From positions 1-64,000 of the forward strand of contig JABDJO010000103.1 of assembly GCA_013002465.1 (NCBI GenBank): a DNA stretch of 64,000 nt. The letters run 5' to 3'. Of this stretch, positions 1 to 64,000 are shown piece after piece (the stretch's first letter is position 1; every line of letters begins with the position of its first letter). The translations under genes and the position numbers were made by a program. This DNA comes from Silicimonas sp. GTDB lineage: Bacteria > Pseudomonadota > Alphaproteobacteria > Rhodobacterales > Rhodobacteraceae. Under the pieces are notes generated by a model that ran no database searches, was not told the DNA's origin, and saw nothing but the letters and a program-made list of their open reading frames with translations.

Positions 1-853
1 TGAAAACCACGTGGCGACTGAGACTTACGAGGCGTTTCGAACGTTTCAGCGCGAACAACCCGTGGGCACTCTGGCGGCGCTTATCCCCTGGTGGCCGGTG
101 CGACACAGGAAACCGGCGCGCAAAGCCACTGCACGGTTGCGCGGGCTGATTGCAGAGCTTGTGGCCGAGCGACAGGAATTAATCGCGAGGGGTGAGGCGC
201 CGAACGACCTGGCAACCAAGATCATGACGACCCGCGATCCTGAAACGGGAGAACGGTTTTCCAAGGCCGAGATGGTTGATCAGGTCGCGATCTTTTTCCT
301 GGCTGGGCACGAAACAAGCGCTGCACTTCTTGGCTGGGCGCTTTGGTGCCTGGCGGCGGCACCGGACTGGGCGGACCGCGTCGCGGACGAGGCGAAGAAG
401 TTCGTGAAAGCCCCTGAGTTCGCGTCACTTTCCGGGATGAAAGTAACGCGCAATGTGCTGAGGGAAACGCTTAGGCTCTATCCGCCCGTGCCAATGTTGG
501 TACGCGAAGCGGCGAAGGACGAGACCTTTCGAAACCGATCTGTCCATCGCGGGGCGCAGGTGATCGTGTCGCCCTGGCATCTGGGTCGCCACGAGGAACA
601 TTGGCAGGATCCCGACGCCTTTGATCCGGCCCGTTGGGACAGTGGTTCGCCAGCGCCGCGAGAGGCCTGGCTGCCATTTTCAACCGGCCCACGGGTCTGT
701 CCCGGTGCCGGATTTGCCATGGCGGAGGCGGCGGTCTTGCTGGCGGTGTTGATGGCGCAGTTCCGGTTCGAAGTTATGGATAGACCGGTGCCGGTGGCGC
801 ATCTGACGGTGCGGTCGCGGGATGGTATCCGGCTGAGGGCGATAGAAAGGTAG
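1..853 (+). CDS. Cytochrome P450, 5' end outside window
   Basis: Heme-thiolate monooxygenase of unknown substrate; only the C-terminal 280 or so residues are here and the frame is open to the window edge, so it is partial. Visible P450 landmarks in order: the I-helix oxygen-activation motif AGHETS, the K-helix ExxR (ETLR), and the heme-ligand loop FSTGPRVCPGAGFA with the axial cysteine. The stop codon is followed one base later by the end of the convergent RHH gene. An adrenodoxin-type ferredoxin 3.2 kb away could be its electron donor, but that is only inferred from proximity. Confidence 0.95.
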   Translation, partial: ENHVATETYEAFRTFQREQPVGTLAALIPWWPVRHRKPARKATARLRGLIAELVAERQELIARGEAPNDLATKIMTTRDPETGERFSKAEMVDQVAIFFLAGHETSAALLGWALWCLAAAPDWADRVADEAKKFVKAPEFASLSGMKVTRNVLRETLRLYPPVPMLVREAAKDETFRNRSVHRGAQVIVSPWHLGRHEEHWQDPDAFDPARWDSGSPAPREAWLPFSTGPRVCPGAGFAMAEAAVLLAVLMAQFRFEVMDRPVPVAHLTVRSRDGIRLRAIER

Positions 854-854
854 G

Positions 855-1112
855 TTACTGTGCCGTCGGTATTTCGATAGTTTTGTGCCGGTTCGCGTCT
901 TCAGAGCGGTAGTGATCCAAAACATATAGCCGAATTGCCGAAGCAAGACCGGTCTGAAGCCCCCGAGCGACATCAATTTCCGCAGCCAAGTCATTGATTG
1001 GGCGGTTTTTCCCGGCTGCAATCTCGCGGAAGGCGGCCCAAAACTCATCCTCAAGCGATACGCTGGTGCGATGCCCCTTGAGGGTGAGAGAGCGTTTGAC
1101 TGGGCGCCCCAT
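855..1112 (-). CDS. Ribbon-helix-helix domain protein (RHH_4 type)
   Basis: Small basic protein of 85 residues. The N-terminal part (KRSLTLKGHRTSVSLEDEFW) fits the ribbon strand plus first helix of the RHH_4 family common in alphaproteobacteria, followed by a helix rich in A, E and R. It is a putative DNA-binding regulator of unknown target. The ATG at 1112 overlaps the stop codon of the upstream DUF4169 gene, so the two are probably translationally coupled and belong to the fumC transcript. A GTG one codon upstream (1115) is an alternative start. Confidence 0.8.
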   Translation of the reverse strand: MGRPVKRSLTLKGHRTSVSLEDEFWAAFREIAAGKNRPINDLAAEIDVARGLQTGLASAIRLYVLDHYRSEDANRHKTIEIPTAQ

Positions 1113-1285
1113 CACATGTCCCGTTTTGCGCCGTCAAGATCGCTTGCGGCTTTTTCGGCCTTGGCTTTTGACAGCGCTTTTTCAGATTTCGTCCGCCCGA
1201 ACTTCACGGCGTTTTCGTTGGCCCGAGCCCTGGCCATTGCTCGGGCGCGGGCCTTTCGCGTCTTGTTCAGATTTACGATGCTCAA
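1112..1285 (-). CDS. DUF4169 family small protein (TTG start)
   Basis: A 57-residue protein read from a TTG start at 1285, ten bases after the fumC stop. It opens with SIVNLNKTRKARARA and continues with an NAVKFGRTKSEKALSKAKAEK-like charged helix, ending LDGAKRDM. This matches my memory of the DUF4169 family, which in Rhodobacteraceae typically lies beside fumC and an RHH_4 gene. Very rich in A, K and R; no membrane segment. Function unknown. Order fumC, DUF4169, RHH on one strand with a stop/start overlap argues for one operon. Confidence 0.8.
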   Translation of the reverse strand: MSIVNLNKTRKARARAMARARANENAVKFGRTKSEKALSKAKAEKAASDLDGAKRDM

Positions 1286-1295
1286 CTGTTTGGGC

Positions 1296-2690
1296 TCATG
1301 TTTTGGGGCCGATCATCTGTTCGGGGCGAACGACCTTGTCGAAGGTTGCTTCGTCCACAAAGCCAAGCCTGACCGCCTCGTCCTTCAGCGTGGTGCCGTT
1401 CTTGTGGGCGGTCTTGGCGACGGTTGTTGCGTTGTCATAGCCAATGGTGGGGGCAAGGGCTGTCACCAACATCAGGCTTTCGCGCATCAACTGGTCGATC
1501 CGGGCTTCATTGGCGCGGATGCCAGACACGCAGTTGTCCGTGAAGGTTGCGGCTGCATCACCCAAAAGCTGCATGGATTGCAACACGTTATAAGCCATCA
1601 TCGGTTTGTAGACGTTAAGTTCGAAGTGCCCCTGGCTCCCGGCGAAACCAACGGCAGCGTCGTTGCCGATCACATGGGCGCAGACCTGGGTCATCGCCTC
1701 GCATTGGGTCGGGTTGACCTTGCCGGGCATGATCGAGGACCCAGGTTCGTTTTCCGGGAGGAGGAGTTCATAGAGACCACAGCGAGGACCGGATCCCAGA
1801 AGCCGGATGTCATTGGCAATTTTGAAAAGGCTGGCAGCCGTGGCTTTCAGGGCGCCCGACATGGCGACCATGGCGTCGTGGGCGGCGAGCGCCTCGAACT
1901 TGTTTGGGGCAGTGACGAAGGGCAGGCCGGTGATCCGCGCCATGTTGGCTGCTACTTCCTCGTCCCAGCCGGGTCGGGTGTTAAGCCCGGTGCCGACGGC
2001 GGTGCCGCCTTGGGCCAGTTCGTAGATGTCGGAGAGCGCGGTTTCGATCCGTTCGATCGACTTGGCGACCTGGTGGGCATAACCGGAAAATTCCTGAGCC
2101 AGCGTCAGGGGGGTTGCATCCATCGTGTGGGTGCGACCGATCTTGATGATGCCGTCAAACGCCTTGACCTTCGCTTCCAGGGCCTCGTGGAGTTTTTTCA
2201 GCCCCGGCAAAGTCACATCGCGGGCAGTCATAGCGGTGGCGACGTGCATGGCGGTCGGGAAAGTGTCGTTCGAGGATTGCCCCATATTGCAGTGGTCGTT
2301 GGGGTGAACGGGTTCTTTCGACCCGATCTTGCCGCCCAGCATTTCAATGGCGCGGTTCGAGATTACCTCGTTTGCGTTCATGTTCGACTGGGTGCCCGAT
2401 CCGGTTTGCCAGACGACAAGCGGGAAGTGATCGTCAAGCTTGCCGGTGACGACCTCGTTTGCAGCCGAAATCATCGCGTCGGCCATGTCTCCTTCGATCT
2501 TACCGGCGGCCTTGTTTGCCTCTGCGCAGGCCTGCTTGATAACGCCCAATGCACGCACAACGGCGACGGGCTGTTTTTCCCAGCCGATGGGAAAGTTCAT
2601 CAGACTGCGCTGGGTCTGAGCGCCCCAATAACGATCGGTGGGTACCTCAAGGGGGCCAAAGCTATCGGTTTCGGTGCGGGTGTCGGTCAT
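1296..2690 (-). CDS. fumC: Class II fumarate hydratase
   Basis: Converts fumarate and water to L-malate in the TCA cycle; cytosolic homotetramer without an iron-sulfur cluster. The 464-residue length is normal. Recognisable family features: the early [19 protein letters not shown] region, the substrate-binding GSGTQSNMN, the [14 protein letters not shown] loop, and the class signature [13 protein letters not shown]. First gene of a minus-strand operon continuing into DUF4169 and RHH_4 genes. A long open frame on the opposite strand is only its shadow. Confidence 0.98.
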
Positions 2691-2870
2691 GGGTGCGTCT
2701 TTCCTTTGGGCAGTCAGGCACCGTTTAACCGTTGGCGTGGGGTGAGTAAATCTTGCTGGGGTGGCGGATGTGCGATGGCAGGGGTTTCGGACGATTTATC
2801 GCACCCGATCCATGCCCCGTGCCAACCACGAACCTCTGTGTTTTCAAGTTTAGTCTGAGGCGATGGCTGC

Positions 2871-3476
2871 TTATGCCATACGGCGGATCGCGGCGCTGGA
2901 AAAGCGCGGGTTCCGGTTCAGGATGCTGGCAAGGCCTTCGCGCATTTCGGCAAAGCTTTCGCCGTAGAAATAAAACAGTGTTCGATCCTGAGCCAAGGCC
3001 CAACCGCGGCTGACGCCGAGGTGCTGGATGGCATCCTTGCACGCCAGGGCAAGATCGCGGCGGGTTTCTGCATCGGGGGCTTCGACTGTGCCGACCGACA
3101 GTTCAAGCCCTTCGGTGGCACCGAAGATCAGCGGCTCGGCAAGGCCCTCGGACAAGCGGATTGACGACCCACAGGGAGCGGCCAGATATTCAAGCATTCC
3201 GGCGACTGTTTTCAGCGCACTCTGACGGGTGTCTGTCAGTCCAAGATATAGGTCGACACCATTGATCGCGCCCGAAGCACGGGTTCGGGTGCGGCAATCC
3301 AGAACGGTGCCCATGCCGGCGGCAGCAAGTTGGGCCTGCAAGGGTTCGCCGAAAATCTTGCCGGCATCGCGATGACCGAGTTTCACGGGCAGATGCACGT
3401 CGGCCAAAGCGACCTGAAGTGTAACGTTCGGTTTGGGCTTGAGATCCCGAAAAAACATGGTCGTGTTCCCGTGCAT
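2871..3476 (-). CDS. Conserved hypothetical protein
   Basis: A 201-residue soluble-looking protein that I do not recognise. No signal peptide, membrane segment or catalytic motif stands out; it is mixed alpha/beta with a conserved-looking segment RASGAINGVDLYLGLTD and a basic C-terminus. A second in-frame ATG at 3458 has a GGGAA about nine bases upstream and may be the true start, giving 195 residues. It sits alone between fumC and the SOS-boxed DnaE2-like fragment, all on the same strand. Codon use resembles its neighbours. Confidence 0.7.
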   Translation of the reverse strand: MHGNTTMFFRDLKPKPNVTLQVALADVHLPVKLGHRDAGKIFGEPLQAQLAAAGMGTVLDCRTRTRASGAINGVDLYLGLTDTRQSALKTVAGMLEYLAAPCGSSIRLSEGLAEPLIFGATEGLELSVGTVEAPDAETRRDLALACKDAIQHLGVSRGWALAQDRTLFYFYGESFAEMREGLASILNRNPRFSSAAIRRMA

Positions 3477-3533
3477 TCATCTGTTGCGACGAGTTTTGCG
3501 GGCAATTGTGGCAAAATGCTGTTTGAGCGGCGG

Positions 3534-3911
3534 CTACTCTGTGCCTTCGGTGGAAGCGGCGGGGCGTAAAAGCTCGTCGAGCATCCAGGAAATATCCTCG
3601 ATCCCTTCAGCGATCACATGAGTGACTCCGCTTTCGCGCTGAATGCGCCCCGTCACTTTCAACGCGCGGCCCGCGATCACGGCGCGGCGGAACCGTTCGT
3701 ACATTTTGCGCCAGACGATGATGTTGGAAATTCCCGTTTCATCTTCAAGGGTTATGAAGATCACGCCCTTGGCTGTGCCGGGCCGTTGGCGAACCAGAAC
3801 CAGCCCCGCCACTGCGATCCGCGCGCCATTGGGTGGCAGATCAAGCTGATCGTGGGGCAGGCAGGCCGGTGGCCGGGGCCATTTTGGAGGGGTTGCGAGG
3901 GGCTCGTTCAT
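3534..3911 (-). CDS. Stand-alone OB-fold protein equal to the C-terminus of error-prone polymerase DnaE2
   Basis: The 125 residues match the extreme C-terminal OB-fold region of DnaE2/ImuC as I remember it: [20 protein letters not shown], then [25 protein letters not shown] and [15 protein letters not shown]. Full DnaE2 has over 1000 residues; the polymerase and PHP domains are absent and no imuA or imuB lies nearby. It is either a deletion relic or a separate gene. Against simple decay: the frame is intact and the ATG is preceded by a promoter-like TTGAAG-16-TATATT and a perfect LexA box, so it may be expressed on DNA damage, apparently as a leaderless mRNA. Confidence 0.75.
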
Positions 3912-3913
3912 GA

Positions 3914-3946
3914 GAACAAATATAGAACATTTAACAAAAGCTTCAA
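3914..3946 (-). promoter_or_regulatory. LexA (SOS) box and promoter of the DnaE2-like fragment
   Basis: On the + strand 3914-3928 reads GAACAAATATAGAAC, a perfect GAAC-N7-GAAC, the LexA operator known for alphaproteobacteria. Read on the minus strand, TATATT (3919-3924) is a -10 and TTGAAG (3941-3946) a -35 with a 16-base spacer; the predicted transcription start falls on or next to the ATG at 3911. The box overlaps the -10 and the start point, a good position for repression. Confidence 0.7.
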
Positions 3947-3985
3947 TCTTCGTCTGGGTCGCCGCACCCTTGATGCGCCGACCCG

Positions 3986-4039
3986 CCGGGGGAGCGCTGC
4001 TCCCCCGGACCCCCTCGGGATATTTTTGCCAAGAAGAAG
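3986..4039 (+). repeat. GC-rich hairpin repeat, copy 1
   Basis: A short stem-loop (GGGGGAGCGCTGCTCCCCC) followed by CGGACCCCCTCGGGATATTT and a GAAGAAG tail. The same arrangement recurs at 8309-8356, just before another gene, and weakly at 30790-30815. This resembles the intergenic palindromic repeats seen in many Rhodobacteraceae genomes. It lies between the divergent DnaE2-like fragment and the ferredoxin gene. Confidence 0.6.
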
Positions 4040-4068
4040 GGCTGGCAAGGCAGGCTTTGGAAGATTAG

Positions 4069-4421
<353 letters not shown>

Positions 4422-4422
<1 letters not shown>

Positions 4423-5129
4423 TGCGGGCCCTGGTCGCCGCCGGGTTGTTGTCATTGGCGCCGGGCATGTCATCCGCAGCCGATATAATGGCGGCGACTT
4501 TCGCTGATCCGACCGATCGCTATGCCCACGGAATACTGGGCGATGCCATCGAACATGGATCGCTTGTGTTAACCCTTTCCGATGGCAAGCGTGTGCGTAT
4601 CGTGTTGCCCAAGACGCGGGTGTTCGAAGACACCCAGCCGCGCCTGTTTGATGTCGATGGGGACGGCGAGAGGGAAGTGATCGTCGTTGAAAGCCACCAA
4701 GACCTTGGCGCTCGGCTGTCGGTCTATGGTTCGGACGGGTTGGAAGCGGCGAACGAGCATATCGGTCGGGCGAACCGGTGGCTTTCTCCGGTCGGGGTCG
4801 GGGCTGCGGATCTGGATGGGGATGGGCGGGTTGAACTTGTCTATGTTGATCGCCCGCACCTTGCAAAGACGCTGCGCATCTATGAATTTCGGCCTGGTCA
4901 GCTGAAACTGGAGGCATCGTTCGAGGCGGTGACCAATCATCGGATTGGCGAACGCGACATAGCTGGCGGCATTCGCACCTGCGATGCCGGCCCGGAAATG
5001 ATCGTTGCCGATGCGGCCTGGAGCGAAATACTGGCCATTCGCTGGGATGGTCGACGATTCGATCTATCGCGCCTTGGACCACACCAAGGCCGCAGTAGTT
5101 TTTTCGCTGCGATGGACTGCAAGTTATAA
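4422..5129 (+). CDS. Secreted FG-GAP/VCBS-repeat protein
   Basis: A 235-residue exported protein. It begins with a signal peptide (MRALVAAGLLSLAPGMSSA, cleavage likely before ADIM) and carries two calcium-binding-type repeat motifs, DVDGDGERE near residue 70 and DLDGDGRVE near 127, typical of FG-GAP/VCBS beta-propeller blades. Probably a small periplasmic propeller of unknown ligand; no enzyme motif is visible. Translation is coupled to the ferredoxin gene by a one-base overlap, an odd pairing of a cytosolic redox carrier with an exported protein. Two hairpins follow the stop. Confidence 0.85.
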
Positions 5130-5201
5130 GGCGGCGACATCCGGGAGGAGGATGGATGCCGCCGCTTTACAAAGAGCCCAAAGGGAGGAGACGGGCTCTT
5201 T
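5130..5201 (+). terminator. Tandem hairpins after the ferredoxin/VCBS operon
   Basis: The first hairpin pairs GGCGGC with GCCGCC and inner ATCC with GGAT (about 5130-5164). The second is a perfect 9-base stem AAAGAGCCC / GGGCTCTTT at 5171-5179 and 5193-5201. Position right after the stop codon fits transcription termination, although no long U tract follows. Confidence 0.6.
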
Positions 5202-5248
5202 GATCTGGGCGCCCGGCCAAATGGCGGGGCGAAATATTCAAGCCGTTG

Positions 5249-5452
5249 CTATTTGTAAGCCGCTTCGTAGGCGACGCCGCGGATCATGCCGCGGGTCAGG
5301 CCAAGGTCATTGAGATCGCGATCGCTGAGCGCGCGCAATTCGTCGAGCGTGGTGCGATAAAGGCGGTACTGCTTATAGCGCAGGCCAAATTTGTGCAGAA
5401 CCTCGGCAAGGCGCGAGGGCGAAGCGGCGGGGGAAACGTGTGTCATACTCAT
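5249..5452 (-). CDS. DUF1127 (YjiS-like) small protein
   Basis: A 67-residue protein. The C-terminal half shows the DUF1127 pattern: RTLDEL-like RTTLDELRALSDRDLNDLGL followed by TRGMIRGVAYEAAYK. DUF1127 proteins are short, arginine-rich and abundant in alphaproteobacteria; some bind RNA or influence phosphate and RNA metabolism, but the role here is unknown. The start at 5452 is chosen because AAGGA lies seven bases upstream; a second ATG follows two codons later. Confidence 0.85.
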   Translation of the reverse strand: MSMTHVSPAASPSRLAEVLHKFGLRYKQYRLYRTTLDELRALSDRDLNDLGLTRGMIRGVAYEAAYK

Positions 5453-5569
5453 CTGTCTATCCTTCGTTGCGGCGGGTGGGCCGCGTTGTTGGTTCGAGAT
5501 TGAAAATATGCCGTTGGTGCCGACAGACAATAGACTTTCCGGCAAAGCCGGTATGCAACTCGTGCATGG

Positions 5570-5585
5570 TTTACCAAAGGTTAAC
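5570..5585 (+). promoter_or_regulatory. Possible CtrA box between DUF1127 and mrp
   Basis: The sequence TTTA-CCAAAGG-TTAAC matches the CtrA consensus TTAA-N7-TTAAC at all but one base. It lies in the divergent region between the DUF1127 gene and mrp, about 100 bases before the mrp GTG. Weak evidence because the motif is AT-only. Confidence 0.3.
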
Positions 5586-5684
5586 TGCCGAGAATAATTC
5601 GGATATTTTCGGCCCCATGTCGGGCCTTGCGTCTCTGGAGAAAGCGGGCGATCAAAGGGGAATTTCCGATATGGGGGGCTTTTC

Positions 5685-6761
5685 GTGGCCATTGAACGCG
5701 ACGCAATTCTGGATGCATTGAAGGCGGTGACGGTGCCCGGTGGCGGCGATCTGGTATCGCGGAACCTGGTGCGCGCGCTTCACATCGACGGGTCAGCGGT
5801 CAGATTTGTGGTCGAGGCCGAGACTCCCGACACCGCACGACTTCTGGAAGCAGCGCGCGCCGAGGCCGAAGCGGTGGTTTCCGGCCTGGAGGGCGTCGCA
5901 TCGGTTTCGGTCGTCCTGACAGCCCATGGGCCAGCACCGGCGGCTCCGAAACCGCCGTCGCTAAAAGTCGGCGGACATCCGACGCCGCAGAAGGACGGGC
6001 CCAAGAAGGTGTCGGGGATCGAGCGGATCATTGCCGTGGGATCGGGCAAGGGCGGTGTGGGGAAATCAACCGTGGCGTCGAACCTAGCGGTGGCCCTGGC
6101 GCGCGAAGGGCGCCGGGTCGGTTTGCTGGATGCTGACATCTATGGCCCGTCGCAGCCCCGGATGATGGGGGTGATGAAGCGCCCCGCCTCGCCGGATGGA
6201 AAGACGATCATTCCGTTGCACTCCCATGGAGTCACGCTGATGTCTATTGGCTTCATGGTGGAACCCGAGAAAGCGGTTGTCTGGCGTGGCCCGATGTTGA
6301 TGGGGGCTTTGCAGCAGATGCTGGGGCAGGTGCAATGGGGTGAACTGGACGTGCTGATCGTCGATTTGCCGCCGGGCACGGGGGATGTGCAACTGACGCT
6401 TTGTCAGCGAACCGAGGTGACGGGTGCCTTGATCGTATCGACCCCGCAGGATGTTGCCTTGCTGGATGCGCGCAAGGCCATCGACATGTTCAAGACGTTA
6501 AAGACCCCGATCCTGGGGCTCATTGAAAACATGTCGACTTATGTCTGTCCAAAGTGCGGGCATGAAGAGCACTTGTTCGGGCACGGCGGCGTGCGCGCCG
6601 AAGCCGAACGGCTGGGTGTGCCGTTTCTGGGCGAGTTGCCGTTGTCGCTGGATGTGCGGATTGCCGGCGACAGCGGTACACCTGCTGCAATGGGCGAGGG
6701 TCCGGTGGCCGAAGCCTATGGCCACCTGGCGCGCCGGATGATCGGTGGCGGAATGGGATGA
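5685..6761 (+). CDS. mrp: Mrp/ApbC-family iron-sulfur cluster carrier ATPase
   Basis: P-loop ATPase that holds and transfers Fe-S clusters to apoproteins in the cytosol. Domain order in 358 residues: an N-terminal MIP18/DUF59 domain (about 5-85), a Pro/Ala linker, then the ParA/NBP35-like domain with the deviant Walker A GSGKGGVGKST, Walker B LIVDLPPGTGD, and the metal-binding CPKCG pair. The GTG start at 5685 begins the conserved MAIERDAIL N-terminus. Monocistronic-looking, followed by a small membrane protein and gap on the same strand. Confidence 0.95.
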   Translation: MAIERDAILDALKAVTVPGGGDLVSRNLVRALHIDGSAVRFVVEAETPDTARLLEAARAEAEAVVSGLEGVASVSVVLTAHGPAPAAPKPPSLKVGGHPTPQKDGPKKVSGIERIIAVGSGKGGVGKSTVASNLAVALAREGRRVGLLDADIYGPSQPRMMGVMKRPASPDGKTIIPLHSHGVTLMSIGFMVEPEKAVVWRGPMLMGALQQMLGQVQWGELDVLIVDLPPGTGDVQLTLCQRTEVTGALIVSTPQDVALLDARKAIDMFKTLKTPILGLIENMSTYVCPKCGHEEHLFGHGGVRAEAERLGVPFLGELPLSLDVRIAGDSGTPAAMGEGPVAEAYGHLARRMIGGGMG

Positions 6762-6913
6762 CCTGGCCAATTTCAAGTTCGCGCAATTAGATAGGGGATC
6801 CTTCAGTCTTATGTACGCAAAAGTTGCACTTGAGCAGCCGATGCTTTCATTTTGCCCGACCATCGTCGCAGACCCCCTTTCCCCGCGCGCCACTTCTTGT
6901 CATAAGGCGCGCG

Positions 6914-7054
6914 ATGACCAACCGGATCGCTTTGGGTATTGGGATCGTCTTGGGCGCCCTTTTTGCGCTGGATTATGTGCTGGGCCTTGGCCTCAGCCTT
7001 TTCCTGGGCCGCAAATTTCTTGAATTGATCCGCGCAATCGCGGTCTGGCGATGA
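6914..7054 (+). CDS. Small conserved inner-membrane protein
   Basis: A 46-residue protein dominated by one transmembrane helix (about residues 5-32, [20 protein letters not shown]) and ending in a short amphipathic segment with R and W. The start at 6914 begins [10 protein letters not shown]; longer readings of the frame add sequence with no protein character. It lies 22 bases before gap on the same strand, an arrangement I associate with other Rhodobacteraceae, suggesting co-transcription. Function unknown. Confidence 0.65.
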
Positions 7055-7076
7055 CCGCTGTAAAGGAGAGAGAACC

Positions 7077-8081
7077 TTGGCTGTCAAAGTAGCTATCAAC
7101 GGATTTGGCCGCATCGGGCGGAATGTTCTGCGGGCCATTATCGAAAAGGGTCGCAAGGATATCGAGGTCGTTGCGATCAACGATCTGGGGCCTGTCGAAA
7201 CCAACGCCCACCTTTTGCGGTACGACAGCGTTCACGGACGTTTCCCGATCAAGGTGCGGTCGGGCAAGGGCTGGATCGACGTCGGGCGCGGAAAGATTGC
7301 GGTCACCGCCATTCGCAACCCGGCTGAACTGCCCTGGGCCGATGTCGACGTTGTGCTGGAATGCACCGGCATTTTCACCTCGAAAGAGGCGTGCCAGGCA
7401 CATCTTGAAAATGGTTCGTCCCGAGTTCTGATTTCGGCCCCCGGCGCCGATGCCGACAAGACCATTGTTTATGGGGTGAACCACAAGTCATTGACGAAGA
7501 AAGATATCGTGGTTTCGAACGCGTCATGCACGACGAACTGCCTTAGCCCTGTGGCGCAGGTTCTGAATGCCGCTGTGGGGATCAAGAAAGGCTTCATGAC
7601 GACGATCCACAGCTATACCGGCGACCAGCCTACGCTGGATACGATGCACAAGGACCTTTATCGCGCGCGCGCCGCGGCGATGAACATGATCCCAACCTCG
7701 ACGGGTGCGGCCAAGGCCGTTGGACTGGTCCTGCCCGAGTTGAAGGGCAAGCTGGATGGGGTCGCCATCCGGGTGCCGACGCCCAATGTATCGGCGGTGG
7801 ATCTGGTGTTTGAATCCAAGAAAAAGACGACGGTGGAAGCGGTGAACGATGCAATCCGGGCGGCTTCTAAGAAGGGTCCCTTGAAGGGGATACTCGGCAT
7901 CACCGACGAGCCGCTTGTTTCCAGCGATTTCAATCATGACCCCCATTCCAGCGTTTTCCACATGGATCAGACCAAGGTGATGGACGGCAATATGGTCCGT
8001 ATCCTGACCTGGTATGACAACGAGTGGGGCTTTTCGAACCGGATGAGCGACACGGCTGTTGCCATGGGTAAACTGATCTAG
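7077..8081 (+). CDS. gap: Type I glyceraldehyde-3-phosphate dehydrogenase
   Basis: Oxidises glyceraldehyde 3-phosphate to 1,3-bisphosphoglycerate in glycolysis and the reverse in gluconeogenesis; cytosolic tetramer. 334 residues, normal length. N-terminal Rossmann motif [10 protein letters not shown]36 at the end of beta-2 that favours NAD over NADP, catalytic Cys151 in [10 protein letters not shown], and the C-terminal [14 protein letters not shown] start at 7077 is supported by AAGGAGAG about seven bases upstream. A perfect G/C hairpin follows the stop. Confidence 0.97.
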
Positions 8082-8120
8082 GATTTAAGCGATTGGCGCT
8101 GTCTTTCAGCGTCGTGAAGG

Positions 8121-8140
8121 GCGGGGGGCATGCCCCCCGC
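8121..8140 (+). terminator. Perfect 20-base palindrome after gap
   Basis: GCGGGGGGCATGCCCCCCGC is self-complementary over all 20 bases and lies 40 bases after the gap stop, followed shortly by a run of five A and later four T. It probably acts as a terminator or mRNA-stabilising hairpin; it may also be a relative of the repeat family nearby. Confidence 0.5.
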
Positions 8141-8308
8141 ACCACCAAAAATTTCCCGAGGAATTCTTTTTCAGACATGCGGTCCTGCCCGGGGCTTGGC
8201 CGGGTTTGGACGTAGGGTGGCATCGCAGCGGCTTTTCAAAGCAGAAGGCATTCGACGGCACATCGGCAAGGAAGTAGGCTTTCAGCAAGGCGATACCTGT
8301 TGCTTGGG

Positions 8309-8356
8309 CGGGGGCTCTGCCCCCGGACCCCCGGCATATTTGAAGCAAGATGAAGG
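8309..8356 (+). repeat. GC-rich hairpin repeat, copy 2
   Basis: GGGGGCTCTGCCCCC hairpin, then CGGACCCCCGGCATATTT and a GAAGCAAGATGAAG tail, the same order as at 3986-4039. Here the tail supplies the AAGGAG ribosome-binding site of fahA, so the element overlaps the translation-initiation region of a gene. Confidence 0.6.
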
Positions 8357-8364
8357 AGCGTGTC

Positions 8365-9606
8365 ATGCCACTGAGACGAAGCTGGGTTCAGTCGGCGAAC
8401 GATCCCGGTGGGGCGTTTCCCTTGAACAATCTGCCCTTTGGTGTGTTCGATGACGGGATGGGCGCCCGTGCCGGGGTCGCGATCGGGGACAACGTTCTGG
8501 ATCTGGGAGCCATGGAAGGGTTGAGCATGGTACCGGGGGCGGGATTTCGCACCGGCGCGCTAAACGATTTCATGGCCGAGGGACCCGGAATGTGGGAGCG
8601 GGTGCGCAATACGTTGACCGGTCTTCTGGCAGAAGGGTCGGCGGCGGAATCGCAGCTTGCGGATGTGCTGATCCCCGACGCCATGGTGACCATGCAGATG
8701 CCGTTCGCAGTCAGCGAATACACCGATTTCTATGCCGGACGGCACCATGCAAGTAACGTGGGCACAATGTTTCGCGGAGCCGACAATGCCTTGCCGCCGA
8801 ACTGGTTGCATATGCCAATCGGGTATAACGGGCGGGCGTCCTCGGTCGTGGTGTCGGGTACAGATGTGCGCAGACCCTGGGGGCAGTTGAAAGGCCCCAA
8901 GTTCGAAGCGCCGATCTTTGCGCCCTCGCGACGGTTCGACATCGAGCTAGAGTTGGGAGCCGTGGTCGGTCAGCCCTCGACGGGGCCGATTTCGGTGGCG
9001 ACGGCGGACGAGCACATATTCGGATACGTCCTGCTGAACGACTGGTCTGCGCGGGACATCCAGGCCTGGGAGTATCAGCCGCTGGGTCCGTTCCAGGCCA
9101 AGGCTACGGCAACCTCGATCAGCCCCTGGGTGGTGACGCGTGCCGCTTTGGAACCGTTTCGCTGTGCCGCCCCGGAGCGCGAGAAGGAGCTTTTGCCGCA
9201 CCTGAAGGACGTCGGGCCGATGCTTTATGACATTGACCTGGCGGTTTCCCTGCAGCCCGAGGATGGATCCGAAGAGATCATTTCGCGCACCAATTATCGC
9301 GAGATGTATTACTCGGCCGCTCAGCAACTGGCCCATCACACGACGTCAGGATGTCCCATGCGGATTGGGGATCTTCTGGGGTCGGGAACGATTTCCGGGC
9401 CTGAGCGGGAAAACCGCGGGTCGTTTCTGGAGCTGAGCTGGGGAGGCAAAGAACCACTGGAATTGGCACAAGGCGGAAGTCGCACGTTTATCGAGGATGG
9501 GGACCGTCTGACGCTTAGCGGATCGGCCCAGGGTGACGGATACCGGGTAGGCTTTGGGACTTGTACAGGTCGTGTCTTGGCAGCGCTGGAAGATCCCTTT
9601 GCTTGA
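8365..9606 (+). CDS. fahA: Fumarylacetoacetase
   Basis: Last step of tyrosine/homogentisate breakdown: hydrolyses fumarylacetoacetate to fumarate and acetoacetate. 413 residues from the ATG at 8365, chosen because AAGGAG lies six bases upstream; an earlier ATG at 8350 would include the binding site itself. Family landmarks: YTDFYAGRHHASNVG (catalytic His and metal Asp), the metal-binding FDIELELG segment, and LLNDWSARDIQAWEY. Homogentisate dioxygenase and maleylacetoacetate isomerase are not in the window, so the pathway genes are split. Confidence 0.96.
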   Translation: MPLRRSWVQSANDPGGAFPLNNLPFGVFDDGMGARAGVAIGDNVLDLGAMEGLSMVPGAGFRTGALNDFMAEGPGMWERVRNTLTGLLAEGSAAESQLADVLIPDAMVTMQMPFAVSEYTDFYAGRHHASNVGTMFRGADNALPPNWLHMPIGYNGRASSVVVSGTDVRRPWGQLKGPKFEAPIFAPSRRFDIELELGAVVGQPSTGPISVATADEHIFGYVLLNDWSARDIQAWEYQPLGPFQAKATATSISPWVVTRAALEPFRCAAPEREKELLPHLKDVGPMLYDIDLAVSLQPEDGSEEIISRTNYREMYYSAAQQLAHHTTSGCPMRIGDLLGSGTISGPERENRGSFLELSWGGKEPLELAQGGSRTFIEDGDRLTLSGSAQGDGYRVGFGTCTGRVLAALEDPFA

Positions 9607-9644
9607 AGGCTGTCGGTCGGAACATGTTTTTGAAGGGGTTGGCC

Positions 9645-9806
9645 ATGACAACGGCTTATCAAGCGATGGCGCTGAACAACGACTATGCGATCTGCGCTAT
9701 GTATGAAGCAAGCGCCCATACCGGCCGGAATTATTTCGACTTGAGCCTCAAGCCTGGGTGGATAGCTTTCATCATAACAACCGACAAGAAGGTGCTGGAC
9801 CTGTGA
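9645..9806 (+). CDS. Possible small protein, unrecognised
   Basis: A 53-residue reading frame starting at an ATG with AAGGGG seven or eight bases upstream and ending with a TGA that overlaps the GTG of the KDG kinase gene. It contains MALNNDYAICAMYEAS and a hydrophobic stretch GWIAFIITT. No family recognised and base use is only moderately coding-like, so it may just be a leader region that couples translation. Confidence 0.3.
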   Translation: MTTAYQAMALNNDYAICAMYEASAHTGRNYFDLSLKPGWIAFIITTDKKVLDL

Positions 9807-10717
9807 CACCCGATATTCTTTGCCTTGGCGAACCCATGCTGGAGTTCAATGAACAACCTGATGGGCGGTATTTGCCCGGTCACGGGGGCGATACGTCGAA
9901 CACTGCTGTCGCGGCGGCGCGCCAGGGCGCGAAAGTTGGGTACGTCACCCATCTGGGAGCCGATGCGTTTGGGGCGTCGTTTCTGAAGATGTGGCAGGGC
10001 GAGGGGGTGGATACCTCGACCGTGCGGCAGGTCGGCGATGCTCACACCGGCATCTATTTCGTGACCCATGGTGAGGAGGGGCACGAGTTCACCTATTTTC
10101 GCGAGAACTCGGCCGCGAGCCGGATGACCCCGGATGATCTGCCCATCGAAGCGCTGCAGACGGCGCGCGTCCTTCATGTTTCGGGGATCAGCCAGGCGAT
10201 TTCGAAAACGGCCGCCGAAACGGTGTCGGCGGCGATAGACGTTGTAAAGGCCGCTGGTGGGCAAGTGTCCTATGATACCAACCTACGGCTGAAGCTTTGG
10301 CCCTTGGAGGAAGCGCGTGCGGTCATGCATGACGCGGTTCAGCGGTGCGATATCGTTCTGCCGGGGTTTGACGATGCGGTGCAGCTTTGCGGACGATCCA
10401 CAGCGGATGGCATTGCGGATTTCTATCTGGAGCTTGGCGTTGAAGTCGTTGCGCTGACCCTGGGCGAGAAGGGCACGCTAGTGGCAACCCCAACGACACG
10501 CCAACACATACCGGCCATGCCCGTAAAAGCGGTCGATGCCACCGGAGCCGGCGACACCTTCGATGGGGCGTTTCTGGCCCGGATCGTCGAGGGCGACAAC
10601 GCGTTCGACGCCGCGCGCTTTGCCAATGCGGCCGCAGCCTTGTCGGTACAGGGCTATGGCGCCGTCGCGCCAATGCCGCGCCGGGCCGAGGTCGAAGCGT
10701 TTTTGGCGAAGGGATAG
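9803..10717 (+). CDS. kdgK: PfkB-family sugar kinase, probably 2-keto-3-deoxygluconate kinase
   Basis: Phosphorylates a sugar acid with ATP; by similarity likely 2-dehydro-3-deoxygluconate, feeding the Entner-Doudoroff route. 304 residues. Start motif GGDTSNTAVAAARQG binds substrate; the C-terminal PfkB signature DATGAGDTFDGAFLA carries the anion hole and the catalytic Asp. The GTG at 9803 begins MTPDILCLGEPMLEF, as expected for this family, with AAGG upstream. No KDPG aldolase lies adjacent, so the exact substrate is inferred. Confidence 0.85.
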   Translation: MTPDILCLGEPMLEFNEQPDGRYLPGHGGDTSNTAVAAARQGAKVGYVTHLGADAFGASFLKMWQGEGVDTSTVRQVGDAHTGIYFVTHGEEGHEFTYFRENSAASRMTPDDLPIEALQTARVLHVSGISQAISKTAAETVSAAIDVVKAAGGQVSYDTNLRLKLWPLEEARAVMHDAVQRCDIVLPGFDDAVQLCGRSTADGIADFYLELGVEVVALTLGEKGTLVATPTTRQHIPAMPVKAVDATGAGDTFDGAFLARIVEGDNAFDAARFANAAAALSVQGYGAVAPMPRRAEVEAFLAKG

Positions 10718-10928
10718 GATACGCGCGCCAGTCCGAGGGTCGAAATTCGGCTTCAATATGAAAGTGTATTAAAATACAATCAGTTAAAGTGGCAAGTTGC
10801 AGGAATGCAATGTCGATACATGTGATCGAGATCGCCTGCGCGGCAAACACTGGCGTCAAAATAGGCCGTCGGTTATCGTTAATTCAGCGTCGGTATGGTC
10901 CTGACGCAACAACCTATGGTGAACCAAG

Positions 10929-11252
10929 ATGACAATAATCAAATCCAGTACTGCGGTCTTGTTGATGGGCATACTTGCAGCCTGTGCGCAGCAGGAAGAG
11001 CAAATTACGATGGTTGCGCCAGAGCCGATGTTCGACAAATACGGGGGCGGGTCGTGCGAAGAGGGTTACACCTACGTGGCCGGTGCAAATCGAGTTCCCC
11101 GATGCATTCCGGAAGACGAGTGTGTTGACAGTTCGCAGGTCGGAGCGGCCAATGTTCCTTGTCCTCCGCCATCACAACGGCGCGGCGAGGATGACAATGA
11201 TAGTAGCACGACGACCGGGCAATCGCCGGTTGGGACAGCACCAATCAACTGA
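10929..11252 (+). CDS. Small secreted lipoprotein
   Basis: A 107-residue protein with a lipoprotein signal: hydrophobic helix followed by the lipobox ILAAC (Cys at about residue 19). The mature part has four further cysteines and a disordered tail rich in S, T, D and N. No recognised domain and function unknown. A 10-base-pair hairpin follows immediately, so it is probably monocistronic. Confidence 0.7.
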   Translation: MTIIKSSTAVLLMGILAACAQQEEQITMVAPEPMFDKYGGGSCEEGYTYVAGANRVPRCIPEDECVDSSQVGAANVPCPPPSQRRGEDDNDSSTTTGQSPVGTAPIN

Positions 11253-11261
11253 TTTCAGCAT

Positions 11262-11291
11262 CGCGGCACTGTGCGTCCAGCCAGTGCCGCG
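11262..11291 (+). terminator. Hairpin after the lipoprotein gene
   Basis: CGCGGCACTG and CAGTGCCGCG form a perfect 10-base-pair stem with a 10-base loop, starting nine bases after the stop codon. No U tract follows, so termination strength is uncertain. Confidence 0.55.
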
Positions 11292-13842
<2,551 letters not shown>

Positions 13843-13846
<4 letters not shown>

Positions 13847-14529
13847 GCCTTTGCCTGATCCCGGCACGCGGCGGCTCCAAGCGCATCCCGCGCAAGAACA
13901 TCCGCCCTTTCAACGGCAAACCCATGATTGCCTGGTCGATCGAGGCCGCCCGGCAAAGCGGTGTCTTTGACCGCGTAATCGTCTCAACGGACGACGCCGA
14001 AATTGCCGACATCGCCCGCAGCCACGGCGCCGACGTACCGTTTATGCGGCCCGACAATCTGGCAGACGACTTTGCCACAACGATTGAAGTGGTCCGCCAC
14101 GCAATTTCCTGGGCAGCGGACAACGGCGGCGCGCCGGACAGTCTTTGCTGTCTTTATGCCACCGCGCCGTTCGTTTCACCGGACGACATCCGAACGGGCA
14201 AGAACCTTTTGCAGGACGCCGATTTTGCCCTGCCGGTCGCCCCTTTTGAATTTCCGATCCAACGCGCCGTGTCGATCAACGACGACGGCCGCCTTCAGAT
14301 GTTCGACCCAGACAAGTACAACACCCGTTCTCAGGACTTGGTCGAGGCCTGGCACGACGTCGGCCAGTTCTACTGGGGCAAGACCCAGGCGTGGACAAAC
14401 GTGCAAACGCTCTTTGGCCCCGCGACCGCTGCCATCCGGGTTCCACGCTGGCGGGTACAGGACATTGATACCATGGATGACTGGAAACGTGCCGAGATCC
14501 TCGCGCGGGTCCTGCAAGACAAGGCATAA
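13843..14529 (+). CDS. pseF: Pseudaminic acid cytidylyltransferase
   Basis: Activates pseudaminic acid with CTP to CMP-Pse. 228 residues, normal. CMP-NeuA family motifs: the N-terminal nucleotide loop LIPARGGSKRIPRKNI, STDDAEIADIA, and the C-terminal RVQDIDTMDDWKRAE carrying conserved acidic residues. The ATG overlaps the pseC stop by four bases (ATGA). It is followed by a 76-base gap before pseI. Confidence 0.94.
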
Positions 14530-14605
14530 GGCTCGCATCGGTTGACCCTTGAGAAACCCGACCGCCTCAGCCATATCAACGGTGTTTGATGTGGGAGAGC
14601 CGAGC

Positions 14606-15652
14606 ATGGCCATGGACGTCGAAGGCAAGAAAATCGGCGGCGACGCGCGCGCCCTTTTGATTGCCGAACTCAGCGCCAACCACGACCGTGACATTGAACA
14701 GGCTCTGGCACTTGTCGACATCGCCGCTGAAACGGGTTGGGATTGTCTCAAACTGCAAACCTATAGTGCCGACACGCTGACCATGCGGTCGGACCATCCA
14801 TCGCAAACGATTGACAAGGTTTGGGGCACCACAAACCTATGGGATCTTTACGAAAACGCAGCGATGCCGATGGAGTTTCACAAGCCGCTCTTCGACCGTG
14901 CCCGCGAAAAAGGTCTGCTGCCTTTCACGTCGATTTATGATCCGATGGACCTTGATTTCATCGAGGACCTGGGCTGTTCGATCTACAAGATCGCCTCATT
15001 CGAGATGACCTTCGACGATCTTCTGATTGCCGTTGCTGGTACAGGCAAACCTGTCATCCTATCCACCGGTATGGCCACGATGGATGAAGTGGCCCATGCT
15101 CTTGACGTGCTGGACAGGGCAAATTCAGGCGAGGTTATCCTGCTTCATTGCTGCTCCAGCTACCCGGCACCGCTTGATCAGATCGACCTGAATGCGATGG
15201 TCGCCATGGGGCGGCGATTCAACCGGCTGACCGGGTTTTCCGACCACACGATCGGCAGTATCGGCCCGCTGACAGCAATCGCCATGGGTGCCGTGGCCGT
15301 CGAAAAGCATTTCACCAACGATCCAGCCCGCAAAGGCCCCGATCACCGCTTTTCGGCCACGCCAGACATCATGGCCGAGATCGCCAAAGGTGCTCGCGAT
15401 ATCCATGCGTTGAAAGGCAGCTCCGAGAAGCGGCTTCGCCCGGCGGAAGCCGCCCAAAAGGACATCGGTCGCCGTTCAGCCTTCGCGCTTCGCGATCTTG
15501 GGCCGGGACAGGTGCTGTCGGAAAGCGATTTTCGATTCATCCGGCCAAGCGCGGGGATTCCGCCGACGGACAAGGCCGCGCTGATCGGAGCGCGGCTTCA
15601 ACGTGCCGTCAAGCAAGGCCATCCGATCACCTATGACGATCTGACCTCGTGA
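14606..15652 (+). CDS. pseI: Pseudaminic acid synthase
   Basis: Condenses the free 2,4-diacetamido-trideoxy-altropyranose with phosphoenolpyruvate to pseudaminic acid; NeuB/SpsE family. The TIM-barrel part begins LLIAELSANH and holds FSDHTIG and KHFTNDPARKGPDHRFS; the C-terminal SAF domain starts near RRSAFALRDLGPGQ. The ATG at 14606 has GGGAGAG ten or so bases upstream and gives the expected short N-terminus; a TTG at 14549 would add 19 atypical residues. The stop overlaps the next GTG. Confidence 0.94.
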   Translation: MAMDVEGKKIGGDARALLIAELSANHDRDIEQALALVDIAAETGWDCLKLQTYSADTLTMRSDHPSQTIDKVWGTTNLWDLYENAAMPMEFHKPLFDRAREKGLLPFTSIYDPMDLDFIEDLGCSIYKIASFEMTFDDLLIAVAGTGKPVILSTGMATMDEVAHALDVLDRANSGEVILLHCCSSYPAPLDQIDLNAMVAMGRRFNRLTGFSDHTIGSIGPLTAIAMGAVAVEKHFTNDPARKGPDHRFSATPDIMAEIAKGARDIHALKGSSEKRLRPAEAAQKDIGRRSAFALRDLGPGQVLSESDFRFIRPSAGIPPTDKAALIGARLQRAVKQGHPITYDDLTS

Positions 15653-17010
15653 CCGAGACGAAGGACGCCACCAAACCTCTGCCGCCCATGCGGGCACGCA
15701 CGCGCGTTTTCTTCGCCGTCTGGCAGGTGTTTGTCCATCTTGCTTTGCCGTTCGCGCTGTTGTTCTTCCTCGTTCGCTCGCGGCGCGAACCGCTTTACCG
15801 CAAACACCTTTATCAACGCTTTGGGTTTGGGCAGGTCGGGGCCAAAGGATCAGTCTGGGTGTTCGCCACATCGCTTGGCGAAACTCGCGCAGTTAGTCCA
15901 TTGGTGAAAACGCTTCTGGATAAAGGTCATACTGTATGCCTTACCCATTCGTCGCCAGCAGGTTTGACCGAAGGTCGCCGGCTGTTTGACGACCCTCGCA
16001 TCACCCACAGATACGTGCCTTTCGATTTCTGGTGGTCGACCTGGTGCTTTCTTTTCCGGCTAAGACCGCCGATCGGGTTGGTGGTCGAAGGCGAGTTTTG
16101 GCCCGGGCATTTGCAGGTTGCGAACTGGCTTCGTGTGCCGATGCTGCACATCAACGGCAACCTGCATCAAAAATCGCTGGAACGGGCAAAGAAGACCTTT
16201 GGCTTGCGCATGGACATTCTAACCCGGTTCCATGCCATCCTGACCAAGAGCGACGGCCACCAGAAACGGTATCTCGCTGCAGGGGTCGATCCGGAACGCA
16301 TCCTGATCGTCGGCGAACTAAAATTCGACCAATGGGTAGACGAGGCGCATCTGCAGGCCGGACAAAGGTTGCGTGAGGATTGGTCGCCGGAGCGGCAGGT
16401 CTTCCTTATCGCAAGCTCGGTAATGGATGAAGAAGACGATCTGGTCGATCTGGTGGACCGCCTGATGGCCCAACCCGATCCTCCGCGTGTGATCTGGGCC
16501 CCGCGCAGCCCGCAACGCTTTGGGTCTGTTGCGGAAAAACTAACCGCGCGTGGGTTAGCACCAGCCATTCGAAGTCAAGTTCTGGACGCCGACAGTGCAG
16601 GCGGCATTCCAATGGAGTCAGATATCCTCGTTGCGGATTCGATTGGGGAAATGAACATCTGGTACCAAATGGCGGACCTGGTCTTTGTCGGCGGCACACT
16701 TGCCGACAAGGGCGGGCACAACATTTCCGAACCACTTGCCCTGGCAAAACCGGTTGTGCTTGGGCCTTCGATCTTTGGGATCACCTTCCCGGCCATCGAC
16801 GCGGACCGTGATGGTGCCGTGCGCATCTTGCCCGATGTCGCTGCATTCAAGGACGAGGTCATCGGTTTGTTTCAGGATCCGGCCTCGCTTTCTGCCTTTC
16901 ACGACCAAGCCAGGTTATTTGCCGCGCGGCACGTTGGTGCCACGGATCGCACAATGCATGTGATCAACGAAGTTCTTGATGCGACCCGCACCCCGGGGGC
17001 GCCAAAATGA
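15649..17010 (+). CDS. GT30 (WaaA/KdtA-like) glycosyltransferase, possible pseudaminyltransferase
   Basis: A 453-residue relative of 3-deoxy-D-manno-octulosonic acid transferase. An N-terminal membrane anchor (about 22-42) is followed by the GT30 acceptor-side pattern YQRFGFG and FATSLGETRA, with the general-base Glu kept in GE. VVEGEFWPG replaces the usual ETE(I/L)WP, and the donor-side region has NISEPLALAKPVVLGP. Canonical waaA sits with lipid A genes; this one is embedded in the pse operon, overlapping pseI and the DUF218 gene by four bases each. Because Kdo and Pse are both CMP-activated ulosonic acids, it may transfer Pse. Donor specificity is inference. Confidence 0.8.
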   Translation: MTETKDATKPLPPMRARTRVFFAVWQVFVHLALPFALLFFLVRSRREPLYRKHLYQRFGFGQVGAKGSVWVFATSLGETRAVSPLVKTLLDKGHTVCLTHSSPAGLTEGRRLFDDPRITHRYVPFDFWWSTWCFLFRLRPPIGLVVEGEFWPGHLQVANWLRVPMLHINGNLHQKSLERAKKTFGLRMDILTRFHAILTKSDGHQKRYLAAGVDPERILIVGELKFDQWVDEAHLQAGQRLREDWSPERQVFLIASSVMDEEDDLVDLVDRLMAQPDPPRVIWAPRSPQRFGSVAEKLTARGLAPAIRSQVLDADSAGGIPMESDILVADSIGEMNIWYQMADLVFVGGTLADKGGHNISEPLALAKPVVLGPSIFGITFPAIDADRDGAVRILPDVAAFKDEVIGLFQDPASLSAFHDQARLFAARHVGATDRTMHVINEVLDATRTPGAPK

Positions 17011-17576
17011 TCCGTGCTATCCTTGTCCTGGCCCACGAAATGACAGCGGCTGCGCAGCCGTCCGACGTTTCGCTTGAACGCCTCGAACGCGCTGCGGCCG
17101 AATTTCACGCTCACCCCGAGGCGCGGTTCGCGACTTCGGGTTGGGCCTATCGAGACGACACCGAGAAATCGCTCGCCGACGCCATGGCGGACTATGCGAT
17201 TGAGCACCTTGGCATTCCTGAAGGGCGGATCGTCCGATCTCATAAGGCGCGTGACACTGTGGGTGATGCGGTGTTTTTTGCCCGTCTCTTGCCGGCCGAT
17301 CACGTGACCGTGGTGACCAGCACCTTTCATTGCTCCCGTGCCGAACAGGTCTTTCGCTTTGTCTTGCCCGCTCGGACCACGCTGAAGGTCATCGGTGTCG
17401 GCGAACCCGCGGATGCGACCCAAAAAGCGCATGAAGTACGTTCTCTGGTTGCATTTCACGAAACATTTCAAGGGATTGAGCCAGGTGATCTGGCAGCCAT
17501 CGAAGCTCGCCTGTTTGATCGCCATCCGCTGTACAACGGCGACATCGACGCCAAGGCCCTGAGGCGCCATGACTGA
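17007..17576 (+). CDS. DUF218 (YdcF/SanA-like) protein in the pse operon
   Basis: A 189-residue protein with the DUF218 layout: a leading beta strand AILVLAHEM, a central DTVGDAVFFARLL segment and VVTSTFHCSRAEQVFRF, the conserved region seen in YdcF and SanA proteins, some of which bind nucleotides or act in envelope maintenance. No signal peptide. Overlaps its neighbours by four and eight bases. The operon lacks a recognisable PseG (UDP-sugar hydrolase), and this gene sits where pseG would be expected, beside a PseH-like gene; whether it replaces PseG is untested. Confidence 0.7.
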   Translation: MIRAILVLAHEMTAAAQPSDVSLERLERAAAEFHAHPEARFATSGWAYRDDTEKSLADAMADYAIEHLGIPEGRIVRSHKARDTVGDAVFFARLLPADHVTVVTSTFHCSRAEQVFRFVLPARTTLKVIGVGEPADATQKAHEVRSLVAFHETFQGIEPGDLAAIEARLFDRHPLYNGDIDAKALRRHD

Positions 17577-18003
17577 AACTGTCACACTCCGCCCCGCCAC
17601 ACTTGCTGATGGCGAAATGATCTGGCACTGGCGCAATGCGCCGGACGTCCGGCATGCGTCGCTCAACAGCGACGAAATCGCACTGGCCTCACATCTTGAG
17701 TGGTTTCGCGCCGCACTCGGCGATGCGAACCGCACCATCCTGATTGCAATGAGCGGTGATACCCCGGTCGGCATGGTGCGCCTGGACCAGGACGGCGACA
17801 TCGCAACTGTGAACATCCTGATAGACGCCGTTCATCGTGGGACGGGGGTTGCGAAAGTCGCGCTTGCCCAGGCACTGGATCGCCAGGTGGCCCGCCGCTA
17901 TCGCGCGCAGGTCAAAGCCGACAACGCGGCCAGCTTGGCCTTGTTCCGCGCGCTTGGATTTCGCGTAGTTGAAGACGGCGATCCGGTGGTTCTGGAACGC
18001 TAA
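17569..18003 (+). CDS. pseH: GNAT N-acetyltransferase, PseH-like
   Basis: A 144-residue acetyltransferase. The start shows LRPATLADGEMIWHWRNAPDVRHAS, and the WRN motif is typical of PseH-type enzymes that acetylate the 4-amino group of the Pse precursor using acetyl-CoA. The HRGTGVAKVAL segment is the acetyl-CoA pyrophosphate loop, and DNAASLALFRALGF the C-terminal GNAT motif. Last gene of the pse operon; its stop overlaps the tail of the convergent DUF4910 gene. The symbol rests on context as well as sequence. Confidence 0.75.
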   Translation: MTETVTLRPATLADGEMIWHWRNAPDVRHASLNSDEIALASHLEWFRAALGDANRTILIAMSGDTPVGMVRLDQDGDIATVNILIDAVHRGTGVAKVALAQALDRQVARRYRAQVKADNAASLALFRALGFRVVEDGDPVVLER

Positions 18004-19295
18004 GGCGTCAGCAATTCGTGCGTCACCAGCATGTCCACGATGTCCGAGACCTCGTTCACCGATACTCCCAACTTGGCCGCGATCCCTTCTAGATCGGTCC
18101 GGCCATCGCTATAGGCCAGAACGTTGCGCATCAGCATGGAATCTGCTGCCGATCCCTTCCGTGACAAAGTCTGGTACAGGCCCCTTCGCCCCAGTTGCGG
18201 CTCGCCCAATGTGCGTAGGCGCGGGCGAGGTGTGGTCTCAAGATCGGTAATCATGGAGTGATACATCGCGATGCTTTCCGACAGGCCGCGCGGCGTCACA
18301 AACTCGAGATCATCCAACGACGTGTGATATTCTGGGAAGGTTCCATACTTGGACTTCATCACCGAACAGACCGGCAATTCGATGCCGGGCGCGCAGTACT
18401 GCCGCTCATCGCTGCCGCGTTCCAAATAGGAATAGCGTTCAAATGCCACTCCGCTGGCCTCTAATGCCCTTATCGCGATCCGGTCGGCAAGTGTGCTCTC
18501 AGATGGTGAGGCTAGATAGGAAAACGGTCCTTCATCGCCCACGCATGTCAAAACGAACCCCGCATCAACCTTGGCCCGCAAATGGTCCAACCGTGTCGAC
18601 AGATAGACCAGCGACCCCAACGTCTCAGGAAGAAAAACAAAACGATAGGTGTATTTGCGGCGCGGCATCTGGGAAACCAACCGCGCCAGCGCAGATGCCA
18701 CGACGATGCCGGACAGTTCATTGTTGGCCATTGATGGATGGCACAGGTAGGTGGAAAACAGAACCTCGCGGTCCGTCTCACCTGGTACGATCAGATCGGC
18801 GAAATCAAGTTGTCCCGGTGCCAGTGTTGCGTCAATCACCGCGCGATATTCACCCGGTGGCAATCTGCGCCGTTGATCCTCGCTCAGGCAGAACCCCCAG
18901 TAATCTGCGTAGTAGCTGGTGACATAGGGAATGGCATTGGGCTGATCCGGCTCGGAATGGAGCCGTGGTGCAAGCTCCTCCAAAGGCAGTTTCCGGTCAC
19001 CCGGTGTCGAATAGCCCACAACATGCAGGTTATGTACATCTGTGTCGCAGATCACTTGCCCTTGCGGCGTTTCAATCCATGCGCGTTTCAGGTTCCACTC
19101 GCGGGGCACCTCCCAGTCGAACGCGTGGTATCCTGTCGGTACGGCATGGCGCGACAAGTCCGGCAATTCACGCTGCAACACGTCCAGAGTTTGGCGCACG
19201 CCGTGCCCGGTCAGAGACCGCGGAAAGGGCCACAGTTCGCGTGCAAGGTCATGTGCCCAGCCACCAAGTTCCTTATGAACATCAGCGACTTGCAT
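18000..19295 (-). CDS. DUF4910/DUF2172 aminopeptidase-like protein with winged helix
   Basis: About 430 residues of the DUF4910 type with inserted DUF2172 and a C-terminal winged helix (HTH_47), families found in polysaccharide clusters. The N-terminus has WPFPRSLTGHGVRQTL; VGYSTPGD precedes the insert; STYLCHPSMANNELSG, LPETLGSLVYL and YHTSLDDLEF hold conserved His, Asn, Glu and His residues in the positions used by M28 zinc peptidases. The last 70 residues look like a DNA-binding fold but may only aid dimerisation. I start at the ATG at 19295 (GGGAAA upstream); one at 19310 is possible. Last gene of a four-gene minus-strand operon. Confidence 0.85.
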   Translation of the reverse strand: MQVADVHKELGGWAHDLARELWPFPRSLTGHGVRQTLDVLQRELPDLSRHAVPTGYHAFDWEVPREWNLKRAWIETPQGQVICDTDVHNLHVVGYSTPGDRKLPLEELAPRLHSEPDQPNAIPYVTSYYADYWGFCLSEDQRRRLPPGEYRAVIDATLAPGQLDFADLIVPGETDREVLFSTYLCHPSMANNELSGIVVASALARLVSQMPRRKYTYRFVFLPETLGSLVYLSTRLDHLRAKVDAGFVLTCVGDEGPFSYLASPSESTLADRIAIRALEASGVAFERYSYLERGSDERQYCAPGIELPVCSVMKSKYGTFPEYHTSLDDLEFVTPRGLSESIAMYHSMITDLETTPRPRLRTLGEPQLGRRGLYQTLSRKGSAADSMLMRNVLAYSDGRTDLEGIAAKLGVSVNEVSDIVDMLVTHELLTP

Positions 19296-19299
19296 AGGG

Positions 19300-20265
19300 T
19301 TATTTCCCATTCACGGCATCATATGATGCCTCGAAAAACAAAACCGGGCGCGCGCCGATCGAGTGTTTGAAATACGCGCGACTTGGGGAATTCGCGCCAT
19401 TGAAATCGACAGCTGGCGCACCCGTCGAAAGCGCGTGATCGAGGATGGCGAAATAAAGAAGCGTGCCGCCAAATCGCGTATTACCCGTGCCGACGATAGG
19501 GACGTGAATGGTGCCGTCGACGTCCGCGAAAGTCAGCGCCATCGCCACTGCGGCCCCTTCGGCGTTTCGCACGGTCAAAAAGGCGCCGTGAACCTCGGCT
19601 AACAGATAGGACGTATAAACCGGCAAGAGCCGTGCCTCGGTCTCAGACATCCCCGTGTTCTGGCGGTCAAACGTGTCGCGCAATAGCCCCACAAGCTCGT
19701 CCAGCGTCCCGTCCTGGCTGAGCGTCAGCCCCTCGCGAGACTGCGCATAGCCTTCTTCCTGACGTCGCGCACTTCTGGCGGCCTTACGCAAGCTCTCTGA
19801 CGTTTCACTGCTCGTGGACTGAACAGCTGTATAGCGCGGTGCCAATTGCACGCGCGGGCGGTCGGGCGTGTGGTAATGGACCCAATCCAGCCCACGCACA
19901 TCCATCAGCGACGGATGAAGCGAAAGGTGAAAGCGCGGCTCGACCTCGGCAACGCTGGTGGCCAATTCTTCTAGTATTTCAATTTCGTACTGCGTCCGTT
20001 TTGCCCGTGCCGCGCGCCAGATCTCGCGATGAAGTACGATCCCCTGATAGTAGCACCAAGGCAAGAACCTGCTGCCTAGCGCCTGGGCTTCGATCACCGG
20101 CAATCCGGCAATGACCACGCCCTTGCGCTCAAGTCCCCAAAACCGAACCTCAACGCCAAAAAGCGCCAGAAATTCGGGATTCAGAAAAACCGTGTTCTGC
20201 GGCGATTGCTCTAACAGCGCGCGCCATTCGTCGGCGGTCAACGCCCTGACTTCCCCGAGTTTCAC
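19300..20265 (-). CDS. FemAB/BioF2-like GNAT acyltransferase
   Basis: A 321-residue double-GNAT type protein resembling the FemAB or CelD/BioF2 (Acetyltransf_6) group. Features: NTVFLNPEFLALFG near the start, KAARSARRQEEGYAQSREG in the middle, and the C-terminal acyl-CoA or aminoacyl fold with YFAILDHALSTGAPAVDFNG and SPSRAYFKHSIGARPV. Such proteins add acyl or amino-acid groups to sugars or peptides. It overlaps the FAD enzyme gene by four bases and runs into the DUF4910 gene, so the products likely act together on a surface glycan. Substrate unknown. Confidence 0.8.
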   Translation of the reverse strand: MKLGEVRALTADEWRALLEQSPQNTVFLNPEFLALFGVEVRFWGLERKGVVIAGLPVIEAQALGSRFLPWCYYQGIVLHREIWRAARAKRTQYEIEILEELATSVAEVEPRFHLSLHPSLMDVRGLDWVHYHTPDRPRVQLAPRYTAVQSTSSETSESLRKAARSARRQEEGYAQSREGLTLSQDGTLDELVGLLRDTFDRQNTGMSETEARLLPVYTSYLLAEVHGAFLTVRNAEGAAVAMALTFADVDGTIHVPIVGTGNTRFGGTLLYFAILDHALSTGAPAVDFNGANSPSRAYFKHSIGARPVLFFEASYDAVNGK

Positions 20266-21596
20266 ACCAGAATCCCAAGCGTGCGCAGATCGTTGATCGC
20301 CTCTTTGCGTGTCAAGGCGTAGGCGTCCGGCAGAACGATCGATTCTCCAAAACGTGCCATCATCTGATCGGAAAAAGCATCGACCGCGCCTTCGATCCCG
20401 ACCAGAGGAAACTTGTAGGTCGCAGGAATACGGAACGATTTGGCCTGCCGATAGTTCTTGGCCGAGACCGTCCCTGTCTCACACGCCTCGGCAAAGATGC
20501 GCCCCAGCTCAGCTTCGGGGTCATTCCAGCGCGCGTCATCCTTTTCGATCGGCTCTTCCACGCAAATCACGCCGTATCCGTCATCCCCAACACATCCCAT
20601 GTAGTTCAGAAAATTCGTAATCCGCGAGGTCAGGTGATCGGGGTCATAATCGACCACGTAGTACGGCGCCGCCACCGTGTCGGCGGGGACGACGAAGCAA
20701 TGGAAAATCTCGGGCAAAACATGGGTACAGTCGGCAATCGTTGACCCGCCGGTCAGAATGCGTTCGCTCTCGCGAATATCCGTTCCAAAGACCACGCGGC
20801 CATAGCTGATCTCGCCCGCACTCGTTTCAGCAACACCGCGAGCGTCATCAAACCCGGCCAGCGTCGCCTCAACCATGACAGTAACGCCTTCGCGCTGAAG
20901 CGCGTCTTCAAGCGCATTTCGCACCCGCTCCAGGCTGTCGCCCTTGGGGTACAAATTCACCCGAGAGCCATCGACCGACACCTTCTTGGCCGCCAGAAAG
21001 GCATCCATGAACGGCGATTGCTTCAGATCAAGCGACAGTTCCTGATCAAAGAATTTCTTGCGCCCCAGAAACGACACCATCGACGCGGTGCGCGGGCTGA
21101 CCTCTTCGGCGTCGCGGCGCACGAATTTCTTGGCGAGCTTCTTAAGATGTGGATAAAGGACCGGTCCGCCGTCAAACATCAGAACGTCGTCCAGGGACTT
21201 GAACGCAGGCGAGGACCCCGACGCGGCAAGCCGTTGGGCAAAAAGGCTTTGAAATGCGTTGCTGGCGACATCGTCGCCCAGTGACTGCCAGTCGGGGATT
21301 GCAAAGTCTGAATTCAGCTTGCCGGCCATGAAGGATCCATATTCGAACCCGATGTCCTGCATCACGTCCGGACCCAGCATTTCAGACATCATGTCAACGT
21401 CTTGCGCTTCAAAGTTGTCAAAAAACTGGGGGCCCTTGTCGATCCAATAGCCGTCCCAATGGATCGGTGAAAGGAATCCGCCAATCTTGGCGCTCTGCTC
21501 GACCAGAACCACGCTTTGGCCCTGCCGTGCCAGGCCCCAGGCGGCGGCGATGGATTTGAACCCGCCACCGACGACCAATGCGTCACACCTGACCAT
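20262..21596 (-). CDS. FAD/NAD(P)-binding amine-oxidase-like oxidoreductase
   Basis: A 444-residue flavoprotein of the protoporphyrinogen oxidase/UDP-galactopyranose mutase-like fold. N-terminal Rossmann loop VVGGGFKSIAAAWGLA and a following acidic strand LVEQSAKIGG mark the FAD site. The remainder has no diagnostic catalytic motif I can name. The start at 21596 is supported by GGAGG ten bases upstream. It overlaps the upstream methyltransferase by 14 bases and the downstream FemAB-like gene by four, indicating one operon. Probably modifies a glycan building block; speculative. Confidence 0.8.
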   Translation of the reverse strand: MVRCDALVVGGGFKSIAAAWGLARQGQSVVLVEQSAKIGGFLSPIHWDGYWIDKGPQFFDNFEAQDVDMMSEMLGPDVMQDIGFEYGSFMAGKLNSDFAIPDWQSLGDDVASNAFQSLFAQRLAASGSSPAFKSLDDVLMFDGGPVLYPHLKKLAKKFVRRDAEEVSPRTASMVSFLGRKKFFDQELSLDLKQSPFMDAFLAAKKVSVDGSRVNLYPKGDSLERVRNALEDALQREGVTVMVEATLAGFDDARGVAETSAGEISYGRVVFGTDIRESERILTGGSTIADCTHVLPEIFHCFVVPADTVAAPYYVVDYDPDHLTSRITNFLNYMGCVGDDGYGVICVEEPIEKDDARWNDPEAELGRIFAEACETGTVSAKNYRQAKSFRIPATYKFPLVGIEGAVDAFSDQMMARFGESIVLPDAYALTRKEAINDLRTLGILV

Positions 21597-22245
21597 CGTA
21601 TTCTGCCTCCACAATCCAGCTTGTATGATTATAGCCCGTTGTCACGTCCCGGTCCGACAGGTGCCGCACGGCAAGCACGCGGTAGCCCTGAAACAGATCG
21701 GCCAGATCACTTTCCTTGAAAAATGCCGTGCGCCCGAGGTCCGCAAAAACACCATCAGAAAAATCCGCCCAACTGCCGTCTCCGACATCGCGGCCGAAGT
21801 CGCGGCCCGAATTGTCCCAGGCGAAACCTTGCCAGAACAGGCGCGCACCAGGTTGAAGCGAGGTCCGCAAACGATGGTAAAACTGCACCGCGGTCGGCAC
21901 GGTAGAGTGCGTTGTCGCGCAACGGTCCACCACCAAATCGAAGCCCGACTCGCCCGCCTCGAATGTCGCAAAGTCCGCGATCTGAAACGTGATGTCGTCG
22001 CTCGGATAGGCCGCCCGTGCCGCATCTATCGCGGCAGGACTGAAATCGATGCCAAGAACGGCAAAGCCCTGGTGCGCCAAGAAATTGCAATGAACACCCG
22101 AGCCGCAGCCGACATCCAGCGCCCGCGGGCTATCCTTGGCAAGCTCCGCACGGTGGCGAAAATAGAATGACACGATCTCAGAGAACGCAAAGCGGTTCAA
22201 CTGCTGCCCACCTGCATAAATCTCTTCCCACGCCTGATGTGTCAT
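21583..22245 (-). CDS. Class I SAM-dependent methyltransferase
   Basis: A 220-residue methyltransferase. The SAM-binding motif I is LDVGCGSGVHCNFL, followed by GIDFSPAAIDAARA (motif II) and FDLVVDRCATTHS. First gene of the minus-strand operon. The ATG at 22245 is chosen because AGGAGG lies 11 bases upstream; the GTG at 22257 would place that site inside the initiation region. No substrate evidence beyond its partnership with the FAD enzyme, acyltransferase and peptidase-like genes. Confidence 0.88.
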   Translation of the reverse strand: MTHQAWEEIYAGGQQLNRFAFSEIVSFYFRHRAELAKDSPRALDVGCGSGVHCNFLAHQGFAVLGIDFSPAAIDAARAAYPSDDITFQIADFATFEAGESGFDLVVDRCATTHSTVPTAVQFYHRLRTSLQPGARLFWQGFAWDNSGRDFGRDVGDGSWADFSDGVFADLGRTAFFKESDLADLFQGYRVLAVRHLSDRDVTTGYNHTSWIVEAEYDGQV

Positions 22246-22347
22246 GCGCGTGGCCACCTCCTGCCCTCTTTTTTGACAGCCTATCAGACCTGCCTAGCAG
22301 CCGTCACCCTGATCCTGCATTTCCGCAATCGCGTCAGACGGCAGCTT

Positions 22348-22905
22348 TCAGCATTTATGAACCCAGAACCACTGGTCCATGTTGGCACGTATCAAATCTT
22401 CCAGAATTTCAATGAACGTCGGATTGCGCTGCGGCTTGTAGAGCGCCGCCAACTCCAATCCCTGCCGTGACAATAGTCCGCGCACCACATCGTAGTTTCC
22501 AATATGCGCGGTCACAGGAACCAGACGCTCCTCCTGATCTATCGCGCGCCATAGCCCTTCGGCGCCTGGTCCATCGAATTACGTGTTCGAGGCACGGTCC
22601 AGGAACTCATCAACCGAAAAGATCTCGATCAAAGTGCGACCGAAGTTGTTACAAACATAGGCCTTGATGCGGTCAACTTTTGCCTTTGGTACTTCGGGCA
22701 TCATCATGGCCAACTTGTCGCGCACCCGCCGGTTCCAATGCGCAAAGTGCGCAACCAGTCGCGTAATCAGGCAGCCGAGAAATCGCACGCGCGCAGCGTA
22801 AGGAAGAAGCAATTCTACCTCGACAAATGCACGCGCGATGATGGCCTCAAACCTTTGCCGCACACTCATTTCCTCGACTTCTGATTTCGACCTGGACGCT
22901 ACCAA
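22348..22905 (-). pseudogene. Decayed LpxL/HtrB-type lauroyl acyltransferase
   Basis: The first part reads like a lipid A late acyltransferase (LLPYAARVRFLGCLITR, HWNRRVRDKLAMMMPEVP, NFGRTLIEIFSVDEFL) and stops at a TAA (22579-22581). The same frame then resumes with GPGAEGLWRAIDQEE, VTAHIGNYDVVRGLL and LYKPQRNP, the family's HxxN-type region, but jumps straight to the C-terminal MDQWFWVHKC and stops again. About 110 residues between these blocks are missing compared with normal proteins of about 290. One nonsense codon plus an internal deletion make this a clear pseudogene. Confidence 0.85.
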
Positions 22906-23083
22906 TCCGATCCGGTGAGAAAGTTCCGACTTGCATTCAGTGTCCGCGTCGTCGTTCCAATCGCGTTAAATGGCAAGCGCGTTGTATCACACGCTTCACC
23001 TTGGCGTAGCAGCGGACATGTGGGACACTTAGGTCAGCGTAAAAGGCATGCTCGACAACGCCGCGACCGGATAGGCGACAAAC

Positions 23084-23788
23084 ATGAAGACCCCACTGAA
23101 AAAGCCGTCTCTTGGACGCCAGGCGCTTGAACGTCTGCATGGCGTGCAAAAAGGCGCGGGTCGGTTTTTCAAAAGGCCGACTTCGGGAATGCGCACCGAT
23201 CTTACCGCAAACGGCAAGCCCGTGATCTTTATTCACAATCCACGCGCAGGTGGGCGCTCACTCGAAGCGTTCTTCAACGTCGAACGCTTGTCTCACGCCT
23301 TTCCTGTGGACCGTCTCAACGAAAAACACTGGCTTGAGAACTTTGTCGTAACTTCAGTGCGTCACCCACTTGAACGGTTTTTCTCGGGTTACTTCAGCTT
23401 TGTCATGACGCCCGACAAAAATTCGCTAGTCAAACTCTACGGGTGGGGAATCAAAGAGTTAGATGCGCTGGAATATCTCGACCTAATCAAAAGGCACCCG
23501 TCCCATATCGGGCCCCAAGTCCAGTGGTCTGACTTCCCGTCTGCCACAAAGCCGCGTGCGGACCTCATGCTGCGGTTTGAAAACATTGCGCACTGGAACG
23601 ACGACATTGCCGCCGCTGGCGTCGATACCAAAGGCCGCACGATCCCCCACATCGGGAAGAGCGGAAACAAGATGCGGGTCGAGCCTGCAGATGTCCGATT
23701 GGATGCACGCGGGTTCGCGGACTTGAAAGACGGCGTGTTCGACTATCTGCGCGCTGACTTCGAGGCGTATGGATACACGATGCCATAG
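23084..23788 (+). CDS. Sulfotransferase family 2 protein
   Basis: A 234-residue PAPS-dependent sulfotransferase-like protein. The 5'-phosphosulfate loop is FIHNPRAGGRSLEAFF and the 3'-phosphate site is SVRHPLERFFSGYFSF, both typical of the Sulfotransfer_2 family acting on carbohydrates. No signal peptide; a basic N-terminus precedes the fold. It stands alone between the acyltransferase pseudogene and a convergent FkbM methyltransferase, inside the glycan island, so a surface polysaccharide is the likely acceptor. Confidence 0.85.
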   Translation: MKTPLKKPSLGRQALERLHGVQKGAGRFFKRPTSGMRTDLTANGKPVIFIHNPRAGGRSLEAFFNVERLSHAFPVDRLNEKHWLENFVVTSVRHPLERFFSGYFSFVMTPDKNSLVKLYGWGIKELDALEYLDLIKRHPSHIGPQVQWSDFPSATKPRADLMLRFENIAHWNDDIAAAGVDTKGRTIPHIGKSGNKMRVEPADVRLDARGFADLKDGVFDYLRADFEAYGYTMP

Positions 23789-23813
23789 AACTGCCAGCGA
23801 CATCATCGGGTCG

Positions 23814-24704
23814 TTACAAGAACTCCGGCTCGTCGGCGCAACATAGGATCATCAGGTAATTTCGATCTTCCAAGGTGTCGATCTTCACCAGTCGCTCGGC
23901 TTTTGAAACCCTTCGTCCCAGAACGATCTCATTCACTGCGCGTACGAGTTTCTTCAGCCGTCGCGGAATCGTTCCAAGCCAACCGGCCTCGACCGGCTCA
24001 TAGAAATGCGCGTATCCCATGGACCTCAAAACATTCAGGGATTGCGAAGACCCGCCGGAAATCTCGTCCTTCAAGACTTCCAACATGATCACGGGTTTGT
24101 GCCTTGCGATGGTGTCCTCGGCCCCTTCAAGCGCGGCAGCCTCGTGCCCTTCGATGTCGAGCTTCATGAACGCGATGACGCCCGCATCCTGCACCTCGCG
24201 CATGTCGTCAATCTTCACCACTTCGAATTCCACGACATTTCCGGCGCGCCCTTCACTGCGATGCATCGATGAAGCTGCCAGATTCATTTTGTCTTCGACA
24301 ATTCTGACTGTTGAAGCCGCATTCGAAGCGCCAATCGGCAACGGCAACACATTCGGCGCCAAATCCGCGTTCACGCTGAGCAATGCGAAATTCCGTGGGT
24401 GCGGCTCAAGCGTGATTACTTTCTTGAAATGATTGGCAAAGAAAACGCTGTGATTGCCAATGTTGCCGCCGACGTCCAGACAGGTGGCCGAGGCATCCAG
24501 TGCCGGGAAAACCTTCTTGGCCAGAAACTCAAGCTGGTCGCGTTCATATTGGCCGTCCAACACGATTATGTTGGTGATCAGATCAAAGGAATAACACGCA
24601 AGCTGCGGAAATTGCTCGATGTTCTCTCGGCTGGCGTGAACCAGATAACGCCTTGCGATATAACGAGAAATTGCCCCCAAAGTGACCTCTTTTCTGTGAT
24701 GCAC
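23814..24704 (-). CDS. FkbM-family methyltransferase
   Basis: A 296-residue SAM-dependent O-methyltransferase. Motif I is ATCLDVGGNIGNHSVFFA, followed by VITLEPHPRNFALL and MKLDIEGHEAAALEGAED, the latter characteristic of FkbM. These enzymes often methylate sugar hydroxyls in exopolysaccharide or lipopolysaccharide clusters. Converges with the sulfotransferase gene and diverges from the TylF-like gene. Confidence 0.9.
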   Translation of the reverse strand: MHHRKEVTLGAISRYIARRYLVHASRENIEQFPQLACYSFDLITNIIVLDGQYERDQLEFLAKKVFPALDASATCLDVGGNIGNHSVFFANHFKKVITLEPHPRNFALLSVNADLAPNVLPLPIGASNAASTVRIVEDKMNLAASSMHRSEGRAGNVVEFEVVKIDDMREVQDAGVIAFMKLDIEGHEAAALEGAEDTIARHKPVIMLEVLKDEISGGSSQSLNVLRSMGYAHFYEPVEAGWLGTIPRRLKKLVRAVNEIVLGRRVSKAERLVKIDTLEDRNYLMILCCADEPEFL

Positions 24705-24876
24705 GTACGATCAGTGGATTTTTTTTGCTTGCATATCCCATCGACCGGCGAGGTTCCAATCCGTTCTTGATGCCATGCCATAGCCCCAACATATGAGGCT
24801 CCTTTTCAGACATGTTGCTTGCCATGCGTGCCCGCTCGCAGCAAAAGAGGCGAGACATCCAAAAGGACAACCCCCG

Positions 24877-25593
24877 ATGATCAACTTTGTCCGCCAGCTT
24901 CTTCGTAACCGCAGGAACGCCAGGCGCATTGCAAGGGACGAAGCTAGCGATGCACGGCTGAACTCGGAAACCGGACGCTCCGATTTTCTCGCATTGCTGG
25001 ATGAAGAATGCGCGCAAAGCTCACTCATCGCGCTTCTCGAAGATGCGCTTAAGCAGCCCGGCGACATCATTGAATGCGGCGTTTTTCGCGGCGATTCACT
25101 GCGCCGCATCCTAAAAACCGTAAAAGACCGTGCGCCGGACCGAACTGTGTTCGGACTGGATAGCTTCGAAGGATTCCCGCCGGGTGGCATCACTGGCATG
25201 GACATCACGCGATTCCGCTCGAAAGACCGACTTGAAGGAAAATTCACAAATGCCGACGACGTACCTGCGCGTCTGAACCGCTTTGCCGATGCTTTTGAGA
25301 TGAAGCTGGACCTGCACAAAGGCTACTTTGAACACACACTTGGCGGTGTTTCGGACCGCACCTTTGCCTTCCTTCACATCGACTGCGACACTTACGCGGG
25401 TCATATCGAGGTGCTGGACGCGCTTTACGATCGGGTCGTCCCCGGCGGGATCATCGTCTTTGACGACTACAACACCGAAGAATGGCCCGGAGCCACGCAA
25501 GCGGTGGACGAATTTCTGGCTGATCGCCCCGAGTCGGTGCAGGTCTCACACGCGCGCGCAAAACCCGCCTATTACATGATCAAGGCCGCCTAA
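24877..25593 (+). CDS. TylF/MycF-type methyltransferase
   Basis: A 238-residue macrocin-O-methyltransferase family protein. Visible blocks: PGDIIECGVFRGDSLRRI (SAM motif I), FGLDSFEGFPPGG, FLHIDCDTYAGH with the metal-binding acidic residues, and GGIIVFDDYNTEEWPGA. The family is Mg-dependent and methylates sugar hydroxyls. I start at the ATG at 24877 with AAGGA upstream; the open frame extends further 5' without protein-like sequence. Transcribed divergently from the FkbM gene. Confidence 0.88.
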   Translation: MINFVRQLLRNRRNARRIARDEASDARLNSETGRSDFLALLDEECAQSSLIALLEDALKQPGDIIECGVFRGDSLRRILKTVKDRAPDRTVFGLDSFEGFPPGGITGMDITRFRSKDRLEGKFTNADDVPARLNRFADAFEMKLDLHKGYFEHTLGGVSDRTFAFLHIDCDTYAGHIEVLDALYDRVVPGGIIVFDDYNTEEWPGATQAVDEFLADRPESVQVSHARAKPAYYMIKAA

Positions 25594-25615
25594 GCGCCTC
25601 TGCACAAATGCGTTC

Positions 25616-26395
25616 TCAAATATCGTCGCGATATCCGTTGTCCAGCCAATACTGGCGCACCCAGTTGATTGGCCCACGCCCGGCATGAGGAAACTTCGCC
25701 CAACGCGCATTGCCCTTTCGCACTACATCGATGGGGCGTGGGTCCCCGTGAAACGCGACGATTTTTGCGTTCGGGTCGGGCTTTCGATGATCCAGAACCA
25801 AATCCACCAAAGGCGGTCGCCTCAGGTGCCGTTTGAAGCTGGTGATCCAGCCGTCGGGCCAGGGTTGCCAGGACGTGACATGCGCCTCCAGGAAATTCTG
25901 CTCCAGCTTGAACTCGTCAAAAGCGCCCTTCGGATCCTTCACGAAGGCCTCAACCACCTGCGGTTGCGAGCCCAGATCAAAGGCAAACACGCCTGACGCC
26001 AGCTCCGGTTTAGGGTTCTCGCGCCCCCGCCGCCAATTCGGGCCTCCGCCGATCGAAATGAATTCGCCCGGCTCCTCAAAAAACGGCTCAAGCGGTTTCA
26101 GGATGATCGAATCCAGATCAATGAAAACTGCCCGTCCGCGCAATCCATAGAGATCCGGCAGAAAAACGGAAAGCTTGGGCCAAGCGCCACTTTTCCAGTG
26201 ATAATCAGAATACCCCAAATCCGGAATCGGAAAGGTCTCGATGCCTGGATCCAGCCCCTCGCAATCGTTCGTCAGACAGACGAACCGGAACGGGCCACTG
26301 ATCTGCCGCTTCACGCCAGAATAAAGAACATTCACATAGCCCGGCGGGTACAATTCCCCCCACCGCATCGCGAGCACAATTCTTTCACCCGACAC
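25616..26395 (-). CDS. GT-A fold glycosyltransferase-like protein
   Basis: A 259-residue protein with a nucleotide-sugar transferase appearance: YVNVLYSGVKRQISGPFRFVC, then VFIDLDSIILKPL with the metal-binding DxD, a GVFAFDLGS segment and a terminal IVAFHGDPRP histidine region. This resembles GT8-like or related bacterial surface-sugar transferases. No membrane segment. Convergent with the TylF-like gene by 22 bases. Donor and acceptor unknown. Confidence 0.82.
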   Translation of the reverse strand: MSGERIVLAMRWGELYPPGYVNVLYSGVKRQISGPFRFVCLTNDCEGLDPGIETFPIPDLGYSDYHWKSGAWPKLSVFLPDLYGLRGRAVFIDLDSIILKPLEPFFEEPGEFISIGGGPNWRRGRENPKPELASGVFAFDLGSQPQVVEAFVKDPKGAFDEFKLEQNFLEAHVTSWQPWPDGWITSFKRHLRRPPLVDLVLDHRKPDPNAKIVAFHGDPRPIDVVRKGNARWAKFPHAGRGPINWVRQYWLDNGYRDDI

Positions 26396-26539
26396 CGCCT
26401 ACTCCGTCTCCTGATTGAACCGACGTCAGAACGCCGAGCCGACGCTGGCTCACGCCGACGGATTGATGTTGATCTTGGGTGGTCGATGGGTGAATGTCCA
26501 TACGGCCTGACAAGGCGGGTAGGCAAAAAGGCTTTTATT

Positions 26540-27214
26540 ATGAAATCGATCCTGGCAAAGATTCGAACAGCCGCTCGCCAGCGCCGACTGTCAAAGATGA
26601 CGCCGGATGCGGTATTTTCACGCATCTACCAAAGAAACAGCTGGGGCGATGACGAAAGCCTGTCAGGTAAAGGCTCCAACTTAGCGGTTACCGAAAAACT
26701 GCGCGAGGAACTGCCCGGGTTTCTGACTAAGCATAACGTCTCAAGCATGCTCGACATCCCATGCGGTGATTTCAACTGGATGCGCGCGGTTGATCTGGGC
26801 GACGTGTCCTACATCGGCGCGGACATTGTTCCTGAATTGATCGAAGGGAATCAAAAGTTCGCTGACGACACCCACCAGTATCAGATTCTCGACCTGATCA
26901 AGGGCCCGCTGCCGAAGACCGACCTGGTCTTTACGCGCGACTGCCTTGTCCACCTCTCGACAAACCATATAAAACGCACGATAGAAACAATTCGGGCCAG
27001 TGGCGCTACATATCTGATGACCACGACCTTTCCCCAATCAGGGACCAATCAGGACATTCTGACCGGCGAATGGCGCCCGATCAGTCTGACAAGGCCGCCG
27101 TTTTCTTTTCCCGACCCGATAGATTTGATCTTGGAAGAACCTCCAGCAGGCAAGCGGTCCTACCCTGACAAGGCGATGGGACTCTGGCGCGTGGACGACC
27201 TTCCAGCAACTTGA
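26540..27214 (+). CDS. Class I SAM-dependent methyltransferase
   Basis: A 224-residue methyltransferase with an N-terminal block IYQRNSWGDDESLSGKGSN and the SAM motif MLDIPCGDFNWMR followed by YIGADIVPELIEGN. VFTRDCLVHLS corresponds to motif post-II. The ATG at 26540 is the first that gives protein-like sequence. It is divergent from the glycosyltransferase gene and is the last gene of the glycan island before a 510-base empty stretch and tRNA-His. Confidence 0.85.
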   Translation: MKSILAKIRTAARQRRLSKMTPDAVFSRIYQRNSWGDDESLSGKGSNLAVTEKLREELPGFLTKHNVSSMLDIPCGDFNWMRAVDLGDVSYIGADIVPELIEGNQKFADDTHQYQILDLIKGPLPKTDLVFTRDCLVHLSTNHIKRTIETIRASGATYLMTTTFPQSGTNQDILTGEWRPISLTRPPFSFPDPIDLILEEPPAGKRSYPDKAMGLWRVDDLPAT

Positions 27215-27724
27215 ACGCAGTTCCAATTCACTTATGGCACCACCCTTTTGAAGCAATAGTTCTCCATAGGGAAAAGCTTGGCCATGGATGATAGCAAGAA
27301 GTGCATCGAGTGCCGACGAAGCACTGGGCCGAGCGCAAACCTCTGCGCAGTATTCGCCATCAAATGATTTGAGAGACAGTGGCGGCTGAGAGGGTTCGCG
27401 GGGCGGGTCATGATTTTGCGCTGAATGGCTTGGGAGTGGAGCCGACGGCGATGACACCGGCGCATTCAAAGAACGCTTTGCGGTTGCCGTATAACGAAAA
27501 AATGGTGATTTCATCCATGTCTGCCCGAAACAAGTCATAGACGTTGCCCCCTGATCCGGGCCGTTCAGGTGCTCTCCAGAACGGTCGAGGTGCGTAAACT
27601 AGTGGAAGCGGTGCGATCAGGGAGTTAATCAAGGTAGCTGAGAAAAGCTGAGTTACCCCTAACCCAAATGCAGCGAAGTGGTCCGAAGAAGTTCGCAAAA
27701 GTATCTACAATAGTGTTTTGTTGA
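27215..27724. other. Gene-free stretch between glycan island and tRNA-His
   Basis: About 510 bases without a supported gene. Overlapping minus-strand frames of 96 and 166 codons are present but have no ribosome site or recognisable domain. The region has the mixed composition of decayed DNA. It adjoins the 3' end of tRNA-His, where integrated islands often have their boundary, but I see no repeat of the tRNA end nearby. Confidence 0.5.
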
Positions 27725-27801
27725 TGGTACCGCCTGCCCGGTTCGAACGGGCGACCTCTTGATCCACAATCAAGCGCTCTAACCTACTGAGCTAAGGCGG
27801 C
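27725..27801 (-). tRNA. tRNA-His (GTG anticodon)
   Basis: Minus-strand cloverleaf with acceptor GCCGCCT / AGGCGGT, D arm GCTC-GAGC, anticodon stem CTTGA/TCAAG around loop TTGTGGA (anticodon GTG), and T arm GCCCG-TTCGAAC-CGGGC. The CCA end is encoded (27725-27727). Position 73 is A, base pair 1-72 is G-U, and the base before G1 is T, so there is no G-1. This is the divergent tRNA-His form described for many alphaproteobacteria. Confidence 0.97.
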
Positions 27802-27813
27802 ACGGCAGTCTGA

Positions 27814-28338
27814 CTAGCGCTGGTTCGGGACGATTGCAAGGGTCAGGTCAAGTTCCCAGGTCTGCTCGATCAGATCGACTCCGAAGGAATGTACCGGACG
27901 CGACGCAACGCAGCGAAAGCCATAGGCGGCATAAAGCGCGCAGGCGGCGCGGTGGCTTTCGTGGGTCCAAAGCCTGAGTGTGTGATTGCCTGTGTCTCGG
28001 GCGAAAGCAATGCAGACCTCCAGAAGGCGGCGACCAAGGCCAAGCCCTCGGGCATCGGGTTCAACGAAAAACAGCCTGAGTTTCGCCACCCTGGGATCGC
28101 CGGAGTGGACACAAAAAATCGAGCCAAGGCGTTGTTTCCCGGTCGCCGCAATCCAGCCGCGTTCTGTCTCGGGGTCCCGGTTTCTCAGGAAATCAACCAG
28201 GATTTCGGCGACCAACACTTCGAACGACGCGTCGAATCCTTCGTCTGCAGCATAGAGTTCACCGTGGCGCTGGATCAGCCAACCGGCATCGCCAATGGCG
28301 ATGTCGCGCAGGTGGATTTCGTTTTGATTGACGGTCAT
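27814..28338 (-). CDS. GNAT N-acetyltransferase
   Basis: A 174-residue acetyltransferase of the type often fused to MarR regulators: GDAGWLIQRHGELYAADEGFD near the N-terminus, the acetyl-CoA loop ARGLGLGRRLLEVCIAFAR, and HRAACALYAAYGFR. The start at 28338 (MTVNQNEIHLRD) is preferred over an upstream frame extension. Substrate unknown. It lies directly upstream of tRNA-His on the same strand. Confidence 0.85.
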   Translation of the reverse strand: MTVNQNEIHLRDIAIGDAGWLIQRHGELYAADEGFDASFEVLVAEILVDFLRNRDPETERGWIAATGKQRLGSIFCVHSGDPRVAKLRLFFVEPDARGLGLGRRLLEVCIAFARDTGNHTLRLWTHESHRAACALYAAYGFRCVASRPVHSFGVDLIEQTWELDLTLAIVPNQR

Positions 28339-28421
28339 GGGGCCATCTGTGCGGGTCGGCTCCGGCTTGTCAATCGAGCGTGGTCGCTGTAGGCCCGCGC
28401 AGCGCATAGGATAATGAGACC

Positions 28422-28637
28422 ATGGGAATCGACAGCGAAAGCGATATCGAGGCCAACCTGCAGATCGGGCCGACCAGCCTTGGCATGGTGCGGATTTTTG
28501 TCGAAGGTGGCGGGACGGAATTGTCGATGGATTTCGACCCTGAAGAGGCTGAAGAAATCGCCGAGGAAGTCCGCGCTGCCGCTGGTCGGGCGCGAGCAGC
28601 GTCCATGAGAGGCACTAAAGGGAAACCGTCCCGGTAA
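28422..28637 (+). CDS. DUF6324-type small acidic protein
   Basis: A 71-residue acidic protein: SDIEANLQIGPTSLGMVRIF, then a strand-turn region GGGTELSMDFDPEEAEEIAEE and a basic tail. I recall this pattern as DUF6324, a short family of Rhodobacteraceae and relatives; function unknown. Its 3' end overlaps the convergent mmcB gene by 23 bases. Confidence 0.65.
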   Translation: MGIDSESDIEANLQIGPTSLGMVRIFVEGGGTELSMDFDPEEAEEIAEEVRAAAGRARAASMRGTKGKPSR

Positions 28638-29073
28638 AGCCCGGGTCGCGCGCGGCCTGCCATCTGCGGGCGGCGTGGCGCGCGAATTTGTGTACCATCA
28701 CTTTGCGGCGCGCCGGGGCTAGTCGGCTTTCAGGACCCATGCGAATGATTTCGGCGTCGTAGGCATCGGCGATGATCAGTCCGGTTTCAGTGGGCAAAAG
28801 ATCGCTTGGAAAATCCTCATCCACGGCCCAGAAATATCGGTCGCACCAATCGAGATAGCCCTGCCATTTGGCATCCGTGACGAAATCGGCTCGGCTGGAC
28901 TTGCATTCAATCACCCAAACCTCGCCTTTCGGCCCTAATGCCATGACATCGACCCGCAGGCCCGGCGCCGGGATCAATTCTTCGACCGACGTAAAATCGA
29001 GCGTATTGAGGTGGCGGCAAACGCCACGCGCCAATAGCTGTCCAGGTTTCTTTTGCTGAAGATCATCGGGCAT
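28615..29073 (-). CDS. mmcB: MmcB-family DNA repair protein
   Basis: A 152-residue protein of the MmcB/DUF1052 family, with a restriction-endonuclease-like fold: LRVDVMALGPKGEVWVIECKSS carries the D-x(n)-ExK-type nuclease core, followed by DFVTDAKWQGYLDWCDRYFWAV. In Caulobacter mmcB is SOS-regulated and gives mitomycin C resistance. The ATG at 29073 (MPDDLQQKKPG) is the family-like start. A near-consensus LexA box lies 12 bases upstream. Confidence 0.9.
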   Translation of the reverse strand: MPDDLQQKKPGQLLARGVCRHLNTLDFTSVEELIPAPGLRVDVMALGPKGEVWVIECKSSRADFVTDAKWQGYLDWCDRYFWAVDEDFPSDLLPTETGLIIADAYDAEIIRMGPESRLAPARRKVMVHKFARHAARRWQAARDPGFTGTVSL

Positions 29074-29085
29074 GGGATGAATTGT

Positions 29086-29100
29086 GAACAAAACGTAAAC
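29086..29100 (-). promoter_or_regulatory. LexA-like box upstream of mmcB
   Basis: GAAC-AAAACGT-AAAC on the + strand matches the alphaproteobacterial GAAC-N7-GAAC operator at seven of eight fixed positions. It lies 12 bases before the mmcB ATG, and SOS control of mmcB is known in Caulobacter. Confidence 0.5.
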
Positions 29101-29162
29101 AAAAGGCAAGGTCGGGGTGCAACGGTGCAGTCAAAAGCTCTGGTGATGCCCTTGCCTTGTGG

Positions 29163-29349
29163 GTGACGGCGGCCTATCTCAAGCCGGTGGCGGGTACTGC
29201 CCGATGCGTGCCGGGGATAAATTCCGGTGGCCTTAAGCAATTCCGAGGGAGCTGGCTCTGTCCGGATCGTGGTCCGGTTACCTGGTGCCCACCTGTAGTT
29301 ACAGGTCCTCGGGAATTCAGATCCCTTACGGTTGCGGCGGTCCCGTCAC
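29163..29349 (+). ncRNA. ssrS: Structured RNA, candidate 6S RNA
   Basis: A 187-base element closed by GTGACGG (29163-29169) and CCGTCAC (29343-29349). Inside are several stems: AATTCCGAGG with CCTCGGGAATT (one bulge), CCGGA/TCCGG, ACCTGT/ACAGGT, and GAGC/GCTC. The 3' part TTACGGTTGCGGCGG resembles the 3' strand of the E. coli 6S RNA closing region (TTACAGCCTGCGGCGG), and overall size and long-hairpin layout fit. No reading frame here is credible. Strand is inferred from that resemblance. It lies between mmcB and the 3' end of pncB, not next to the zapA/fau genes seen elsewhere. Confidence 0.55.
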
Positions 29350-29426
29350 ATCACTTGCGAAATTGTCGTACTCAATCGGGTTTGGCCGCGCGTAGTGCGT
29401 CAAATGGTGTCTGCGGGCATGGGGTG

Positions 29427-30719
29427 CTAGACAATGACGTCCATTTCCTGTTGGTGCCCGACGCCGAAAACCCGCTTGTAGCGCTGGATCTCCTCGGCTG
29501 GCCCCATGGCTTTCCTCGGGTTATCCGAAAGCTTGACTGTCGCGCGCCCATTGGCGCTGACCGCTTTGCAGACAAGGCTGAAAGGGGCAAGCCCATCGCC
29601 AGGGACGAGACCTCGGAAGTCGTTTGTCATCATGGTGCCCCAGCCAAAGCTGATCCGGGCCCGGCCAGTAAACCGCGCGTGCAACTCGGTGATCTTGTCG
29701 ACGTCAAGACCGTCTGAAAAAATGATGAGCTTTTCGGTAGGGTCCTCGCCGCGATCCTGCCACCAGCGGATCGCGGTTTCGGCGCCTTCCGCGGGATCGC
29801 CGGAATCTATGCGAATGCCGGTCCAACCCGCCAGCCAGTCGGGGGCGTTGTCGAGAAACTGTTTGGTGCCATAGGTATCGGGCAGGATGATGCGCAGATT
29901 GCCATCGTGTTCTTCGTGCCAATCGGCAAGGACCCGATAGGGCGCTTCGGCAAGTTCCTCGTCGGTCTCGGCCAGCGCGGAATAAACCATAGGAAGTTCG
30001 TGAGCGTTGGTGCCGATGGCTTCAAGGTCGCGATTCTTGGCGATGAGGCAGTTCGAGGTGCCGACGAAGGCCGGTCCAAGGCCCTCGGTCATGGCCTGAA
30101 CGCACCAGTCCTGCCACAGGAACGAGTGGCGGCGGCGGGTGCCAAAATCGGCCAGCGCGAGGTTGTTGAGCGTGCGCAGGTGTTCGACCTTTTCCCAGGT
30201 TCGTGTCATGGCGCGGGCGTAAAGCACTTGAAGTTCGAACTTGGCCATGTCCTTCAGGACTGCGCGCGATCTCAATTCCATCAGAACTGCAAGTGCGGGA
30301 ATTTCCCACAGCATGACCTCGGGCCAGGCGCCCTCGAAGGTAAGTTCAAATTGCCCGTCGCGTTTTTCAAGGTGATAGGGGGGCAGGGAAAGGTTTTCGA
30401 ACCATTCCATAAAGTCGGGCCGGAACATCTGGCGTTTGCCATAGAATGTGTTGCCCCTAAGCCAGGTGCCTTCGCCACGGCTGAGCGAGAGAGAGCGGAT
30501 ATGATCAAGTTGTTCGCGCAACTCGCCTTCGTCCACCAGTTCGGCAAGGCGGATGGATTTGGTGCGGTTGATCAGGCTGAAGGTGACGCGGGTGTCGGGT
30601 TTGTTGCGAAACACCGACTGGCACATCAGAAGTTTGTAGAAATCCGTGTCGATCAGGGATCGAACGATCGGGTCGATCTTCCACTTGTGGTTCCAGACGC
30701 GTGTGGCGATGTCGACCAT
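29427..30719 (-). CDS. pncB: Nicotinate phosphoribosyltransferase
   Basis: Makes nicotinate mononucleotide from nicotinate and PRPP with ATP use, in NAD salvage. 430 residues. The N-terminal segment [17 protein letters not shown] and the phosphate-binding part [19 protein letters not shown] are family markers; [12 protein letters not shown] and the closing [13 protein letters not shown] complete the site. Single-gene unit; 3' end faces the structured RNA. Confidence 0.96.
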
Positions 30720-30851
30720 GGTCGTGTCTCCCTAGGACAGGAGACCTTTTTGCCAAGGAATGCCTGGTGTTGTCCAGCAGAGGCTTTGCGCCGATGGCGG
30801 GGCTCTGCCCAACACCCCGAAGCCTTGCAGACAAAACCGAAGCCTAGGGGA

Positions 30852-31406
30852 TTACTTCAAGGTGCCGGTGTACGTGTCGGCGGGGACAGTGGGTGTTTGA
30901 GGAAGCAGCGGTTCGAGCGCTTGCCCGGTGCCCTGCGCCCGTTCGGTCAGCCATTGGATGCCTTCGGCAATGGGCCGATACTCGCTGCTTCCGTCATAGG
31001 CGACGCCGCAGTTCACCGTGTGGACGGTCGATGGGGTATCGAACCCATGGCCCGGCGGGCGGGGTGCGAAGGTGGCCCGGCACCCTTCCGTGTCCGAAGA
31101 ATAAGCGCCGATGGCAAGACCGTACTGGAAGGCGACAATCACATAGTCGCGGCTGTTGCCAAATTGGGGTGCATAGTATCCGGGTGGATTTTTCATGTTG
31201 CGATAGACATAGGAAACCTGCCCGCCTTCGCGGATTTTTTGGGTTGGGTTACCCCATTGCGCGGCAAAACTTTTTTCCGTCGTTGCGCCTGGCACGACGC
31301 TGGCCAGCATGGCTTGGCGAACCTGAGGATGATCAGCGACGGTGGTGTTCCAGGAAAGCCCACCACAGCTGGCAAGCAACAGAAGTAAAAGAAGCGCGCG
31401 TGTCAT
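30852..31406 (-). CDS. Conserved lipoprotein
   Basis: A 184-residue predicted lipoprotein. The signal helix [11 protein letters not shown] ends in a lipobox with the Cys near residue 14. The mature part contains [23 protein letters not shown], resembling a SmpA/BamE-like strand-turn pattern, then [15 protein letters not shown]. Two or three further cysteines are present. No family identified. Start at the ATG at 31406; the frame extends far upstream without meaning. Divergent from acpS. Confidence 0.7.
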
Positions 31407-31466
31407 GGCGTGACCACTAGCAGGGGAGGGTTGCCAAATCGTTTCATAGGCTTCCATATGGCCGCC

Positions 31467-31868
31467 ATGATCCTTGGAATTGGCACCGACCTTTGCAATA
31501 TCGAGCGGATCGAGCGTACGCTGGATCGGTTTGGCGACCGGTTTCGCCATCGTGTATTCACCGAGATCGAGCAAAAAAAGGCCGAACGGCGCAAGGATGT
31601 TGCCGGGACCTATGCCAAACGCTGGGCCGCGAAAGAGGCCTGTTCGAAGGCGCTCGGAACCGGGCTTGCCATGGGCATTGCCTGGAAGGACATGGCCGTC
31701 AGCAATCTGGACACCGGTCAGCCTGTCATGAAGGTCACCGGATGGGCGGCGGATCGTCTGGCCGAGATGACGCCCGAGGGGTACGAAGCGCTGATCCATG
31801 TCACGTTGACGGATGATCACCCATGGGCGCAGGCCTTTGTGGTGATCGAGGCGCGAGCCATTGCTTGA
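31467..31868 (+). CDS. acpS: Holo-[acyl-carrier-protein] synthase
   Basis: Transfers 4'-phosphopantetheine from CoA to apo-ACP for fatty acid synthesis. 133 residues from the ATG at 31467. N-terminal [17 protein letters not shown] holds the Mg-binding Asp, and [18 protein letters not shown] the second metal/CoA motif. First gene of an acpS-lepB-rnc run on the + strand, the usual order in this group. Confidence 0.96.
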
Positions 31869-31919
31869 CTTGGCCCCGCGCGGCCCTCAGAAAGCCTCGG
31901 CACAGGACAGGCAGGTAAT

Positions 31920-32708
31920 ATGAGCGAGCACACCAGTACTTTGATGGATGGCGTCATCGAGACGATCAAGACGATCGTCTATGCGCTTTTGATCGCCGGA
32001 GTGTTTCGCACGCTGTTTTTCCAGCCATTCTGGATCCCGTCGGGGTCGATGAAGGCCACGCTGCTGATCGGGGATTTCCTGTTCGTAAACAAGATGGCCT
32101 ATGGCTATTCGCAATACTCCTGCCCCTTTGCCCTTTGCCCGATTTCCGAGCGGATTATGGGGGCAGAACCCGCGCGCGGCGATGTTGTGGTGTTTCGCCA
32201 TCCGGTGAACGGGCAAGATTTCATCAAGCGCGTTGTCGGATTGCCGGGTGATACCGTGCAGATGCGGTCCGGGCAGCTTTATTTGAACGGATCGCCTGTG
32301 CCGCAGGTGGCCAATGGCACCTTTGTTGAAACCTTCGAGGCACAAGGGCCAGTGGGGTCATTTCCCCTGTGCCGCGAGGGACGACCGGGCATTGGGGCCG
32401 ATTGCAGCAAGGAAAAGGCGATCGAGACATTGCCAAACGGGGTTCAGCACTCGGTGTTGAACGTGGCCAATGGGCGGTTCGACAACACTGGCGTTTTCAC
32501 AGTGCCCGATGGCCACTACTTTTTCGTTGGCGACAACCGGGATAATTCGACCGACAGCCGCGTGAAGCCCGAGTTCAGCGGTGTTGGATTTGTGCCCTAT
32601 GACCATCTGATCGGGCGTGCGGACCGCGTGATGTTTTCTTCGGCAGGACGGTCCCTGTTTTTTGTCTGGACCTGGCGTCCTGACCGGTTTTTCAAGCGGA
32701 TCGACTGA
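31920..32708 (+). CDS. lepB: Signal peptidase I
   Basis: Inner-membrane serine peptidase that removes signal peptides on the periplasmic side. 262 residues. One N-terminal membrane segment ([17 protein letters not shown]), the nucleophile Ser in [14 protein letters not shown], the general-base Lys in [11 protein letters not shown], and box [13 protein letters not shown] cysteine pair in CPFALCPI is an insert typical of roseobacters. Stop and rnc start share one base. Confidence 0.97.
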
Positions 32709-33385
32709 TGCGGCCGGGCGCCGAGCTTGAGGCCTTCGCGATGCGTCTGGGGCATCGGTTCAAGGACACGGAACTGTTGGTGCGCGCGGTCACCCATGCT
32801 TCCATGTCATCGCCCACGCGTTGCGACAATCAGCGTTTGGAATTCCTTGGTGACCGGGTCTTGGGTCTGGTGATTGCAGAGGCACTCCTCAAGGCAGACA
32901 AGGGCGCGAGCGAGGGGCAGTTGGCGCCTCGGTTCAATGCCTTGGTGCGCAAGGAAACCTGTGCCGACGTGGCGCGACAGATTGATCTGGGGGCGGTTCT
33001 GAAGCTGGGCCGGTCCGAGATGAAATCCGGCGGGCGGCGCAAGGAAGCCCTTTTGGGCGATGCCATGGAAGCGGTTATTGCTGCGGTTTATGCCGATGCC
33101 GGGTTCAACGCGGCGCGCGACGTGGTGCTGAAGCTTTGGGGCGATCGGATCTCTTCTGTCGAAGCCGACGCCCGCGATCCCAAGACCAGCTTGCAAGAAT
33201 GGGCGCAAGCCCGAGGGCAGGGGCCGCCATCCTATGTAGAGACCGGGCGCGAGGGGCCGGATCATGCGCCGATGTTTACTGTCGAGGTGCGCTTGGAAAG
33301 TGGCGAAACCGCGGGATTCAGCGCGGCCTCAAAACGGGCTGCGGAACAAGGTGCGGCGCGCGCTCTTTTGGCGCGGCTGTCTTGA
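32708..33385 (+). CDS. rnc: Ribonuclease III
   Basis: Cleaves double-stranded RNA in rRNA and mRNA processing. 225 residues: the catalytic endonuclease domain with the signature [14 protein letters not shown] and second acidic site [18 protein letters not shown], then a C-terminal double-stranded-RNA-binding domain from about 155 ([14 protein letters not shown] to the end). Coupled to lepB. The usual next genes era and recO are absent; the convergent GGT-family gene ends 20 bases later. Confidence 0.97.
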
Positions 33386-33405
33386 AGCCGCTCAGTTCGC
33401 GGGCT

Positions 33406-34995
33406 TTAGAAACCGACGACGGCACCATCGCTTCGGGGATCGGTCGCGCCTTCGATCAGACCATCGGGATGGTGGACAAGGGCGCCGGCATGGCCGGTAA
33501 CGTCGTCGAAATCGCTTAATATTTCAACGGGATGGCCAGCGTTTCGCAACCAGTCGATGACATCGCCGTCGATCCGGTTTTCCAGTTTGAGCGTCGTAGA
33601 TTCCGCGCCCCATGTCCGACCCAACAGCCATCTTGGAGCCGTGACGGCCTGCTGCAATTCCTGCCCGCAAAGTACATGGCGGGCAAAGATCATCGCTTGG
33701 GTTTGGGGCTGGCCTTCGCCGCCCATGGTGCCATAGGCCATAACGCGACCATCTGACAAACGGGCAAGCGCGGGCTGGATCGTGTGGAACGGGCGGCGAC
33801 CCGGTTTCAGGCAATTGTGGTGCGTCGGGTCAAGCGAAAAGCTGGTGCCTCGGTTCTGCCAGGTGATGCCGGTTTCATCAAGGATCACGCCCGCGCCGAA
33901 CTCCCAATAGATGCTTTGGATGAAGCTGACTGCGCGACCTTCACCATCAACGGCGCCAAGCCAGACGGTGTCGCCCTTGTCGCTGGAGTGCGGCCAGGGA
34001 GCAGCCTTTTCGGTGTCGATATCGACCGCCATGGCACTTAGCCGGTCGTCGGTAAGGAAATCGGCAGGGTCCACATTCATATAGGCGGGATCGGTGACAT
34101 GGGCGTCGCGCCGACGGAATGCCTGCTTCGTAGCTTCGACAAGTCCGTGGACAAATCGGGCGGTTTCAGCTTCGTGAATGTTCAGCCGATCATAAACCCC
34201 AAGCAGGATCAGGGCCGCCAGCCCTTGGGTCGGCGGCGGCATGTTGAAGACCTCGTGACCCGCGACATCGAGCGACAGAGGGGTGACATCAAGGGCTTGG
34301 TGGCGCGCCAGATCGTCGCCGTCGATTGGGCTGCCAATGAGTTCGAGATCGGCGGCGACGGTGCGGGCAAGATCGCCGCGATAAAAGCTGTCCAGCCCGT
34401 CTCGGGCCAGCCGCCGGAACGTTTCGGCAAGACGGGGTTGGGTTAGTCGCTGTCCGACGGACGGAACTTGGCCGCCAGGCAGGTAAACCTGCGCAAATCC
34501 GGGGGCAACATCCATTTCGCCGCGTTTCGCCGCGATCAGATCTGCCAAAGTGGTCGGAACTGCAATGCCTTTCTCGGCATGGTGGATGGCGTCTTCGAAC
34601 AGGCGATCCAGTGGCATTCGCCCGCCCCAGGCCGCACTTTGATGCAAGGCCCGATCCCAGCCCGAAATAGCGCCGCCAACAGTCAAGGCGGCAAGGGGCC
34701 CGCGGGACGGAATCTGTTGGAACCCCTGACTGGTATAGAAATCAATGTCGGCGGCCTTGGCCGCAGCGCCACAGGCGTCGATGGCCCGGACCGGGGTGCC
34801 GGGTTCATGGATCAGCCAAAAATTGTCGCCGCCCAATGCATTCATATGTGGGTAGACCACCGAAATCGTTGCGGCTGCGGCCACCATTGCTTCGATGGCA
34901 TTGCCGCCCTCGCGCAACACCCGCAGCCCGGCTTCGCTGGCCAAGTGGTGCGGGGCTGTGACCATGCCACGGTAAGCGCGGGTGGTTTGCAGCAT
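33406..34995 (-). CDS. hpxW: Gamma-glutamyltransferase-family Ntn hydrolase, probable oxamate amidohydrolase
   Basis: A 529-residue GGT-fold protein. The probable autoprocessing Thr nucleophile lies in KGDTVWLGAVDGEG, where typical GGTs have TTH; upstream the large-subunit part has REGGNAIEAMVAAAAT and ALGGDNFWLI. There is no signal peptide, unlike periplasmic GGT. The Klebsiella HpxW oxamate amidohydrolase belongs to this family and is of similar length. It is the last gene of the allantoate/oxalurate operon, 19 bases after the DUF2877 gene, where oxamate would be produced, so hydrolysis of oxamate to oxalate and ammonia is the best-fitting role. A plain GGT is the alternative. Confidence 0.78.
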   Translation of the reverse strand: MLQTTRAYRGMVTAPHHLASEAGLRVLREGGNAIEAMVAAAATISVVYPHMNALGGDNFWLIHEPGTPVRAIDACGAAAKAADIDFYTSQGFQQIPSRGPLAALTVGGAISGWDRALHQSAAWGGRMPLDRLFEDAIHHAEKGIAVPTTLADLIAAKRGEMDVAPGFAQVYLPGGQVPSVGQRLTQPRLAETFRRLARDGLDSFYRGDLARTVAADLELIGSPIDGDDLARHQALDVTPLSLDVAGHEVFNMPPPTQGLAALILLGVYDRLNIHEAETARFVHGLVEATKQAFRRRDAHVTDPAYMNVDPADFLTDDRLSAMAVDIDTEKAAPWPHSSDKGDTVWLGAVDGEGRAVSFIQSIYWEFGAGVILDETGITWQNRGTSFSLDPTHHNCLKPGRRPFHTIQPALARLSDGRVMAYGTMGGEGQPQTQAMIFARHVLCGQELQQAVTAPRWLLGRTWGAESTTLKLENRIDGDVIDWLRNAGHPVEILSDFDDVTGHAGALVHHPDGLIEGATDPRSDGAVVGF

Positions 34996-35014
34996 TCTTG
35001 AGGCTCCCGTTCCT

Positions 35015-35887
35015 TCAGGCCGCGTGGTCTGCGGCCAGATCCGTGTACGCCGACAGCACCGCCTGGATCCCAGCCAATGCGTCCCACCCCGAGGAATGGC
35101 CAATTCGCGCCACAAGGGCAAGTGCGGTGTCCAGATCCCGGCCACCGTCGATCAACGCGTTCATTGCCCGGTGTAGAGAGGCACTGCCCTGTCCCTTGGC
35201 AGCGGCGGACAACAGGGCGTGAGAAATCTCGTTTGTGTCGGTGAAGGCCCGGTCCTGGATGGTGTTCCACAGGTTTTGGGCCGCATCGCCCTTGCCAGCG
35301 GCACAAAGTGCGATCATCACACCGCCCAGAAAGTCGTCACCAGAAGGGGTCAGCCCGGGCCCGCGTCCTATCAATGGAACGGCCCAGTCAGCGCTGTTCT
35401 GTACTGGCAGACCGGGCATGACATCGGCAAGCCAGTGGTCCATTTGCGTTCGAACCTCGGGGATTTCCCAACCCTGAACGCCTAGGCCGGAGGATGAGGG
35501 GTTCAAGGTCGTGCTGGACAATCGCTGCAGGCCCAGGCGAAGCGCACCCGATGAAAGATGCCGGGCACGGGGCGGCGACCAGATGGAAACGTTGCCAAGG
35601 TTGACCCTTAGATTGGCGATCTGAAGCATGTGATTGGAAAGAAAGGTTTTCTGACCGACGATTATGCCAAAACGCCGCATGCCGGTCGAGCCGGGGATGT
35701 CGGTTTGAAGGTTGATCGGCCCTGGTTCGACCTCGCTATCGGTTACGGCAACAAGGCCGTCGCCGTGCCTGCAATAGACCACGGAACGGAAAACCGCCTG
35801 GACACGTCCGGTCCCTTTCTCGATCAAATGCGGCGCCAGGATCGACCCTGCAAGACGAGCGCCTACTTCATGCATCGGGCACAACAT
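35015..35887 (-). CDS. allH: DUF2877 protein, AllH-type subunit of oxamate carbamoyltransferase
   Basis: About 290 residues with the DUF2877 hallmark LIGRGPGLTPSGDDFLGG. In E. coli the homologue (formerly ylbF) is one of three gene products, AllFGH, that form oxamate carbamoyltransferase. The 5' end overlaps the carbamate kinase gene; the ATG at 35887 and one at 35875 (ATGCATGA, spanning the upstream stop) are both possible, while the longest frame from 35929 adds unlikely sequence. Lies between allK and the GGT-family gene. Confidence 0.85.
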   Translation of the reverse strand: MLCPMHEVGARLAGSILAPHLIEKGTGRVQAVFRSVVYCRHGDGLVAVTDSEVEPGPINLQTDIPGSTGMRRFGIIVGQKTFLSNHMLQIANLRVNLGNVSIWSPPRARHLSSGALRLGLQRLSSTTLNPSSSGLGVQGWEIPEVRTQMDHWLADVMPGLPVQNSADWAVPLIGRGPGLTPSGDDFLGGVMIALCAAGKGDAAQNLWNTIQDRAFTDTNEISHALLSAAAKGQGSASLHRAMNALIDGGRDLDTALALVARIGHSSGWDALAGIQAVLSAYTDLAADHAA

Positions 35888-36833
35888 GAGTTCCGGCGGT
35901 GCCCGCCAGAGCCTCGGCAGCCTGATCAAGATGCGCGATGATCACCCGTTTTCCGCCACGATCGAGAAAGCGGAGCGTGGCTTCGATCTTGGACCCCATG
36001 CTGCCAGCAGCAAAGTGGCCTTCGTCCTGATATCGGCGCAACTCGCTGACCGTGACGCGATGCAGAAGTCGCTGTTCCGGAGTGCCGAAGTTGATGGCCA
36101 CATTGGGCACCGCGGTCAGGATCATCAGGGTTTCGATGCCCAGAACGTTGGCCATATGCGCCGAGGTCAGGTCCTTGTCGATGACCGCCTCGACACCGTT
36201 GCGCACGCCATTCGGCCCGCGCACGACCGGAATGCCGCCGCCGCCGCCCGCAAAGATGACCGAACCGCGCTTGGCCAGGTCTTCTACCAGCGAAATGTCG
36301 CAGACGTGCAGCGGCGTCGGCGAGGGCACGACATGACGCCAGCCCCTGCCTGAATCCTCTTTCATCTGCCAGCCCATGTCGCGGGCCAGTCTCTGTGCCT
36401 CTTCCTCGGAATAAAACTCTCCGATCGGCTTTGTCGGGTTCTGGAAGGCCGGGTCGTCGGGGTCGACCTCGACCTGGGTCAGAAGGCACGCGGCATGGCG
36501 TGGGTTACCGGCTTCTCGCAGGGCGTTTTCCAGGGCCTGCACAAGAAGATACGCGATGCCGCCCTGGGAATGGGCCACGCAGATATCCAGCGGCATTGGC
36601 GCGATTGTGTCGCTCGTAAGCGCCTGTCGCATAAGGATTTTGCCCACAACTGGCCCGTTTCCGTGGGTGATGATCAACTCGTTGTCCCGCAACGCCAGCG
36701 GCAAAAGAGCCTGAGCCGTATGTTCGGCGATGTCCTTTTGTTCGCGCGACGTGCCTTCGATGTCCTCGGGGTGGGTGGCATTGCCGCCGATGGCAACAAT
36801 GATGCGGTCGGGGATATCGAAGTCATTTGTCAT
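35868..36833 (-). CDS. allK: Catabolic carbamate kinase
   Basis: Transfers phosphate from carbamoyl phosphate to ADP, yielding ATP, CO2 and ammonia. 321 residues, amino-acid-kinase fold: IIVAIGGNATHPED at the start, THGNGPVVGKILMRQ, SPTPLHVCD, FAGGGGGIPVV and GSMGSKIEATLRFLD. Its place three bases after the FdrA gene and before DUF2877 parallels E. coli allK (ybcF) and makes a catabolic role likely, rather than an arginine deiminase partner. Confidence 0.92.
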   Translation of the reverse strand: MTNDFDIPDRIIVAIGGNATHPEDIEGTSREQKDIAEHTAQALLPLALRDNELIITHGNGPVVGKILMRQALTSDTIAPMPLDICVAHSQGGIAYLLVQALENALREAGNPRHAACLLTQVEVDPDDPAFQNPTKPIGEFYSEEEAQRLARDMGWQMKEDSGRGWRHVVPSPTPLHVCDISLVEDLAKRGSVIFAGGGGGIPVVRGPNGVRNGVEAVIDKDLTSAHMANVLGIETLMILTAVPNVAINFGTPEQRLLHRVTVSELRRYQDEGHFAAGSMGSKIEATLRFLDRGGKRVIIAHLDQAAEALAGTAGTHVVPDA

Positions 36834-36836
36834 GGG

Positions 36837-38318
36837 TCAGCCTGTGTCCAGTGCGGCGAGCGCCCATTGTGCCGCCTCGGCATTGCTGGGGGCCACATAA
36901 AGGCCGGCGGCCTCCAGGCGCGCCATCTGAGAGGAACGCCGTTGCGGATCGCCCTCGGTGCCCGTGATTGAGGCGATGATCGCGGGGCCAGCGTCGCTTC
37001 GGTGCCGGTCGACAAGTTCGGCCACATGTCCCGCCGGGTCGTCGTGGGCGCCATAGCCGATCACAACGTCCAGCAGGATCGCGGCCAGATCCTCGCGCCC
37101 GAGGGCTTCGATCAGCGACGCATCCCGCACGCCGGGGTCGATCATCGGGTGGGGGCGACCTTTGGTATATTCGTCGTCGCCGAGGTCAAGAAGAAGGTGA
37201 CCCGTTTTATCGCTCTGGGGCGCAATGCCCGCGACCGGTGCGTTCGATCGCACTTTCTGCCCCGCATCGCGCAGGACGACCTGGGCTTCGGCGCAAAGCG
37301 TGCCGCCCGAAAAGAGGCCGAGGATGCCGCCACCATTGCGCGCCAGACCGGCAGGTGGTTTCATCGCCGCGTCACTTCTGCCCATGGCGGCAAGCGCAGT
37401 GTCACGCAGGGTGTAAACCTGGGTAATCCCGTCCGGTATCTGAAGCGGTTCGGACCCCATCAGGCAGATGATCGCTGGTTTGCCACCGGCCGAAAGCCGG
37501 TCAAGCACCTGGGCTGTCACATCGGCCCCGGGCGGTTTGGCAATCAGCACGATGTCTTTCGTGCCCTCGTCAGAGGCAAGGGCGTCGATGGCCATCAGGG
37601 TTGAAATGCCGCCGACTTCGGATTTCAGGTCGCGCCCCCCGACACCAATGGCGTGGCTGATGCCGCCGCCCATCTGCGCGATCAAGCAGGTGACTTCCTG
37701 AATGCCGGTGCCAGAAGCGCCAACGATACCGGTGGTCCCCCGGGGCACTTGGTTTGCGAAGGCCAGCGGAGTTCCGGCGATGATCGAGGTGCCGCAATCG
37801 GGACCCATCACCAGTCGACCCAGTTCGCGGGCTTCCTGTTTCAGGGCGGCTTCGTCCTCGATCGCCACATTGTCGCTGAATATCATGGCGTCGATCCCGC
37901 GACGGATGGCCTTTCGTGCCTCAGCGACGGCGAAATCACCGGGCACCGAGATCAGGGCGAGGTTGGCATCAGGCAGGCTGGTCAAGGCCGAGCGAAGGGT
38001 GCGGGGCGCCCAGGCTTCACCGGAGCCGTCACCGCTTGAAGGCGCGTCAAGCTGGGCTTCGGCTTCGGTCAGTGCGCCTTTTGCCTTGGCTTCGCTTTCT
38101 GCGCGGATCGCGATGACCAGATCGCCACCGCCCGCGCTGCGCCCCGCATCCGACAATACGCCAGCGTCGGTCATGATCTCGATATTGGCCGGTGAGCCCA
38201 TCATCAGAGCGGCCTCTTCAACCCCCGGCATGGCGGCAATGCCGCGCGACAGCCGCATCAGGGCCACGGAATCCAGATATGTGCCGCGTCTTACGATGTT
38301 CAGGACAAACCCGCTCAT
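36837..38318 (-). CDS. allF: FdrA-family protein, AllF-type subunit of oxamate carbamoyltransferase
   Basis: A 493-residue succinyl-CoA-synthetase-like protein. Its N-terminus SGFVLNIVRRGTYLDSVALM and the first CoA-binding-like domain are followed by GPDCGTSIIAGTPLAFANQVPRG and GIVGASGTGIQEVTCLIAQ, hallmarks of FdrA. E. coli FdrA is about 60 residues longer at the C-terminus; the missing part appears as a separate small gene at 39570-39704. Overlaps allG by four bases. Works with DUF1116 and DUF2877 proteins. Confidence 0.9.
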   Translation of the reverse strand: MSGFVLNIVRRGTYLDSVALMRLSRGIAAMPGVEEAALMMGSPANIEIMTDAGVLSDAGRSAGGGDLVIAIRAESEAKAKGALTEAEAQLDAPSSGDGSGEAWAPRTLRSALTSLPDANLALISVPGDFAVAEARKAIRRGIDAMIFSDNVAIEDEAALKQEARELGRLVMGPDCGTSIIAGTPLAFANQVPRGTTGIVGASGTGIQEVTCLIAQMGGGISHAIGVGGRDLKSEVGGISTLMAIDALASDEGTKDIVLIAKPPGADVTAQVLDRLSAGGKPAIICLMGSEPLQIPDGITQVYTLRDTALAAMGRSDAAMKPPAGLARNGGGILGLFSGGTLCAEAQVVLRDAGQKVRSNAPVAGIAPQSDKTGHLLLDLGDDEYTKGRPHPMIDPGVRDASLIEALGREDLAAILLDVVIGYGAHDDPAGHVAELVDRHRSDAGPAIIASITGTEGDPQRRSSQMARLEAAGLYVAPSNAEAAQWALAALDTG

Positions 38319-39565
38319 GAGACCCCCAGTGTATCGGCGAAGGTTGTCAGGGCCTGGGTGAAGCAGGGCATCGGTGCGCGAACCACGCCCGCACCGACCT
38401 GACCAATACCGGGTTCACGGTGCGCGATGCCGGTGTTGATTGTGGGTGCAAGTCCGGTTTCGACGACCAGACGAATGTCGATGCCCGTCGGCACGCCAAG
38501 ATAATCCATCGCCGGGATTGTCCACTCGGCGTTTTCGGTCACCGTGATCTCGCCCATGCGGCGCGTGAAATGACCCGCTTCCGATGCCGCACCGGCACCG
38601 ACGAACCCGGCCACGGCAGGCGAAGCACCCATGGCAAAGCCACCAAGACCGATGGTTTCCACGATGGCGCTGTCGCCCATGTCGGGATTGGCGTCCTTTT
38701 CGGAGTATCCGGGGAAATACAGCCCGTCGGGCATTTCGACCGGAGCCGTAAACCATTGCTCTGACGTACCGCTGACGCGAATGCCAAAGTCGGTGCCATT
38801 GCGGCTCATGGCGGTGACGATGGAACATCCTTCGATCCCGTTCATGGGGTCGGTGATCGCCTTGCCCAGACCCATGGCGATGTTGAGGAAAAACTGGTCA
38901 TTGCCAGCGATAAAGGCCAGCGCGCGGGACAATTCGGCCGTGTCGTCGGCGGTGTCGGCAAGGGCAGGGGCCAGGGCGCGCAGGGTCAGACCGGAACAGG
39001 CCACGTTGCGCTGGTGCATTTCGTCGCCCATGGACAGGCCGCGTGCGATTATGGGTTTCAAAGGCAGACCGCCCATCGACCGGATCGCACGGCCCAGGGC
39101 GGGGCCAAAGCTGTCCTTCAGCCACCGAAGACGATCCAGCACCTCGGCGTCGTTGCCGCCAAAGCGCATGACCTTGCCCAAGCCTTCGTTGATCGCGCAA
39201 TAGGCCCGGTTGCCGAAAGTCTTGTTTTCGACGACCAAAAGCGGCTGCGATACCGTCGTCATGCCTGTCATCGGCCCGACTGCATCGAAATGGTGGTTGG
39301 GATGGAAATCAAAATCACCGGCGCGGGCGCGGCGTTCGGCATCGCCAAGATCGTCGGCCCAGCCCTCAAGGACGGCGATGCCCATGATCGCGCCTTTCAT
39401 CGGTCCGCACATGCGATCCCATTCAATTGGCGGACCGGCGTGGAGGATCATACCCGGTTCAAGCGCCGGAATTGCCTCGTGCGCCGGGATCACGTCAATC
39501 AGAACCGGGTCACCGGTCAGAAGCCGTTCCAGGGCAGCCTGATTGGCTTTTTCGATCAATTCCAT
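38315..39565 (-). CDS. allG: DUF1116 protein, AllG-type subunit of oxamate carbamoyltransferase
   Basis: A 416-residue YlbE/DUF1116 protein. Conserved blocks: LHAGPPIEWDRMCGPMKGA, HHFDAVGPMTGMTT, NRAYCAINEGLGKVMRFG, and INTGIAHREPGIGQVGAG. In E. coli this is part of AllFGH, which splits oxalurate with phosphate into oxamate and carbamoyl phosphate. The ATG at 39565 gives the normal N-terminus; the frame opens further upstream through the small FdrA-tail gene in another phase. Confidence 0.92.
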   Translation of the reverse strand: MELIEKANQAALERLLTGDPVLIDVIPAHEAIPALEPGMILHAGPPIEWDRMCGPMKGAIMGIAVLEGWADDLGDAERRARAGDFDFHPNHHFDAVGPMTGMTTVSQPLLVVENKTFGNRAYCAINEGLGKVMRFGGNDAEVLDRLRWLKDSFGPALGRAIRSMGGLPLKPIIARGLSMGDEMHQRNVACSGLTLRALAPALADTADDTAELSRALAFIAGNDQFFLNIAMGLGKAITDPMNGIEGCSIVTAMSRNGTDFGIRVSGTSEQWFTAPVEMPDGLYFPGYSEKDANPDMGDSAIVETIGLGGFAMGASPAVAGFVGAGAASEAGHFTRRMGEITVTENAEWTIPAMDYLGVPTGIDIRLVVETGLAPTINTGIAHREPGIGQVGAGVVRAPMPCFTQALTTFADTLGVS

Positions 39566-39569
39566 CGCG

Positions 39570-39704
39570 TTAGCTGCCAAGCTTTGCAAGTAGGGCGGCC
39601 AGTTTGGCATCGCCGCCCGCAGGTGGTGTCCAATCGACGTGCAGGGTCTGAACGCCCTGGGCGTCCAAGTCGCGCGCGAAACTTTCCAGGCCGATGTTGA
39701 TCAC
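39570..39704 (-). CDS. Tiny stand-alone FdrA C-terminal module
   Basis: Read from GTG at 39704 (AAGGA nine bases upstream), 44 residues: VINIGLESFARDLDAQGVQT then HVDWTPPAGGDAKLAALL. I recognise this as the short C-terminal segment of FdrA proteins, absent from the 493-residue FdrA in this operon. An ATG at 39744 just after pucG begins a plausible MSDKSTLLQGPL N-terminus, but one extra T in a TTCTTTC run puts it out of frame with the conserved part. So either the GTG start is real, or there is a one-base insertion or a frameshift site. Ends five bases before allG. Confidence 0.65.
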   Translation of the reverse strand: MINIGLESFARDLDAQGVQTLHVDWTPPAGGDAKLAALLAKLGS

Positions 39705-39739
39705 TTTCAGCGGTCCTTGAAGAAGTGTGGATTTGTCGC

Positions 39740-40996
39740 TCATGCACCTGCCTCGTCATAAACATCGTATGCCGCATCAATGCCTGCGTTGGCCGGGGCT
39801 TCATAGCCACTTCGGCGCAGGGAAGCGTCAAGCGAGGCAAGGCACCTCAGGACGTTGGCCTTGCGGCACACATATCCCATGGTCCCGATCCGCCAGATTT
39901 TACCCGCCAGCGGTCCGAATGAGGTGCCGATTTCGATGCCAAAGTCATTCAGCATTGCCGCGCGCAGTGCTTCGCCGTCACCGCAAACATCGGGAATGAC
40001 AACGCCGGTCACATTGGCCATGCGGTTCTCGGCATCGCCGAACAGTTTTAGCCCCATGGCCTCCAGTCCGCCGCGCAGGGCCCGGCTGGTCAGGCGGTGG
40101 CGGGCCTGACCGGTATCAAGCCCTTCTTCCAGAACCACGCGGGCGCATTCGTGGGCGGCATAAAGCATCGAGGTCGCTTCGGTGTGGTGGTTCAGACGCT
40201 TCGGCGACCAATAATCCATGATCATGGCCAGATCGAGGTAGTTCGACGTGATGCGCGGCCCCGTTGCGTCAACGGCGCCTTCGGGCTTGATGCCGCCTTC
40301 AATGTGGCGGCGATTGTCGATCACTGCCGCAGCCCTGTCGCTAAGTGTGATCGGCGAGGTGCCAGGGGGGCCGGACATGCACTTTTGCAGCCCTGTCGAG
40401 ACCGCGTCGAGGCCAAGGGTATCGGTGTCAAAAGGGTTGCCGGCAATTGAGGCCGTCGCGTCGGAATAAAACAGCGTGTCGGTTTCCCGGCAGACCTCAG
40501 CCAATCCTTCAAATGGCTGCATCATGGTGGTCGAGGTGTCGCCATGGACAAGGGCAAGAACGCGCGGGCGGTGATGGCGTACGGCCTCGGCGATCTGATC
40601 GGTGGTGAATACCGTGCCCCATTCGGCTTCTATCGAGATCACATGGCCACCGGCCCGAAAGGCGATTTCTGCCAAGAGATGGCCAAATCGCCCGAACATC
40701 GGCACCAGCACTTTGTCCCCATGGGCAATGAGCGAACCCAGACACGCCTCGATCCCGGCCCGGGCGGTGCCGTCGATCAGAAAGGTCCACTGGTTTCGCG
40801 TGCGAAAGACCTGACGATAAAGCTCCATCGTCTCGTTCATGAAGCCGGTGAACTCGGGGTCGAACTGCCCCAGCATCGGCATCGCCATGGCGCGCGAGAC
40901 GCGTGGATAGACATCGATCGGCCCCGGGCCCATCAGAAGCCTTGGTGTGGGGTCAAGTGCGGGCGTAATGACTTTATTTTCAATGGGTTGCCTCAA
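39740..40996 (-). CDS. pucG: (S)-ureidoglycine--glyoxylate transaminase-like PLP enzyme
   Basis: Class V aminotransferase of 418 residues. N-terminal LLMGPGPIDVYPRVSRAM, cofactor Asp in FYSDATASIAGNP, and PLP Lys in STGLQKCMSGPPG. Such proteins are often labelled alanine-glyoxylate transaminase; in purine clusters, as B. subtilis PucG, they convert ureidoglycine and glyoxylate to oxalurate and glycine. Beside AllC and the oxamate carbamoyltransferase genes this role fits exactly. TTG start at 40996 with GGAGG nine bases upstream, overlapping the allC stop. Confidence 0.88.
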   Translation of the reverse strand: MRQPIENKVITPALDPTPRLLMGPGPIDVYPRVSRAMAMPMLGQFDPEFTGFMNETMELYRQVFRTRNQWTFLIDGTARAGIEACLGSLIAHGDKVLVPMFGRFGHLLAEIAFRAGGHVISIEAEWGTVFTTDQIAEAVRHHRPRVLALVHGDTSTTMMQPFEGLAEVCRETDTLFYSDATASIAGNPFDTDTLGLDAVSTGLQKCMSGPPGTSPITLSDRAAAVIDNRRHIEGGIKPEGAVDATGPRITSNYLDLAMIMDYWSPKRLNHHTEATSMLYAAHECARVVLEEGLDTGQARHRLTSRALRGGLEAMGLKLFGDAENRMANVTGVVIPDVCGDGEALRAAMLNDFGIEIGTSFGPLAGKIWRIGTMGYVCRKANVLRCLASLDASLRRSGYEAPANAGIDAAYDVYDEAGA

Positions 40997-42327
40997 GTCT
41001 CCAAGCCTCCGATACGTTCGACCGTGCGCAACAGAAGCTCGGCTCCGGCGATAGCGTCTTCGCGGGTGATCGATTCGTCAGGGTTGTGGCTGATGCCGTC
41101 TTTGCAACGCACGAAGATCATCCCGACATCGGTGATCTCGGCAAGGGCGGCGGCGTCGTGGCCGGCACCGCTTGGAAGTTTGAAGGGGCGATGACCAAGG
41201 TCCGTCATGGCGTCTTCGATGGCATCGACGATCCAGGGTGCCGAGGTCACGCCGTCCGCGGAATGGGACTGTTCGAGCACAATATCGACGTTACGGCGAT
41301 TGGCGATGTCTTCAAAGCGTTTGGTCAGATCGTTCACTGCCTCACGACGCACGGCGTCGTCGGCGGCGCGGAAATCGACCGAAAAGACGACCTTTCCCGG
41401 GATCACATTGGTTGCGCCGTGTTCCGCTTCGATCTGTCCCACGGTGCCCACGGCATATGGGTGGGCGGCCGCAACTTCTTCAACCGTCAACACGCATTCG
41501 GCTGCTGCTGCCAGGGCATCCTGACGTGCGCCCATCGGCACCGTTCCGGCATGGCCCGCTTTGCCAGTTGCGGTCACCGTCATCCGGTCCGCCCCGGCAA
41601 TGGCCGTCACTGCGCAAACGGCAAGATCTTCCGATTCAAGCACCGGACCCTGTTCGATGTGGACTTCGAGATAACAAAGGAAATCGCCCTTTTGGCGCGC
41701 AGCCTCGCCGATACGATCGGTGTCTAGGCCAAAGTCGGTCATTGCCTCGGCCAGCGTGATGTCATCCTTGTCGGCGCGATTCAGCAGGTTGAAGTCGAAT
41801 GTTCCCGCAATACCGCGGCTTCCAAGGTAGGTGGACTGAAACCGCACGCCTTCCTCGTCGGTAAAACAGGCGACCTCAATGGGGTTCTTCAGGCGGGCAT
41901 TCCGAATGTTCAACGCCTTGACGCAGTCAATGGCGGCAAGGATGCCCAACGGGCCATCGTATTTTCCGGCCTTCACGACGCTGTCCAGATGCGATCCCAG
42001 CAGGATGGCCGGCGCTTTGTCGTCGGTCCCTTCGTAGCGACCCATAAGATTTCCGGTCGCGTCCTCCCAGACTTTCATGCCTGCATCGCGCATCCAACCC
42101 GAAACCAACGTGATCACCTGTCGGTGTTGCGGTGTAAAGCACCGGCGGGTCAGGTGTTTTTTGGATTCGCTGATCTCGGCCATGCGATCCAGCCGGTCCA
42201 TGATATCGGCGCTAACATTGTCCTGGTGTGTCACGCCATCCCCCATGGTCGCATTTTCATCTTCGGAACTGATTATCAGGGATGCGGGGTCACTGGCCAT
42301 CCTCACGAAGGTATTTTTCTCTGTCAT
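40993..42327 (-). CDS. allC: Allantoate amidohydrolase (M20 family)
   Basis: Metal-dependent hydrolase of 444 residues that converts allantoate to ureidoglycine, CO2 and ammonia. Metal ligands visible in LGSHLDSVVKAGKYDG (His, Asp), CFTDEEGVRF (Glu-Glu) and LEVHIEQGPVLE; the dimerisation domain has GKAGHAGTVPMGARQDA, and the C-terminus LPSGAGHDAAAL. The N-terminus is about 25 residues longer than usual, and an ATG at 42246 may be the real start. Begins four bases after glpD. Confidence 0.88.
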   Translation of the reverse strand: MTEKNTFVRMASDPASLIISSEDENATMGDGVTHQDNVSADIMDRLDRMAEISESKKHLTRRCFTPQHRQVITLVSGWMRDAGMKVWEDATGNLMGRYEGTDDKAPAILLGSHLDSVVKAGKYDGPLGILAAIDCVKALNIRNARLKNPIEVACFTDEEGVRFQSTYLGSRGIAGTFDFNLLNRADKDDITLAEAMTDFGLDTDRIGEAARQKGDFLCYLEVHIEQGPVLESEDLAVCAVTAIAGADRMTVTATGKAGHAGTVPMGARQDALAAAAECVLTVEEVAAAHPYAVGTVGQIEAEHGATNVIPGKVVFSVDFRAADDAVRREAVNDLTKRFEDIANRRNVDIVLEQSHSADGVTSAPWIVDAIEDAMTDLGHRPFKLPSGAGHDAAALAEITDVGMIFVRCKDGISHNPDESITREDAIAGAELLLRTVERIGGLET

Positions 42328-42331
42328 CCCA

Positions 42332-43828
42332 TCATCCCACAGTTGCCAGCCAGTCGTTCAGGGACTCGCGCTCGTCCGTCGAGAATGTCACGCCATGTTT
42401 GGTCCGGCGAAACAAAAGATCGTCAGCCGAACGCGCCCATTCATGGTCGATAAGCCAGCGGGCTTCGCGCTCATAGAACTGCCCGCCAAAATGCGCGCCC
42501 AAATCCGCAAGGGACTTGGCATCGCCCAAAAGCCTGTCTGCATCCGTTCCATAGCAGGTGATCAGATGCCGGGCGAGAGGGTCGGGAAGCCAGGTGTGGC
42601 GCGCGCGAAAATCACTTGCCCAGCCATCCTTGTCACCGTCTGGAAAGTCGCCGCCGGGCAGGGGCGCGTCGTGCGTCCATGGCTTGGACATCTGGGGCAG
42701 GTGGGGCGCAATAAGCGCCAGCGCGGCCTCGGATAATTTGCGATAGGTTGTCAGTTTGCCACCAAACGCCGACACGATTGGTGCGCGCCCTTCGCTAACG
42801 TCGACCTCGAACGTGTAGTCACGGGTGACGGCCGAGGCGCCTTCGGCACCGTCATCGAACAGCGGCCGCACGCCCGAATAATCCCAGATCACATCGTCTG
42901 ACGTAAGGTTGACCTTGAAATAGCCATTGAGGATATTCAGCAGATAGTTCGTTTCTTCCGGCGAGATCGCCACGTCTTCGGCGCGGCCATCGAAGGGAAT
43001 GTCCGTTGTGCCAATGGCGGCCAGGTCGTCAAGGTAGGGATTGACGAAAATCAGCCTATCATCAGGGGCTTGGAGCGCATAACCGTGGTCGCCCTTCCAC
43101 CATCGTTTGGTGATGATGTGGCTGCCCTTCACCAGGCGAACGCGCTTGTCCGAATTCACTCCGGCCACGTTGCCCAAGACGGTTTCGACCCAAGGACCTC
43201 CAGCGTTCATCAGGGCGCGGGCCTTCAGGGTTTTGGTTGTCCCGTCGTCCTGTTCCAAGGTCGCTATCCAAAGTCCGTCTTCGCGCCGCGCGGATGTCAC
43301 CTTGGTGTGTGTCAGGATTTCGGCGCCGCGCCGAGCGGCATCGACGGCGTTCAACACCACCAGCCGCGCATCGTCGCACCAGACATCGTGATAGGCAAAG
43401 GCGTGGCGGTACTGGTCCTTGACCACATCGCCTTCGGGATCGCGATCAAGCCGGATCGAATATGTTGCCGGGATGCGCTTTCGCCCCCCAAGGTGGTCGT
43501 AAAGAAACAGCCCCAGACGCACCAGCCAGCGCGGGCGTTGTTCGGGGGAATGAACCAGCACAAGTCGCAATGGAGATGCCAGATGCGAAGCCGCGCGCAA
43601 GATCACTTCGCGTTCTTTCAGGGCCTCGCGAACCAGACGAAACTCGTAATATTCCAGATACCTCAGCCCGCCGTGGATGTACTTGGTGGCGCGTGACGAC
43701 GTTCCCTGCGCCAGGTCGTCTTTTTCCGCCAGCACAACCGAAAGCCCGCGTCCGACAGCGTCGCGGGCGATGCCGGTTCCGTTAATGCCTCCTCCTATAA
43801 CAAGCAGATCGACGACGGAATTGCTCAC
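42332..43828 (-). CDS. glpD: Aerobic glycerol-3-phosphate dehydrogenase
   Basis: Membrane-associated FAD enzyme that oxidises glycerol 3-phosphate to dihydroxyacetone phosphate and passes electrons to quinone. 498 residues: FAD loop LLVIGGGINGTGIARDA, SRATKYIHGGLRYLEYYEF, and the DAO C-terminal SAFGGKLTTYRKL. No other glp genes are near. It ends only four bases before allC, so it may be co-transcribed with the allantoate genes, an unusual combination. Confidence 0.95.
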   Translation of the reverse strand: MSNSVVDLLVIGGGINGTGIARDAVGRGLSVVLAEKDDLAQGTSSRATKYIHGGLRYLEYYEFRLVREALKEREVILRAASHLASPLRLVLVHSPEQRPRWLVRLGLFLYDHLGGRKRIPATYSIRLDRDPEGDVVKDQYRHAFAYHDVWCDDARLVVLNAVDAARRGAEILTHTKVTSARREDGLWIATLEQDDGTTKTLKARALMNAGGPWVETVLGNVAGVNSDKRVRLVKGSHIITKRWWKGDHGYALQAPDDRLIFVNPYLDDLAAIGTTDIPFDGRAEDVAISPEETNYLLNILNGYFKVNLTSDDVIWDYSGVRPLFDDGAEGASAVTRDYTFEVDVSEGRAPIVSAFGGKLTTYRKLSEAALALIAPHLPQMSKPWTHDAPLPGGDFPDGDKDGWASDFRARHTWLPDPLARHLITCYGTDADRLLGDAKSLADLGAHFGGQFYEREARWLIDHEWARSADDLLFRRTKHGVTFSTDERESLNDWLATVG

Positions 43829-43920
43829 CTTGCCCCCCCTTTTGGATCCCGGTCTGGCGGTCGACCGAGGCCGGTGTGTTAGCGCTATACCGATTTCGCT
43901 TTCTTGGCCAGTCCAGCCAC

Positions 43921-44775
43921 TCAGATCTCAATTCTGAGGCCATCGCTTCCGATGTAAAGAGGGCCGTCGAAATGCGGAGTGACCGCTTTCACCCAATCAG
44001 CGTGGGTAAAGTCGGGATCGTCGGCCGGCAGAAGGTGGTGCAGTGCCAGAGCCCTGACACCGGCCCCGGTCGCAATCCGGGCGGCATCGGCGGCAGACGT
44101 ATGCGAGCGTTTCAAATGCCGCATCAGACGATCGTCCGCGTTTCCGATCCGCGCCATCAGGGCGGGAAGCGCGTCTTCCAACATCGCCTCGTGGATCAGC
44201 AGATCGGCGTCTTTTGCGAAATCGGCAAGCTCAGGGAAGTACCGCGTGTCGCCGGAGAATACGACGTGGGTGTCATTTTGGCGAAACGACAGTGCATATG
44301 TGTCGACGAGTGGCGGATGCAAATTTCGAAGAGCGGCGACCTGAAGACCGTCACGATCAAAAAACGTCCCTTCTTCAATCACATGAAACCGTGCAAGCGC
44401 ACCCAGGTCCGGGCGCCCCTCGTCCTCGATCCGAAGCTGGATGTCCGCGTCCATGGATTGCAGGAACCCATTCCAATAGGTCTCAAGTCCCTTGGGCCCC
44501 CAGATTTCCACGGGCGTTTTCAGTCCCGCAGTCCAGGCGGTGTGCAAGAGCGGGCCAAGTTCCAGATAGTGGTCCGAATGCAGATGGGTGACGAAGATCA
44601 ATTCGATCGCCTTCAATTGAACGCCCTGATCGACCAGACCACGCGTCACTCCCAAACCGCAATCCACAACAATGCTGCGCCCATCAAGAACCAGCAGGCT
44701 GGACGTTGGATTGGATGACCCGGTGCGGATTGCAGGCCCTCCCTTTGTCCCCAATAATACGACTTCGTTTTGCAA
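43921..44775 (-). CDS. Metallo-beta-lactamase-fold hydrolase (RNase Z-like)
   Basis: A 284-residue MBL-fold protein. Zinc motif FVTHLHSDHYLELGPL, further ligands in FSGDTRYFPEL and HEAMLEDAL, and ALHHLLP near the end; the GVTRGLVDQGVQLKAIELIF region is RNase Z-like, though the tRNA exosite arm is missing. Probably a small-molecule or phosphodiester hydrolase. 92 bases upstream of glpD on the same strand, hence perhaps the first gene of the long operon. Confidence 0.85.
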   Translation of the reverse strand: MQNEVVLLGTKGGPAIRTGSSNPTSSLLVLDGRSIVVDCGLGVTRGLVDQGVQLKAIELIFVTHLHSDHYLELGPLLHTAWTAGLKTPVEIWGPKGLETYWNGFLQSMDADIQLRIEDEGRPDLGALARFHVIEEGTFFDRDGLQVAALRNLHPPLVDTYALSFRQNDTHVVFSGDTRYFPELADFAKDADLLIHEAMLEDALPALMARIGNADDRLMRHLKRSHTSAADAARIATGAGVRALALHHLLPADDPDFTHADWVKAVTPHFDGPLYIGSDGLRIEI

Positions 44776-45248
44776 GAGATTTCCTTCGATATTCGCGGTC
44801 AGGGCGTGTTCCGACCAAGCCTAACCGCTCAACGGCCAAGAACGACAGCCCACCGGTGCATTTTGCGGCACCAATAGAGTTTGGTGGTTGACGATCACCG
44901 AGCGCCCTTGCCTATCGGATCCGGGGTTCGGGGCAAAAAATGCCAGTTTCAGACCAATGTGCCGAGTCTTGGACGTTTCCAACCCAATCCCAATTCCTGG
45001 ACAACAAAATACCGCAAAGGGTGCATTCAAGGCCCAAACATCCATTTTAAGTTGCAACCCCGGTTGGCTAGAAAATCCGCAATCTTTCGCCGATCGTTCT
45101 TGAAGTCCCCTTGTTTTCATGGGGAGTGAGTTGATTTCGCAATCATGGACACCCTGTTTCGGCCAAAGTCTGATCACAAAAATGACGTAAACAAATAGTT
45201 TACCAATCATGACCAAAGCACGCGAATTCGACGCATTGAGGAAGACCG
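44776..45248. other. Divergent promoter region between MBL hydrolase and kinase genes
   Basis: About 470 bases with no supported gene; frames of 70 to 170 codons here lack protein character. It must carry the promoters of the long minus-strand operon and of the kinase/LysM cluster. The only distinct feature I see is the inverted repeat at 45187-45203. Confidence 0.5.
45187..45203. promoter_or_regulatory. Inverted repeat upstream of the kinase gene
   Basis: GTAAAC-AAATA-GTTTAC is a perfect 6-base inverted repeat with a 5-base spacer, 45 bases before the kinase GTG. The position suits an operator near the promoter. No regulator can be named. Confidence 0.35.
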
Positions 45249-47711
45249 GTGCACAAAAACGAAGTGATCGACCTGCGCAACTACCGAGACGCAGAAGTCG
45301 AAGATGAAACAGGCGAGGATCCGGCGTCACAGTATTTGCGTGCGGGAACCATCCTGCTTCATGGCCAATACACGATCACCAAGTATCTGAATTGCGGCGG
45401 CTTCGGCATTACTTATCGGGCCATAGACAGCCTTGGCCGCGATGTTGTGATCAAGGAATGCTTTCCCGGCGCGCTGTGTTTCCGGACCGGGAACGACATG
45501 TGTGCCCGCAAGCCTGCCTATAAGGACGAACTGGAATCGATCGTCGGGCATTTCATCAAGGAAGCCAAACGTCTGGCGAACCTTCAGCACGACAACATCG
45601 TGCATGTGCATCAGATCTTCGAAGAGAACCACACGGCCTACATGGCGATGGATTTCATCGACGGTCCCGACATACTGGATATTCTCGAAGAAGACTCGCT
45701 GGAGCTTTCGCCGCTGGATGTCGAATTTCTGACCGAGAAGTTGCTTCATGCGATCAAGTTTGTTCATGACCGTGGCATACTCCATCGGGATATTTCGCCC
45801 GATAACATCCTGATCGACAAGCAAGGCGAACCTGTTCTGATCGACTTTGGGTCAGCCCGGGAACATGCCACAAGTTCGGATCATACGATTTCCCGGCTGA
45901 AGTTCGTCAAGGACGGGTATTCGCCACAGGAATTCTACATCGCAGGCAGCGATCAGGGAACCTGGAGCGACATCTATTCCTTTGCCGCTTCGGTGTATCA
46001 CATGGTCGCTGGACATGCGCCAGTTGACGCGCAATCCCGGCTTGCGGCGCTCGCCACAAAGACCGACGACCCTTATGTGCCGCTTGTCGGACGAATTGGT
46101 GGGTATCCGCCGCGTTTCCTTGAGGCGATCGACAAGGCGCTGGAGGTTATGCCGGAAAACCGGATCCAGACCGCTGACGAGTGGATTGCCGCCCTTGTCA
46201 GCCGACCGATCTTGTCACGCAAAAACGTGTCGCGGGTGACTTCGCGGATTATCGAGGCCTCGGAAGAGGATTCAGGACGCAAGGTTATCGCCATTGCTGC
46301 GGCCGTGGGTGTGGCGGCCATTGGATTGACGGCCTTGCTGGTGTTTGGGCCTTCGAAGGATGCGGGCCTTTCGTCGCCGTTTGAGGAAATGGCGGCGGCG
46401 GGGCCTGTCGAAACCACACCGATCATGGTTTCCGACCAGGAGGTGCTTGCGGCGAACGCAGGGCCGGAGGCGATCATCGCCGAACCCACCTTGGATATTG
46501 CCGTGCCGGGGACCGGACAAACCCCTGATGCGATAGTTGCGGTAACACCCGAGCCGGTGCCCGATACGCTTGTCGAACCAGGTCCGATTGTGGTCACCGA
46601 AGCGACGCCAGGCGCCTTGGCCGAAGTGCTGCCCGTCGTGGCCGAGAACACGGGAATTGATCTGGCCAATGGCCAGGACGTGCCACGCGTTGCTTCGATT
46701 GACGCCCTGCCTGTGAAGGGGATCGCGCTTGTCTCGTTTCCACCGCCTGCAGTGGCAGTTTCATTGGCGCCCACGCCTCTTGCCATTGGTACTGGCGATG
46801 ACGCCTTGGCGTTCAAGGTGTCACCGGGAACAAAGGTCACTCCGGTGGCTGGGATTGCCGCTCTTGCGGCACCTGTGATTGAGGGGGGGCCAGAGATTCC
46901 GCGCCTTCCTACCAAACCTGATGCAGTCGATACGTTCGAAGTCAGCCGTTTTGAACCCGGTTCGATCGAAGTGGCGACCCTGACTTTGCCCGGTTCGCAC
47001 CATGTAACGCCAACCCCGGGCCTCAATGATCTGCCAACGGTGATCGGGGAGAAACTGGCCACGGTCGACACGACCGCGCCGCCTTTCTTCCAGAAAAGGG
47101 GGCCCTTGGCGGCAACGCAGGTCGATTTCTCGCACTGGGATGTCGAAATGCCGGTCTTGTCCGTGCCCGAACGTGTCCGCAACTCGAACACGATCAGGAT
47201 TACCGAGATCACCGACGCAAACATCCTTGGCATGTCAGGCGATTGGATCAAGGAAGGCGTTGTTATCTATTCATTTAACGGCGAAACGCTTCAACCCGAC
47301 ACGACGCTTTCGACCCATATCTTGAATGCCCTGCTGATTGATCCTGACGGATACGCCCGTTCAACCGTGCGGTATCGTGACCCCGACAGCGGAACGATTG
47401 ACCGCGGCTTGATTGCCGTTCCGGCGGTGCGTCGGATCGGATTGGCCGACGGCAGCATCTTCGAAGCCCGCATGAAAGATCTGAACTGGTTGATCACGGT
47501 GGTCGAAGTCGGCCGGGCTGCAGACGGATCGTTGCGTGCGGGCGATGTGCTGACCAAGGAAATGACGACGGGCGTTCTTTTGGCATCGCACGAAGACCTT
47601 GCCAAGGCACTTGAACAACTGGTGGTGCGCAAGGTCGATACCGCGCAATTTGCCGTTCTTCGGAATGGCAGTGAAGTACAGGCAAGCTGGTCGCTGGCCC
47701 GCGAGGACTAG
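45249..47711 (+). CDS. Transmembrane Ser/Thr protein kinase with periplasmic PDZ-like C-terminus
   Basis: 820 residues. Cytosolic Hanks-type kinase domain about 41-318: glycine loop NCGGFGITY, K69 in VVIKE, HRDISPDN (D181 catalytic) and DFG at 199-201. One membrane helix (about 345-367), then a long Pro/Ala/Val-rich low-complexity periplasmic stretch to about 640, and two C-terminal segments (about 660-740 and 740-820) resembling PDZ repeats, for example ILGMSGDWIKEGVVIYSFNG and AADGSLRAGDVLTKE. GTG start. Followed by two LysM/substrate-binding genes on the same strand, which suggests that it signals from periplasmic cues. Targets unknown. Confidence 0.92.
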   Translation: MHKNEVIDLRNYRDAEVEDETGEDPASQYLRAGTILLHGQYTITKYLNCGGFGITYRAIDSLGRDVVIKECFPGALCFRTGNDMCARKPAYKDELESIVGHFIKEAKRLANLQHDNIVHVHQIFEENHTAYMAMDFIDGPDILDILEEDSLELSPLDVEFLTEKLLHAIKFVHDRGILHRDISPDNILIDKQGEPVLIDFGSAREHATSSDHTISRLKFVKDGYSPQEFYIAGSDQGTWSDIYSFAASVYHMVAGHAPVDAQSRLAALATKTDDPYVPLVGRIGGYPPRFLEAIDKALEVMPENRIQTADEWIAALVSRPILSRKNVSRVTSRIIEASEEDSGRKVIAIAAAVGVAAIGLTALLVFGPSKDAGLSSPFEEMAAAGPVETTPIMVSDQEVLAANAGPEAIIAEPTLDIAVPGTGQTPDAIVAVTPEPVPDTLVEPGPIVVTEATPGALAEVLPVVAENTGIDLANGQDVPRVASIDALPVKGIALVSFPPPAVAVSLAPTPLAIGTGDDALAFKVSPGTKVTPVAGIAALAAPVIEGGPEIPRLPTKPDAVDTFEVSRFEPGSIEVATLTLPGSHHVTPTPGLNDLPTVIGEKLATVDTTAPPFFQKRGPLAATQVDFSHWDVEMPVLSVPERVRNSNTIRITEITDANILGMSGDWIKEGVVIYSFNGETLQPDTTLSTHILNALLIDPDGYARSTVRYRDPDSGTIDRGLIAVPAVRRIGLADGSIFEARMKDLNWLITVVEVGRAADGSLRAGDVLTKEMTTGVLLASHEDLAKALEQLVVRKVDTAQFAVLRNGSEVQASWSLARED

Positions 47712-47825
47712 GACCGGTTGCGACAGGTCACAGGTGGCAGCCGATTTTTTCGCCAACCTGTGAACCACGTCGACACGGAACGAGTGCAGTTGGTATCATC
47801 CGAAAAAAATAATGGGGTACAGGCA

Positions 47826-48860
47826 ATGCAAAACCTCGCAGTGGCGATAATCGTCCTGATCATAGCGCTGATGAGCGGCCCGGAACGGGTCGAGGCTCAG
47901 GAGGCGTGCGAGGTCTACCGCGTCAAGCGCGGCGACACTTTGCGAAAGATCTCAAGGCGGGTCTTTGGCTATGAAAATTTCCGCAGCATTTATCGAGAAA
48001 ACGCAGCCGAGATCGGGCGAAATCCCAATCTGATCCGCGTCGGCATGGTATTAAGGATGCCCTGCCCGGAAGGTGCAGCAAAGCCAGAGTCGGATCCGAT
48101 CGGACAGGCCGAAATCAGCTTTGTCACCGCCAATGGGTATCTTCCCTATACGGATGAAAGTCTGGGCAATCGCGGCCTGTTCACGCATCTGGTCAGCAAG
48201 GCCATGTTGCGGGCTGCGCCGGAAAAACCGTTCGAGATCGTCTTTGTCAACGACTGGTCGGCGCATCTTGAGACGCTTTTGCCCAAACTGGCCTTCGACG
48301 CCAGTTTCCCCTGGACGCGGCCTGGCTGTGAAACTCAAGGCGAACTGACCTCGGTCGAGCTTTATGCCTGCCAAAATTATGTCTACTCGGATCCGTTCTA
48401 TGAGATCGTGGATGGCTTTTTCTCTCGCAATGGTACGGGGTTCGACACAGTCATTGATGCAAAAGGGCTGAAGGGCAGTACGATTTGCCGGCCCGAGGGC
48501 TATCCAACGGGCCATCTGGAAGAACTTGGGCTGATGCCGCCCGAGGTGACATTGATCCAGCCAACCACGTCTTATGCCTGTTTTGATCAACTCATGCGCG
48601 GCAAGGCCGATCTGGTGGCCCTGGATACGCGGGCAGGCGAACGGGTTCTTCAGGATCTTGGGCTAAGCTTCAAAGTCGCCGAGAATCCGCACCTTTTCAG
48701 CATCCAGCCGCTTCGTGTGGCGTTGCACAAATCCAACCCCAAAAGCGAAGAACTGATCAGCGTTCTTAACGCGGGGCTGAAAATCATGCTGGAAAGCGGA
48801 GAATGGTCCAGCATCGTGACCGAGGGCCTTCAGGAACAGGTAGGAGCCCTGGTGAATTGA
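47826..48860 (+). CDS. Secreted LysM plus substrate-binding-domain protein, copy 1
   Basis: 344 residues. Signal peptide to about VEAQ; then a LysM domain (about 30-78, VYRVKRGDTLRKISRRVFG ... IRVGMVLRMPC) bracketed by two cysteines that could form a disulfide. The rest (about 93-340) is a type-3 periplasmic binding fold: ISFVTANGYLPYTDESLG, FVNDWSAHLETLLPKLAFDA, ICRPEGYPTGHLEELGL. No permease genes are near, so ligand sensing at peptidoglycan is more likely than transport. Start ATG at 47826; 114 bases after the kinase. Confidence 0.88.
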   Translation: MQNLAVAIIVLIIALMSGPERVEAQEACEVYRVKRGDTLRKISRRVFGYENFRSIYRENAAEIGRNPNLIRVGMVLRMPCPEGAAKPESDPIGQAEISFVTANGYLPYTDESLGNRGLFTHLVSKAMLRAAPEKPFEIVFVNDWSAHLETLLPKLAFDASFPWTRPGCETQGELTSVELYACQNYVYSDPFYEIVDGFFSRNGTGFDTVIDAKGLKGSTICRPEGYPTGHLEELGLMPPEVTLIQPTTSYACFDQLMRGKADLVALDTRAGERVLQDLGLSFKVAENPHLFSIQPLRVALHKSNPKSEELISVLNAGLKIMLESGEWSSIVTEGLQEQVGALVN

Positions 48861-48949
48861 CCACGCAGATAGGGGGCCATTCGCCCCTGGAACATCACAT
48901 CAAGATCGAATCATAAAAAATTGAAACATATCGAGAAAGCGAGCAACAA

Positions 48950-50044
48950 ATGACACGCAAGAACCGGAGCGCCAGACACATCCTCACCGCCGTTGCGACG
49001 GCCCTTGTTCTGCCCTTCGCCGCATCGGCGCAAGAGGCGTGTACCGTGTACCCTGTCAAGGCCGGCGACACCCTCGCAAACATTGCCCAAACGGCATACG
49101 GCACGTTCGACTATCAGCAGATATTCAACGCGAACCGAAATCTGATCTCGAATCCGAACCAGCTTGAGGTCGGCACGATTCTGCAGTTGCCCTGTCCCGA
49201 CGGTGCCTTGCCAGAATCAGCATCCGCACGCGATATCATCGCGGAACAGGACGCCTTGCAGGCCGAACGCGCCACGGCATCCAACAGTTTTGAACCAGCG
49301 ATCAAGATCGTCAGCGCCAACGGCTGGGAGCCCTTTGTGGGTGAAAAGTTCGAAGGCGGCGGCATGCTGGTGCGTCTGGCGACGACGGCTTTGAACCGGG
49401 GCGGAAACGCCCGTGAATACACGGTCAGCTTCGTCGACGACTGGGCCTCGCACACCGAAACGCTGCTTCCGCTTGGCGCATTCGATATCTCGATCGCCTG
49501 GTACATGCCCGATTGTTCCAAAATTGACCTTTTGTCGGAAGGCATGAAAAAACGCTGCACCGATCTGGACGGTTCGCTGCCGATCTATGAATCCGTCGTG
49601 GGTTTTTATGCAAAGAAGGACAGCGACTATAACGGCGTGCGCAACTTTTCAGACTATGCCGGTGCGCGTATCTGCCGCCCCGAAGGTTGGTATACCTTCG
49701 ATCTGGAAGAGCAGGGGCTGATTGAACCCGTCGTCACGATGGTCTTCCCGAAATCGCTGAATGAATGCTTTGAGTTGATGATGGAAGGCGACGTCGATGT
49801 CGTGCCGACCGAGATCGAAAACGGCGCGGCGATTGTCAAGGAAATGGGGGCCGAAGATCAGGTCGCTCAGAACCCGTTCCTGACGAACTTCCTGAACCTT
49901 AGCTTCGTCACCCACAAGACCAACCCACGCGGTCGTGTATATCTCGCCATGTTGAACCGTGGACTGACGGAAATGCGCGAGTCGGGTGAATGGTACGCCA
50001 TCATCTCGTCGGGTCTTGCCGAGTTCAACGCGCTGACGAACTAA
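48950..50044 (+). CDS. Secreted LysM plus substrate-binding-domain protein, copy 2
   Basis: 364 residues, a paralogue of the preceding gene with the same layout: signal peptide to about ASAQ, cysteine-bracketed LysM (about 31-80, VYPVKAGDTLANIAQTAYG), a short Ala/Glu linker, then the binding fold with IKIVSANGWEPFVGEKFEGG, FVDDWASHTETLLPLGAFD and ICRPEGWYTFDLEEQGL. Sequence divergence in the binding domain suggests a different ligand. A tandem duplication next to a kinase with periplasmic PDZ-like repeats. Confidence 0.88.
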   Translation: MTRKNRSARHILTAVATALVLPFAASAQEACTVYPVKAGDTLANIAQTAYGTFDYQQIFNANRNLISNPNQLEVGTILQLPCPDGALPESASARDIIAEQDALQAERATASNSFEPAIKIVSANGWEPFVGEKFEGGGMLVRLATTALNRGGNAREYTVSFVDDWASHTETLLPLGAFDISIAWYMPDCSKIDLLSEGMKKRCTDLDGSLPIYESVVGFYAKKDSDYNGVRNFSDYAGARICRPEGWYTFDLEEQGLIEPVVTMVFPKSLNECFELMMEGDVDVVPTEIENGAAIVKEMGAEDQVAQNPFLTNFLNLSFVTHKTNPRGRVYLAMLNRGLTEMRESGEWYAIISSGLAEFNALTN

Positions 50045-50057
50045 GGGCGGGCGTTCG

Positions 50058-51413
50058 TCACGACGCCTTCGAAAACATCGCCGTTCCCATGGAATAGGCA
50101 TCAAATCGGCTGGCAATGATCCGGGCAAGGGGGTGTCCCTTGGGGTCGATATGCCAGCCGGTTTCCGTTTTGATGACAAATGGCGCGAAATCCCGAAGTA
50201 CGGCGTGATGCGTTGGTTCCAACACCTTGACCGCGCTTCCAAAGGTGCGTTCCAGGTCCGGAATGTCGACCGCGAAGTTGCACATGATCATTTCGATCAC
50301 ACGGGCGCGCATCTTGTCGTCGCCCTCAAACGCATGTCCACGTGCACCTGCAAGTTCCCCGGCCTCGATGCGCTGTGTATAGGCTGCTGTGGCGGCGGCA
50401 TTTTGCACATAGCCTTGAGGAAACCGCGACATGGACGAAGCGCCGACGCCGATCAGCGTGCTGCAGGTGTCGTTGGTATAGCCTTGAAAATTGCGCCGCA
50501 GTTGGCCGGTTTCGGCCGCCCGGTACAAGCTGTCCTCGGGCTTGGCGAAATGGTCGATGCCGATCCGCTCATACCCCGCGCTGACAAAAACATCGGCGGC
50601 CAGATTGGCAAGGTCGTGGCGCAATTCGTCGTCGGGCAGGTCGGCTTCGTCAATCAGCTTTTGCCGTTTGGACATCCAGGGCACGTGGGCATAGCCGAAC
50701 AGCGCGATCCGGTCCGGATCCAGTGCCAGGGTTTTTTCCAGCGTGGCGTCCAGCGTTTCAAGCGTCTGATGGGGCAGTCCATAAACCAGGTCCGTATTCA
50801 GCGAATGAATGCCAGCCCGGCGCAATGCGTCGATTGAAGCCTTTGTCGCGTCGAACGATTGTTGCCGTCCGATGGCATCCTGCACCTTGGGCAAAAAGTC
50901 CTGGATGCCAACACTCGCGCGCGTCATGCCAGCCTTCTGAAGTGCCGCGATCTTGTCGGCGTCGACAAGCGTCGGGTCGATTTCGACCGAGAATTCATAC
51001 CCCTCGGCACGGGGGAAAGTGCGGTTCAAAGCCTCGGACAAGCGCAGGATCATCGGCGCGGGCAGGATGGTCGGGGTGCCACCGCCCCAGTGCAGTTCGG
51101 CGGCTGTCACGCCATTGGGCATGGTCTCGCCAAGGGCGGATAATTCAGTCTCCAGGGTATTCATGTAGGCTTCGACGGGTCGAAGGCTGGTGGTTCCCTG
51201 GGTGCGGCAGGCGCAAAACCAGCAAAGCCGTTCGCAAAACGGAATATGAACATAGACCGAAACCGGTTGACTGATATCGATCTGTTCCAGGCATTGTGCC
51301 TGAAAACCGCCTTGGATCTTTTGGTCGAAAACCGGTGCGGTCGGATAGCTGGTGTAGCGCGGCACGCGCGCGTCAAAAAGGCCAAGCGCCCTGAGTTGAG
51401 AACGATGTGTCAT
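50058..51413 (-). CDS. hemN: Oxygen-independent coproporphyrinogen III oxidase
   Basis: Radical SAM enzyme that converts coproporphyrinogen III to protoporphyrinogen IX under low oxygen. 451 residues. The 4Fe-4S ligands are C60, C64 and C67 in HIPFCERLCWFCACR, with C69 as in true HemN; GGGTPTIL is the SAM-binding glycine motif, and YEFSVEIDP and LNTDLVYGLP follow. ATG at 51413 begins MTHRSQLRALGLFDARVPRYTSYPTA-type HemN sequence. An FNR-like site lies about 40 bases upstream. Confidence 0.96.
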   Translation of the reverse strand: MTHRSQLRALGLFDARVPRYTSYPTAPVFDQKIQGGFQAQCLEQIDISQPVSVYVHIPFCERLCWFCACRTQGTTSLRPVEAYMNTLETELSALGETMPNGVTAAELHWGGGTPTILPAPMILRLSEALNRTFPRAEGYEFSVEIDPTLVDADKIAALQKAGMTRASVGIQDFLPKVQDAIGRQQSFDATKASIDALRRAGIHSLNTDLVYGLPHQTLETLDATLEKTLALDPDRIALFGYAHVPWMSKRQKLIDEADLPDDELRHDLANLAADVFVSAGYERIGIDHFAKPEDSLYRAAETGQLRRNFQGYTNDTCSTLIGVGASSMSRFPQGYVQNAAATAAYTQRIEAGELAGARGHAFEGDDKMRARVIEMIMCNFAVDIPDLERTFGSAVKVLEPTHHAVLRDFAPFVIKTETGWHIDPKGHPLARIIASRFDAYSMGTAMFSKAS

Positions 51414-51447
51414 TCTGAAACTCCTACCGGCCTGCCCAAAGGCAGCA

Positions 51448-51461
51448 ATGATCCATGTCAA
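51448..51461 (-). promoter_or_regulatory. FNR/FnrL-like site upstream of hemN
   Basis: Minus strand TTGAC-ATGG-ATCAT matches the TTGAT-N4-ATCAA consensus at eight of ten positions, centred about 41 bases before the hemN ATG. hemN is a known FnrL target in Rhodobacter. Confidence 0.5.
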
Positions 51462-51536
51462 ACCAAGACGCCTTGCCGCAGGGAAAGTGAGCCCCTAAGG
51501 TCCTCGGTCGAAGACATCAGGCCGGGGGTATATCCA

Positions 51537-52316
51537 ATGGATATCTCAGAAATCGTTGACATGGACCGTCATCCGATCGACGCAGCCGCTTACGGAGACA
51601 GGGCCGGTGCGCGCCTGAACACCGACGGCGTGTTGGTCCTTGACGGTTTCATTCGCGACAGGGCGTTATCTGCCATGCGGCGCGAGGCTCTGGCGGGGCA
51701 GGCTGGGGCGTATTTTTGCACTCAGGATCACTCGGTCTATCTGACACCGCAAAACCCGGATTATCCGCCGAACCATCCCGCCAATCGTCAGGTGCAATCG
51801 TCAAAGGGCTGCATCTGCGATGATCAGGTTGCGGAAAATTCACCTTTGAGGGTGTTATACGACGCACCGGTGTTCCGCGAGTATGTGAAACGCGCAACGG
51901 GACAGTCAAAGCTGCATCCGTACGCGGATACCCTGTCGTCCATCAACATCCACTATGCAAATCGCGGTCAGGAACTGGGCTGGCATTTCGACAATTCGTC
52001 CTTTGCGATCACGCTCTTGATCCAGAAGGCTGCGGCGGGAAGCCGGTTTGAATATGTGAAAGACCTGCGCGATGCCGAAGCAGGGGCGATGAACTTCGAA
52101 GGCGTCGAAGCGCTTCTCGATGGTCGAACGACGCCCGATGTGTTGGAGATCGAACCGGGCACATTGGTCCTTTTTCGCGGGCGCAATTCGATCCATCGCG
52201 TGTCGCCGAACCAAAGCGACCAGACCCGCATCCTGTCGGTTCTGGCCTATAACGCCGAGCCGGGCGTCGAACTGTCGGAAAGCGCGCGCATGACGTTCTA
52301 TGGCCGATTGAGCTGA
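51537..52316 (+). CDS. 2-oxoglutarate/Fe(II)-dependent oxygenase (HalD/ArpA-like)
   Basis: A 259-residue non-heme iron dioxygenase. The iron triad is H150-x-D152 (GWHFDNSSF) and H220 (NSIHRVSP), with R231 as the likely 2-oxoglutarate anchor. A CxC at 92-94 (GCICDD) is notable. The ATG at 51537 is preferred; the long upstream frame overlaps hemN's promoter antisense. A MocR regulator follows 66 bases later on the same strand, so the substrate may be an amino acid or amine. I recall similar proteins as ArpA/HalD-like hydroxylases. Confidence 0.85.
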   Translation: MDISEIVDMDRHPIDAAAYGDRAGARLNTDGVLVLDGFIRDRALSAMRREALAGQAGAYFCTQDHSVYLTPQNPDYPPNHPANRQVQSSKGCICDDQVAENSPLRVLYDAPVFREYVKRATGQSKLHPYADTLSSINIHYANRGQELGWHFDNSSFAITLLIQKAAAGSRFEYVKDLRDAEAGAMNFEGVEALLDGRTTPDVLEIEPGTLVLFRGRNSIHRVSPNQSDQTRILSVLAYNAEPGVELSESARMTFYGRLS

Positions 52317-52382
52317 ACGCGAAAACACAATTATTCAACGACCGGCCTGTACAATCTGGCCTTATGCTATAAGTCCAGTTGC

Positions 52383-53846
52383 ATGGCGATTTCGGAAGAC
52401 ACGTTTTTTCTGGACCCCGGCTTTGAGGGCACGCTGCAAAAGCAGATCCAATCCCTTGTCGCCGAAGGGATCCTGTCGGGGCGCTTTCGTCCCGGAGAAA
52501 AGCTCCCCTCGTCACGCCGCCTTGCAGCGCACCTTGAGATCAGTCGGATCACGGTCACCCTGGCGTATACCGAGCTTTTGGCCGACGATTACATCATCGC
52601 AAGGGGGCGGTCGGGATATTACGTTTCCGATACCGCGCCACAACCGCGCATCACTCAAGCGGCGGGCAAGCACACGGATACAGTCGACTGGGATCGGGTT
52701 ATCGGTACGCGCTATACCGAAGGTCGCCAATTGGAAAAGCCGTCCGATTGGAACCGATATCGCTATCCCTTCATCTATGGCCAGACTGACCCGTCACTGT
52801 TTGACCATGCGAATTGGCGGCTTTGCGCCTTGCAGGCTCTTGGTCTGCGGAATTTCGAGGCGATGACGGCCGACTATTTCGAACGTGACGATCCCAAGCT
52901 GGTCGAATTCATCGCCCGGCATTCCCTGCCAAGGCGCGGTATTCTTGCAGGCCCTGACGAGATCCTCGTGACCCTTGGCGCGCAGAATGCCCTTTGGTTG
53001 GCATCCGAGGTTCTGTTGAAATCAGGGCGCAAGGCCGTGATCGAAAGCCCCTGTTATCCGGGTCTTGCCGGGATCCTCACGTTGAATGGATGCCAGGTCG
53101 AAGCCGTGGATGTTGACCAGGGCGGATTGCCGGTCAGCGCCATTCCCACAGGGGCCGACGTGGTGTTTGCGACGCCCAGTCACCACTGCCCGACATCGGT
53201 CACAATGCCCCTGGAACGGCGTCGCGCGCTGTTGAAACGGGCCGCAGAAGACGACTTTCTGGTCGTCGAGGATGACTACGAGTTCGAGATGTCTTTTCTG
53301 ACACCGCCCTCGCCGGCGTTGAAATCGTTGGACAAAGAGGGGCGGGTCATCCACATCGGGTCATTTTCCAAGTCACTTTTTCCCGGGCTTCGACTTGGCT
53401 ACATGGTCGGTTCGCGGGCATTCATCCGCGAGGCGCGCGCGCTGCGCGCAACCGTCCTGCGGCACCCCCCAGGGCACGTCCAGCGTACGGCGGCGACGTT
53501 CATGTCGCTTGGACATTACGATGCCCTGATCAAGCGTACTGCCACGGCCTTCGGCAAGCGGCGGCGTCTGATGGCCGAGGCGATCCGTGAAAACAACCTG
53601 GAAATCGCGGGCGGTGGCGATGGTGGATCAAGTTTCTGGATGAAAGTGCCGGAAGGGTTGGACACCGGCGCCCTGGCCATGCGCTTGCGCGACGATAGTG
53701 TACTTATCGAAGCCGGTGCGCCGTTCTTTCCGAAAGAGAACCCGCCGAACGGGTATTATCGACTGGCTTACAGTTCGATTCCCGAGAGCCGGATTTCAGA
53801 GGGTATCAGACGCATCGCCACAGCGATTCAAGAAGCCCGCCCGTGA
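52383..53846 (+). CDS. MocR/PdxR-type GntR-family regulator with aminotransferase domain
   Basis: 487 residues. N-terminal winged-helix GntR domain (about 17-83: GILSGRFRPGEKLPSSRRLA) joined to a class I aminotransferase-like domain holding PLP through the Lys in SFSKSLFPGLRLGY. Such regulators sense amino compounds that react with PLP; TauR and EnuR are examples. Target inferred from position: the preceding 2OG oxygenase or itself. The taurine-type aminotransferase is 6.5 kb away on the other strand. The end overlaps the convergent receiver gene by 19 bases. Confidence 0.92.
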   Translation: MAISEDTFFLDPGFEGTLQKQIQSLVAEGILSGRFRPGEKLPSSRRLAAHLEISRITVTLAYTELLADDYIIARGRSGYYVSDTAPQPRITQAAGKHTDTVDWDRVIGTRYTEGRQLEKPSDWNRYRYPFIYGQTDPSLFDHANWRLCALQALGLRNFEAMTADYFERDDPKLVEFIARHSLPRRGILAGPDEILVTLGAQNALWLASEVLLKSGRKAVIESPCYPGLAGILTLNGCQVEAVDVDQGGLPVSAIPTGADVVFATPSHHCPTSVTMPLERRRALLKRAAEDDFLVVEDDYEFEMSFLTPPSPALKSLDKEGRVIHIGSFSKSLFPGLRLGYMVGSRAFIREARALRATVLRHPPGHVQRTAATFMSLGHYDALIKRTATAFGKRRRLMAEAIRENNLEIAGGGDGGSSFWMKVPEGLDTGALAMRLRDDSVLIEAGAPFFPKENPPNGYYRLAYSSIPESRISEGIRRIATAIQEARP

Positions 53847-54187
53847 TAGGAAACGATGGCCGCCAGGTCATTGGGTGGGGTCTGTTCCTGTAGAATTGCG
53901 GCAGCATTTGGAATGTGGGTGAACAGCGATCCATCCGAGAAGAAAGTGTCGCGCGTCACAAAGACGATCTTGGCGTCAGGCTGCCGGTAACTCGCGAAAT
54001 CGGCGATGGCAAATGCGCTGCCTTCTTCCAGCATCAAATCCAGAACGATGGCATCAGCCGTGCAATTCCTGAGAAAACTCACCGCTTCATTCTGGGTGCT
54101 CAGAACCAGCGCATCTTCCCCATTGCGACGAAGATGCCGCGCCCAGATATGCGACAATTTTGGATTTGATGCCACGATTAAGATCAA
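53828..54187 (-). CDS. Stand-alone receiver-domain-like protein
   Basis: A 119-residue CheY-like domain without output domain. The probable phospho-acceptor Asp is in AIVLDLMLEEG and the Thr in KIVFVTRDTF, but the conserved Lys after strand 5 (usually K-P) appears replaced, the region reading AAILQEQTPPNDL. The N-terminal acidic pair is also lacking (LIVASNPKL). It may not be phosphorylated in the classical way. Divergent from the MltB-type gene, with a CtrA-like box between them. Confidence 0.75.
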   Translation of the reverse strand: MILIVASNPKLSHIWARHLRRNGEDALVLSTQNEAVSFLRNCTADAIVLDLMLEEGSAFAIADFASYRQPDAKIVFVTRDTFFSDGSLFTHIPNAAAILQEQTPPNDLAAIVSYHGRAS

Positions 54188-54256
54188 AATGAACCCTCAA
54201 GCCAAATTCTGGCCGTTCCTTTCACCCCCGGTAGGACACTCTTCTGCCAAAAGTGT

Positions 54257-54271
54257 TAACAAAGCCTTAAT
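54257..54271. promoter_or_regulatory. CtrA-like box
   Basis: TTAA-CAAAGCC-TTAA is an exact TTAA-N7-TTAA, the CtrA recognition pattern, in the divergent region between the receiver gene (70 bases away) and the transglycosylase gene (about 100 bases). A further TTAATTGTTAAC follows at 54281. Confidence 0.45.
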
Positions 54272-54372
54272 CATTGTTATTAATTGTTAACCATCGGCGA
54301 TTATTCGCTTTGTCTGCTTGCCCGGGGCGTCTTGGCTGCTAGGTTTCCGCTGATGTCACGAACAGGTTTCCC

Positions 54373-55551
54373 ATGATCAAGAGACTCCCCCATTTCGCCG
54401 CTGCCCTGTTGCTTTGTGCAGGTCTTGCCAATGCCCAATCCTGCGGGGGCTCTTTTGGGTCCTTCGTGAATGGCCTGAAGTCCGAGGCAGCGTCCAAGGG
54501 ACATGACAAGGCGACGGTCGATCGCTTTTTTGCCTCGGTGCGCCAAGACCCGAAAGTCATTCGCGCGGACCGGTCCCAAGGCATTTTTCAAATGCCATTC
54601 ATTGACTTTTCGCGCCGCCTGATCAGCCAGAACCGTCTGAATGCCGGTCTGCGAAATGCCAAGAAGTGGGACAGCGTGTTTGACCGCGTTGAACGTGAAT
54701 TTGGCGTGTCGCGTGGCGTGCTTTTGGCCTTTTGGGCGTTCGAGACCGATTTTGGCGCGGTTCAGGGAAATTTCAATACGGTTAACGCCTTGGTTACGCT
54801 CTCGCATGATTGCCGACGTCCCCAGTTGTTCCGGCCTCAGGTTTTTGCGGCGCTTGAGCTTTACGAGCGTGGCAACCTTGATCCTGCCCGCACCACCGGT
54901 GCTTGGGCGGGCGAGATTGGCATGGTGCAGATGCTGCCCGAAGACATTCTGGTCAACGGCGTTGACGGGGATGGGGATGGCAAGGTCACGCTCAAGACGT
55001 CGCCGGCAGATGCGCTCTTGTCGGGTGGCAACATGCTGCGCAGCCTGGGCTGGCGGAAAGGCGAACCCTGGATGCAAGAAGTCGTCATGCCAAAGGATTT
55101 CGACTGGTCACAGACCGGTCTTACCACCTGGAAACGATCCTCGGACTGGGTGAAGGCCGGGGTGAAACCGCGCTCGGGCAAACTGGCGGCTTCTGGATTG
55201 AAGTCAGCGGTGCTTTTGCCGCAGGGGCGCAATGGACCGGCATTCCTTGTCTATCCGAATTTCAACGTATTCTTTGAATGGAACCAAAGCTTTATCTATG
55301 TCACCACCGCGGCCTATTTTGCGACCCGGCTGGAAGGAGCCAAGGTGTACAATGCGGGAAATCCCAGCCCCGCGATGAGCGAAGGGCAAATGAAGGCGCT
55401 CCAGAAAAAATTATCTGCGCGGGGGCATGATGTGGGGGGCATTGACGGTATTCTGGGCGCAATGACCCGCAACGCGGTTCAAAAGGAACAGAAACGCATT
55501 GGGCTTCCGGCCGACGCCTGGCCGACCAGACAATTGCTGGACAGGCTGTAG
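54373..55551 (+). CDS. MltB-type lytic murein transglycosylase with peptidoglycan-binding domain
   Basis: 392 residues, exported (signal peptide to about ANAQ). GH103-like catalytic domain: FIDFSRRLISQNRLNAG, the catalytic Glu in AFWAFETDFGAVQGN, and TTGAWAGEIGMVQMLPEDI. Residues from about 333 (MKALQKKLSARGHDVGGIDG) form a C-terminal PG_binding_1 domain. Cleaves the MurNAc-GlcNAc bond in the periplasm. A CtrA-like box upstream would fit cell-cycle control of wall remodelling. Confidence 0.93.
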   Translation: MIKRLPHFAAALLLCAGLANAQSCGGSFGSFVNGLKSEAASKGHDKATVDRFFASVRQDPKVIRADRSQGIFQMPFIDFSRRLISQNRLNAGLRNAKKWDSVFDRVEREFGVSRGVLLAFWAFETDFGAVQGNFNTVNALVTLSHDCRRPQLFRPQVFAALELYERGNLDPARTTGAWAGEIGMVQMLPEDILVNGVDGDGDGKVTLKTSPADALLSGGNMLRSLGWRKGEPWMQEVVMPKDFDWSQTGLTTWKRSSDWVKAGVKPRSGKLAASGLKSAVLLPQGRNGPAFLVYPNFNVFFEWNQSFIYVTTAAYFATRLEGAKVYNAGNPSPAMSEGQMKALQKKLSARGHDVGGIDGILGAMTRNAVQKEQKRIGLPADAWPTRQLLDRL

Positions 55552-55552
55552 A

Positions 55553-55675
55553 TTACCAGCAGACCTGAAGCCAGCTGCCAGCGCATTGCGTGGAAAAAGC
55601 CGAAGGGTCGGCTGCAAAGTTCCCTGCGGCCGCCAAGGCGACCAGAACAAGAAATGCTGCCAGAAAATCGCTCAT
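55553..55675 (-). CDS. Possible 40-residue membrane or secreted peptide
   Basis: Reads MSDFLAAFLVLVALAAAG, a hydrophobic helix, then a short tail with two cysteines and W residues (STQCAGSW ... VCW). Looks like a small membrane protein or cleaved secreted peptide. No clear ribosome site. It converges with the transglycosylase gene with a one-base gap. Too short for firm evidence. Confidence 0.4.
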   Translation of the reverse strand: MSDFLAAFLVLVALAAAGNFAADPSAFSTQCAGSWLQVCW

Positions 55676-55766
55676 GATACTTGTAACTCACACATACACA
55701 TCGCCAAACAACGGCGACTAAGGCAAAAATAGGGCAATAATGGCTCCGAAACAAGGCGCTATCGGC

Positions 55767-56144
55767 CTACCTTTGGTAAACACTGCGGTTCCGAATTGGA
55801 AACCGCAGTCCATCTTCCGTCACCAGAACCACGCGCGCGCCGTCCTGAACGAAGTGATCGCAACGTCTTGATCCGTTGTCGAAATCCACGCAAACCCGGC
55901 TTTCGTCGAACAGGGAATACTGCCCCGACCAGACTGGTCCGTTGTCGGTGTAGGTATAGCCATAGGTGCCGTCGGCGGAATAACTGGACTTCGACCCGTC
56001 GTAGAACTCGATCAACTGCCCGGCAAGCAAGTCGTTCATTTCGGTGGCGTTGAGCAGTGTATCGCTATCGCGGATGCCTTCCTGGGCAAGGGCGGGGAAC
56101 GCAACGAGGCTGAAGAGGCAGAGCAGGCGCATGACATCGACCAT
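55767..56144 (-). CDS. Secreted hypothetical protein
   Basis: A 125-residue protein with a signal peptide (MRLLCLFSLVAFPALAQ, after four extra residues at the ATG at 56144, which has AAGGG upstream). Mature part: TEMNDLLAGQLIEFYDGSKSSY, a GTYGYTYTDNG beta-rich segment, and CVDFDNGSRRCDHF with two cysteines. I recall similar small periplasmic proteins in roseobacters, without a known function. Divergent from the Anbu operon. Confidence 0.7.
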   Translation of the reverse strand: MVDVMRLLCLFSLVAFPALAQEGIRDSDTLLNATEMNDLLAGQLIEFYDGSKSSYSADGTYGYTYTDNGPVWSGQYSLFDESRVCVDFDNGSRRCDHFVQDGARVVLVTEDGLRFPIRNRSVYQR

Positions 56145-56311
56145 GGCAGTTTCCCTTGATGCGGACCAATCACGTTTAAGTTGGGCACCTCTATTCGAGG
56201 TCGGGCCTGGATTTAGCTCCTGTCATGGGTTGCCGCGTCCGATATCGAAACCCTTGCCGTCGGTCCGGGGCAACTGATTGCAAATCCATATCAGGCCGTT
56301 ATCGTTGCGAA

Positions 56312-57730
56312 ATGACTGGGACGCATTTCGATGAAATGCGAGGGAACGACAGCCTTCGTGCGCCATACCAAGCTTACGAGCATTGGTTTGCTGCTCAGGA
56401 TAATGCACGACTTAGCAAAAAGGCGGGAGAGGCCGAGGCGTTCTTCCGGCGCACCGGGATCACATTCAATGTTTACGGTCAGGCGGACGCCGAAGAGCGG
56501 TTGATCCCCTTCGATCTGGTACCGAGAATCCTGTCGAACTCGGAATGGTCGCGGCTTGCCAAAGGGATCGAACAGCGGGTGCGGGGCATCAACGCGTTCC
56601 TACATGATCTGTACAACCGCCAAGAAATCCTGCGCGCAGGTGTGGTGCCGATCAAATTGGTGGCCGAGAACGACGCCTTTCTGCCTCAGATGCTCGGATT
56701 TTCACCACCGGGAGGCGTTTACACCCACATTGTGGGTACCGATATCGTGCGCACGGGCGAGGACGAGTTCTTTGTGCTTGAAGACAACGCGCGGACCCCC
56801 TCGGGCGTCAGCTATATGCTGGAAAACCGCGAAACCATGCTGCAGATGTTCCCCGAGCTTTTCAGCAAGATCAAGGTCCAGCGGGTCAGCGATTACCCCA
56901 AGAACCTGCGTCGGTCGCTGGAAGCAAGCGCGCCTGCGAACTGCGAAGGGCGTCCCTGCGTCGTCGTTCTAACACCGGGCATCCATAATTCAGCCTACTA
57001 CGAACACAGCTACCTGGCCGACCAGATGGGCGTCGAACTGGTCGAGGGCCACGACCTGCGCGTGGTCGATGGCCATATCGCGATGCGCACGACCAAGGGG
57101 TACAAGGTAATCGACGTGATCTATCGCCGGGTCGATGACGATTTTCTCGATCCGCTGACATTCAATCCTGAATCAATGTTGGGTGCGCCGGGGATCATGG
57201 ACGTTTATCGCGCGGGCAACATCACCATCACCAACGCCCCCGGCACCGGTGTTGCCGACGACAAGGCGATCTACAGCTATATGCCGGATATTGTGGAATT
57301 TTATACTGGCGAAAAAGCGATTTTGAAGAACGTGGAAACCTTCCGCTGTTCCGAGCCTGACACGCTGAAATACGTGCTGGATAATCTTTCTGAACTGGTG
57401 GTTAAAGAAGTTCACGGTTCGGGCGGCTATGGCATGCTTGTCGGTCCCGCCGCGACCAAGGACGAATGCGCGGAGTTCGCCAAAAAGCTGAAGGCCAAAC
57501 CCGCGAACTACATCGCGCAGCCAACACTTTCGCTTTCGACCGTTCCGATCTTTACCGAGGCAGGCCTGGCACCCCGGCATGTCGACCTTCGTCCCTTCGC
57601 ATTGGTTTCGCCCGGCGAGGTCAATATCGTCCCAGGAGGGCTGACCCGTGTTGCATTGCAGGAAGGCAGCCTTGTGGTGAATTCGTCCCAAGGCGGCGGC
57701 ACCAAGGACACCTGGGTATTGGAAGACTGA
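56312..57730 (+). CDS. Circularly permuted ATP-grasp protein (Anbu cluster)
   Basis: A 472-residue DUF404/DUF407-type ATP-grasp protein, a fold that forms amide bonds with ATP. Blocks: AFFRRTGITFNVYGQADAEE, FFVLEDNARTPSGVSYMLEN, VEGHDLRVVDGHIAMRTT and the ATP-binding VVKEVHGSGGYGMLVGP. I start at the ATG at 56312, giving the usual N-terminus RAPYQAYEHWF. First gene of the Anbu operon; the next starts one base after the stop. In this cluster it probably ligates an amino compound or peptide, substrate unknown. Confidence 0.92.
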   Translation: MTGTHFDEMRGNDSLRAPYQAYEHWFAAQDNARLSKKAGEAEAFFRRTGITFNVYGQADAEERLIPFDLVPRILSNSEWSRLAKGIEQRVRGINAFLHDLYNRQEILRAGVVPIKLVAENDAFLPQMLGFSPPGGVYTHIVGTDIVRTGEDEFFVLEDNARTPSGVSYMLENRETMLQMFPELFSKIKVQRVSDYPKNLRRSLEASAPANCEGRPCVVVLTPGIHNSAYYEHSYLADQMGVELVEGHDLRVVDGHIAMRTTKGYKVIDVIYRRVDDDFLDPLTFNPESMLGAPGIMDVYRAGNITITNAPGTGVADDKAIYSYMPDIVEFYTGEKAILKNVETFRCSEPDTLKYVLDNLSELVVKEVHGSGGYGMLVGPAATKDECAEFAKKLKAKPANYIAQPTLSLSTVPIFTEAGLAPRHVDLRPFALVSPGEVNIVPGGLTRVALQEGSLVVNSSQGGGTKDTWVLED

Positions 57731-57731
57731 C

Positions 57732-58673
57732 ATGCTGGGAAAAACTGCAGGTGGCCTTTACTGGATGTTCCGCTTTCTTGAACGGGCCGAAAATACCGCC
57801 CGATTGATCGAGGCGGGGTTTCGCATTGCCTTGACCCGGTCCAGCGATCCCGCGTCGGAATGGAAGTCGGTGATTGTCACCTCCGCCGCGCAATTGGCTT
57901 ATGACGAAAAATACGATGGCTATGACAGCGCCCGGGTGACCGACTTTCTGTTGCGCGACCCGGAAAATCCAGGCTCGGTCTATTCGGTCATCAAGGCGGC
58001 GCGAGACAACGCGCGGCTGGTGCGCACCGCGCTGACAACCGAGGTCTGGTCGGCGGTGAACGAAACCTGGATGTTGCTGACCGAAAGGTTGAAACACCCG
58101 ACCCCCGAAACCGATCTGCCCGAGGTTCTGGCCGCCATCCGGCACCAATCGGCACTGGTTCGAGGCGCGTTGCATGGCACGATGCTAAGAAACGACATCT
58201 ATGATTTTTGCCGTCTGGGCACGCTGATTGAACGCATGGACAACACGGCGCGGATCATCGACGTCAAGTATTTCGCGCTCTTGCCGTCGCCCTCTTTCGT
58301 GGGCAGCCGGATGGACAATGTGCAATGGGAAACCCTGTTGCGCTCGGTGTCGGCACACAGGTCATTCAGATGGGCCAGCGACGACGATTTCAATGCGCCC
58401 AGTATCGCCCGGTTTCTGATTCTCGATCGCAGAATGCCGCGGTCCTTGGCTTTTTGTGCGGGGACTCTTGTCGAAAACCTGAACTATCTGGCCGAAGATT
58501 ATGACCAGAAAACCCGCAGTCTTGAACTGGCCGAAGCATTGCAAATGCGCCTGAAGGGTCGGGACATCGGCTCGATTTTCGATGAGGGATTGCACGAGTT
58601 TCTGAGTTCGATCCTAAGCGACACGGCCGGGATCGGAATGCAAATCGAAGAAGACTACAGGTTCAATTCCTAG
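57732..58673 (+). CDS. Alpha-E domain protein (Anbu cluster)
   Basis: A 313-residue, mostly helical protein of the DUF403/alpha-E family. N-terminal LGKTAGGLYWMFRFLERAENTARLIE and the repeated MDNTARIIDVKYFALLP motif with paired Arg and Glu are hallmarks. Almost always next to the ATP-grasp and transglutaminase genes; role unknown, perhaps a structural partner. Spacing of one base on each side means tight coupling. Confidence 0.92.
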   Translation: MLGKTAGGLYWMFRFLERAENTARLIEAGFRIALTRSSDPASEWKSVIVTSAAQLAYDEKYDGYDSARVTDFLLRDPENPGSVYSVIKAARDNARLVRTALTTEVWSAVNETWMLLTERLKHPTPETDLPEVLAAIRHQSALVRGALHGTMLRNDIYDFCRLGTLIERMDNTARIIDVKYFALLPSPSFVGSRMDNVQWETLLRSVSAHRSFRWASDDDFNAPSIARFLILDRRMPRSLAFCAGTLVENLNYLAEDYDQKTRSLELAEALQMRLKGRDIGSIFDEGLHEFLSSILSDTAGIGMQIEEDYRFNS

Positions 58674-59471
58674 ATGCTTTTGAACATCAAACACGTGACC
58701 CGCTACGACTATGACGAACCGGTCGATTACGCACTTCAAAAAGTGCGACTGCGTCCCTTGGAAAACCCGCTTCAAAAGGTCGTGGATTGCAAGCTGCAAA
58801 TCGACGGCGGTCAAATCGAGGCCAGTTATTCAGATCACTTCGGCAACCACGTGGATCTTGTCAGCGCCGAACCCGGGACCCGGCAGATGACCCTGACAGC
58901 GGAATGCACGGCCACAACCCGGGATAGCTCGGGCATCCTGGGAAAGGTCTATGGGCGCGCGCCGCTCTGGCTTTTCAGGCAACCGACCGAGGCGACAAAA
59001 CCCGGAGACGGCATCATCGAACTTGCAAACGTCGTCGCTAAGGCAAATGCGCCGCTTGACGGGTTGCATGACCTGTCATCCGCCATTCTGGCCCGCGTGC
59101 CCTACCAGATCGGCAAGACGGAAACCGCGACGACCGCGGAAGAGGCCATCACCATCGGCCAGGGTGTCTGTCAGGATCACGCGAACATTTTCGTGGCCGC
59201 CGCCCGCAAGGCCGGGGTGCCGGCGCGCTATGTCTCGGGCTATCTTTACATGCCCGACCGCGTCGATCAGGACGCAAGCCACGCCTGGGCCGAAGCGCAT
59301 CTTGATGAACTGGGTTGGGTCGGGTTCGACGTCTCGAACGGTGTCTCTCCGGACGAGAAATACCTGCGCATCGCCATCGGACGGGACGCAAGCGATGCGG
59401 CGCCCATATCGGGCCTCAGAATGGGTCCTGGTGCCGAAGCGATGATTGTATCTTTGCAAGTCCAGCAGTAA
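58674..59471 (+). CDS. Transglutaminase-like cysteine peptidase (Anbu cluster)
   Basis: 265 residues: an N-terminal beta domain (KHVTRYDYDEPVDYALQKVRLRP) and a transglutaminase-like core with triad C166 (GQGVCQDHA), H203 (SHAWAE) and D219 (GFDVSNG). Likely a cytosolic protease or amidase acting on the product of the ATP-grasp enzyme, by analogy to the cluster. No signal peptide. Confidence 0.93.
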   Translation: MLLNIKHVTRYDYDEPVDYALQKVRLRPLENPLQKVVDCKLQIDGGQIEASYSDHFGNHVDLVSAEPGTRQMTLTAECTATTRDSSGILGKVYGRAPLWLFRQPTEATKPGDGIIELANVVAKANAPLDGLHDLSSAILARVPYQIGKTETATTAEEAITIGQGVCQDHANIFVAAARKAGVPARYVSGYLYMPDRVDQDASHAWAEAHLDELGWVGFDVSNGVSPDEKYLRIAIGRDASDAAPISGLRMGPGAEAMIVSLQVQQ

Positions 59472-59504
59472 GCCGCACTGAACGGGATTCTTCTGGGGTA
59501 CGGC

Positions 59505-60236
59505 ATGACATATTGCGTTGGTATGCGCTTGAATGACGGGCTGGTGTTCATGTCTGACACGCGCACCAACGCGGGCGTCGACAATTTTTCCTCGGCTCGC
59601 AAGTTGTTTACCTGGTCCGTGCCCGGCGAGCGCTCGATCACACTCATGACCGCGGGCAATCTCGCAACGACTCAGGCTGTGGTGGCCCTGCTTGACGAAC
59701 GCTCGAAGGCGGTCGAAGACCGCGACCCCAGCATCCTCAGCCAGACCAGCATGTTCCAGATCGCACGGCTGGTGGGGGCCACCTTGAAGGAAGTGATCTC
59801 TTACAGCAGCCCGACCGGTCAAAGTGCTGATGATCAGTTCAGTGCATCTGTCATCGTCGGCGGTCAGATCAAAGGCGGTCGTCCGACGATTTTTCTGGTT
59901 TACCCCGAAGGCAATTTCATCGAGATCACCGAAGACTCTCCGTTCTTTCAGATCGGTGAAACCAAATACGGCAAGCCGATCCTGGTGCGCGCTTATGATC
60001 CCGAGATGAGCTTTGCGGATGCGGTGCGACTGTTGTTCGTCTCGTTTGATTCCACGATCAAGTCGAACCTGTCCGTTGGCCTTCCGCTGGATGTTCATAT
60101 TTATCAGAACGATATGTTCCACGCCGATCGTCAGCGCCGCATTGAAGAGACCGACGAGACATACACCAGGACAACGTCAGAATGGAGCACCGCCTTGAAG
60201 GCGGCATTGGAAGGGTTGCAGACTTTCGAGGTGTGA
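59505..60236 (+). CDS. Anbu, ancestral proteasome-like beta subunit
   Basis: A 243-residue N-terminal-nucleophile protein of the proteasome/HslV fold. Thr2, directly after Met, would be the nucleophile (MTYCVGMRLNDGLVFMSDTR), so there is no propeptide. ARKLFTW holds the conserved Lys and LMTAGNLATTQ the mid-domain core. Anbu assembles into an open lock-washer-like ring in known structures. With the ATP-grasp, alpha-E and transglutaminase genes it forms the standard Anbu operon. Substrate remains unknown. Confidence 0.93.
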   Translation: MTYCVGMRLNDGLVFMSDTRTNAGVDNFSSARKLFTWSVPGERSITLMTAGNLATTQAVVALLDERSKAVEDRDPSILSQTSMFQIARLVGATLKEVISYSSPTGQSADDQFSASVIVGGQIKGGRPTIFLVYPEGNFIEITEDSPFFQIGETKYGKPILVRAYDPEMSFADAVRLLFVSFDSTIKSNLSVGLPLDVHIYQNDMFHADRQRRIEETDETYTRTTSEWSTALKAALEGLQTFEV

Positions 60237-60287
60237 AATCGCAGCGAACTGGTCGGCCGATGACGGTTCATCGGGCCAGAATTCTTG

Positions 60288-60325
60288 GCACCTGCCCACA
60301 TTGGCGGACAGGTGCGCATTGCTTT
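60288..60325. terminator. Hairpin between Anbu and aminotransferase genes
   Basis: GCACCTG (60288-60294) pairs with CAGGTGC (60309-60315), extended by CC/GG inside a bulge, followed by GCATTGCTTTTG. It sits between two convergent genes and could serve both. Confidence 0.5.
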
Positions 60326-60327
60326 TG

Positions 60328-61698
60328 TTACGAAAAGACCTTGGTCAGTGCCTTGTCCACGGCCGCTGTGATCTCGTCGATGTCGTCGGCGGTCGAAATC
60401 AGGGCGGGCGAGAAGCACAACGTGTTGTTCAGACCCGGCAAAGACCGGTTGGTTGCGCCGATGATGACCCCCTGCGCCATGCAGTCGCCGACAACGGCCT
60501 GGACCTTCTTTTCGTCCACCGCTTCTTTCGTCTGACGGTCGGCCACAAGTTCGGCGCCGCAGAACAATCCTTTGCCCCGGACGTCGCCAATCACGCGGTG
60601 CTTTTCCATCAGGCCATTCAGGTTGTCGATCAGGCGCGCGCCCATGGCGGTTGTGTTGTCCAACAGGCCTTCTTCTTCGATGATCGCCATGTTTTCGATC
60701 GCCGCCGCCGGCCCTGCGGTGCAACCGCCAAAGGTCGAAATGTCGCGGAAATAGCTTAGGGGATCGTCGGCGTCCTTGAACATCTCGAAGACCTCGTCGG
60801 TCGTCACCATGCAGGCAATCGCCGCATAGCCCGAGGCCACACCTTTCGCCATCGTTACAAAGTCGGGTTTGATGCCATAGTGCTGATAACCGAACCAGGT
60901 ACCGGTCCGTCCGACGCCACAGACAACCTCGTCGATGTGCAACAACACGTCGTACTTCTTGCAGATTTCACCGACGCGCTCCCAATAACCCTCGGGCGGC
61001 TCAATGACGCCGCCACCCGCCGTGACAGGTTCCAGGCAAAGCGCACCGACCGTGTCGGGGCCTTCGCGCAGGATGACCTCTTCGATCTGGTTGGCGGCCC
61101 ATTCACCGTAATTCTCGGTTTCGACCTGGGCGCGGTATTCCAGGCAGTGCGGCACTTGGACGAAACCCGGCGTATAGGGCCCGTATTGGGCGCCGCGCTC
61201 GGGCTGGCCGCCTGCGGACAAAGTGGTGATCGTGGTGCCGTGATAGTCGCGCTCGCGGTAAAGGATCTTGTACTTCTTGCCGCCGTACTTCTTGTGCGCG
61301 ATCTGGCGCACCATTTTGAAGGCCTTCTCGTTCGCTTCAGACCCCGAGTTGGTATAGTAAACACGGGTCAGGCCGGGCATCTTTTCGATCAGTTGTTCGG
61401 CGAACTTGGCCCCGGGAATGGATCCGGCAGAGCCCGCGAAATAGGGCATCTGCAACAGTTGATCGCGCACGGCGTTTGCAATCCGCTCGCGGCCATAGCC
61501 GACGTTAACGGTCCAGACACCGCCGGAAACAGCGTCGATATGCTCTTTCCCGGTGGCGTCCCAGACGCGCATTCCCTTGCCTTCGATCATCACCCGGGGG
61601 TCGATGGTTTCGAAGGGCTTGTGCTGAATCAGGTGGTGCCAGACGTTCTTGCGATCGGCTTCGATCACGTCGGTGATATCGTTGGGAACAATTGCCAT
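60328..61698 (-). CDS. tpa: Class III aminotransferase, probably taurine--pyruvate aminotransferase
   Basis: 456 residues from the ATG at 61698. PLP enzyme: LHIDEVVCGVGRTGTWFGYQ (cofactor Asp) and TMAKGVASGYAAIA (PLP Lys). The N-terminus VWHHLIQHKPFETIDPR and the end GATNRSLPGLNNTLCFSP closely resemble Tpa proteins that turn taurine and pyruvate into sulfoacetaldehyde and alanine. However, xsc, pta and taurine transporter genes are absent here, so a related omega-amino acid substrate cannot be excluded. Confidence 0.8.
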   Translation of the reverse strand: MAIVPNDITDVIEADRKNVWHHLIQHKPFETIDPRVMIEGKGMRVWDATGKEHIDAVSGGVWTVNVGYGRERIANAVRDQLLQMPYFAGSAGSIPGAKFAEQLIEKMPGLTRVYYTNSGSEANEKAFKMVRQIAHKKYGGKKYKILYRERDYHGTTITTLSAGGQPERGAQYGPYTPGFVQVPHCLEYRAQVETENYGEWAANQIEEVILREGPDTVGALCLEPVTAGGGVIEPPEGYWERVGEICKKYDVLLHIDEVVCGVGRTGTWFGYQHYGIKPDFVTMAKGVASGYAAIACMVTTDEVFEMFKDADDPLSYFRDISTFGGCTAGPAAAIENMAIIEEEGLLDNTTAMGARLIDNLNGLMEKHRVIGDVRGKGLFCGAELVADRQTKEAVDEKKVQAVVGDCMAQGVIIGATNRSLPGLNNTLCFSPALISTADDIDEITAAVDKALTKVFS

Positions 61699-61806
61699 GT
61701 CGGTGCCCTTTTGTAGAACTGCGTCAAAGTGAAGGTAATGGCAGAGTCGCAATAGGGCCAGAGGCCAAAGGACAATGAGGCCAGATTGACGGCGAATCCC
61801 AAACCT

Positions 61807-63231
61807 CTACAGACCCAGAGAGGTTTTCAGGGCAGCCCGGTCGACCTTGGAGGCATGGCGGCGATCCATCGGGATCTTCGCGTGTTCGACCCGAGCAATG
61901 CCCAAGTCGGCGGCCGCTTTGCGCCAGTCGGACAGGTGTTCCGCATCGCCCTCAATAACCAGGCAAGCCGACCCCTGACGCTCCATCAGCGCGCATTGGC
62001 GGACACCCGGCCAAAGCCTGACAGCGGTTTCGATCGAGAATGGAAAGGTGCGCCTGCCCTCAATCTCCATCTCGGTGCCTGTGCGACCCAACAGCCAGAG
62101 ACGGCCATCCTCGTCAATGGTTCCGGCGTCGCCGGTGCGGTGCCAGATCTTTGTGCCGTCGTTGATCTTGTTTTCGGCATCGTGACGCGGATCAAGATAG
62201 CCCTCGTTCACATGGGGTCCGGCCACTTGCACCTCGTCGCCGTCGATGCGCAGGTCGATGTCGTCAACGGGACGCCCGACCAAAAGCCCCTGACCGGCTG
62301 TCATCGCCGCGCGGTCCTCGGGTGACAGCGTGTTGGCATCAAAATGGGCAATCGGCTCGGCCTCGGTCGATCCATAGACGCAGTGAATTTGAAGCCGGGG
62401 ATGTGCCGACCACATCCGGTCCAGCACATTGGGAAAGACCGGACCACCCCCGGTAAAGACGGCATGAAGCGAGGCTGGGGCGGAGGCATCGGCCAGTTTT
62501 TCACAGAGTGAAGGTGGCAACAATGCACGGGTAACGGACTGATCTGCCATCCAACGGCCCATTTGGACGGGCGAAAGCTGAGCTAGGCGCGACATCTTCC
62601 AGTTCGGCAGGATCGAAGTTCGCCCCCCGGCGATGTTGATCAGAACAAATACCGGAAACGCCACCAGGTCGCGCTCGGGCGCATCGCTTTGCAGCAAGGG
62701 CGCAATGGCATTGTGTTGCGCGCTCAAGAACCGATGGCTCCTCGGGATGGCCTTGGGCGCGCCACTTGTGCCGGAGGTGAACGAAATGAGGGCAATGTCG
62801 TCGTCCGAGGCATCGGCATCGGGCAGGGGCTGACCACTCCGGTCCCTCGGTCGCAGATGGGGCAGGGACCAAAGCTCCGGAAGGATGAATTTCAATAGCC
62901 CATAGAGCCCCGACGAACAAAACGCCGAAGCGTCCGCGACACGCGCCGCATGGCGAAGTCCGGCGATCCCCATGGCCGGTTCCGGCAGAACGACAGTGGC
63001 CCCGAGGTTCCAGAGTGCCGCCAGTGCTGCATAGAGATCAGCGTCAAGCCGCATGGCCAAAAGCACCCGGTCGCCTGACTTGATACCGCGCGCAGCCCAG
63101 GCACGAGCAAAGTCATCGGCCCGGGATTGAAGCTGCGCAAAGCTGACCGAATGCCCACTGCCATCGACAATGGCGACCCGGTCCGGATGGTCGGCAACGG
63201 CGCGTGCGAAATCGTCCAGAAGCCTAGCCAT
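61807..63231 (-). CDS. AMP-forming acyl-CoA synthetase/ligase
   Basis: A 474-residue ANL-superfamily adenylating enzyme. P-loop ISFTSGTSGAPKAIPRSH, YGSTEAEPIAHFD, WHRTGDAGTIDEDGRLWLLGR and the C-terminal KIPMDRRHASKVDR with the catalytic Lys. It is shorter than typical fatty acyl-CoA ligases, nearer to OleC-like or stand-alone adenylation enzymes. Its start overlaps the upstream GNAT gene by eight bases, hinting at activation of an acid followed by acyl transfer. Substrate unknown. Confidence 0.85.
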   Translation of the reverse strand: MARLLDDFARAVADHPDRVAIVDGSGHSVSFAQLQSRADDFARAWAARGIKSGDRVLLAMRLDADLYAALAALWNLGATVVLPEPAMGIAGLRHAARVADASAFCSSGLYGLLKFILPELWSLPHLRPRDRSGQPLPDADASDDDIALISFTSGTSGAPKAIPRSHRFLSAQHNAIAPLLQSDAPERDLVAFPVFVLINIAGGRTSILPNWKMSRLAQLSPVQMGRWMADQSVTRALLPPSLCEKLADASAPASLHAVFTGGGPVFPNVLDRMWSAHPRLQIHCVYGSTEAEPIAHFDANTLSPEDRAAMTAGQGLLVGRPVDDIDLRIDGDEVQVAGPHVNEGYLDPRHDAENKINDGTKIWHRTGDAGTIDEDGRLWLLGRTGTEMEIEGRRTFPFSIETAVRLWPGVRQCALMERQGSACLVIEGDAEHLSDWRKAAADLGIARVEHAKIPMDRRHASKVDRAALKTSLGL

Positions 63232-64000
63232 CCAGTTTCAGCCCAAACAAACCATAGCGACGGAAAATCTCGGCCCCTTCAGCGGCACTTCGAAGGGCCG
63301 ACAGGTTGTCGTCGTGGATCAACGCGTGAATGGCCGTTTCATACCCCGCCTTCAGGGCCGCTGTGTGAAACGCATAGGCAAGATGCTGACCTGCGCCCTT
63401 GGCAAGACTGGCATAGGTTTTCAGAATGACGCTCTTGGGTGCGGGGCCTTCGGCATAGTTCGGGGTTCCGAACAGGAAACCCACAAGCTCATCGTCGGGG
63501 CGACGGGCGAAAAAGATCAACTCGCGCTTCAACATCGGAACCATTGGCATGTACATGGCCAGAAAAGCCTCTTGGGTGATCGGCTTATAGAAGGCGTTCT
63601 TGGAAAATGCCTTCGCTGAAAGGTCGAAGACCTGCCCGAACAGGATTTCGGGGTCTTCGCCATCCCAGGGAGTGATCACCAGGTCGTCGCGGGTTTCGGG
63701 TTGGGTTTGGGCGGTATTGGCCAGCGGAACCCGCGCCGAGAAATAGCCGCTGATCTGTTCAAATCCGGCGTTCTGGAAGACGGCAAGCTGATCCTCGGTG
63801 CTGGTCGGTTCCAGCAGAAACTGAGCGCTGCCATCGCTTTCAGTGACAAAGCGATAGCTGTGCCAGGTGTCGCCATCCATCGGGCCAATGACATGGCGAA
63901 TGCCACTTTCATGAATGAAGGCAATGGCTTGGATCAAAACATCATTTCCCGCTTCGCGCGTCTTGCAGCGAAAGGCACCCAAGGTTGCCGTTGGCGCACC
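63224..64000 (-). CDS. GNAT-like acyltransferase, 5' end outside window
   Basis: At least 258 residues, open to the window edge on its N-terminal side, so partial. Begins near GAPTATLGAFRCKTR, with SGIRHVIGPMDGDTWHSYRF and, toward the C-terminus, LKTYASLAKGAGQHLAYAFHTAALKAGY with NLSALRSAAEGAEIFRRYGLF, typical of acyl-CoA N-acyltransferases. Forms a two-gene unit with the ligase. No family name can be given. Confidence 0.78.
   Translation of the reverse strand, partial: GAPTATLGAFRCKTREAGNDVLIQAIAFIHESGIRHVIGPMDGDTWHSYRFVTESDGSAQFLLEPTSTEDQLAVFQNAGFEQISGYFSARVPLANTAQTQPETRDDLVITPWDGEDPEILFGQVFDLSAKAFSKNAFYKPITQEAFLAMYMPMVPMLKRELIFFARRPDDELVGFLFGTPNYAEGPAPKSVILKTYASLAKGAGQHLAYAFHTAALKAGYETAIHALIHDDNLSALRSAAEGAEIFRRYGLFGLKLDG

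Follow-up and report, generated by a model that had tools for sequence, protein, structure and literature searches.

A putative allantoate-to-oxalate operon of Silicimonas sp. with an AllFGH-like transcarbamylase and a separately encoded FdrA tail module

The eight-gene run and its edges

The window analyzed here, a 64,000-nucleotide stretch of DNA from Silicimonas sp., carries on its minus strand, from position 42327 down to 33406, eight genes in the order allC, pucG, tail, allG, allF, allK, allH, and hpxW. No intergenic gap exceeds 19 bases; from allC to hpxW, the consecutive junctions measure -4, -4, +4, -4, +3, -20, and +19 bases. This run, proposed in the first-pass annotation, is real as judged from its open frames, Pfam and NCBIfam matches, and junction distances. 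Together with the upstream neighbor, the genes are located as follows.

42332..43828, minus strand: glpD, glycerol-3-phosphate dehydrogenase, upstream neighbor (NF009906, 728 bits)
40993..42327, minus strand: allC, allantoate amidohydrolase type (NF006775; identity to E. coli AllC)
39740..40996, minus strand: pucG/hpxJ, ureidoglycine aminotransferase type, TTG start (matches to 3NNK and 3ISL)
39570..39743, minus strand: 57-residue tail protein, a free C-terminal module of FdrA/AllF (end of profile NF004760)
38315..39565, minus strand: allG (DUF1116/PF06545), putative oxamate transcarbamylase subunit (PF06545)
36837..38318, minus strand: allF core (FdrA without the C-terminal tail), putative oxamate transcarbamylase subunit (NF004760)
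35868..36833, minus strand: allK, catabolic carbamate kinase type (TIGR00746, NF009007)
35015..35887, minus strand: allH (DUF2877/PF11392), putative oxamate transcarbamylase subunit (PF11392)
33406..34995, minus strand: hpxW, predicted GGT-family oxamate amidohydrolase (5HFT chains, D|T processing site)

The start of hpxW is taken at position 34995, and the longest open frame, which opens at 35145, begins too early. The gene glpD, omitted from the first-pass annotation, ends 4 bases upstream of allC and is possibly co-transcribed with the operon. It has no match in the available stretches of 80 related loci, which places it outside the conserved set and rules it out as a member of the pathway. 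Neither AllD nor an amidase-signature protein of the HpxX/HpxY/HpxZ module is found among the operon genes.

Family assignments of the enzymes

AllC scores above the cut-off of the NCBIfam equivalog model for allantoate amidohydrolase (NF006775, 508.6 versus 479 bits) and below that of the AllC model TIGR03176 (235.7 versus 597.75), with 33% identity to E. coli AllC over 378 aligned residues. The best structural match of the aminotransferase is 3NNK (HpxJ, 508.5 bits), followed by 3ISL (PucG, 440.6 bits) and then by 1VJO (AGXT, 259.5 bits), so that the protein is nearer to HpxJ than to PucG. Its residues Gln44 and Asn269 correspond to Gln37 and Asn264 of PucG, which we take to be the positions that set substrate specificity. 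Both are kept in all 30 relatives read, within the motifs GQFDP and LNHHT, whereas 1VJO has His and Tyr in their place. The enzyme is thus of the ureidoglycine (UGXT) type by sequence, with the Klebsiella HpxJ as its nearest counterpart, and the earlier label of a PucG-like protein stands in this sense. That it should instead be an ordinary alanine- or serine-glyoxylate aminotransferase, in which case no oxalurate would come from the operon, is very improbable. Public records do label such proteins as members of the alanine--glyoxylate aminotransferase family, and the best NCBIfam models are other transaminases, all of them below cut-off, but the best AGXT structure lies 181 bits under 3ISL and differs at both specificity positions, where the Gln and Asn are preserved in all of the close relatives read.

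At the other end of the run, the GGT-family protein aligns with 5HFT through chain A (313.5 bits) and chain B (270.3 bits), which jointly cover nearly the whole protein, and retains the self-processing site D|TVW. With the gamma-glutamyltransferase model it scores 308.7, short of the cut-off of 357.85. We take 5HFT to be HpxW, as is backed by the identity of the window protein (51% and 62%) to two abutting matches beside hpxX of K. pneumoniae, which lie in different frames of that record. The protein is accordingly of the HpxW type, as had been proposed, and hydrolysis of oxamate is its predicted activity.

Homologues of all three AllFGH subunits are encoded together between these two enzymes. 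AllG scores 293 bits against a cut-off of 27 with PF06545 and is 51% identical over 414 residues to E. coli YlbE/AllG, to which it is nearer than to YahG (44%). The AllF core exceeds the cut-off of the FdrA model NF004760 (496 versus 433 bits) over profile positions 4–491 of 555, with 43% identity to residues 5–485 of E. coli FdrA. AllK is above the cut-offs of TIGR00746 (359.6 versus 358.25) and NF009007 (336.7 versus 266) and below those of two further carbamate kinase models, NF009008 (303.1 versus 361) and NF006926 (231 versus 416); its identity to E. coli YbcF/AllK is 41%. In AllH, PF11392 is matched with 81 bits (cut-off 25), and the 32% identity to E. coli YlbF extends over 137 residues, homology covering the C-terminal half, whereas AllF, AllG, and AllK are matched over nearly their whole length. 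The similarity of AllH to the E. coli subunit is weak and counts against our main reading. The family assignments made earlier for the AllFGH-like proteins and AllK hold, all four being homologues of the E. coli proteins. In PMC11326118, oxamate transcarbamylase is described as a global orphan enzyme until 2024, built in E. coli of three subunits, and its activity in AllFGH is reported as measured.

The tail module

AllF of the window ends without the C-terminal tail present in the E. coli form, and the matching segment is supplied as a separate gene. The 57-residue product of this gene (39743–39570) matches positions 505–554 of the 555 in the FdrA profile NF004760 (E 5.1e-12) and aligns over 44 residues with E. 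coli FdrA 511–554 at 50% identity, the alignment score being 109 compared to at most 51 in 200 shuffles. The split of AllF is, on this comparison, a change of architecture and not a loss. A tail, either free before allG or fused to AllG, is detected in 88 of the 95 loci scanned; tail and allF are both present in 79 of 101 AllG loci and both missing from 11, and four residues of the tail are invariant across 76 aligned sequences. E. coli YahG also carries the module at its N terminus. As read from these sequences, the tail is a mobile module that stands alone, is fused to the N terminus of AllG, or is fused to the C terminus of AllF. One apparent case of the last arrangement (locus L056) proved to be an artefact, in which the E. 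coli FdrA query had matched the tail itself.

In a structure model of one tail–AllG fusion (locus L033, mean pLDDT 80.3), the tail is predicted to form an N-terminal helix followed by a beta-alpha-beta unit and further helices. The AllG part of this model, residues 58–472, superimposes on 3CLQ with Z 48.7 and an rmsd of 2.1 over 407 aligned residues; the tail lies outside this match, and the structural search gave no fold match for it. The residues printed for 3CLQ, 59–474, hint that the E. faecalis protein was crystallized without an N-terminal tail.

The module would comprise about 55 residues, recognizable by the motifs N-x-G-L-x2-F and PPA-x-G and by a conserved Trp, and oxamate transcarbamylase would then be a four-part enzyme in which this part moves between subunits. 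Since the module moves between AllG and AllF, it would sit at the interface of the two and be needed for catalysis; we infer in this way that the tail is a functional subunit. A decaying or irrelevant remnant of a split FdrA would fit the length of 57 codons, the lack of any match in a Pfam scan, the NCBIfam score far under the whole-protein FdrA cut-off, and one locus (L050) in which allF is present and no tail is found beside allG. The invariant residues and the recurrence of the tail in the loci counted above oppose this explanation, which we consider scarcely credible. A paper describing the tail was not found in the portion of open-licence PMC that was searched, from which we do not claim its absence from print.

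Recurrence of the gene set

Of 80 related AllG loci, 12 contain all of pucG, allF, allK, allH, and hpxW, and nine of these 12 keep the order of the window. Within the available stretches, pucG is absent from 52 of the 80, and hpxW, at the thresholds used, from 56; some of these absences arise from contig ends. In 20 AllG stretches from other genomes of the class, pucG is not found (0/20), and a close hpxW (57% or more) is present in three. A co-occurrence search, which the first-pass annotation had suggested, covered 240 genomes of the class: pucG, AllG, and HpxW, taken as markers, are found together more often than by chance, though frequently at separate sites. All three are present in six genomes, each with a different family label; two of eight UGXT genomes lack both AllG and a close HpxW. 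These two genomes, like the loci without pucG or hpxW, weigh against our main reading. Chance adjacency of the genes is ruled out by the recurrence in the 80 loci and the co-occurrence in the 240 genomes. When neighboring proteins from 28 pucG loci and from the window were clustered, only three families beyond the known genes appeared in at least three loci, labeled by eye as PuuE-like (4 loci), SDR-like (4), and asparaginase-like (3).

The transcarbamylase genes lie between genes for two enzyme types that should make oxalurate and use oxamate, respectively, and the oxalurate step is thereby bracketed. An AllFGH-like complex acting on a different N-carbamoyl compound, with the operon combining two unrelated nitrogen-scavenging steps, is improbable against this setting, the more so as AllG of the window resembles its E. 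coli namesake more than YahG, and AllG co-occurs with UGXT and HpxW above chance. The explanation draws on the other surroundings of AllFGHK-like sets, which adjoin a ring-opening amidohydrolase and an NCS2 permease in Citrobacter and, in Peptoclostridium, xanthine permeases together with a cysteine hydrolase, and on a second set within E. coli itself, YahEFG with YahI. In nitrifiers, according to PMC12625717, allFGHK has biuret hydrolase as a neighbor, and upstream purine genes are lacking. With such other neighbors, the substrates of the AllFGHK family are probably broader than oxalurate, which weighs against our main reading.

The proposed route and known systems

The reading that we prefer, and hold to be quite likely correct, is that the operon provides a urease-independent route from allantoate that recovers nitrogen and ATP; its reactions and acceptors are those that we infer for genes whose presence, families, key residues, conservation, and co-occurrence are described above. 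AllC would release NH3 and CO2 from allantoate and so form (S)-ureidoglycine. The PucG/HpxJ-type enzyme would pass the amino group of ureidoglycine to glyoxylate, with glycine as the product, or to some other 2-oxo acid, leaving oxalurate. The AllF core, AllG, AllH, and the separate tail peptide would split oxalurate phosphorolytically with Pi into oxamate and carbamoyl phosphate. AllK would then form ATP, NH3, and CO2 from carbamoyl phosphate and ADP, and HpxW would release NH3 from oxamate to yield oxalate, which may be passed on to oxalyl-CoA metabolism. All four nitrogens of allantoin would thereby be freed or transferred.

The genome encodes an oxalyl-CoA decarboxylase above model cut-off, and searches in it gave no match to the urease alpha subunit and no bicupin oxalate decarboxylase. 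Given the decarboxylase and the missing urease match, the route plausibly recovers all four nitrogens and avoids the dead-end oxamate of E. coli, which suggests a way for proteobacteria that lack urease to draw on the entire nitrogen content of allantoin. PuuE-UraD, HIU hydrolase, and BhcABCD are likewise encoded, and AllE-type and AllA-type enzymes are present elsewhere in the genome. For this last reason the earlier interpretation has to be narrowed: each of its proposed functions passes the sequence test, and ureidoglycolate is bypassed in the operon branch but not cell-wide. Two AllD-family proteins on other contigs, which share 30% and 27% identity with AllD of E. coli, make a second source of oxalurate possible. 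A second AllG of the genome was rejected as a backup transcarbamylase on account of its divergence and because no match to allF, allH, allK, or the tail is found on its contig.

Glycine as the co-product presupposes glyoxylate as the acceptor. HpxJ-type enzymes may accept other 2-oxo acids, and this possible wider use, together with the higher score of the aminotransferase with HpxJ than with PucG and its 59% identity to the K. pneumoniae protein, favors pyruvate or oxaloacetate as the chief acceptor. The co-product would then be alanine or aspartate and the glyoxylate-producing branch would not be needed; moreover, if all ureidoglycine went to oxalurate, none of it would yield glyoxylate. We regard this as the less likely case, though a serious one, because the AllE/AllA branch can supply glyoxylate and the beta-hydroxyaspartate cycle (BhcABCD) could consume glycine with glyoxylate.

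The operon shares with the HPX system of K. pneumoniae an amidohydrolase of the AllC type (45% identity), an aminotransferase of the HpxJ type (59%), and a protein of the HpxW type (51% and 62%, as above), but K. pneumoniae possesses hpxX, an AtzE-family amidohydrolase, and hpxZ where the window has transcarbamylase genes. The hpxX/AtzE/hpxZ module presumably cuts oxalurate without forming carbamoyl phosphate. The same pathway step would thus be carried out by chemistries that are unrelated, one hydrolytic and the other phosphorolytic with recovery of ATP. A similar exchange is seen in Pseudoalteromonas, where an amidase accompanies GGT, pucG, and allC in place of allFGHK of the window. K. pneumoniae is reported in PMC11326118 as lacking AllFGHK, although among 193 plasmid records in which an AllG-like match was found, 17 are from Klebsiella.

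The ALL system of E. coli shares AllFGH and the carbamate kinase AllK, with ATP gained from oxalurate (PMC11326118 and PMC12535856). In E. coli, as the first-pass annotation had correctly stated, oxalurate is reached by another enzyme, being made through AllE and AllD, and oxamate is a dead end (PMC12535856). In the window, PucG/HpxJ and HpxW flank the transcarbamylase genes, AllF is split, and the operon has no AllD. In such a route oxamate could be consumed. Among 14 control genomes, B. subtilis included, only E. coli gives a match to PF06545. PucG of B. subtilis converts ureidoglycine to oxalurate by transamination and has the same specificity residues as the window protein, which is nonetheless closer to HpxJ.

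The enzyme types are known, and the combination of Klebsiella HPX enzymes with the E. coli transcarbamylase in place of the amidohydrolase is a new variant. The claim of a distinct version is sustained in relation to the E. coli and K. pneumoniae models, but UGXT beside AllFGHK is not unique: a 29-kb stretch of Enterococcus gilvus pCR1A carries AllC, FdrA, DUF1116, DUF2877, carbamate kinase, and a UGXT-type protein (Gln/Asn). It differs in having AllE, two AllD genes, and a tail fused to FdrA, and no HpxW match was found in it. The DUF2877/FdrA-like/DUF1116/carbamate-kinase set YahE-YahF-YahG-YahI of E. coli lies in a 9.5-kb stretch in which no UGXT or HpxW match was found. The searched part of open-licence PMC yielded no single paper with PucG/HpxJ, AllFGHK, and HpxW, and absence from print is not claimed; passages of an ocean survey of purine use (PMC11698098) name ureidoglycolate lyase and ureidoglycine aminohydrolase, with no mention of oxalurate or oxamate found there. 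That a widespread HPX route with a transcarbamylase and a four-part enzyme with a mobile interface module both exist is, taken jointly, a matter on which we are evenly divided. The operon context allows the substrate of oxamate transcarbamylase to be inferred from both sides and points to a fourth, unnamed module of this enzyme.

Gene organization and the flanking enzymes

The run of eight tightly packed genes described in the first-pass annotation is present on the minus strand. It and its upstream neighbors are arranged as follows:

42327–33406, minus strand: operon in the order allC, pucG/hpxJ-type aminotransferase, a 57-codon tail gene (stand-alone form of the FdrA/AllF C-terminal module), allG, allF, allK, allH, and an hpxW-type gene of the GGT family
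43921–44775, minus strand, upstream: metallo-beta-lactamase-fold-like gene (by eye)
45249–50044: serine/threonine-kinase-like gene, then a tandem pair of LysM and solute-binding-like secreted proteins (by eye)

Junctions within the operon are overlaps of 4 or 20 bases or gaps of 3 to 19 bases. The start of allG is probably at 39565 and that of hpxW most likely at 34995, both differing from the starts of the longest open frames. Upstream of allC, with 4 bases between, lies glpD, and a convergent rnc-like gene (labeled by eye) is found downstream of the operon. In one compared locus (L026), a gene similar to the metallo-beta-lactamase-fold-like one immediately precedes allC, with no intervening glpD.

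In a phmmer search of solved structures, the aminotransferase matched 3NNK (508.5 bits), labeled as a ureidoglycine-glyoxylate aminotransferase, followed by 3ISL (PucG, 440.6 bits) and the alanine-glyoxylate aminotransferase 1VJO (259.5 bits). Residues Gln44 and Asn269 align with Gln37 and Asn264 of PucG, which we take to set the specificity for ureidoglycine, and with His and Tyr in 1VJO. This pair is present in all 30 relatives, namely seven class genomes and 23 whole-frame loci (the 80 AllG loci described below include 28 with pucG, of which L036, L043, L052, L091, and L093 were left out), and is absent from two aminotransferase paralogs in the window's genome (L114, L115).

The GGT-family protein scored 313.5 and 270.3 bits against chains A and B of 5HFT, retains the D|TVW processing site, and falls under the cut-off of the general gamma-glutamyltransferase model. 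We assume 5HFT to be oxamate amidohydrolase, an identification backed by the hpxX–hpxU interval of a K. pneumoniae record, in which two abutting matches share 51% and 62% identity with the window protein. The hpxW-like stretch (L133, CP125156.1, 6311–7866) has no listed gene, and its two pieces differ in frame, so that either the gene is frameshifted or the record contains a sequencing error. In three other stretches (L064, L066, and L099), an asparaginase-like gene (by eye) accompanies carbamate kinase and pucG without hpxW; it is a candidate for an alternative oxamate amidohydrolase.

The predicted transcarbamylase and its mobile module

Identity to the E. coli proteins is 51% for AllG, 43% for AllF, and 41% for AllK, while AllH is 32% identical across 137 residues. 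Kim and Kim report that purified E. coli AllFGH has oxamate transcarbamylase activity and that allFGH genes are absent from Klebsiella (PMC11326118). A later paper gives the E. coli enzyme order as AllE-AllD-AllFGH-AllK, with oxamate a dead-end by-product (PMC12535856). The three allFGH genes had been proposed as candidates for this orphan enzyme in 2012 (PMC3364942), and an oxalurate-oxamate-oxalate chain was treated in general terms by Danchin 2016 (PMC5270733). Homology of AllFGH does not by itself determine the substrate, since AllFGHK-like sets are also found beside a ring-opening amidohydrolase and, in nitrifiers, adjoin biuret hydrolase (PMC12625717). In the window, the predicted substrate is fixed by the flanking enzymes.

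Of the 555 positions of the FdrA model, allF covers those up to 491 and the tail gene those from 505 to 554. Free-standing in the window, the tail module is located at the C terminus of FdrA in E. coli (where it is included in the crystal construct 3DMY) and in E. gilvus, and at the N terminus of E. coli YahG and of DUF1116 proteins from Citrobacter and Peptoclostridium. Among 95 loci (14 class, 80 named, and E. coli, its tail masked by the FdrA query), 88 tail matches comprise 51 alone and 37 fused to the N terminus of AllG, counts that are not independent, as the class and named sets have four or more genomes in common. Tail and allF are both present in 79 of 101 AllG loci, both are missing in 11, nine have the tail only, and two have allF without the tail (L048, at the edge of a contig, and L050, in a contig interior). 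None of 75 AllF C termini is extended by more than 33 residues, and four residues (Gly18, Phe22, Trp38, and Pro40) do not vary across 76 aligned tails. One copy per cluster, with attachment alone varying, suggests that the tail touches both AllF and AllG.

Several AllG-like proteins have other surroundings. E. coli K-12 has a second set of DUF2877, FdrA-like, DUF1116, and carbamate-kinase genes (yahE–yahI, L131:1926–7116), in which YahG carries the tail. On contig C84 of the window's own genome (L004, 1774–2895), a divergent protein resembling AllG (31% identity with that of the window) is encoded behind two tandem ~209-residue proteins, beside sarcosine-oxidase-like and RidA-like genes (by eye), with no allF, allH, allK, or tail match around it. 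L020–L025 (40–45% identity) likewise have no tail, allF, allK, or allH match in their stretches, and probably represent another enzyme or set of partners. In L077, L081, L085, and L088, with AllG at 67% identity, tail and allF were not found in the stretches; a cytosine-deaminase-like gene (by eye) directly adjoins AllG in L077.

Distribution and comparison with other systems

Loci were tallied within 10 kb of AllG for the best 80 of 571 relatives in named genome contigs, a sample biased to near relatives, with at least 45% identity required for pucG and for hpxW. These genes are found in 28 and 24 of the 80, respectively, and together in 13. Twelve of the best 80 combine pucG, allF, allK, allH, and hpxW; eight of these also have allC, and nine keep the window's order (pucG-tail-allG-allF-allK-allH-hpxW) on a single strand. 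Tail and allG are fused in L033, and pucG was matched only in part in L052. Contigs are often short, and 45 of these 80 loci have 5 kb on each side: 17 with pucG, 19 with hpxW, 11 with both, and 20 with none of pucG, hpxW, and allC. In 20 AllG stretches from other class genomes, pucG is absent and a close hpxW is found in three, which counts against tight clustering everywhere.

Among 240 class genomes, ureidoglycine aminotransferase (UGXT, at least 59% identity) is present in eight, AllG over its cut-off in 27, window-type AllG (at least 295 bits) in 13, HpxW (at least 50% identity) in 21, and UGXT, AllG, and HpxW jointly in six. With thresholds picked post hoc from the lists and genome kinship ignored, the Fisher test gives p = 2.8e-5 for co-occurrence of UGXT and AllG of any type, 1.8e-7 when AllG is of the window type, and 5.4e-6 for UGXT and HpxW (1.9e-4, 2.5e-6, and 4.7e-5, respectively, when the window's genome is excluded). 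The three markers share one contig in G000, G044, and G210, the outermost at most ~31 kb apart; two share a contig in G184 and none in G079 and G128. Two of the eight UGXT genomes lack both AllG and close HpxW. The window's family has two other members in the sample, and both lack AllG as well as UGXT.

The enzyme types of the operon are individually known already; its main features of interest are that one pathway step has been exchanged and that the predicted transcarbamylase has a fourth, mobile module. Where the window has AllFGHK-type chemistry, hpxX, hpxZ, and an amidohydrolase of the AtzE family are found in K. pneumoniae, presumably in the same pathway role. In Pseudoalteromonas, an amidase accompanies pucG, allC, and a GGT with 46% identity to that of the window. 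Judged from gene content, both would follow the same pathway by other chemistry. E. gilvus resembles the window in having AllFGHK beside a UGXT-type gene, with no HpxW match in its 29-kb stretch.

The predicted ureide route in the cell

The window's genome is 93% complete and encodes, on other contigs, HIU hydrolase, PuuE fused to UraD, AllA, a xanthine permease, and the beta-hydroxyaspartate-cycle proteins BhcA-D. An AllE-type protein is likewise encoded there and also clears the cut-off of the bifunctional allantoicase/ureidoglycine aminohydrolase model. The first-pass interpretation of the operon is mostly right and needs correction where it had ureidoglycolate skipped, since the AllA and AllE-type genes predict a second branch in the cell, from ureidoglycine via ureidoglycolate to glyoxylate and urea. 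Two AllD-family proteins encoded elsewhere in the genome (30% and 27% identity) are too distant to name, and urease alpha was not found in this 93% complete genome.

Contig C73 ends with bhcC and C55 begins with bhcB, so these contigs probably adjoin. Across them (L113 and L120), bhcABCD adjoins allA and the AllE-type gene, suggesting that purine-derived glyoxylate and glycine feed the beta-hydroxyaspartate cycle. A uricase-like membrane protein (by eye; L113:5505–6749) gave no match in an NCBIfam search. Oxalyl-CoA decarboxylase is present in the genome (959.5 bits, cut-off 739.4).

Glyoxylate from the ureidoglycolate branch could be supplied to the aminotransferase. By count, the operon branch would release three nitrogens as NH3 and move one to an amino acid, whereas the balance in E. 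coli is three NH3 and one oxamate (PMC12535856).
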